The notes under the pieces are model-generated. The model saw nothing but the letters and a program-made list of their open reading frames with translations. It ran no database searches and had not been told where the DNA came from. 22,250 nt of DNA from a virus: IMG/VR virus record IMGVR_UViG_3300043466_000830, positions 1-22,250 of that record. One strand, given 5' to 3'. Below are positions 1 through 22,250 of this stretch, in pieces; position 1 is the stretch's first letter; each line of letters begins with the position of its first letter. Both the position numbers and the translations under genes were made by a program.

Positions 1-6
1 GAATTT

Positions 7-66
7 AGGTTAATTCCAGCAAACAAAATACATTCGACTTCTAATCGAAACCGTAAAACTTAACCT
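7..66 (+). ncRNA. tRNA-Arg(TCT)-like RNA lacking a T arm
   Basis: Seen: AGGTTAA (7-13) pairs perfectly with TTAACCT (60-66) as a 7-bp acceptor-like stem. TTCGA (33-37) pairs with TCGAA (45-49) around the 7-nt loop CTTCTAA, giving anticodon TCT. The offset from acceptor start to anticodon-stem start is 26 nt, exactly as in a tRNA. The D region (14-32) has normal length but no clear stem. Only 10 nt (50-59) lie where variable loop and T arm should be, and no CCA follows. It ends about 20 nt before the DUF2828 start codon, so it could be a tRNA relic, a tRNA mimic or a 5'-UTR structure. Hand folding only. Confidence 0.4.
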
Positions 67-86
67 GTTGATTGAAAGGAAAAATC

Positions 87-1511
87 ATGACTACTTTTGT
101 AGATGCCGTTGTTAATCAAGAAGCCCGTACTGAAAATGGTATGAAGGCTCGCAAGTCTACCGCTAAGGCATGTGTAGATTTGTTTTTCAAAATTGGTGCA
201 AGCCGTGGTAAAGACATTACCAAAGAGTTTGTTGCCGCATATGTAGAGAACAAGGACGTTGCATTGCGTATTGCGCAATGGGTTCGTGATGCCCGTGGTG
301 GCGCTGGTGAACGCCAGTTGTTCCGTGATGTATTGAAGTACCTAGAAAAGCATGACAAGGATGCCGCAAAGGCTCTGTTGCGCAAGGTACCTGAACTAGG
401 TCGTTGGGATGATATCTTTGTCTTCACTAACAAAGAATTGAAGGCTGAAGCATTCACCATGCTTGGTGATGCTCTTCGTGCCAAGAATGGCCTAGCCGCT
501 AAGTGGACTCCTCGCCAAGGTCCTCTTGCTGTAGAGATTCGCAACTTCTTCGGAATGTCGCCTAAGTTCTATCGCAAGTCTTTGGTAGAGTTGACCAAGG
601 TTGTTGAAAGCCAAATGTGCGCAAAGGATTGGGACAACATCAACTTCAGCCATGTGCCTTCGCTGGCTCATGCACGTTACAAGAAAGCATTCGGTCGCAA
701 TACTCAAAAGTATGCGGAATATGTTACTGCCCTTGTAAAAGGTGATGACCCAATTGTTAAAGTTAACGCTGGCGCAGTGTACCCATACGATGTGCTAAAA
801 GGTCTAATCAACCAATATGGCGTTACTTACAACAAGACTCAACTTGACCTTGTGACTAAGCAATGGGAGGCTCTGCCTAACTTTGTTGGTGACGCTAACA
901 TTCTACCTCTGGTGGATGTGTCAGGTTCGATGACTTGTCCAGTTGGTGGTCGTGATTCTAAGAACCAAACCACTTGCTTGGAAGTAGCAGTTTCGCTTGG
1001 CTTGTACTTGTCTGACAAGAACAAAGGTAAGTTCAAAGACACTTTCTTGACCTTCTCTGGTACTCCAGAGTTGTTGCACCTAAAGGGTGACATTGTTCAA
1101 AAAATTGAACAAATGAGCAAGTCAAAGTGGGAAATGAACACCAACCTTGTTCGTGCATTGGACAAAATCCTGTCTGTTGCAGTGAAGGGTAAAGTTCCTC
1201 AAGAGGAAATGCCTGAAATGCTTTTGATTCTGTCTGATATGCAGTTCGATCAATGCGCACGTTTTGATAACTCTGCATTCGAATCAATCGTAAGCAAGTT
1301 CACCAATGCAGGATATGCAGTTCCAAAGATTGTCTTCTGGAACCTAAATGCAAAGGACAATGTGCCTGTGAAGTATGACACCCGTGGTGTTGCACTTGTT
1401 TCTGGATTCTCACCAGCAATCGTGAAAGCGGTTCTAGCGGCTGACACTGAGCAGTTCACTCCAGAAGCAATCATGATGAAAACCATCATGGTTCCTCGCT
1501 ACGACCTGTAA
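87..1511 (+). CDS. DUF2828 family protein (helical N-terminus plus vWA-like domain)
   Basis: 474 residues. The start is ATG 87, preceded by GAAAGGAAAAATC; an upstream in-frame TTG at 72 has no comparable ribosome site. The N-terminal half has the DUF2828 pattern RDARGGAGERQLFR and VPELGRWDD. The C-terminal half is von Willebrand A-like, with the metal-site motif DVSGSM (D277, S279, S281), followed by LEVAVSLGLYLSD, the strand ILSDMQFD and VFWNL. Proteins of this family occur in plants, fungi, large DNA viruses and phages, and their biochemistry is unsettled. The layout of a helical repeat followed by vWA resembles Ro60/TROVE proteins, which bind misfolded RNA and Y RNAs; that link is my inference. 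The gene lies between two tRNA-like RNAs (7-66 and 1515-1597) and leads into a tRNA cluster, which supports a role in RNA binding. Sure of the family, unsure of the function. Confidence 0.85.
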   Translation: MTTFVDAVVNQEARTENGMKARKSTAKACVDLFFKIGASRGKDITKEFVAAYVENKDVALRIAQWVRDARGGAGERQLFRDVLKYLEKHDKDAAKALLRKVPELGRWDDIFVFTNKELKAEAFTMLGDALRAKNGLAAKWTPRQGPLAVEIRNFFGMSPKFYRKSLVELTKVVESQMCAKDWDNINFSHVPSLAHARYKKAFGRNTQKYAEYVTALVKGDDPIVKVNAGAVYPYDVLKGLINQYGVTYNKTQLDLVTKQWEALPNFVGDANILPLVDVSGSMTCPVGGRDSKNQTTCLEVAVSLGLYLSDKNKGKFKDTFLTFSGTPELLHLKGDIVQKIEQMSKSKWEMNTNLVRALDKILSVAVKGKVPQEEMPEMLLILSDMQFDQCARFDNSAFESIVSKFTNAGYAVPKIVFWNLNAKDNVPVKYDTRGVALVSGFSPAIVKAVLAADTEQFTPEAIMMKTIMVPRYDL

Positions 1512-1514
1512 TAC

Positions 1515-1597
1515 ATAGGATGGGGGACTAGCCGATTTGGTGGCTCAGTCTTAAACAACAGCAGACTTGTCGAGAGACACTCAGTTGTGCCCCCTAT
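1515..1597 (+). ncRNA. Candidate structured RNA, tRNA-like or Y-RNA-like
   Basis: This non-coding stretch starts 4 nt after the DUF2828 stop. Its ends pair: ATAGG (1515-1519) with CCTAT (1593-1597), then GGG (1522-1524) with CCC (1590-1592) across a small bulge; alternatively GGGGG (1522-1526) pairs with CCCCC (1590-1594). Inside is a D-arm-like hairpin, GCC-GATTTGGT-GGC (1531-1544), extendable to GACTAGCC/GGCT-C-AGTC. Next come AGTCT/AGACT (1547-1551, 1563-1567) closing an 11-nt loop, and TGTC-GAGA-GACA (1568-1579) with a GNRA tetraloop. CAC/GTG (1578-1589) is a possible T-arm remnant. The pattern recalls bacterial Y RNAs: a closed-end stem with bulge plus a tRNA-mimic module next to a Ro60-like gene. 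It could instead be a decayed tRNA. Several stems are mutually exclusive and the folding is by hand. Confidence 0.5.
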
Positions 1598-1607
1598 TTT
1601 ATACGAT

Positions 1608-1686
<79 letters not shown>

Positions 1687-1707
1687 ATTTTATAACAGGG
1701 AAAATTT

Positions 1708-2121
1708 ATGATTGATTGTATGATTATTGGAGATAGCATTGCTGTAGGCGTATCTATGGTCCGCAAAGAGTGTGTGTCTTATTCTAAAGGTGGATGGAAT
1801 AGTTGGCAGTGGAACAAAGACTATCTAAGCAATGCTACTACAAAGCCGTATGAAACTATCATCATTAGCCTTGGTGCAAATGATCATAAAGGTGTAAAGA
1901 CCGAAGCTGAATTGCGAAAGATGCGAGAGGCTATCAAAGGCAAGCGTGTCTTTTGGATTGATCCAGGAAAAGATCGTAAGCCTATTCCTCATGATGCAAT
2001 CGTTCGCATCGCAAGTGAATACGGTGATGTTATACTACCTAGACCAAAAGACCAGATGAGTGCTGATGGCGTTCATCCGACTGGTCGTGGTTATCGAACT
2101 TTGGCAGAACAAACCAAATAA
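1708..2121 (+). CDS. SGNH/GDSL-type hydrolase
   Basis: 137 residues, a compact SGNH hydrolase. Block I is the N-terminal IGDSIAVG with nucleophile S10. Block III is SLGAND, with G56 and N58 lining the oxyanion hole. Block V is DGVHPTGRGY, with catalytic D120 and H123. The family cleaves esters or acetyl groups on lipids, sugars or peptidoglycan. There is no signal peptide, so the protein is cytoplasmic or reaches the envelope by another route. At 137 residues it is shorter than most family members, a length common among phage versions. Start ATG 1708 follows AACAGGGAAAATTT. It sits between two tRNA genes, so it probably shares their transcript. The substrate cannot be told from the sequence. 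Confidence 0.85.
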   Translation: MIDCMIIGDSIAVGVSMVRKECVSYSKGGWNSWQWNKDYLSNATTKPYETIIISLGANDHKGVKTEAELRKMREAIKGKRVFWIDPGKDRKPIPHDAIVRIASEYGDVILPRPKDQMSADGVHPTGRGYRTLAEQTK

Positions 2122-2125
2122 TTTT

Positions 2126-2216
2126 GCCTCGGTAGTTTAATGGTAAAACAGCGGATTTATACCCCGTAGCGCCAGATAAGCGGCTGATAGGAGTTCGATT
2201 CTCCTCCGAGGTACCA
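2126..2216 (+). tRNA. Unusual tRNA, anticodon TAT by best fold, long variable arm
   Basis: Acceptor GCCTCGG (2126-2132) pairs with CCGAGGT (2206-2212), with a G1-U72 wobble. D stem is GTTT/AAAC with loop AATGGTA. T arm is AGGAG-TTCGATT-CTCCT (2189-2205), with ACCA encoded (2213-2216). The anticodon arm is GCGGA (2151-2155), loop TTTATAC, CCCGT (2163-2167), including one G-U and one A-C pair, giving anticodon TAT (Ile AUA). The variable region is 21 nt with a CGC/GCG stem, as in class II tRNAs (Leu, Ser, Tyr), although the D arm is class I in size. Identity is therefore uncertain. It begins 4 nt after the SGNH gene. Confidence 0.75.
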
Positions 2217-2238
2217 AAAAACCACTCGATTGTTCATA

Positions 2239-2329
2239 GCCCGGATGGTGAAATAGGTAGACACAAGGGACTTAAAATCCCTCGCTTTCCGAAAGGGGCG
2301 TGCCGGTTCGATTCCGGCTCCGGGCACCA
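2239..2329 (+). tRNA. tRNA-Leu (TAA)
   Basis: Class II cloverleaf. Acceptor GCCCGGA (2239-2245) pairs with TCCGGGC. The anticodon arm is AGGGA-CTTAAAA-TCCCT, with anticodon TAA reading UUA. A long variable arm centred on CTTTCCGAAAGG follows, then T arm GCCGG-TTCGATT-CCGGC and encoded ACCA. The CCA end touches the stop codon of the convergent gene at 2330. Confidence 0.96.
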
Positions 2330-2824
2330 TTAAACTCCACACTTGGATGTTTTACATAGGTCTACTATTTCTACTAGACCCCAAATGGTGGCTGCGGAAA
2401 ATGCAACAATAATAATAAATGCAAGTGACCATTCAAGAAATTCTTGTTGTTGTCTTTTTCTATTAGCCTGATTTTCTTTTTCTCTTCTTGCCTGATGTGC
2501 GGATTCTACATCCATAGCCATTGCTCTGGATTTAATTTTATTCCACACATCAATCTTACCGGTCTGCATGAAGAGTAATTGCAACTCCTTTTCAAATTGT
2601 TCAGTTTGATGTAGTGCCATTTCTATTTCTATGGCCACAGCCATGACAGACTTTTTGCCGCTACTCTTTGCTTCTACCGCAGCCTTTGTGGCCGTGTGCT
2701 TGGCATCAAAATATTTACCAAGCACAGGTCCTAAAGACGAAACATCGTCCACTGTTTTAGAAACTTTTTTGATTAGAGCAACGGCACTTTGTATTCCAGC
2801 CAGTGCTGTAATTGGATCAATCAT
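2330..2824 (-). CDS. Membrane protein, last gene of the minus-strand operon
   Basis: 164 residues, function unknown. The N-terminal part is helical with an ALIKKVSKTVDDV-type amphipathic start. The middle is a charged helix rich in Arg, Gln and Glu (around 112-128), probably coiled coil. One strongly hydrophobic segment follows near the C-terminus (about 130-152, SLAFIIIVAFSAATIWGLV), then a short tail with two cysteines (CKTSKC). There is no signal peptide, so a cytoplasmic N-terminus with a C-terminal anchor is likely. The start codon overlaps the end of the 52-codon gene upstream by 8 nt, implying coupled translation. Position at the end of an operon of secreted or membrane proteins suggests a shared complex; this is inference. 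Confidence 0.75.
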   Translation of the reverse strand: MIDPITALAGIQSAVALIKKVSKTVDDVSSLGPVLGKYFDAKHTATKAAVEAKSSGKKSVMAVAIEIEMALHQTEQFEKELQLLFMQTGKIDVWNKIKSRAMAMDVESAHQARREKENQANRKRQQQEFLEWSLAFIIIVAFSAATIWGLVEIVDLCKTSKCGV

Positions 2825-2975
2825 TTTTGTCTTTCTTTTTTTCTTTTTCTATTTTTTTCCAAGTAACACAATAAACTTTTCTATTGTACACATCTCCTGT
2901 CCATGTCCATCGGACACAAATATATTCTGGTTTTGTGTAAGCTAAAGCTAAAGTCATTAGTGCTTCAACTATCAT
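2817..2975 (-). CDS. Small conserved-looking protein of 52 residues
   Basis: 52 residues beginning MIVEALMTLALAYTKPEY, followed by ICVRWTWTGDVYNRKVYC and a Lys/Glu-rich tail. Its ATG overlaps the TGA of the upstream gene (ATGA at 2975-2972), and its stop overlaps the start of the downstream gene by 8 nt. Both junctions are typical of coupled phage genes, which is the main support for it. The short hydrophobic start could be a weak signal or anchor. Two cysteines and three tryptophans in a compact core suggest a small folded domain. Function unknown. Confidence 0.7.
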   Translation of the reverse strand: MIVEALMTLALAYTKPEYICVRWTWTGDVYNRKVYCVTWKKIEKEKKKDKND

Positions 2976-3625
2976 CTATTTGCTAATGGATTATCGATAG
3001 CCTTCTGAATCTTGTTATCGACTTCTTTTTTGAGAGCATCCACATCTCTCTTAACATCTCTTTTCATACCATCAACTTCTCTAGCAATTTCTTTTTTGCT
3101 AGTGTCAACTTCTTTAGTTATTTCTCTACGGGCATCAGAAACTTCTTTACGGATTGCATTCACTTCAGCCCTAGCTTTTTCTAGGTCCTCACGAATATCT
3201 TTTCTTGCTTGACGCATTTCAGTTTCTGTTTCACGCTGAGCCACTTTCACACTTCTTTCGATCTGTTCAGTAACAGATTCATTTCTACGAATATCGTTCT
3301 TCAGATCATTCTTAATGTCTCTTGTGTAATCTGAAGTTTTTGCACTGTTTTCTTCAATAACCGCCAATCGTTTATCAAACTCGGACAAGTCTGGTGTAAC
3401 GTACTCTGCAATTTTTTTCTTCATGCCAATGTAGTCTTTGTAGACTTCAAATGCTCCATACAATCCACCTAATGTGGACGATACGATGGTGGCCGCTATC
3501 ATCAACTTCGCTGGTGTAAATTCATATCCACCAATGCTGATAACGGTATCCTTGCTTGCGTACTTCTTGACTGCTGCCTCTGCGGCATCAATCTTCTTAT
3601 TAACGTCTTTAATTTCTTCTCCCAT
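2972..3625 (-). CDS. Membrane-anchored coiled-coil protein
   Basis: 217 residues. A charged N-terminus of about 35 residues precedes one membrane segment (about 40-60, LMIAATIVSSTLGGLYGAF). Residues from about 78 to 205 form a long Lys/Glu/Asp/Arg-rich coiled coil with repeated units such as REITKEVDTSKKEIAREVDG and MKRDVKRDVDALKKEVD. No catalytic motif is visible. Such proteins often form extended rods or oligomeric scaffolds at a membrane. It starts 9 nt after the stop of the 577-residue protein gene, with a ribosome site (GAGGAAAAAATG context), and its stop is coupled to the 52-codon gene. A structural or spacer role in the same envelope complex is inference. Confidence 0.8.
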   Translation of the reverse strand: MGEEIKDVNKKIDAAEAAVKKYASKDTVISIGGYEFTPAKLMIAATIVSSTLGGLYGAFEVYKDYIGMKKKIAEYVTPDLSEFDKRLAVIEENSAKTSDYTRDIKNDLKNDIRRNESVTEQIERSVKVAQRETETEMRQARKDIREDLEKARAEVNAIRKEVSDARREITKEVDTSKKEIAREVDGMKRDVKRDVDALKKEVDNKIQKAIDNPLANR

Positions 3626-3634
3626 TTTTTCCTC

Positions 3635-5368
3635 TTATTTTTTGTATTGTTGATCGACCATTTCTTGATGTAGCATGTCACTGCCACTCATAAGACCTCT
3701 CAGTACTCTAGCATTATCAACGGTTCTTTGATTGCGATATATCTCCTTAGGTGCGTAAAAAGGTGAATCTGGCATACCAACACTGTACTGTGCAAAGTTT
3801 GGTGGTTGTTTTGCAATTAATGCAATATCAACTCCACCAGCTAATTCATTGTTGGCAACATCTTTTTTAACTGTATCACTAGATGTTGATGCTGGCGCAG
3901 TTGATATGTTGGGGTTATTTGTTCCAATCTCTTCTAACATTGATCTTGAACCACCAAGTCTTGGAAGTTCTTGTCTTATAGTTTCAGTTTCAGCAAATTG
4001 AAATGCTCTAGGTTGCACTGTGGATAAAGATGTAGTTGATGCAATAAAATTATTTTGCTCTTGGCGAGAGGCGGATAAACCACTCCCACTTCCCATTCCA
4101 GGTGAAAAAAAAGCGATACCAATTCCCTGTAGTCCAGTGGTTTGTTGTTGCACACCACTTTGAATTGTTGATGATTGAATACCAATGTTTGTTGAGATTG
4201 ATGTTTGTGTTTGCGCAGACTGATTACTTGAAGCAATACTCTGCTGTTGAGTTTGTTCTGCTAAACGTTCTGCATCTCTTTGTGTTTTCTCCGACTCTTT
4301 GACGGCTTGTTCTACGGCTTGTTGAACCACACTCTTTTCTACATTTGAAATTCTAGATTGTTCGCTGGACACAATTCCAAGAATAGTTGAAAGAGATACA
4401 CCACCTCCACTTGTTGATGAAGCGTTGGCTGGTTGTGTAGACTTTGCAGTATCTACAACTTCTCCAACTTTTGTTGGTGCCACACTTGCAACTTGTTGAA
4501 CAGTTTGTGTTGATACTACAGGTGTCGGTGAATGAACAATTGTTGAAACTTCTTGCTGAGTTACGGGTGCCGATGGAGGCGCAGAGTATTCAGAAACTGC
4601 TGTCTGCACTGTTGTTGGTGAAATAGAATACGATGCTGGTGCGTTCAACTTTGCGACTGCATCCAAATAACCAGGACAAGACGGAGAACTCAATACATCC
4701 GTATGACAAGGATCAACCGAATACTTCAATCTAAAACTTATACTTGTAACTTCTGGACCATAAGGTCCTGCCCAATTGTTGTTATCTTTACCAACAAAGC
4801 CATAATGAACATTGCCCAAGTCTTTTGTTGCGTATGGCGTAGTAAAGGTTTCGTTATAGTTGAATGTTGTCCAATTAAACTTGTAATTCAAATTATAGTT
4901 AAAGTTTTGAACATTCTTACCAGTAGAGTCGAGAAATCTTACATATGCACTTAAAACATCTACTCTACCATCATCCCATCCGTTTCCGTTCTTTGCGGTG
5001 AATGAGAAATTGAATCCATTCACTGTTAAGCCTGTTCCCGAATTAGGCAAAGCAGCGGCTATCGATTGACTTTGATAAAGATCAGTCAAGCCAAATGAAA
5101 AGTTTACATTGTTTCCCGGACGAACAATAGCATTAGGCCCACAATATCCAGGATCACCCCATGCCCAGCAAGTGAGGTTTTGCTGAAACACTCCATTGAC
5201 CCAAGGGGTATGATTTGTTCCTGATATTGTGGGCTGTACTATGTTTGGCGTGGTATAGACTTGACCTGGTACTAATTCTTGATTTGTTATCTGAGCATTA
5301 GAGGCCGAATAACTTAAAGATAAGAATGCCAAGTACGCTGCCGATACCAATTTTTGTGTATGTATCAT
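3635..5368 (-). CDS. Secreted protein with globular N-domain and Gln/Ser-rich stalk
   Basis: 577 residues from MIHTQKLVSAAYLAFLSLSY, a signal peptide with likely cleavage after ASNA. The frame stays open for 28 codons upstream, but those residues are basic and lie deeper inside the preceding gene, so ATG 5368 is preferred. Residues of about 27-240 are rich in Asn, Trp, Tyr and Phe with regularly spaced aromatic strands, suggesting a beta-rich domain. This is followed by Pro/Thr/Val-rich linkers, a Gln/Glu helix (about 340-370), a Ser/Gln-rich stretch and a C-terminal region ending VDQQYKK. The start overlaps the previous gene by 71 nt. No enzyme motif is seen; adhesin, fibre or envelope protein are candidates. 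Confidence 0.8.
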   Translation of the reverse strand: MIHTQKLVSAAYLAFLSLSYSASNAQITNQELVPGQVYTTPNIVQPTISGTNHTPWVNGVFQQNLTCWAWGDPGYCGPNAIVRPGNNVNFSFGLTDLYQSQSIAAALPNSGTGLTVNGFNFSFTAKNGNGWDDGRVDVLSAYVRFLDSTGKNVQNFNYNLNYKFNWTTFNYNETFTTPYATKDLGNVHYGFVGKDNNNWAGPYGPEVTSISFRLKYSVDPCHTDVLSSPSCPGYLDAVAKLNAPASYSISPTTVQTAVSEYSAPPSAPVTQQEVSTIVHSPTPVVSTQTVQQVASVAPTKVGEVVDTAKSTQPANASSTSGGGVSLSTILGIVSSEQSRISNVEKSVVQQAVEQAVKESEKTQRDAERLAEQTQQQSIASSNQSAQTQTSISTNIGIQSSTIQSGVQQQTTGLQGIGIAFFSPGMGSGSGLSASRQEQNNFIASTTSLSTVQPRAFQFAETETIRQELPRLGGSRSMLEEIGTNNPNISTAPASTSSDTVKKDVANNELAGGVDIALIAKQPPNFAQYSVGMPDSPFYAPKEIYRNQRTVDNARVLRGLMSGSDMLHQEMVDQQYKK

Positions 5369-6383
5369 CTGATTTCTCTTGTTTCCATTCAGGAATTTTC
5401 TTAGGATTTTGCTGCCATAGAGCCGCTGCTTTTTCACCAATCTGTCCTTCATATGGACATGGTGTTCCGGCTGCCATCATAGCATTCCACACTCTTCTGT
5501 CTTGGCACATCGTGGCAACTGCTGCCACTTTCATACCCATATCATAAAGTGTTTTGGAAAGTTTTAATCTTTCGCAATTGTAATCCGTAACCGTTCCTCC
5601 AGAAGAGACACCAAATATTTGAGTTTGAACTGCACCTGATGTACCTGTTGTACATAGATCGTTGTTACCACCACTCATCATCATCGGAGCAATAGCGGTT
5701 GGTGGTGGCTGAATAACACGCTGAGTAATTTCGGAAGTATTGATGTTGCGATTAGTCACATCTCCACTCTGAATATTTTGATTCACGTTGCTACTAGTTG
5801 AACTATTCACATTCACGTTTTTATTGTCACTGGTCATCGTATTGATGTTCCGATTAGTCATGTCACCAGTGTTAATATTGTTATTTGTATTTGTTGTAGT
5901 TGCAGTAGACGTATTGATGTTGCGGTTAGTCATGTCACCGCTATTGACATTGTTATTGGTATTTACGTTTGTTGATGTACTAGTATTGATATTGTTATTA
6001 TTACTGTTACTAATGCTAACGTTATTGTTGTTATAAGTCATTGTGCCACTATTAACGTTATTGTTATTATAAGTCATAGTGCCAGAATTGACATTATTGT
6101 TATTAATTGTTTGAGTACCGCTATTGATATTGTTATTAGTATTTACGTTAGTGTTCGTAGATGTACTGGCACTTATGCTGTTATTGTTGTTTGTGTTTAC
6201 TGAAGTACTATTTACAGTTGAGTCACTAGTGTTTGTACTAGTACTTGTGTTTGTATTAACCGAATTGACCGTGCTGGTGCTAGTCGATGTGTTCGTGGTA
6301 TTTACGTTTGTTGTTTCTTGCGCTATGGCCACACTGAATATCATACCCAAAAGAGCCGCAAGAGCGGTCTTTTTAAATGTCAT
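5298..6383 (-). CDS. Secreted Asn/Thr/Ser-repeat protein with C-terminal anchor
   Basis: 361 residues from ATG 6383, chosen because GGGGAAA lies just upstream and the product then begins MTFKKTALAALLGMIFSVAI, a signal peptide ending in AQ. Residues of about 23-215 are almost only Asn, Thr, Ser and Val, in irregular repeats such as VNSGTMTYNNN and SGDMTNRNINTST. A Pro-rich hinge then leads to a cysteine-containing domain (CTTGTSG, NCERLKL, MCQDRRVW, TPCPYEG), and a hydrophobic helix (GIGSVLGILIFKLFGL) ends the protein. The layout suggests an exported protein with a polar low-complexity stalk held in a membrane. It is first in the minus-strand operon. Function unknown. Confidence 0.82.
   Translation of the reverse strand: MTFKKTALAALLGMIFSVAIAQETTNVNTTNTSTSTSTVNSVNTNTSTSTNTSDSTVNSTSVNTNNNNSISASTSTNTNVNTNNNINSGTQTINNNNVNSGTMTYNNNNVNSGTMTYNNNNVSISNSNNNNINTSTSTNVNTNNNVNSGDMTNRNINTSTATTTNTNNNINTGDMTNRNINTMTSDNKNVNVNSSTSSNVNQNIQSGDVTNRNINTSEITQRVIQPPPTAIAPMMMSGGNNDLCTTGTSGAVQTQIFGVSSGGTVTDYNCERLKLSKTLYDMGMKVAAVATMCQDRRVWNAMMAAGTPCPYEGQIGEKAAALWQQNPKKIPEWKQEKSDDTYTKIGIGSVLGILIFKLFGL
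5741..6300 (-). repeat. Degenerate tandem repeats encoding Asn/Thr/Ser tracts
   Basis: Several near-identical units lie inside the secreted protein gene. A unit coding for SGDMTNRNINT recurs near 5741-5772, 5842-5872 and 5912-5944. A unit coding for VNSGTMTYNNNN recurs in neighbouring copies between about 6022 and 6094. Copies differ at third-codon positions, so the protein repeat appears under selection and the repeats are not recent exact duplications. Confidence 0.75.
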
Positions 6384-6464
6384 GGCAGTTTCCCCTATTT
6401 TAATAAATTCCATGACAAAAGTCTTTCACCCCTTTTATTTAGGGCGTTTTTGTCTTTAGGAAGT

Positions 6465-6513
6465 GTTGTATTTGTGCAACATGCTTGACAGAACACGGAA
6501 TCTGAAGCATAAT
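6465..6513 (+). promoter_or_regulatory. Promoter P1 with GTTG-N8-CAAC dyad
   Basis: The dyad GTTGTATTTGTGCAAC (6465-6480) lies 4 bp before TTGACA (6485-6490). A 17-bp spacer leads to CATAAT (6508-6513). The gene at 6538 starts 24 nt further on. The region also separates this gene from the divergent minus-strand operon, so the dyad may affect both. Confidence 0.8.
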
Positions 6514-6537
6514 AGAGTCTGAATTGATGAAACGGAT

Positions 6538-6882
6538 ATGGAAATGTTGATGCAAACCGCTCTCGAAACGCTAAAGAATGAAATTGTTGCCGACTATGAA
6601 GGTTGGCAAACTTTGAGTGGAAAGCCTCGAACCGAGGTTCAGGCCCAAATGCTTGATGAATTCATTAACGGCTTGCGCATTGAAGAAGGCCACAAGTATA
6701 TCAAAGTGATTGCTGGCACCTCCGTTTGGGGATTCATCGTCAAAGGTGATGGTGATAAGAAATTCCGCAAAGGCGATATTCTGAAGCCTGCTAGTTGGGC
6801 GGCGCCTGCTCGAAATGCAGCCCGTGGTAACATCCTCGATGGTGGCTACACCATTCGCTGGACTGGTCCTATGTATCTATAA
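6538..6882 (+). CDS. Conserved phage protein, unknown function
   Basis: 114 residues, first gene of the plus-strand accessory region and driven by P1. An amphipathic N-terminal helix is followed by a beta-rich core: HKYIKVIAGTSVWGFIVKGD, then KKFRKGDILKPASWAAPARN and a C-terminal GYTIRWTGPMYL. The pattern of short strands with Gly turns and conserved Trp suggests a small barrel. No catalytic residues or metal ligands are evident. The start could also be ATG 6544 two codons later; no strong ribosome site separates them. I recognise the pattern from other phage genomes but no function has been assigned to it that I know. Confidence 0.8.
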   Translation: MEMLMQTALETLKNEIVADYEGWQTLSGKPRTEVQAQMLDEFINGLRIEEGHKYIKVIAGTSVWGFIVKGDGDKKFRKGDILKPASWAAPARNAARGNILDGGYTIRWTGPMYL

Positions 6883-6894
6883 GGAAATTGAAAA

Positions 6895-7062
6895 ATGAAT
6901 GTTGCAGAATTGATAGCGGTCTTGCGTGAACTTCCGCAGGACCTGCCTGTAGAAATGTCCATGAACATGGAATATCAGTGTCCAGTTTCTGCTGATATGG
7001 TTGTGGTTGAAGATTATCGTGGAGAACGATATGTGTGTATAAACGATTGTCCAGGAGCGTAA
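6895..7062 (+). CDS. Small acidic protein of 55 residues
   Basis: 55 residues starting MNVAELIAVLRELPQDLPVE and ending with VCINDCPGA. Start ATG 6895 has AAGGAAATTGAAAA before it. A helix-then-strand layout with a short LPQDLPVE linker is typical of many small phage proteins. The stop lies 1 nt before the next start, so the genes are probably co-translated. Function unknown. Confidence 0.7.
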   Translation: MNVAELIAVLRELPQDLPVEMSMNMEYQCPVSADMVVVEDYRGERYVCINDCPGA

Positions 7063-7063
7063 A

Positions 7064-7432
7064 ATGGGAACTCGGTGTTTAACTTTTGTGTATGATGGCG
7101 GCACTCCCGTCATCAATATGTATCGGCAATTCGATGGCTATCCGTCAGGACACGGAGCCGAACTCGCTGAATTTTTGAGTGGGTTCAAAATTGTCAACGG
7201 CTATGGCGAAGCAAAGCCTAAACTTGCAAACGGCATGGGTTGCCTTGCGGCGCAGATGATTGCGCATTTCAAACAATCCGTAGGCGGATTTTATATTCAT
7301 CCAGTGACGGACACCGATTGCTGGCAAGATTATGAATATCATGTGCATAAGGAAAATGTTGTCGTGAAAAATCCTACTGAAGTGATTTTTGACGGCTCAT
7401 GGGTTGATTTTTTTAACTGGTGCAATAAATGA
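7064..7432 (+). CDS. Conserved protein beginning MGTRCLTFVYD, unknown function
   Basis: 122 residues. The N-terminus MGTRCLTFVYDGG and the segment MYRQFDGYPSGHGAELAEFL are typical of a family scattered through phages and bacteria without known function. The C-terminal half (CWQDYEYHVHK, VIFDGSWVDFFNWCNK) is rich in aromatics and likely beta. The ribosome site CAGGAGCG lies within the end of the preceding gene. The stop overlaps the next start as ATGA. Confidence 0.82.
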   Translation: MGTRCLTFVYDGGTPVINMYRQFDGYPSGHGAELAEFLSGFKIVNGYGEAKPKLANGMGCLAAQMIAHFKQSVGGFYIHPVTDTDCWQDYEYHVHKENVVVKNPTEVIFDGSWVDFFNWCNK

Positions 7433-7602
7433 CTACTATCGAACAAACAATGGAAACAATTACCCCCTATATGGAGGCTCTGGCTGATGCTACGGAAGCC
7501 TTGGAAAACGGAACTTCCACTCCGTCCCAGAACCTTATCTGGCTTCAAGCCTTGTCGGAAATGTGGGTTAGGGAAAGTGTTGCGCAAACCCAACAGTCTT
7601 GA
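7429..7602 (+). CDS. Small protein of 57 residues
   Basis: 57 residues, MTTIEQTMETITPYMEALAD then a mostly helical remainder with two tryptophans. The start overlaps the preceding stop as ATGA. The last codons run through promoter P2: the dyad lies in codons near the stop and the stop TGA (7600-7602) overlaps the TTGACA box. Function unknown. Confidence 0.65.
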   Translation: MTTIEQTMETITPYMEALADATEALENGTSTPSQNLIWLQALSEMWVRESVAQTQQS

Positions 7603-7626
7603 CAACTGCCAGAAATCGTGTAGAAT
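7579..7626 (+). promoter_or_regulatory. Promoter P2 with GTTG-N8-CAAC dyad
   Basis: The dyad GTTGCGCAAACCCAAC (7579-7594) lies 4 bp before TTGACA (7599-7604). A 16-bp spacer leads to TAGAAT (7621-7626). The dyad and -35 box lie inside the end of the preceding coding region. The driven gene starts at 7660. Confidence 0.78.
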
Positions 7627-7659
7627 AGCATTTATCGATTGATTTAACGGAGAACTTCC

Positions 7660-8088
7660 ATGGCTTATATGTCTCAAGAAAAGAAAGCAAAGATTGCCGC
7701 CCTGCTCAAGCCGATTTTGGCTAAATATGGTGTTAAAGGCACCCTTGCGGTTCGGAATCATTCCACGATTGTGCTAAACGTAAAGTCCGGCAAAATTGAC
7801 TTTGTTGAGAACTATATTCAAACTGATAAAGAAAAGCCCTATGCGAAGCATTTTTCGCAAGACCAAATCGATTACATTCGTAAGACCAAATCGGTTGATG
7901 TAAACCCCTACTGGTTTCATGAGCATTTTACTGGTGCCGCTAAAAAGTTTCTTAGCGAAACTTTCAGTGCCCTAAAGGGTGCCGATTGGTACGATGAGTC
8001 GGACGCTATGACCGACTATTTCAATACCGCTTACTATGTTAGTGTAAACATTGGAAAGTGGAACAAACCGTATGAACTTACAAAATAA
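7660..8088 (+). CDS. Conserved phage/plasmid protein (MAYMSQE family)
   Basis: 142 residues. The opening MAYMSQEKKAKIAALLKPIL, then KYGVKGTLAVRNHSTIVLNV and a C-terminal VSVNIGKWNKPYEL, match a family I have seen in phages and large plasmids. No function is known to me. The sequence suggests an N-terminal helix, a central strand pair with RNHST, and a helical middle (DQIDYIRK, WFHEHFTG). It follows promoter P2 with ACGGAGAAC as ribosome site. The last 17 nt overlap the next gene. Confidence 0.85.
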   Translation: MAYMSQEKKAKIAALLKPILAKYGVKGTLAVRNHSTIVLNVKSGKIDFVENYIQTDKEKPYAKHFSQDQIDYIRKTKSVDVNPYWFHEHFTGAAKKFLSETFSALKGADWYDESDAMTDYFNTAYYVSVNIGKWNKPYELTK

Positions 8089-8218
8089 AAAACAAAAACC
8101 CCGAAATCCTGTGGCTAGGGATTTAAAAAGCCCTAAGTACAGGATGAGGGTTGTAGATAATAAACGCTACAAAAAAGATAAACATCCGCAAAGGACCGAA
8201 CTCTATGCTTTTTCATGA
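8072..8218 (+). CDS. Small basic protein of 48 residues
   Basis: 48 residues, highly basic: MNLQNKKQKPRNPVARDLKS, then PKYRMRVVDNKRYKKDKH. Short basic proteins with an NPVA motif and many Arg/Lys are frequent in phage and plasmid genomes and may bind nucleic acid. It overlaps the preceding gene by 17 nt and the following one by 14 nt in other frames, typical of a packed operon. Function unknown. Confidence 0.7.
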   Translation: MNLQNKKQKPRNPVARDLKSPKYRMRVVDNKRYKKDKHPQRTELYAFS

Positions 8219-8510
8219 AGGTATGGGACCTAGGCAGTCCGTGGTGCATGAACTATTGGACACTCTTTTCTTTGGTAATCTTGACCGAGTAAAGGGCATG
8301 GATTCTTATAAAAAAGTGAAGACTGCCGAGAATATGGATGCTTACATGGTTCCTTTTGCAAGGGACAAGCAATGCTTTGGTGCTATCATGGTGCATTCTC
8401 CCCGCCGAATTGAAGTTTTTTACAATATGAAAGGCAAAAAGATCAAAACCAAGTGCCCTAGCCTTTATGAGACTAAGAGGTTCATGGTCAAGACCTTTGT
8501 CCAGCCCTAG
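8205..8510 (+). CDS. Small protein of 101 residues, unknown function
   Basis: 101 residues with an N-terminal helix (HELLDTLFFGNLDRVKGM) followed by alternating strands and basic loops (SPRRIEVFYNMKGKKIKTKC). No recognisable motif. The ribosome site AAAGGACCGAAC precedes ATG 8205. It is last in the P2 transcript before a long inverted repeat. Confidence 0.7.
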   Translation: MLFHEGMGPRQSVVHELLDTLFFGNLDRVKGMDSYKKVKTAENMDAYMVPFARDKQCFGAIMVHSPRRIEVFYNMKGKKIKTKCPSLYETKRFMVKTFVQP

Positions 8511-8512
8511 AA

Positions 8513-8583
8513 CGGCTTTTGGGCGGCTCTACAGGGTCGGATGCAGTCTACCCCCCACCCTCAAGGAAAACCGCCCAAAACCG
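8513..8583. repeat. Long inverted repeat with GGGCGG/CCGCCC arms
   Basis: TTTTGGGCGG (8517-8526) pairs with CCGCCCAAAA (8571-8580), extendable by 3 bp past a bulged C. The loop is 44 nt and no T-run follows on the plus strand, so it is not a standard terminator. A diverged copy lies at 17090-17159. Confidence 0.65.
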
Positions 8584-8603
8584 CTAAAATGACCCCCTAA
8601 GTT

Positions 8604-8619
8604 GTTGTTTTTACACAAC
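8604..8619. promoter_or_regulatory. Upstream GTTG-N8-CAAC dyad of promoter P3
   Basis: GTTGTTTTTACACAAC lies 39 bp upstream of the dyad that abuts the P3 -35 box. The paired arrangement recurs at 17171 and 17195. It may be a second binding site for the same regulator. Confidence 0.65.
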
Positions 8620-8642
8620 AATTTTGTCGTTTTTTCCCAACT

Positions 8643-8686
8643 GTTGTAAAAATACAACTTGACAAGTCTTCCCATTGTGCTATACT
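8643..8686 (+). promoter_or_regulatory. Promoter P3 with dyad; predicted leaderless transcript
   Basis: The dyad GTTGTAAAAATACAAC (8643-8658) directly abuts TTGACA (8659-8664). A 16-bp spacer leads to an extended -10, TGC-TATACT (8681-8686). Only 6 nt separate the -10 from ATG 8693, so transcription should start at or next to the start codon. Confidence 0.8.
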
Positions 8687-8692
8687 GTGTAC

Positions 8693-9007
8693 ATGATGAA
8701 AAAACGCCGTTGCGACCGAAATCATGTAGTCTACAAGGTGACTTGCGTAGACACTGGCGATGAATACATTGGTATTACTGTCGCACAAGGGCAAGCATAT
8801 CTTCGCTCCGTCAAGGTCCGTTGGCAAAAGCATGTTAGTCGTGCCAAATGCGAAAACAAGGACTGGAACTTTTGCCGTGCTTTGCGAGACTTGATGGACT
8901 GCGCATGGACCTATGAGGTTCTGGAAGTGATCCGTGGCCGCAAGCCTGCACACCAGCGTGAGCGTGAATTGATTGCCGTCTACAACCCTAGCCTGAACAC
9001 CTTTTGA
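8693..9007 (+). CDS. GIY-YIG domain protein
   Basis: 104 residues, almost entirely one GIY-YIG nuclease-like domain. Seen are the first strand VVYKVT (12-17), the YIG turn YIGIT (25-29), a basic helix VRWQKHVSRA with the expected catalytic Arg, and the closing helix HQRERELIAVYNPSLN with the metal-ligand Glu and conserved Asn. Phage members include homing endonucleases such as T4 Seg proteins, but there is no extra DNA-binding domain here, so the role (homing, host DNA attack or repair) is open. ATG 8693 or 8696 lies 6-9 nt after the -10 box, so translation is probably leaderless. The frame runs upstream into the promoter and is not used there. Confidence 0.82.
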   Translation: MMKKRRCDRNHVVYKVTCVDTGDEYIGITVAQGQAYLRSVKVRWQKHVSRAKCENKDWNFCRALRDLMDCAWTYEVLEVIRGRKPAHQRERELIAVYNPSLNTF

Positions 9008-9021
9008 TTATGGAAGATATC

Positions 9022-9393
9022 ATGAAAACTTGGGAAGAATTGACCCCTCTGGAGCAAGCCGCTGCCACCTATTGGGACATGTATAAAGATGCACACGGTG
9101 TCCGTCCTCGTGGTATCGATACCAGCAATTGGACTTTGGAAGACTTCGATAGGGAGTTTGAATACCTGTCGAAGGTTATCGATAGTGAGGAAGCCTTACG
9201 CCGTGAAGCCGAGGCAGTGGCCGTCAAGGAATTTGAAAATTGCGTAACTCGCATGATCCTGACCGGTGCTGGCGACCGAGAAACCGCCCTGCGTTGGTTG
9301 ATGCAAGCCAGTGATGCTGGCGGGGACTGGGAATACTTTTGCTATCTGAACGGCTTGCCGTACGGATATTTCAGAACCGAGAGTGTTGCATAA
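9022..9393 (+). CDS. Conserved protein beginning MKTWEELTPLEQ, unknown function
   Basis: 123 residues from ATG 9022, chosen because TGGAAGATATC precedes it; ATG 9010 is an alternative. Mostly helical: TPLEQAAATYWDMYKDAHG, then a charged helix (SEEALRREAEAVAVKEFEN), and a C-terminal segment ALRWLMQASDAGGDWEYFCY. Similar proteins occur in many phages without an assigned function. The end of the gene contains the dyad of promoter P4. Confidence 0.8.
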   Translation: MKTWEELTPLEQAAATYWDMYKDAHGVRPRGIDTSNWTLEDFDREFEYLSKVIDSEEALRREAEAVAVKEFENCVTRMILTGAGDRETALRWLMQASDAGGDWEYFCYLNGLPYGYFRTESVA

Positions 9394-9432
9394 AAACAAC
9401 ACTATTGACATTCGCCACAAACTGAGTATAAT
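9385..9432 (+). promoter_or_regulatory. Promoter P4 with dyad; predicted leaderless transcript
   Basis: The dyad GTTGCATAAAAACAAC (9385-9400) lies 4 bp before TTGACA (9405-9410). A 16-bp spacer leads to the perfect -10 TATAAT (9427-9432). ATG 9440 follows after 7 nt. Confidence 0.83.
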
Positions 9433-9439
9433 AGAAATT

Positions 9440-9628
9440 ATGGAAATCGATGCTATCAATTTCGAACTGGCCTTGATCGGTCAAGAGGCTGCTGAGGCTC
9501 GTATGGCTGAGTATGCCGATGAACTTGACATGGAAATGCTTCTGACGGATCCACGTTTCTACGGTCCAGACTTCGATGAAGGCGCAAATGATTGTGATGG
9601 TTTTTGGTCGTGGGAGTTAATGGTATGA
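9440..9628 (+). CDS. Small acidic protein of 62 residues, leaderless
   Basis: 62 residues, MEIDAINFELALIGQEAAEA onward, strongly acidic with a DPRFYGPDFDEG turn and aromatic end GFWSWELMV. The frame opens further upstream, but that part lies in the promoter, so ATG 9440 is used. No ribosome site is present because the -10 box is 7 nt away. The stop overlaps the next start (ATGA). An acidic DNA-mimic role is conceivable but unsupported. Confidence 0.7.
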   Translation: MEIDAINFELALIGQEAAEARMAEYADELDMEMLLTDPRFYGPDFDEGANDCDGFWSWELMV

Positions 9629-9789
9629 GAGGTTCGATTCGATTTGTTCTTGGTTTGCTGATTGTCTTCGGTGCCGTTGGTACCTTGGAAGTAAATCATG
9701 ATGCAAGCCTGCTTACCCAAGGCATTGTTGCCGCATTGGGGTTGATGTTAGCCAAGTCTGGCGTGGATGCTTTAGGAGAAAATGTATGA
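9625..9789 (+). CDS. Small membrane protein of 54 residues
   Basis: 54 residues from ATG 9625 (ATGA overlap with the previous gene). Two hydrophobic segments are visible, FVLGLLIVFGAVGTL and LTQGIVAALGLMLAKSG, joined by a short polar loop. A short hairpin membrane protein of this type may modify the host inner membrane. It is shorter than typical holins and lies outside a lysis cluster, so I do not call it one. It overlaps the next start (9786-9789). Confidence 0.72.
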   Translation: MRGSIRFVLGLLIVFGAVGTLEVNHDASLLTQGIVAALGLMLAKSGVDALGENV

Positions 9790-10043
9790 TGTATCTTGCG
9801 AAACCGAATAACAAGAACTTGACAAACTCTCGCCAGTTTGCTACAATGTTAGAAGCAATGGAGTACTTGAATGAAGTTACCGCTTCCGAGGACACTGTTG
9901 CGATGCCAATTGATGAATGGATTGTAATTGGCAAACTGTTGCAAGTGAATGAAGATGGCTCGATGACCATGCCAACCGAATACCCTAAAAAAGTGAAGGG
10001 TGAAATCAAGATGGTCAAACTTGACATTGACAGTTACCTGTGA
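9786..10043 (+). CDS. Small protein of 85 residues, unknown function
   Basis: 85 residues, MMYLAKPNNKNLTNSRQFAT followed by helix EAMEYLNEV and strand-rich DEWIVIGKLLQVNEDGSMTM. Ribosome site AGGAGAAAATGT lies before ATG 9786 (or 9789). A promoter-like pair (TTGACA 9819, TACAAT 9842) lies inside its 5' end, and its last codons carry the tandem TTGACATTGACA of the next promoter. Confidence 0.72.
   Translation: MMYLAKPNNKNLTNSRQFATMLEAMEYLNEVTASEDTVAMPIDEWIVIGKLLQVNEDGSMTMPTEYPKKVKGEIKMVKLDIDSYL
9819..9847 (+). promoter_or_regulatory. Possible internal promoter
   Basis: TTGACA (9819-9824), 17-bp spacer, TACAAT (9842-9847), inside the 5' part of the gene at 9786. No GTTG-N8-CAAC dyad is present. 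It might drive a shorter product from ATG 9858 or reinforce downstream transcription; it may also be chance. Confidence 0.35.
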
Positions 10044-10049
10044 TAGAAT
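10021..10049 (+). promoter_or_regulatory. Sigma70 promoter before the winged-helix gene
   Basis: TTGACA (10021-10026, followed at once by a second TTGACA), 17-bp spacer, TAGAAT (10044-10049). It overlaps the end of the preceding gene. Unlike P1-P7 it has no dyad upstream, so it should escape that regulator. Confidence 0.7.
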
Positions 10050-10091
10050 TTGATTTGGTGATTTAATTTTTAACTTGAAAGGAAATTCATT

Positions 10092-10577
10092 ATGAGTAAG
10101 TCCCTGCAATATCTGAAGGTTCTCGAAACCCTGAAGAATGCCAATGGTCCTGTGACCGTCTCCGCTATCAAAGCTATTGATGGTATCGTTCCCACCCGTC
10201 TTTCGACCTATCTGTGGGAAATCAAAAAGCACACCGGCTTCAGTGTTCAATCCAACCGTGACGGCCGCACCGTTGTGAGTTATGAACTTGTCGGTACCGG
10301 TACTGTTTCCGCACCGAAAGTTGCTAAGACTAAGGCACCCAAAGCGGCTAAGCCGGCTGCTCCTGCGGTTGCTAAACCTGCCAAGGCTACCAAAGCACCC
10401 AAGGCCAAGACCGTTGCCGTTGCGCCTAAGGTGACTGCTGATGATATCATCACTGAAACCATGAAAGGTGCTGTGATGAAGGACTCTATGGTTTTTGATG
10501 CCTTGGATGAAATTCAAACCAATGTCCAAGACTTCGAGGATCGTAGTTACGCAGAACAATATGTAAAGAGTTTGTAA
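10092..10577 (+). CDS. Winged-helix-like protein with histone-H1-like Ala/Lys/Pro tail
   Basis: 161 residues. Residues 1-67 look like a small winged-helix domain: YLKVLETLKNANGPVTVSAI, a second helix TRLSTYLWEIKKHTG, then the wing strands FSVQSNRDGRTVVSYEL. Residues of about 74-115 are almost only Ala, Lys, Pro, Val and Thr, with repeated KAPKAAKPA-type units as in histone H1 and bacterial H1-like tails. The remaining C-terminus (ADDIITETMKGAVMKD onward) is acidic. Known H1-like tails bind DNA without sequence specificity and compact it. A DNA-binding or transcription role is likely; it is also one candidate for the regulator of the dyads, purely by inference. It has its own promoter and the site AACTTGAAAGGAAATTC. 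Confidence 0.8.
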   Translation: MSKSLQYLKVLETLKNANGPVTVSAIKAIDGIVPTRLSTYLWEIKKHTGFSVQSNRDGRTVVSYELVGTGTVSAPKVAKTKAPKAAKPAAPAVAKPAKATKAPKAKTVAVAPKVTADDIITETMKGAVMKDSMVFDALDEIQTNVQDFEDRSYAEQYVKSL

Positions 10578-10587
10578 AGGATATAAT

Positions 10588-10749
10588 ATGGCTACAATAG
10601 CGGAACTCGTAAAAGCCGCTATTCTTGAAGCATGGGGATGCGGCTTGTCTGGTGAAGATGTGGTCGCATTTGCCATTTCTAAAACTAACGCGCCAGTCCA
10701 AACGGTCGAAAGAATTTTGAGTGAAATGTATAACAGTATGAAAGATTGA
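10588..10749 (+). CDS. Small protein of 53 residues, possible helix-turn-helix
   Basis: 53 residues, MATIAELVKAAILEAWGCGL then SGEDVVAFAISKTNAPVQTV and a closing helix. The SGEDVVAFAI...VQTVERIL segment could be a helix-turn-helix, but it is too short to be sure. AAAGGATATAAT precedes ATG 10588 as a good ribosome site. Confidence 0.65.
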   Translation: MATIAELVKAAILEAWGCGLSGEDVVAFAISKTNAPVQTVERILSEMYNSMKD

Positions 10750-10750
10750 T

Positions 10751-10843
10751 ATGAATCAAGTGAAACTTTTCCTATACAATAATTTTTATCTGTTTGAAGG
10801 CCTTGCGCATGTAACAATGGCTCTTGCCCTATTGGCATCTTAA
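10751..10843 (+). CDS. Putative 30-residue membrane peptide
   Basis: 30 residues beginning MNQVKLFLYNNFYLFEGLAH, ending in the hydrophobic run MALALLAS. It starts 1 nt after the preceding stop and ends 1 nt before the next start, a spacing that favours a real gene. It is too short for strong support. Confidence 0.45.
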   Translation: MNQVKLFLYNNFYLFEGLAHVTMALALLAS

Positions 10844-10844
10844 T

Positions 10845-11384
10845 ATGAAAATTCAAACAGTATATCTTGATCTTGATGGTGTAGTTGCATACTTCGATAA
10901 ACGATGGATGGAACTATTCAACGAAACACCAGGCTCGTCACGCAACCGAAAAAATTTTAGTCCTAACTGGGACACCTTTGTTGGCAATCGAAATTTTGCT
11001 ACACTGGATTTGTTTCCCGGCGGCGAGGCTTTGCTTGAATACATTCGTTCAATCGACAAGCAAGTGAATGTGGAGATTCTATCGTCAAGCGGCGGTAAAA
11101 AATTTCACAACGAAGTCTCTGAGCAAAAAGATGAATGGCTAAACAATCTTGGAGTGAACTATGTTCGCAACATTGTTCCGGGTCGTTCATTGAAGCGTAA
11201 CTATGCTACACCTGATTCCATTCTAGTCGATGACACCGAGGATGTGATTGAGGGTTTTCGTAATGCTGGAGGTATTGGAATTCTTCATACAGATGCCAAT
11301 GAAACAATCGAATTGTTGAAAGGATATTTGAATGAAGGCACTTCTTATAACTCAATGCTCCGACAGACTGATGTGGTATCGTGA
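10845..11384 (+). CDS. HAD-family 5'(3')-deoxyribonucleotidase-like phosphatase
   Basis: 179 residues from ATG 10845; the frame opens slightly earlier but MKIQTVYLDLDG is the family start. Motif I is DLDG, with nucleophile D9 and acid/base D11. Motif II is the Ser in ILSSSGG, a lysine-containing helix follows, and motif IV is ILVDDTEDVI. The length and the DxDGV start fit the NT5C-type subgroup, which dephosphorylates (deoxy)nucleoside monophosphates. In a phage this may adjust nucleotide pools during DNA synthesis. Other small-molecule HAD substrates are possible. The last 53 nt overlap the next gene. Confidence 0.8.
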   Translation: MKIQTVYLDLDGVVAYFDKRWMELFNETPGSSRNRKNFSPNWDTFVGNRNFATLDLFPGGEALLEYIRSIDKQVNVEILSSSGGKKFHNEVSEQKDEWLNNLGVNYVRNIVPGRSLKRNYATPDSILVDDTEDVIEGFRNAGGIGILHTDANETIELLKGYLNEGTSYNSMLRQTDVVS

Positions 11385-11532
11385 TTTAGTCGGTATCACT
11401 GTTCCTTTTTTGCGCCAGTATCATGATTGCTTTATGAGTCGTGAACCTGCTGGCTACGCAAACATTGTTAAATTGAATGATGCAACCATTGTTGAAGTGA
11501 GTGAATTATGCCAACTGTATACAAAACAGTAG
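11332..11532 (+). CDS. Small conserved protein (MWYRDLVG...SREPAGYANIV)
   Basis: 66 residues. The segments MWYRDLVGITVPFLRQYHD and SREPAGYANIVKLNDATIVE form a compact pattern that I recognise from many phage genomes; function unknown. AAAGGATATTTG precedes ATG 11332 inside the HAD gene. The C-terminus overlaps the next gene by 25 nt. Confidence 0.75.
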   Translation: MKALLITQCSDRLMWYRDLVGITVPFLRQYHDCFMSREPAGYANIVKLNDATIVEVSELCQLYTKQ

Positions 11533-11750
11533 ATGTTGATATTGACGTTGATGATATATTGGAAGAAGTTGATACCGAGGATTTGGTCAACGAACTTGAG
11601 CGCAGAGGCATCGACTACAATACCAAAGGTCTTGATGCTGATGAAATGCGAACTGTTCTAGAATCTATCTGGATGAAACGTAGAACAGGACAAGACTATC
11701 AAAAAGAACTTGACACCTTGATTTACGGGGTGTTAGGAAAAATCTTATGA
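11508..11750 (+). CDS. Small acidic protein of 80 residues
   Basis: 80 residues: strand-like TVYKTVDVDIDVDDIL, acidic helices EEVDTEDLVNELERRG, and C-terminal helix YQKELDTLIYGVLGKIL. Strongly acidic in the first half. Similar acidic proteins occur in the small-gene regions of many phages. Function unknown. Confidence 0.75.
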   Translation: MPTVYKTVDVDIDVDDILEEVDTEDLVNELERRGIDYNTKGLDADEMRTVLESIWMKRRTGQDYQKELDTLIYGVLGKIL

Positions 11751-11759
11751 TTGGCGGGC

Positions 11760-12032
11760 ATGTTGGCAACATATGACTATGCAATAGGCGGTAAACTTAT
11801 CACAGCAACCATTACAGTGTCTTCAGATAATATAGCGATAATGAAAGATGATGGAAAGGTTCTTCTAAAACATACATTGGTAAACATGATTGTGAAAGAA
11901 ATGATCGAAAATGGATTTGTAGAGTTTACGCAAGCCGATGATATGGTTACAGGGTTCAGAGTGATTAGGGCAAGGGCATATGTTGCCCCAGACTCTCAAG
12001 TAAAAATTCTTCGTAGCTTAAAGAAAGTTTAA
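11760..12032 (+). CDS. Small protein of 90 residues, unknown function
   Basis: 90 residues from ATG 11760, MLATYDYAIGGKLITATITV; a TTG at 11751 would add three residues and cannot be excluded. Predominantly strands in the first half (TATITVSSDNIAIM), then a helix (VNMIVKEMIENG) and a basic end. No known motif. It follows the 80-residue gene directly. Confidence 0.68.
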   Translation: MLATYDYAIGGKLITATITVSSDNIAIMKDDGKVLLKHTLVNMIVKEMIENGFVEFTQADDMVTGFRVIRARAYVAPDSQVKILRSLKKV

Positions 12033-12033
12033 T

Positions 12034-12363
12034 ATGAAATTGAAACCGAAAATTCGTAAAATTGCAAAAGAGGCAGGCTTCATTTTTTGGGGCAATGATT
12101 CGTGGGGTCCTGGCAAAGGCCACATCGATTGGTCGTGTGAATATGACGAAGAACTTACAAAATTTGCAGAGATTTTGGAAAGTAAACTGCGCAGAAAGGT
12201 TGCGAAGCAAATCGAAGATATTCTGAGAGGCGATATAACTTTCGTTTCGGACACCTCAGAGAAATATCTGGAAGGTTACGATGACGCTGCTCTTGATGCA
12301 ATTGAAATTGTTTTGACTAATGGAAAAGGATATGGAAATGAATCCAATGAAGACTGGTCTTGA
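12034..12363 (+). CDS. Small protein of 109 residues, unknown function
   Basis: 109 residues. Basic N-terminus (MKLKPKIRKIAKEAGFIFWG), aromatic middle (GHIDWSCEYDEELTKFAEIL) and an acidic helical C-terminus. The WxCEYDEELxKFAE stretch resembles many small phage proteins with no assigned role. It overlaps the next gene by 26 nt. Confidence 0.72.
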   Translation: MKLKPKIRKIAKEAGFIFWGNDSWGPGKGHIDWSCEYDEELTKFAEILESKLRRKVAKQIEDILRGDITFVSDTSEKYLEGYDDAALDAIEIVLTNGKGYGNESNEDWS

Positions 12364-12550
12364 ACTTGATTACGAAACCGCAGACAAGATTACGGTTCTG
12401 AATCTATTGGATCAACTAGAATTTCTTCAGAATGAACTGAATGCACATAGGAATGGAGACTATATGCACAAGGACGATGCATATAATTCCGAGTTTAAGT
12501 TGATTCCTGCACTGAAGACAATTCTGCAATACTATGGAGAAGATGTATGA
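12338..12550 (+). CDS. Small helical protein (LDYETADKITVLNLLDQL)
   Basis: 70 residues from ATG 12338, which has AAAAGGA 7 nt upstream; ATG 12347 is an alternative. The pattern ELDYETADKITVLNLLDQLE followed by an acidic helix and HKDDA recurs in many phages, probably a helical hairpin. Function unknown. It ends where the next promoter begins. Confidence 0.72.
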   Translation: MNPMKTGLELDYETADKITVLNLLDQLEFLQNELNAHRNGDYMHKDDAYNSEFKLIPALKTILQYYGEDV

Positions 12551-12555
12551 GCGAC

Positions 12556-12584
12556 TTGACAGACAATAAAGATTCCCGTACAAT
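12556..12584 (+). promoter_or_regulatory. Sigma70 promoter before the WYL_2 protein gene
   Basis: TTGACA (12556-12561), 17-bp spacer, TACAAT (12579-12584), no dyad. It lies in an open frame that would extend the next protein by 21 residues; the promoter and the AAGGAGATTTT site show the true start is ATG 12610. Confidence 0.68.
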
Positions 12585-12609
12585 ACACATATCCAGACAA
12601 GGAGATTTT

Positions 12610-12891
12610 ATGAGCATTGCTGAATGGGAACAAAAAGACAAGACTAAGTTTGCCAAGTGGTTGCACAGCCATCTTGTCATGGGCGAACTGTTTGTCAATT
12701 TCGAAAAAGCTGATGGCACTCTGCGTGAAATGCGTTGCACTCTAAAAGATGTGCCTGAGTATGAGCGTAAGACTGAGAATGACAAGCCTCGTAAGAAAGC
12801 CGAAGGTGTCATGGCTGTGTTTGATTTGGACAAGCAAGAATGGCGTTCATTCCGTATTGATTCTGTGAAGAGTGTAAGATTTGATCTATGA
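12610..12891 (+). CDS. WYL_2 (DUF2693) SH3-like protein
   Basis: 93 residues from ATG 12610, preceded by AAGGAGATTTT. The C-terminal two thirds carry the family pattern: MRCTLKDVPEYE, a basic insert, then GVMAVFDLDKQEWRSFRID and the final strand VKSVRFDL. The family, known from T4-like and other phages, is predicted to be a small SH3-like beta barrel. It is related in name to the WYL ligand-binding domain, but no function is established. It has its own promoter and overlaps the next gene by 4 nt. Confidence 0.82.
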   Translation: MSIAEWEQKDKTKFAKWLHSHLVMGELFVNFEKADGTLREMRCTLKDVPEYERKTENDKPRKKAEGVMAVFDLDKQEWRSFRIDSVKSVRFDL

Positions 12892-13439
12892 AGAAAGAAC
12901 TTGACGAAGAACTGTGTCGCAAATATCCGAAACTGTTTCGTGATCGTCATGCGCCTATGACTGTCACCTGCATGTGTTGGGGATTTAGTTGCGGTGATGG
13001 TTGGTATAATATTATTGATGCATTGTGTGGAAACATTCAAAGCCACATTGACAATCAAAGAAAGAATCGCATATATGCATTGAAATTCAATCGTGCTTTG
13101 CAGAAAGCAATTGATGGCGATCATGATGCACTATGCCATTACTTTCGGACTGAAAAACTAAACGATTGGCTGATTAAATCAATCGAAGAGAAAAAATTTC
13201 GTGATGTGCCAAACAAGACTCGCCAAGTCGTTGTCTCTCAAGTGAAAGAAAAGTTTGGTGGTCTTAGATTCTATATTGATGGTGGAGATGATGTGATTCA
13301 TGGTATGATTAGCATGGCTGAATCTATGTCATATCGTACTTGTGAAGTTTGCGGCAATCCAGGCAAAGCAAACAGTGAAGGTTGGATTACTACTTTGTGT
13401 GAAACGCACCGTAATGAAAAGGAGGCTCGCTATGCCTAA
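12888..13439 (+). CDS. Conserved phage protein with C-terminal zinc-finger-like motif
   Basis: 183 residues. A helical first part includes CWGFSCGDGWYNIIDALC. The middle carries VVVSQVKEKFGGLRFYIDGG and a helix MISMAESMS. The end has a likely zinc site C152-X2-C155 ... C171-X2-H174 (CEVCGNPG, LCETH). This arrangement recurs in many phages and some prophages without known function. The zinc motif suggests nucleic-acid or protein binding. Start overlaps the previous stop. Confidence 0.82.
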   Translation: MKKELDEELCRKYPKLFRDRHAPMTVTCMCWGFSCGDGWYNIIDALCGNIQSHIDNQRKNRIYALKFNRALQKAIDGDHDALCHYFRTEKLNDWLIKSIEEKKFRDVPNKTRQVVVSQVKEKFGGLRFYIDGGDDVIHGMISMAESMSYRTCEVCGNPGKANSEGWITTLCETHRNEKEARYA

Positions 13440-13914
13440 TTGGTGTATGAATTCGTTCAATGTCGAAGGCGACAAAGAAACGATTGATAAATTTGAAGCA
13501 TTTTTGAATGAGAAAGACGGAAAAGACTGGTTCGATTTCTTTGCACCAAAGCCTGCCGATCTTCCTGAGAGTGAGCATTATGGATGGAATCTAGAAAACT
13601 TTGGGTGCAAGTGGAACTGTGATGCACAGGACTGGACCCGTGAAGGCGACAAGATTTCGTTCTGGTTCGATTCGCCGTGGGGTCCTCCAACCAATCTTTA
13701 CTACAAGATAGAAGAAGAATTTGATGTAGTGGTCAAAGCAGAGTTTTGCGAAGAAGGTATCGGCTTCGTTGGTGAATTTGTCGATGGTAGCGAAGAAACT
13801 TATGAGTACTCTGATCTAGATGATTTGGATGACATTCCAGAACACTTGATAGAGAACTGGAACATTCGTGAGAACATGGAGGATCGCCTAGCTGAGGAAG
13901 AAGACGATGAATGA
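13432..13914 (+). CDS. Api92-like (DUF1281-type) ferredoxin-like fold protein
   Basis: 160 residues from ATG 13432, which has a perfect AAAAGGAGGC site; the frame opens 30 codons earlier, inside the previous gene. The opening MPNWCMNSFNVEGDKETIDK and the WGPPTNLYYKIEEEFDV segment match the ferredoxin-like family found in phages and plasmids (Api92/YubB type). Its function is unknown. The C-terminal 35 residues are very acidic. Start and end both overlap neighbouring genes. Confidence 0.8.
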   Translation: MPNWCMNSFNVEGDKETIDKFEAFLNEKDGKDWFDFFAPKPADLPESEHYGWNLENFGCKWNCDAQDWTREGDKISFWFDSPWGPPTNLYYKIEEEFDVVVKAEFCEEGIGFVGEFVDGSEETYEYSDLDDLDDIPEHLIENWNIRENMEDRLAEEEDDE

Positions 13915-14128
13915 TCATGATCGAAAGAATTTAGAATTTTTGCTCACCGCATCGCCTGAGGTCATCAAAGACTGGTATCGTAGTGTAGATAAGGATGATC
14001 ATCAATACGCAATTGAACTTCTAGAATCCGCTTGCTTAGAACTTTTAGAACGACCTGTTAATCTTTCGATGGATTGCTCTCAAGCGAAAGAACTGTTATC
14101 AAAATATACACTAAAAACTAAAACATAA
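13907..14128 (+). CDS. Small helical protein of 73 residues
   Basis: 73 residues, MNDHDRKNLEFLLTASPEVI, then DWYRSVDKDDHQYAIELLES and a basic end. All-helical by composition. The start overlaps the previous gene by 8 nt. Last gene before promoter P5. Function unknown. Confidence 0.7.
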   Translation: MNDHDRKNLEFLLTASPEVIKDWYRSVDKDDHQYAIELLESACLELLERPVNLSMDCSQAKELLSKYTLKTKT

Positions 14129-14130
14129 CT

Positions 14131-14188
14131 GTTGTTGTTTTACAACACTCAAAAAAGCCCTTGACATTTGCCAAAATCTCCGTATAAT
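14131..14188 (+). promoter_or_regulatory. Promoter P5 with dyad at 14 bp
   Basis: The dyad GTTGTTGTTTTACAAC (14131-14146) lies 14 bp before TTGACA (14161-14166). A 16-bp spacer leads to TATAAT (14183-14188). The 5' leader carries TCTGTAGTGATTGA (14193-14206), repeated exactly in the P6 leader. Confidence 0.82.
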
Positions 14189-14224
14189 TGACTCTGTAGT
14201 GATTGAGAACATTTGGAGAAAGTA

Positions 14225-14497
14225 ATGCGTACAAAGCAACTAATTTCTGGCTTGAACAACAACCAAAAAATCCGTGTGATTTGTGAAGGTGTGATGTTTA
14301 ACACCACTGTCAAGGATGCCATTGAAGGTATGGGAATCTATCACCAACGGGTTGCGGTGTTTTCGGCTCTAAATTCGATAGGTTGCGACCAGCGCCTGCC
14401 TTTGGGCCAGCGGCCGACTGGTTTTGCTAGCCGTATTCGGTCGTACAAGGCTGACGGTACAATGGCTGAGGTTGATGTTCAAGTTGATTTGTTGTAA
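14225..14497 (+). CDS. Small protein of 90 residues, unknown function
   Basis: 90 residues from ATG 14225, with TGGAGAAAGTA upstream. Contains KIRVICEGVMFNTTVKDAIE, a strand-rich region and a final VDVQVDLL. No known motif. Driven by P5. The stop TAA is embedded in the dyad at 14491-14506. Confidence 0.72.
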   Translation: MRTKQLISGLNNNQKIRVICEGVMFNTTVKDAIEGMGIYHQRVAVFSALNSIGCDQRLPLGQRPTGFASRIRSYKADGTMAEVDVQVDLL

Positions 14498-14506
14498 AAA
14501 AACAAC
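14491..14506. promoter_or_regulatory. Isolated GTTG-N8-CAAC dyad
   Basis: GTTGTAAAAAAACAAC overlaps the stop codon of the preceding gene. No TTGACA or -10 box follows before the next gene at 14526, so it may be an orphan operator or a weak hairpin between two co-transcribed genes. Confidence 0.6.
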
Positions 14507-14525
14507 ATCAGTAAAGGAGTTTAGT

Positions 14526-14732
14526 ATGGACTATAGTATGTTTTCTGACGTAGGTAATGCAATGATTCATGGCATTGTCACAGGTGCTAGGCATAAGAAC
14601 CTGACATGGCCTGAAGTGTATACCATGCTTGAAACTGTATCAAAAATCGATGGTTTCGGTGAAGCCACGGACACTGAGGTCCGTGAATGTGTTTATGCTG
14701 CATGTGGTTTTAAAACCGGTTTCTACTGCTAA
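14526..14732 (+). CDS. Small protein of 68 residues
   Basis: 68 residues from ATG 14526 with AAAGGAGTTTAGT upstream. MDYSMFSDVGNAMIHGIVTG then KNLTWPEVYTMLETVSKIDG, mostly helical, with cysteines near the end. The frame is open upstream, but the strong ribosome site fixes the start. Function unknown. Confidence 0.72.
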   Translation: MDYSMFSDVGNAMIHGIVTGARHKNLTWPEVYTMLETVSKIDGFGEATDTEVRECVYAACGFKTGFYC

Positions 14733-14753
14733 GTTAGTACTTACTTACTAACT
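14732..14753. repeat. Perfect 8-bp inverted repeat
   Basis: AGTTAGTA (14732-14739), 6-nt spacer, TACTAACT (14746-14753). It begins in the stop codon of the preceding gene and ends where the P6 dyad starts. There is no T-run, so it is not a clear terminator; a protein-binding site or an RNA-processing hairpin are options. Confidence 0.6.
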
Positions 14754-14811
14754 GTTGTATTTGCGCAACATTCAAAAAAACCCTTGACATTTCCTCCAAT
14801 TGGTGTAGAAT
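14754..14811 (+). promoter_or_regulatory. Promoter P6 with dyad at 14 bp
   Basis: The dyad GTTGTATTTGCGCAAC (14754-14769) lies 14 bp before TTGACA (14784-14789). A 16-bp spacer leads to TAGAAT (14806-14811). The leader repeats TCTGTAGTGATTGA (14816-14829). The linker (CAAAAAAACCC) nearly matches that of P5. Confidence 0.82.
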
Positions 14812-14841
14812 AGATTCTGTAGTGATTGAAGAGGACTTGAT

Positions 14842-15579
14842 ATGAAACTGCTTTCGACTGGAAACCCCAAAATTCTCAAGGGCACCGCCCAAGGTTACAA
14901 TACTTATATTCTGCACCTTGCACCGGCTGACGTTAGCGGTTATGAAACCTGTCCCAAGCGGACGGCTGGTTGCACTGCGGCTTGCCTGAACACCGCTGGT
15001 CGTGGCGGTATGTTCAAACGTGGCGAAACCACTAACGTGATTCAAGAGGCACGGAAGCGTAAGACCCGTTTGTTTTTTGAGAACCGTGGCGCATTTATGC
15101 TCCAACTTTACCTTGATATCAAAAAGGCAATCAAGCAATCCGAAAAACTTGGCTTGATTCCTGTGTTCCGTTTGAACGGCACTTCGGACCTTGCGTGGGA
15201 AAAGTATGAGGTTCAGGACGGCAAAAACATTTTTCAAATGTTTCCCAATGTCCAGTTTTATGACTACACCAAGATTCTTGGCCGCAAAGTAAAAGCGATT
15301 CCCAATTATCACCTGACATTCTCTGCCGCTGATGGTAATGATGCCGATGTTGCAAAAGCTATCGTACAAGGGTATAATGTTGCTACTGTGTTCGGTATCA
15401 AGAAAACCCTGCCGATGCCTGAGACTTACATGGGCTTGCCTGTGTTCAATGGTGACGATTCCGACCTGCGATTCCTTGATCCGAACGGTGTTGTGGTTGG
15501 CTTGTACGCAAAAGGCAAGGCTAAGAAAGACACCAGCGGCTTTGTGAAGTTTCCCACTATCATGTTGAAGGCGGCTTAA
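14842..15579 (+). CDS. GP88-like phage protein with Cys motif
   Basis: 245 residues. Shows the pattern of the phage GP88 family: GYNTYILHLAPADVSGYETC, the cysteine cluster C37-X6-C44-X3-C48, NTAGRGG, KRGETTNVIQEARKRKTRLF, then FRLNGTSDLAWEK and VQFYDYTKI. Such proteins are widespread in mycobacteriophages and proteobacterial phages, and their reaction is unknown. The three close cysteines could hold an iron-sulphur cluster or zinc, and the alternating strand-helix pattern after them fits a TIM-barrel-like fold; both are inference. It is expressed from its own promoter P6, with AGAGGACTTGAT as ribosome site, so it may be needed in large amount or early. Confidence 0.82.
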   Translation: MKLLSTGNPKILKGTAQGYNTYILHLAPADVSGYETCPKRTAGCTAACLNTAGRGGMFKRGETTNVIQEARKRKTRLFFENRGAFMLQLYLDIKKAIKQSEKLGLIPVFRLNGTSDLAWEKYEVQDGKNIFQMFPNVQFYDYTKILGRKVKAIPNYHLTFSAADGNDADVAKAIVQGYNVATVFGIKKTLPMPETYMGLPVFNGDDSDLRFLDPNGVVVGLYAKGKAKKDTSGFVKFPTIMLKAA

Positions 15580-15580
15580 T

Positions 15581-15835
15581 ATGACTAAATCCCGTAAAAT
15601 GTGGACACCCACTGACCCTAATAAAATGAACAAACGAATTAAAGAACTCTTGAAGCAGGCAACCAAAGAAGTCGATCCCTACGACCGAGTGTGGGTATTC
15701 TCCAAAGTCGATCAGGCAAGGTTCGCCGAGTTGATTGTAAAAGAAACCATGCAGGTTGTGGCCAATCAATTACCCAGCAATCAATATCTTAATGTAGCAG
15801 AAGCCGTTATTACACATTTCGGAGTTGAAGAATGA
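15581..15835 (+). CDS. Small protein of 84 residues (KRIKELLKQA)
   Basis: 84 residues: basic N-terminus, helix NKRIKELLKQATKEVD, then VDQARFAELIVKETMQVVAN and a C-terminal helix. The pattern RIKEL...FAELIV.E is very common in small phage proteins of unknown function. It starts 1 nt after the GP88-like gene and its stop overlaps the next start as ATGA. Confidence 0.75.
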   Translation: MTKSRKMWTPTDPNKMNKRIKELLKQATKEVDPYDRVWVFSKVDQARFAELIVKETMQVVANQLPSNQYLNVAEAVITHFGVEE

Positions 15836-16143
15836 AAATTGTAATCAATGAGTGTCATGGCGGCTTTGGTCTGTCTAAAGAGGCGCAGGATATGTACTGC
15901 GCCAGCAAAGGCATTGAGCCAGGCGAATGGAATCCAACATGGGGGTTCTATGATAACTTTTCGGATGATGGCATTCCTCGGAATGATGCTGAACTGATCC
16001 GCATTGTTGAAACCCTCGGTGAAAACTCTTGGGGCAAACACTCGGAACTGAAGATTGTAGAAATTCCCGAAGATGTAAACTGGTACATTGAAGAATATGA
16101 TGGTGCAGAATGGGTGGCCGAACGTCACCGCACTTGGAGGTAA
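15832..16143 (+). CDS. Conserved phage protein beginning MKIVINECHGGFGLS
   Basis: 103 residues. The start MKIVINECHGGFGLSKEAQD, the middle NDAELIRIVETLGENSWGKH and the end ELKIVEIPEDVNWYIEEYDG followed by EWVAERHRTW form a very characteristic pattern found in many phages. No function is known. Strand-helix-strand alternation suggests a small alpha/beta domain. ATGA overlap with the previous gene. Confidence 0.82.
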   Translation: MKIVINECHGGFGLSKEAQDMYCASKGIEPGEWNPTWGFYDNFSDDGIPRNDAELIRIVETLGENSWGKHSELKIVEIPEDVNWYIEEYDGAEWVAERHRTWR

Positions 16144-16145
16144 AC

Positions 16146-16526
16146 ATGGGTACTAATTATTACGTTGCTAAAGGTCTTTGTGAATGTTGCAACCGGTATG
16201 ATAAAGAATACCATATTGGTAAATCTTCATACGGTTGGGCATTCTCATTTCAGGGCTATCCTGCTGAACGGCTCACTTCATGGAAGGCATGGAAAGAGTT
16301 TCTGAAAAATCAAATCATCATGGATGAATATGGTGATCGTGTTGACTATGAATGGTTTGTTCAATTCATAGAGAATGAAAAGTCTCCCGGCTATGTTCGT
16401 AATGATGGACGCAAAAATCTTCAACATAATGAGGCTGGTAAAAAAGATAAGTATCCATGGTTCAATCCCGAATACGATTGGGATGATGAAGACGGGTATG
16501 CTTTTTGTTCTAGAGAATTTTCGTGA
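16146..16526 (+). CDS. Conserved phage protein beginning MGTNYY
   Basis: 126 residues from ATG 16146, preceded by TTGGAGGTAAAC. The opening MGTNYYVAKGLCECCNRYDK contains a Cys cluster (CECC), and HIGKSSYGWAFSFQGY follows; His plus cysteines may form a metal site. The rest is aromatic and acidic (PWFNPEYDWDDEDG). The pattern recurs in phage genomes without a known role. The last 4 nt overlap the next GTG start. Confidence 0.8.
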   Translation: MGTNYYVAKGLCECCNRYDKEYHIGKSSYGWAFSFQGYPAERLTSWKAWKEFLKNQIIMDEYGDRVDYEWFVQFIENEKSPGYVRNDGRKNLQHNEAGKKDKYPWFNPEYDWDDEDGYAFCSREFS

Positions 16527-16783
16527 ATAGTAAAGAAATTCAAACCGCTATCTATGAATGGGCTTGCAGTAAAAACTTTACTGCACCCTATGGCGTCCTG
16601 ACGGGTGAGTACGCCAACAAAAAAGGCAATAAGTATCTTGCCGTGACTTTTGGTCGTGCGAGAACTCTGGACGCAACTGTTGAAATCTACAATCGAAAAT
16701 TTATGATTCTTCGAACAAGCAACTATGGTATCGAAGTGTTCAATGATTTTGCAACCCTAATGGCTAAACTGGAGGCTGTATGA
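16523..16783 (+). CDS. Small protein of 86 residues, GTG start
   Basis: 86 residues starting with GTG 16523 overlapping the prior stop (GTGA). An N-terminal helix (SKEIQTAIYEWACSKN) is followed by strands (YLAVTFGRARTLDATVEIYN, KFMILRTSNYGIEVF) and a final helix. A beta-rich small domain; no motif recognised. Confidence 0.72.
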   Translation: MNSKEIQTAIYEWACSKNFTAPYGVLTGEYANKKGNKYLAVTFGRARTLDATVEIYNRKFMILRTSNYGIEVFNDFATLMAKLEAV

Positions 16784-16923
16784 TTCGTGAATTTAATTTC
16801 TTTCTAGACGCATGGCTTTTTTGCTATGGACAAAAAGTTGATTGGAAAAAAGCCATTCAACGAAGAGACTGGGACACCTGGACAGTCTCTTTTGAAAAAA
16901 ACGAAGATCACTTGAAGATGTGA
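16780..16923 (+). CDS. Small aromatic-rich protein of 47 residues
   Basis: 47 residues, MIREFNFFLDAWLFCYGQKV then DWKKAIQRRDWDTWTVSF, with four tryptophans. ATGA overlap with the previous gene, and GGAGGCTGT as ribosome site lies within it. Its last codons overlap the -35 region of the next promoter. Function unknown. Confidence 0.65.
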   Translation: MIREFNFFLDAWLFCYGQKVDWKKAIQRRDWDTWTVSFEKNEDHLKM

Positions 16924-16940
16924 CTCGGATATGCTATAAT
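16912..16940 (+). promoter_or_regulatory. Possible extended -10 promoter
   Basis: TTGAAG (16912-16917), 17-bp spacer, TGC-TATAAT (16935-16940). The -10 is perfect and extended, while the -35 is imperfect. No dyad is present. ATG 16941 immediately follows the -10 box. Confidence 0.5.
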
Positions 16941-17045
16941 ATGCAAGCCCAAGCCATGCTGAATATCTCAGAAGGTATTAAAAACGGTAAGGTTCAAACA
17001 ATTGTAGTGCCATCCAACTTTAACGCACTAATGATGCCCAAGTAA
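16941..17045 (+). CDS. Possible 34-residue peptide
   Basis: 34 residues ending VQTIVVPSNFNALMMPK. ATG 16941 abuts a TATAAT box, so a transcript from that promoter could only use the second ATG at 16956 (29 residues, MLNISEGIKNG). There is no clear ribosome site for either. It is kept because it fills the gap before a terminator; low support. Confidence 0.4.
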   Translation: MQAQAMLNISEGIKNGKVQTIVVPSNFNALMMPK

Positions 17046-17065
17046 CCGGTTTTGACCGCCATCAA

Positions 17066-17107
17066 GCCGCCCACAGACCCTTTAAACCAGGTTTTGGGCG
17101 GCTTTTT
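17066..17107 (+). terminator. Rho-independent terminator
   Basis: GCCGCCC (17066-17072) pairs with GGGCGGC (17096-17102) across a 23-nt loop, followed by a run of five T. It ends the operon that runs from P6. The 3' arm can instead pair with 17144-17159, so the two hairpins are alternatives. Confidence 0.6.
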
Positions 17108-17159
17108 GACATAGGAAGCACCCCTAGCATCACCCACAAGCGGAAAGCCGCCCAAAACC
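17090..17159. repeat. Long inverted repeat, copy of 8513-8583
   Basis: GGTTTTGGGCGGCTTT (17090-17105) is the exact reverse complement of 17144-17159, with 38 nt between. Core arms TTTTGGGCGG and CCGCCCAAAA are shared with the repeat at 8517-8580. It competes with the terminator for the same GGGCGGC arm. Confidence 0.75.
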
Positions 17160-17170
17160 GCCCTAATTTC

Positions 17171-17186
17171 GTTGTTTTTTTGCAAC
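17171..17186. promoter_or_regulatory. Upstream GTTG-N8-CAAC dyad of promoter P7
   Basis: GTTGTTTTTTTGCAAC, 24 bp upstream of the P7 dyad. It is the counterpart of the dyad at 8604. Confidence 0.65.
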
Positions 17187-17194
17187 AAAAGATT

Positions 17195-17242
17195 GTTGTT
17201 TTTGTACAACACGCTTGACAATCATTCCCATTGTGCTATACT
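17195..17242 (+). promoter_or_regulatory. Promoter P7 with dyad; predicted leaderless transcript
   Basis: The dyad GTTGTTTTTGTACAAC (17195-17210) lies 4 bp before TTGACA (17215-17220). A 16-bp spacer leads to extended -10 TGC-TATACT (17237-17242). Six nt later is ATG 17249. The spacer and -10 (CCCATTGTGCTATACT) are identical to those of P3. Confidence 0.83.
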
Positions 17243-17248
17243 ACAAGT

Positions 17249-17473
17249 ATGGTAACGAAATTAATTGAATTTGTAGGTGTTTTCTCTGGCATACTTGGCT
17301 CGTTCCTTGTTGCCCGCGGTTTTCTTGCTGTTGGGTTCTGCCTGTTCCTCGTGTCTTCGATTTGTCTGATGTATTCGGCAATCAAGCAAAAGAACTGGAA
17401 CCTAACTTTGTTGCAGAGTGCATTCTTGTTTTCGAATGTGCTTGGCGTTTCCAACTATGTCTTTGGAGTTTGA
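17249..17473 (+). CDS. Small polytopic membrane protein, leaderless
   Basis: 74 residues from ATG 17249; upstream codons lie in the promoter. Hydrophobic segments: EFVGVFSGILGSFLVARGFL, AVGFCLFLVSSICLMYSAI and LLQSAFLFSNVLGVSNYVF, so two or three membrane helices. The G-I-L-G-S...S-x-x-W-like layout with KQKNWNLTLLQ resembles short PnuC/YgjV-type membrane proteins seen in phages; that is a weak resemblance. Expressed from P7 with almost no leader. May alter host membrane or small-molecule uptake; unknown. Confidence 0.72.
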   Translation: MVTKLIEFVGVFSGILGSFLVARGFLAVGFCLFLVSSICLMYSAIKQKNWNLTLLQSAFLFSNVLGVSNYVFGV

Positions 17474-17474
17474 T

Positions 17475-17759
17475 ATGTCTCTTTCTGGTCTTGACCTTTT
17501 TTCCGAAATGTCTGAAACTGAAAAACGTGAAGTCCGTATGTACGGATGCACGGTTGCTCAAATGAAAGAGGCGGTCGAAGAATCGCTAACTTTCCGATTT
17601 TCTGGTCCTGCCATGTATGCGGCTAGTCTTATGTCTGATTGTCAGGAAATGCTTGGCTCCGATAACGGCGGCTCTTACGATTTTATGATTGTTGAGGATG
17701 TTCGTCAAATGTTGAATCGTGCTAAGTGGATTCTGTTTACCTATGTGATGGAGAAATAA
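17475..17759 (+). CDS. Small protein of 94 residues, unknown function
   Basis: 94 residues from ATG 17475, 1 nt after the previous stop, with TTTGGAGTTTGAT upstream. Acidic helix DLFSEMSETEKREVRMYG, then TVAQMKEAVEESLTFRFSGP, and a helix containing MYAASLMSDCQEML. The frame is open upstream inside the membrane-protein gene and is not used there. Confidence 0.75.
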   Translation: MSLSGLDLFSEMSETEKREVRMYGCTVAQMKEAVEESLTFRFSGPAMYAASLMSDCQEMLGSDNGGSYDFMIVEDVRQMLNRAKWILFTYVMEK

Positions 17760-17761
17760 TA

Positions 17762-17842
17762 ATGTTGATTGTTATCTCGGTTCTTCTGATTCTTGTTCTG
17801 GCCGGTTCTGTTGTTGGTTCTTCTGTCAAAACTTTGGGATAA
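17762..17842 (+). CDS. 26-residue single-helix membrane peptide
   Basis: 26 residues, MLIVISVLLILVLAGSVVGS plus SVKTLG: one hydrophobic helix and a short basic tail. Starts 2 nt after the previous stop with ATGGAGAAATA upstream. Very small, but composition and spacing support translation. Confidence 0.55.
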   Translation: MLIVISVLLILVLAGSVVGSSVKTLG

Positions 17843-17845
17843 TTA

Positions 17846-18001
17846 ATGCGGTATACCCTCATTACTGGTAAAGGTTCTGTAATGCGGTTCTACATACTAG
17901 CGATGGCGGAACTGTATCAAAAATTATACGGCGGGGTCGTTCTCTCTGCCGATGTTCTAAGTGAGGTTGAATGTGTCGAATATCAAAAATGTTATGTTTG
18001 A
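17846..18001 (+). CDS. Small protein of 51 residues (MRYTLITGKG)
   Basis: 51 residues: MRYTLITGKGSVMRFYILAM, then AELYQKLYGGVVLSADVL. The strand-helix-strand pattern with YQ..YGGV recurs in phage genomes; function unknown. It overlaps the next gene by 29 nt. Confidence 0.7.
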   Translation: MRYTLITGKGSVMRFYILAMAELYQKLYGGVVLSADVLSEVECVEYQKCYV

Positions 18002-18125
18002 TATTTGGGAAATGTATCGTGATGGATACTCTCCCGCAGAAATTGCTCATAGACTCAAAGTGCCGATGAATTGGGTTATTGAAACCATTGATATGATGGA
18101 GGAAATGGAATATGATTCGGAATAG
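17973..18125 (+). CDS. Small helix-turn-helix-like protein, GTG start
   Basis: 50 residues from GTG 17973, preceded by GAGG at a 6-nt distance; ATG 17994 is an alternative. The segment MYRDGYSPAEIAHRLKVPMN followed by WVIETIDMMEE is a convincing helix-turn-helix: SPAEIAHRL as first helix and PMNWVIETI as recognition helix. Such small proteins may bind DNA alone or as dimers. It is a second candidate regulator of the dyads in this window (inference). It overlaps both neighbours. Confidence 0.7.
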   Translation: MSNIKNVMFDIWEMYRDGYSPAEIAHRLKVPMNWVIETIDMMEEMEYDSE

Positions 18126-18324
18126 AACTAACGGTCCTGTCGTTATTGACTTGACTGGTCCAGAAGGCAATGCATTTTGTTTGCTTGGATATGCAAGGCG
18201 ATTTGCACGACAACTCGGCCTCGATTTTACCGAAATTGAAACTGCAATGACAAGCGGCGACTATGAAAATTTAGTCGAAACCTTTGACCAATACTTCGGT
18301 GATTATGTTATTCTAGAGCGATGA
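18112..18324 (+). CDS. Conserved small phage protein (GPVVIDLTGPEGNAF)
   Basis: 70 residues: GPVVIDLTGPEGNAFCLLGY, helix ARRFARQLGLDFTEIETAM, then SGDYENLVETFDQYFGDYVI. This pattern is common in phages and some bacteria, function unknown. ATGGAGGAAATGGAAT upstream holds the ribosome site. The stop overlaps the next start (ATGA). Confidence 0.78.
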   Translation: MIRNRTNGPVVIDLTGPEGNAFCLLGYARRFARQLGLDFTEIETAMTSGDYENLVETFDQYFGDYVILER

Positions 18325-18473
18325 ATATCAACACCCACTTTAGGTTACTAAAGTACCAATGGTATCGTAAAGCATACGATTGGTACATTAAAGTAACTTA
18401 TCAATTTACTTTGACCGAATGTGTAGTCATTCTCGGTCTTTTTTGCTATGGCATTTACGCATTGATTTTTTAG
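18321..18473 (+). CDS. Small membrane protein of 50 residues
   Basis: 50 residues. A basic and aromatic N-terminal half (RLLKYQWYRKAYDWYIKV) is followed by one membrane helix at the C-terminus (CVVILGLFCYGIYALIF). Tail-anchored topology with cytoplasmic N-terminus by the positive-inside rule. ATGA overlap upstream, and its stop abuts the next start. Function unknown. Confidence 0.62.
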   Translation: MNINTHFRLLKYQWYRKAYDWYIKVTYQFTLTECVVILGLFCYGIYALIF

Positions 18474-18746
18474 ATGTATGATGATAAAATATTTGTAATT
18501 GCCGGCACCCATGAGCAATTTACTCAATTTGTAGTGCGCAAAGCAATCCAATTGTGGGACGGAGGTAACACTTCTGTGTCTCTGTCCGATTTTGTTTATG
18601 TGTCTGGTCCTGAAAGGCTCAAAGGATTTAACAGTGTACATGGATACTTTGTAGGCACTTTTCGCCAAAGAAAAGACATTGAGCAAATTTTAGAAATGAT
18701 TCGAATCATTAACACATTACCACACAACCATAAATTTTACTCATGA
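18474..18746 (+). CDS. Small protein of 90 residues, unknown function
   Basis: 90 residues: strand DDKIFVIAGTHEQF, helix TQFVVRKAIQLWDGG, strand FVYVSGPERLKGF, then GYFVGTFRQRKDIEQILEMI. An alpha/beta alternation with a VSGPERLKG loop. I recall similar proteins in T4-like phages but no function. Its start abuts the previous stop, and its stop overlaps the next ATG. Confidence 0.75.
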   Translation: MYDDKIFVIAGTHEQFTQFVVRKAIQLWDGGNTSVSLSDFVYVSGPERLKGFNSVHGYFVGTFRQRKDIEQILEMIRIINTLPHNHKFYS

Positions 18747-19324
18747 ATATTTTTTACCTAAACAATGATCCAAAAGTTTGTGCCGAAATGCACTTGGACA
18801 AACATGTGGTCAAGATGATTCTTGAATATGCGCAACTCATGTCCACCGCACACCGAGTGCTAGATGGATACGAAGAAATTGAAAAGCGATATGTGCATGG
18901 TTCACTACCTGCACGATGGCGTAATGTTCGTGTTTGGACTCATCCAGATGCATACATGCACAAAGGCTTGATGAAAGCCTCGCATGTTAGTCATCCGTCA
19001 AACGTTTGGCTACGTCAGAGCAAAGCTAATTACATGTGGCTGTGCCAAATGTGGCTGTGGCTCATGAAAGAATACACTCATCGTTATGGAAAACATCACG
19101 CATGTGAGAACCGAGTAGAGTATCTTATGTTTACGCCTAAGAATATTCCTAACATGCCGTTTACTGAACCGACACCTGCCATGCCTGATGCATACAAAGC
19201 ACCCGGAGATTCAATTAAATCCTATCAGAATTACTATATACATGATAAGGTCAGATTTGCAAAGTGGACTAAGCGTGAAGTTCCGCAATGGTTCACTAAT
19301 GGAGTAAGTAATGCCAACATATAA
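18743..19324 (+). CDS. Conserved T4-like phage protein (MNIFYLNNDPKVCAEMH)
   Basis: 193 residues. The N-terminus MNIFYLNNDPKVCAEMHLDK followed by HVVKMILEYAQLMSTAH is the signature of a family present in T4-like and cyanophages. Many conserved His, Trp and Tyr follow (HVSHPSNVWLRQSKANYMWL, EYTHRYGKHH, NYYIHDKVRFAKW). Distant similarity to pyrimidine-dimer glycosylase-type small helical enzymes has crossed my mind, but the sequence does not prove it. The His-rich composition suggests a metal or catalytic site. ATGA start overlap. Confidence 0.78.
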   Translation: MNIFYLNNDPKVCAEMHLDKHVVKMILEYAQLMSTAHRVLDGYEEIEKRYVHGSLPARWRNVRVWTHPDAYMHKGLMKASHVSHPSNVWLRQSKANYMWLCQMWLWLMKEYTHRYGKHHACENRVEYLMFTPKNIPNMPFTEPTPAMPDAYKAPGDSIKSYQNYYIHDKVRFAKWTKREVPQWFTNGVSNANI

Positions 19325-19547
19325 TTTTATTGACAAGAATACTGGAGAAGTAATAGAGCGTGTGATGAAGATTGCCGAGAAGGAAGAGTTTCTTCAAAAC
19401 AATCCCAATTACGAATCTATTCTATTAGGGGCTCCTTCATTAGGTGATCCGGTTCGTTTGGGCATCCGTAAACCAGATCAAGGTTTTCGTGAAGTCTTAC
19501 AAAAAGCGAAGGCGGCGCACCCCAGAGGAGATATAAACACTTTTTAA
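19311..19547 (+). CDS. FmdB-like small protein without zinc ribbon cysteines
   Basis: 78 residues, MPTYNFIDKNTGEVIERVMK, resembling the first strands of FmdB-type zinc-ribbon proteins. The usual cysteines are absent, and the C-terminus instead reads DPVRLGIRKPDQGFREVLQK and PRGDINTF. This version is common in T4-like phages, just before replication or recombination genes as here. Function unknown. It overlaps the previous gene by 14 nt. Confidence 0.75.
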   Translation: MPTYNFIDKNTGEVIERVMKIAEKEEFLQNNPNYESILLGAPSLGDPVRLGIRKPDQGFREVLQKAKAAHPRGDINTF

Positions 19548-19558
19548 AAAGGGCTTCA

Positions 19559-20335
19559 ATGGCTAGAAAAACTATACTTACCGCCAATACAGATTCTGAT
19601 ATGCCTTCAGGATCTAAAAAACAAATTACAAATTCACTAAAGATAAGGATAGATGATCTAAAGACATTCGAACCATTAACAGAGAATCAAAGAAAATTCT
19701 TTGATGCATATAAAAGAGGTGATTATTTTGTAGCACTACATGGTGTAGCAGGTACAGGCAAAACATTCATTGCAATGTATAAATCTCTAGAAGAGGTTTT
19801 GGACAAAGCAAATCCATTTAAAAAAATCATCATTGTAAGATCGGCAGTACAATCGAGAGAGATTGGCCATCTGCCAGGTGATGTTTCTGAAAAAATGGAA
19901 ATCTATCAGCAACCATATCGTCAGATTTGCGAAACATTGTTTGGTAGAAAAGACGCATGGGATAGACTTGAAGAACAAAATTATGTTGAATTTATTTCCA
20001 CTTCATTTATTCGTGGTATGTCATTTGACGATGCAATCATCATTGTCGATGAAATGCAAAACATGAATTTTGAAGAGATTGATACTGTTATGACCCGTGT
20101 GGGCTATAGGTCTAAAATTATTTGGTGTGGAGACTATCGCCAGACTGACTTGAGAAAAAGTAACGACAAATCAGGTATTCTGAAATTCTTTGATATTGCT
20201 CATCATATGAGAGCATTCACCAGAATTGAATTTGATGCCGATGATATTGTGCGTTCATCATTAGTAAAAGATTACATCATAGCGAAGATGAATTATGAAG
20301 ACAACATCGAAAAAATTAATTCTATCAAAAACTGA
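19559..20335 (+). CDS. phoH: PhoH-family ATPase
   Basis: 258 residues, a complete PhoH-like P-loop ATPase. Walker A is GVAGTGKT (62-69). The family segment RSAVQSREIGHLPGDVSEKM lies at 94-113, and Walker B IIIVDEMQN has D164-E165, followed by sensor-like IIWCGDYRQTDL. An N-terminal extension of about 40 residues precedes the QRKFFDAY motif. PhoH proteins are among the commonest phage auxiliary genes; family relatives bind ATP and some act on RNA, but their phage role is not settled. Start ATG 19559 follows AAAGGGCTTCA. The last 41 nt overlap the next gene. Confidence 0.92.
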   Translation: MARKTILTANTDSDMPSGSKKQITNSLKIRIDDLKTFEPLTENQRKFFDAYKRGDYFVALHGVAGTGKTFIAMYKSLEEVLDKANPFKKIIIVRSAVQSREIGHLPGDVSEKMEIYQQPYRQICETLFGRKDAWDRLEEQNYVEFISTSFIRGMSFDDAIIIVDEMQNMNFEEIDTVMTRVGYRSKIIWCGDYRQTDLRKSNDKSGILKFFDIAHHMRAFTRIEFDADDIVRSSLVKDYIIAKMNYEDNIEKINSIKN

Positions 20336-21098
20336 AAACAATGACCTTTTGGCATTTCTAAATCATTTTGATGATGTAAAGTGGCAATACGGTTTTCTTT
20401 CAGTTAAATTGATGAACAAGCAAATAAATCATAATCGACTAGTCATCGGCATGAGAGCGAGTGACATTCCTTTTAAAAAACTTGCAAGAAAACTTTTAGA
20501 ACTAAAATTTCCTGAAAACAGATTAATTGAACTTGAGAATCGATACTATAAAGCACATGATATTGGTTTTGCAATTGAGATTAATGATGGAGAAATAGAT
20601 TTAAGAACATACTTTGAAATTAAATATACTAATTCTATTTGGTATAACGTTAAGTCTGAGAGAATTAAAAAACAAGACTATCATACAATGCCTCTGTTCG
20701 TAGGATATAAATGGGGAATTAAAAATCAAAAAACAAGAGTGTCTCACTACAACTATATTCAGTACATGGATGGAGACAATTTGATTAAAAGAATAAATCA
20801 AATTGCGGACTACATACCAGATTGCATTGTGCGCCAACTAAAAGGAAAAACTGAAGAGCAAGTAAGAAATTACGTTGTGATGGAAGTAAAAGATGATACT
20901 ACTGATAGAGCATCATACGACATTAGATTTGATGCCAATAAAATATATCTGAAAGATTTTTCTTCCAAAGAAATTATGGAGCGTTTCAAGATAAATTTTG
21001 AAGCATTGGAAAAATATAAAAATCTTTCGATTGGCCATATTTCTGGAGGTAAAGATAAAAACGGTGAAGACTTCCTGACATTGTACTTTGTTGTCTGA
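20295..21098 (+). CDS. Protein of 267 residues, unknown function
   Basis: 267 residues, not recognised. Lys/Asn/Ile-rich and AT-rich compared with most upstream genes. A helical N-terminus (LAFLNHFDDVKWQYGF) leads into mixed alpha/beta with many basic residues (FKKLARKLLELKFPENRLIE) and a strand-rich end (ISGGKDKNGEDFLTLYFVV). No catalytic motif is evident. ATG 20295 lies inside phoH (41-nt overlap), suggesting coupled translation; the next in-frame ATG would remove most of the N-terminal domain. Its place between PhoH and an exonuclease hints at nucleic-acid metabolism. Confidence 0.72.
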   Translation: MKTTSKKLILSKTENNDLLAFLNHFDDVKWQYGFLSVKLMNKQINHNRLVIGMRASDIPFKKLARKLLELKFPENRLIELENRYYKAHDIGFAIEINDGEIDLRTYFEIKYTNSIWYNVKSERIKKQDYHTMPLFVGYKWGIKNQKTRVSHYNYIQYMDGDNLIKRINQIADYIPDCIVRQLKGKTEEQVRNYVVMEVKDDTTDRASYDIRFDANKIYLKDFSSKEIMERFKINFEALEKYKNLSIGHISGGKDKNGEDFLTLYFVV

Positions 21099-21161
21099 TA
21101 CTATATAATATGCATATCTTGCGTCCTAACTCACTTAACTACTCTTTTATGATAATTTATA

Positions 21162-21824
21162 ATGTTTTCTCATTTACCAATACAACTTGAAAATCTAAGT
21201 ACCGTAAACGTAGACGGTTCAAGATTCTATAAAACTCCGGATGGAAATTTATATCCTTCCGTAACCTCTGTCACAGGTCTTTTCAACAAGAAAGAGATTC
21301 TGGAATGGAGAAAACGTGTTGGTGAAGCAGAAGCAAATCGCATATCTACCAAGGCGGCGAGTCGTGGAACAAAAGTCCACAAGATGTGTGAGGACTACCT
21401 GAACAATGAATTGAATCTAGGCACGTTCATGCCAGACTCTGTTGCAATGTTCAAGTCTATTCAGCCTATCATAGATGAACACATTAATAATATTCATGGT
21501 ATCGAGTGCCCACTTTATTCTCATCATTTGCGTGTAGCAGGCCGTGTCGATTGTGTAGCAGAGTTTGATGGCAAACTTGCAATTGTTGACTTCAAGACTG
21601 CCAATAGGCAAAAGGACGAAGACAAAATCATCAACTATTTTATGCAGTGTGCCGCATATGCAGTCATGTTCGAAGAACGCACTGGCATTCCAGTTCCAAG
21701 AATTGCTATTGTTATCGCAGTAGATTCTGATCATCCACAGTTGTTTGTTAAGAGGCGTAACGATTACATCGGCATCTTTAAAGAGTACCGAGAGATATTT
21801 GACAGACAAACACTTTTGAGTTAA
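21162..21824 (+). CDS. PD-(D/E)XK exonuclease, RecB/Cas4/MGME1-like
   Basis: 220 residues. The nuclease motifs are in order: GTKVHKMCEDYL with H73 and E77, AGRVDCVAEFDGKLAIVDFK with metal-binding D130, D143 and K145, and the downstream QCAAYAVMFEE (motif QxxxY). This is the T4-like/cyanophage exonuclease type, related to mitochondrial MGME1 and RecB nuclease domains. It acts on DNA ends or single strands, likely in replication, recombination or host DNA breakdown. There is no iron-sulphur cysteine cluster as in Cas4. Start ATG 21162 has a weak ribosome site. A 63-nt AT-rich gap precedes it. Confidence 0.88.
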   Translation: MFSHLPIQLENLSTVNVDGSRFYKTPDGNLYPSVTSVTGLFNKKEILEWRKRVGEAEANRISTKAASRGTKVHKMCEDYLNNELNLGTFMPDSVAMFKSIQPIIDEHINNIHGIECPLYSHHLRVAGRVDCVAEFDGKLAIVDFKTANRQKDEDKIINYFMQCAAYAVMFEERTGIPVPRIAIVIAVDSDHPQLFVKRRNDYIGIFKEYREIFDRQTLLS

Positions 21825-21848
21825 AATAGTAAATACTGTGGAGGCATT

Positions 21849-22148
21849 ATGAACAAACAAGAACACGAAATCCTTTCCATTGCGCAAGAAGAATGCGCAG
21901 AGGTAATTCAATCCATTAGCAAAATCTTCCGCTTTGGATATGACGCAAAGCATCCTAACGAATCAAAAAACAATCAAGAGCGACTAGAAGAAGAAATAGG
22001 CGACCTTCAGTGTATGATCAGTTTAATGCTTGAGTTTGGATTAGTAAGAGAAGAAGCGTTAATGAAGGCTGAGGCTAAGAAGTTTGAAAAACTTAAAGTC
22101 TGGTCTAATATTTTCAAAGAGGAAAAAAATGTCAAATATGTTTGTTGA
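21849..22148 (+). CDS. MazG-like nucleotide pyrophosphohydrolase
   Basis: 99 residues. The all-alpha NTP pyrophosphatase signature is visible: EECAEVIQSISKIFRFG gives the EExxE motif (E14, E15, E18), followed by RLEEEIGDLQCMISLM, which supplies the second acidic helix (ExxxD-type). These enzymes hydrolyse (d)NTPs or ppGpp-like nucleotides to monophosphates with Mg2+; phage versions are thought to alter host nucleotide or alarmone pools. Start ATG 21849 follows GTGGAGGCATT. It ends by overlapping the next gene by 20 nt. Confidence 0.85.
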   Translation: MNKQEHEILSIAQEECAEVIQSISKIFRFGYDAKHPNESKNNQERLEEEIGDLQCMISLMLEFGLVREEALMKAEAKKFEKLKVWSNIFKEEKNVKYVC

Positions 22149-22250
22149 TGTTTCAATTTTTACAAATGCTTGCAGTCAAACTCCTGGCGAAAAAAACGCC
22201 GAACTGTACAAGAACTTAATGAAAGAAGAGTGGGAAGAATTTTGGGCCGC
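22129..22250 (+). CDS. Probable second pyrophosphohydrolase, partial
   Basis: 40 residues before the window ends: MSNMFVDVSIFTNACSQTPG then NAELYKNLMKEEWEEFWA. The pattern of a helix followed by ExxE (EEWEEF) is typical of the start of MazG/phosphoribosyl-ATP pyrophosphatase-like all-alpha domains in phages. AGAGGAAAAAA precedes the ATG. The rest lies outside the window, so the assignment is tentative. Confidence 0.6.
   Translation, partial: MSNMFVDVSIFTNACSQTPGEKNAELYKNLMKEEWEEFWA

Follow-up and report, generated by a model that had tools for sequence, protein, structure and literature searches.

Predicted leaderless mRNAs for three small genes of an uncultured phage, and a promoter-to-start spacing that recurs among its relatives

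The mRNAs of three small genes of an uncultured phage are predicted from the sequence, with a probability of about 0.83, to be leaderless. The genes are located in a 22,250-nt stretch of IMG/VR record IMGVR_UViG_3300043466_000830 (the window), and each is preceded by a promoter with an exact TTGACA box and a 16-bp spacer. The first promoter (8659..8692, + strand) consists of a -35 box at 8659-8664 and an extended -10 box, TATACT, at 8681-8686, and is followed after 6 nt by the ATG at 8693 of a gene for a 104-aa GIY-YIG protein (8693..9007, +). The second (9405..9439, +), with TATAAT at 9427-9432, lies 7 nt before the ATG at 9440 of a gene for a 62-aa acidic protein (9440..9628, +), for which family searches gave no match. 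The third (17215..17248, +) contains an extended -10 box, TATACT, at 17237-17242, again 6 nt from the ATG at 17249 of a gene for a short hydrophobic protein of 74 aa (17249..17473, +), which is weakly PnuC-like (Pfam NMN_transporter, 18.7 bits, below the cut-off of 27.3; PHROG 1880, E 3e-4). An earlier note had placed the -10 boxes and start codons at 8681-8693, 9427-9440 and 17237-17249, and these coordinates proved exact when the sequence was re-read. All three start codons are ATG and none is preceded by an SD-like 4-mer, which bears out the absence of ribosome sites proposed there. By the start-point rules of E. coli, which may not be those of the host, host sigma-70 RNA polymerase would transcribe the three genes from these strong promoters, beginning on the first base of the ATG or no more than two bases from it; because the start point would coincide with the ATG, the mRNAs would be leaderless. 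Translation would then proceed by SD-independent recognition of the 5'-terminal AUG, and expression would presumably occur early in infection, a timing that would fit host-type sigma-70 promoters.

A search allowing no more than one mismatch to TTGACA plus TATAAT identified 11 promoters in the window, each of them on the + strand and with an exact TTGACA. Besides the three close to an ATG, seven lie before other genes and one (9819) lies within the frame from 9786. Apart from the three, seven starts are linked to promoters (6538, 7660, 10092, 12610, 14225, 14842 and 21849), and six of these have an SD-like 4-mer. The statement that other genes here have strong ribosome sites holds only in part: 26 of 41 other starts scored in the window have an SD-like 4-mer and the remainder of the 41 do not, the scoring being based on loose 4-mers that some -10 boxes also match. 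The probability that 3 of 11 promoters have by chance, at two given positions, an ATG that begins a frame of 60 codons or more is 2.3e-4.

The same spacing recurs in related phages. Among 967 promoters retained after near-duplicate filtering, the -10-to-ATG distance peaks sharply at 6 nt (54 promoters, versus 1 at 5 nt and 9 at 7 nt), and a separate leadered hump is present at 25-35 nt. The spike is absent for TATAAT-like boxes that have no -35 box and weak where the ATG opens a short frame. Chance spacing was rejected on the window probability together with this spike and its dependence on the -35 box and the ORF; conservation is a stronger argument than the window probability, and a layout recurring in many related phages looks selected. 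The 66 genes at 6-8 nt represent 32 families. A further family that seemed leaderless, MKCT (15 members), was rejected because its ATG is internal to a longer frame; the spacing counts given here come from a set filtered against internal starts, a filter that, by frame reading, also drops the 9440 gene of the window. These wider scans considered ATG starts only, and members starting with GTG or TTG would escape them. In two named phages, Xanthomonas phage XacN1 (6/7) and Methylophilales phage Melnitz (4/7), annotated CDS starts have this layout. No promoter at 6-8 nt was detected in the scanned parts of Variovorax phage V45v66 (0/12), Limnohabitans phage DC31 (0/4) and Stenotrophomonas phage CM1 (0/11), so that three of the six named phages scanned are without any. 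T5 yielded a single scorable promoter in 49 kb and therefore provides no control.

The start sites of this class also differ from those of leadered genes in their context. None of the 66 genes at 6-8 nt has an SD-like 4-mer, compared with 314 of 419 leadered genes, and a pyrimidine directly precedes the ATG in 63 of the 66, compared with 182 of the 314 SD-leadered genes; the pyrimidine is likewise found in 30 of the 32 family representatives. Together with the conserved spacing and the pattern in other phages, the missing SD and the pyrimidine-A context appear to support well the proposal of the earlier note that transcription begins at the ATG. As a group, leaderless starts are richer in A and less structured than leadered ones. 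For the first 40 nt, folding predictions give -4.8 at 8693 (with the AUG paired), -6.4 at 9440 and -1.0 at 17249, the group mean being near -1.5; by this prediction, the 5' end at 17249 is open and those at 8693 and 9440 are not, which speaks against the leaderless reading for these two.

Homologues of the three genes retain the layout to different extents. The GIY-YIG protein scores 23.8 bits against a Pfam cut-off of 22.6, and the domain pattern is present, with Y14, Y25, G27, R43, E90 and N102 invariant in the 12 sequences compared; we take the invariant Y, Y-x-G, R, E and N to be residues with catalytic roles. Its gene starts with ATGATG. Of 77 distinct starts among the homologues, 62 retain the layout and 10 lack it; in a comparison of distinct upstream sequences, 50 of 61 retain it. 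Seven distant rows of the GIY-YIG tree derive, among the matches listed, from loci chosen by palindrome and promoter pattern, the ATG distance being unused in this choice. The 7-nt layout of the acidic gene is retained, despite an altered promoter, in one relative (L291) whose protein is 68% identical, and is absent from homologues more distant than that. For the membrane gene, the layout is retained in 9 of 10 relatives, which represent only two upstream types, and a DNA search with the 17060-17265 cassette matched no named phage. The protein searches for relatives retained the best 80 of 569 and the best 80 of 570 matches; counts for a second membrane family were left out, as spurious matches were among them.

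Even if the promoters are genuine, the proteins could in principle come mostly from longer mRNAs that read through from the upstream operons, by coupling or standby initiation, with leaderlessness an incidental result of compact packing; we consider this very unlikely. The start of the acidic gene lies 47 nt past the stop of the upstream gene, and in three GIY-YIG relatives (L250, L261 and L274) there is no adjoining promoter and the ATG overlaps or abuts the upstream stop, so that the GIY-YIG gene can evidently be translated with neither an SD nor its own promoter. However, two of the three cassettes are set off from upstream genes by hairpins: a GC-rich one that has no T-run before the GIY-YIG cassette (8513..8583, +; -30.9 kcal/mol, z -2.75) and, ahead of the membrane protein cassette, a terminator-like one with TTTTT after it (17064..17109, +; -22.8 kcal/mol, z -4.99). 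Moreover, compact packing alone would produce neither the sharp 6-nt spike nor the pyrimidine bias.

A palindrome, TGTTGY-N6-RCAACA, is located upstream of 188 of 610 distinct promoters, including leadered ones, whereas the reversed control gave 3. In the window, an outer copy (TGTTGT-N6-ACAACA, 8603..8620) and a copy abutting the -35 box (8642..8658) precede the GIY-YIG promoter, one copy (9384..9401) precedes that of the acidic protein gene, and an outer (17171..17187) and an inner copy (17194..17211) precede that of the membrane protein gene. The palindrome is nearly always upstream of the promoter with a roughly helical spacing; the first cluster spreads broadly over 20-26 bp, and a period of 10-11 bp fits best, though only roughly. 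Because no palindrome centre was found between the start of the -35 box and 50 bp downstream, a role as a repressor operator is disfavoured. A two-fold symmetric site upstream of the -35 box in steps of a helical turn is arranged as class I activator sites are, and we would give about even odds to a putative dimeric activator as its binder; the shared palindrome points toward an unrecognised regulator. Among four relatives scanned, palindrome-bearing promoters are clearly separate from T4-late-like TATAAATA motifs only in G001. A broader scheme, which we consider rather unlikely as a whole, would place these phages in a group, probably of the T4 superfamily, with a regulon of promoters activated by a dimeric protein at helically phased palindromes, in which a recurring set of small genes (for GIY-YIG nucleases, short membrane proteins and SWIM-like proteins) is leaderless by design, its starts being A-rich and carrying tandem AUGs, and dose or timing is set through the ribosome rather than a ribosome site.

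Two purposes may be considered for leaderlessness. The idea first put forward for these genes, that leaderless mRNAs gain an advantage once infection or stress alters the ribosome or the initiation factors, seems unlikely. A review, in the portion available, describes leaderless translation as responsive to the level of initiator tRNA and possibly to (p)ppGpp (PMC9031893), and Melnitz carries a bS21 protein, a tmRNA and a peptide deformylase. However, the bS21 gene is absent from the records of 14 of 14 relatives (possibly fragments), and bS21 was rejected as a ribosome switch; furthermore, the promoter and palindrome type is common to leadered SD genes, and the two classes are therefore probably expressed together. 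These records gave no sign of an altered-ribosome strategy, and low or controlled translation would fit as well as an early or stress-specific advantage. Our tentative preference is for strong transcription combined with modest, SD-independent translation of small proteins, a free GIY-YIG nuclease among them. A purpose of restraint, in which the lack of an SD holds down the dose of potentially harmful proteins despite a strong promoter, is possible but somewhat doubtful. Early translation of I-TevI, the GIY-YIG endonuclease of T4, is blocked by RNA structure according to the accessible text of PMC2988022, and the SD is missing from most GIY-YIG relatives in any context (three of the 77 distinct starts scored one). 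Against restraint, two GIY-YIG relatives (L281 and L285) have gained an SD, and the A-rich starts suggest selection favouring, not opposing, initiation. In E. coli, leaderless expression ranges, in the part of PMC4965119 at hand, from weak up to the level of SD-led genes, and the weakness of leaderless genes is thus not assured.

Leaderless phage mRNAs are known for PY54 cI and cro and for lambda cI, with transcripts that begin at the AUG and are produced by the RNA polymerase of the host at strong promoters, as described in the available sections of PMC4488713 and PMC4965119. Those genes, however, encode repressors in temperate phages and have had their 5' ends mapped, whereas the ends of the genes here, for a nuclease, a membrane protein and a small acidic protein, are predicted. 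Genes of Deinococcus-Thermus likewise have a -10 box right before the start codon and no SD, but their -10 motif suffices with no -35 box, in contrast to the exact TTGACA at all three promoters here (PMC12340547, available part). Burkholderia cenocepacia is a proteobacterium with leaderless genes: the excerpted report (PMC4603805) places 72 starts exactly on the start codon and 42 no more than 10 nt from it, and counts 24 tRNAs among these transcripts. In contrast to the predicted phage starts described here, that set belongs to a host, was determined by dRNA-seq and is enriched in transcriptional regulators. T4 I-TevI offers a parallel as a phage GIY-YIG nuclease under translational restraint, but in the portion of PMC2988022 available this involves a real ribosome site hidden in RNA structure and a late promoter, whereas the gene here has no ribosome site and a sigma-70-like promoter. 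A conserved leaderless class spanning many non-repressor phage genes looks new within the literature searched. If the prediction is correct, leaderless translation would be a conserved option for recurring small genes in phages of SD-using bacteria, beyond a few repressors, and genes of this kind may be overlooked or given a wrong start by gene finders that rely on an SD. XacN1 and Melnitz are cultured and have the layout at annotated starts, so the prediction is directly testable.

Leaderless genes would be ordinary in an actinobacterial host, but such a host is disfavoured. For GP88, the named relatives that are best by identity are phages of Xanthomonas, Stenotrophomonas and Limnohabitans, although 235 of 264 matching records are mycobacteriophages. 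The protein encoded at 7660 has 36 matching records, and the named groups shown are all phages of Proteobacteria, with four groups bearing no names. As for metagenome-assembled genomes (MAGs), whose binning is weak evidence, the layout is absent from two contigs (Flavobacteriales and Rhodospirillaceae), and a third, L294, which carries a GIY-YIG gene with the leaderless layout, was binned in an alphaproteobacterial MAG. The nearest relatives of PhoH are from cyanophages.

The promoters of the GIY-YIG gene (from 8659, TTGACA-16-TATACT-GTGTAC-ATG; start codon at 8693), the small acidic gene (from 9405, TTGACA-16-TATAAT-AGAAATT-ATG; 9440), and the short membrane gene (from 17215, TTGACA-16-TATACT-ACAAGT-ATG; 17249) are located in the window, which represents the 22,250-base virus record in its entirety. 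Transcription from sigma-70 promoters usually starts ~7 bases beyond the -10 box, and the start point at these three promoters would thus be the A of the ATG or a neighbouring base, according to rules established for Escherichia coli that may differ in the phage's host. The earlier note had pointed out that the three promoters end close to the ATG and had predicted leaderless mRNAs from this; these sites were confirmed, no Shine-Dalgarno (SD) motif was found in the scored upstream sequences of the three ATGs, and the computed chance of finding three such promoters among the 11 strong ones of the window is 2.3 × 10−4. A leaderless message made from a host-type promoter appears, from the sequence, to be the best reading for the three genes. 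A near-consensus promoter was also identified at 9819-9858, within the gene starting at 9786, and is followed by an in-frame ATG 10 nt further on.

Loci were collected using a promoter-palindrome pattern without a fixed ATG distance (among the matches listed), relatives of GP88 (best 80 of 569), relatives of the GIY-YIG protein (best 80 of 570), relatives of the acidic and membrane proteins, and four near-whole relatives. Removal of near-duplicates left 967 promoters, for which we determined how many nucleotides separate the -10 box from the first ATG opening at least 40 codons outside any longer open frame (ORFs called mechanically, ATG starts only). The distances peaked sharply at 6 nt (54 promoters), with 1, 0, and 1 at 3, 4, and 5 nt, 9 and 3 at 7 and 8 nt, and 5, 1, 4, and 6 at 9, 10, 11, and 12 nt, respectively. 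Longer distances were rare, except at 17 nt (10 promoters) and in a second rise spanning 25-35 nt, and 446 promoters had no qualifying ATG at 3-59 nt. Two controls were run. ATGs opening fewer than 25 codons numbered 16 at 6 nt, compared with 3-25 elsewhere. Boxes resembling TATAAT but lacking a -35 box (not dereplicated) gave no 6-nt peak (140; range, 92-189). With the internal-frame filter off, 65, 26, and 27 ORF-opening ATGs were found at 6, 7, and 9 nt, respectively.

An SD-like 4-mer was absent from all 66 genes whose ATG lies 6-8 nt beyond the -10 box but present in 314 of the 419 leadered genes. A pyrimidine directly precedes the ATG in 63 of the 66, a set in which GIY-YIG genes (21) weigh heavily, versus 182 of the 314 SD-leadered genes (p = 2 × 10−10). 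Counting a single gene for each family gives 30 of 32 (7 of the 32 families have at least two members). In the predicted leaderless genes, the A content after the ATG is higher (45 versus 37%; p = 5 × 10−5 with one gene per family) and folding over 40 nt is weaker (-1.5 versus -2.7 kcal/mol; p = 0.008, likewise), and ATGATG starts occur in 10 of the 32 family representatives versus 10 of the 314 SD-leadered genes. In the window, only the start at 17249 is predicted to fold weakly (-1.0), unlike those at 8693 (-4.8, AUG paired) and 9440 (-6.4), which speaks against an open 5′ end as a simple rule. Two related-looking groups of predicted leaderless genes (L122:4567, L154:6472, L161:2562, and L195:6444) have a terminal CxC...CxH pattern resembling a SWIM zinc finger.

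The 80 GIY-YIG loci (best 80 of 570) contain 61 distinct upstream sequences, 50 with a -10 box 5-8 nt before the ATG and one with an SD-like motif. In a wider count, 110 matches yielded 77 distinct usable starts after duplicates and those with a missing motif or at a contig end were dropped. Sixty-two have a -35 box, a -10 box, and a 5-9 nt distance (47 at 6 nt), and the remainder comprise 2 with a -10 box only, 3 with a scored SD, and 10 others. Among these others, L271 has a two-mismatch -10 box 6 nt from the ATG, and several genes have no nearby promoter and an ATG overlapping or adjoining the upstream stop. The AAAGGA-containing leaders of L281 and L285 and a weaker leader in their relative L283 indicate that the family is able to switch between the leaderless and leadered states. 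In L281 (~845-900) and L285 (~2950-3004), AAAGGA sits within a short upstream ATG frame with an ATGA overlap with the GIY-YIG gene, for which it could serve as an SD. In the GIY-YIG tree, the leaderless label must change at least nine times, and branches with good support force five of these changes; the label occurs on either side of the deepest drawn split, in a tree with many unresolved forks and a distant side reached through promoter-selected loci.

The membrane gene shows the 6-nt distance in 9 of 10 relatives, but just two kinds of upstream sequence occur among these, and in one of the two the -10 box has two mismatches; L334 has no promoter at the membrane gene start. For the acidic gene, two loci match the window, and one (68% identity) retains 7 nt with an altered promoter; the other homologues were scored as 'other' (three) or SD (one).

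In Xanthomonas phage XacN1 (79.7 kb scanned), 7 of the 37 scored promoters lie at 6-8 nt, and no SD-like motif accompanies any of the seven. Six of these ATGs coincide with annotated CDS starts (L303:23988, 25917, and 9310, the last on the minus strand; L344:2421, 9602, and 24025, the last on the minus strand). The terms leaderless, promoter, Shine, and RNA-seq are all absent from the main text of the XacN1 paper (PMC5852040). Methylophilales phage Melnitz has 7 such promoters among 29 scored, four at annotated starts, including those of a MazG-like gene and primase; one of the four has an SD-like 4-mer. The scanned parts of V45v66, DC31, and CM1 contain no 6-8 nt promoters. T4-late-like TATAAATA motifs are strand-biased in four relatives (L304-L333), with plus/minus counts of 16/0 (G001), 1/13 (G002), 4/11 (G007), and 3/0 (G004).

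Leaderless mRNAs are described for PY54 cI and cro, as shown by RACE (PMC4488713), and for lambda cI (PMC4965119), and a statement in the AR9 paper holds such transcripts to be frequent in phages (PMC5312081). No conserved group of leaderless genes other than repressors turned up for phages of this kind in the search listings of an open-access literature library. I-TevI is described as being held back at translation by T4 (PMC2988022), which makes it plausible, by analogy, that leaderlessness serves dose control; the stress-specific advantage proposed in the earlier note seems less likely.

Many promoters are preceded by a palindrome (consensus TGTTGY-N6-RCAACA; scanned as GTTG-N8-CAAC, up to 80 bp upstream), found at 188 of 610 distinct promoters versus 3 for the reversed control when pattern-selected loci are excluded. 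In the records of 14 relatives, the strict palindrome gave 126 forward and reverse matches versus 13 for the control, where one site may count on both strands. Its spacing to the -35 box clusters at 20-26, 29-34, 41-45, and 52-55 bp. Around 602 promoters, 205 palindrome centres lie within 120 bp upstream of the -35 start (5 of these within 10 bp). No centre falls between the -35 start and a point 50 bp downstream of it, and 5 are found beyond that. Judging from its placement, the palindrome resembles the binding site of an activator more than an operator. Both leadered and leaderless promoters carry it: in the window, it precedes four leadered TTGACA promoters (6464-6481, 7578-7595, 14130-14147, and 14753-14770), and one copy (14490-14507) is not followed by a strong promoter. 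The upstream cassettes of the GIY-YIG (8480-8710) and membrane (17030-17265) genes look like copies of each other: each has a GGGCGG hairpin and two palindromes, and the stretch TTCCCATTGTGCTATACT is identical in both.
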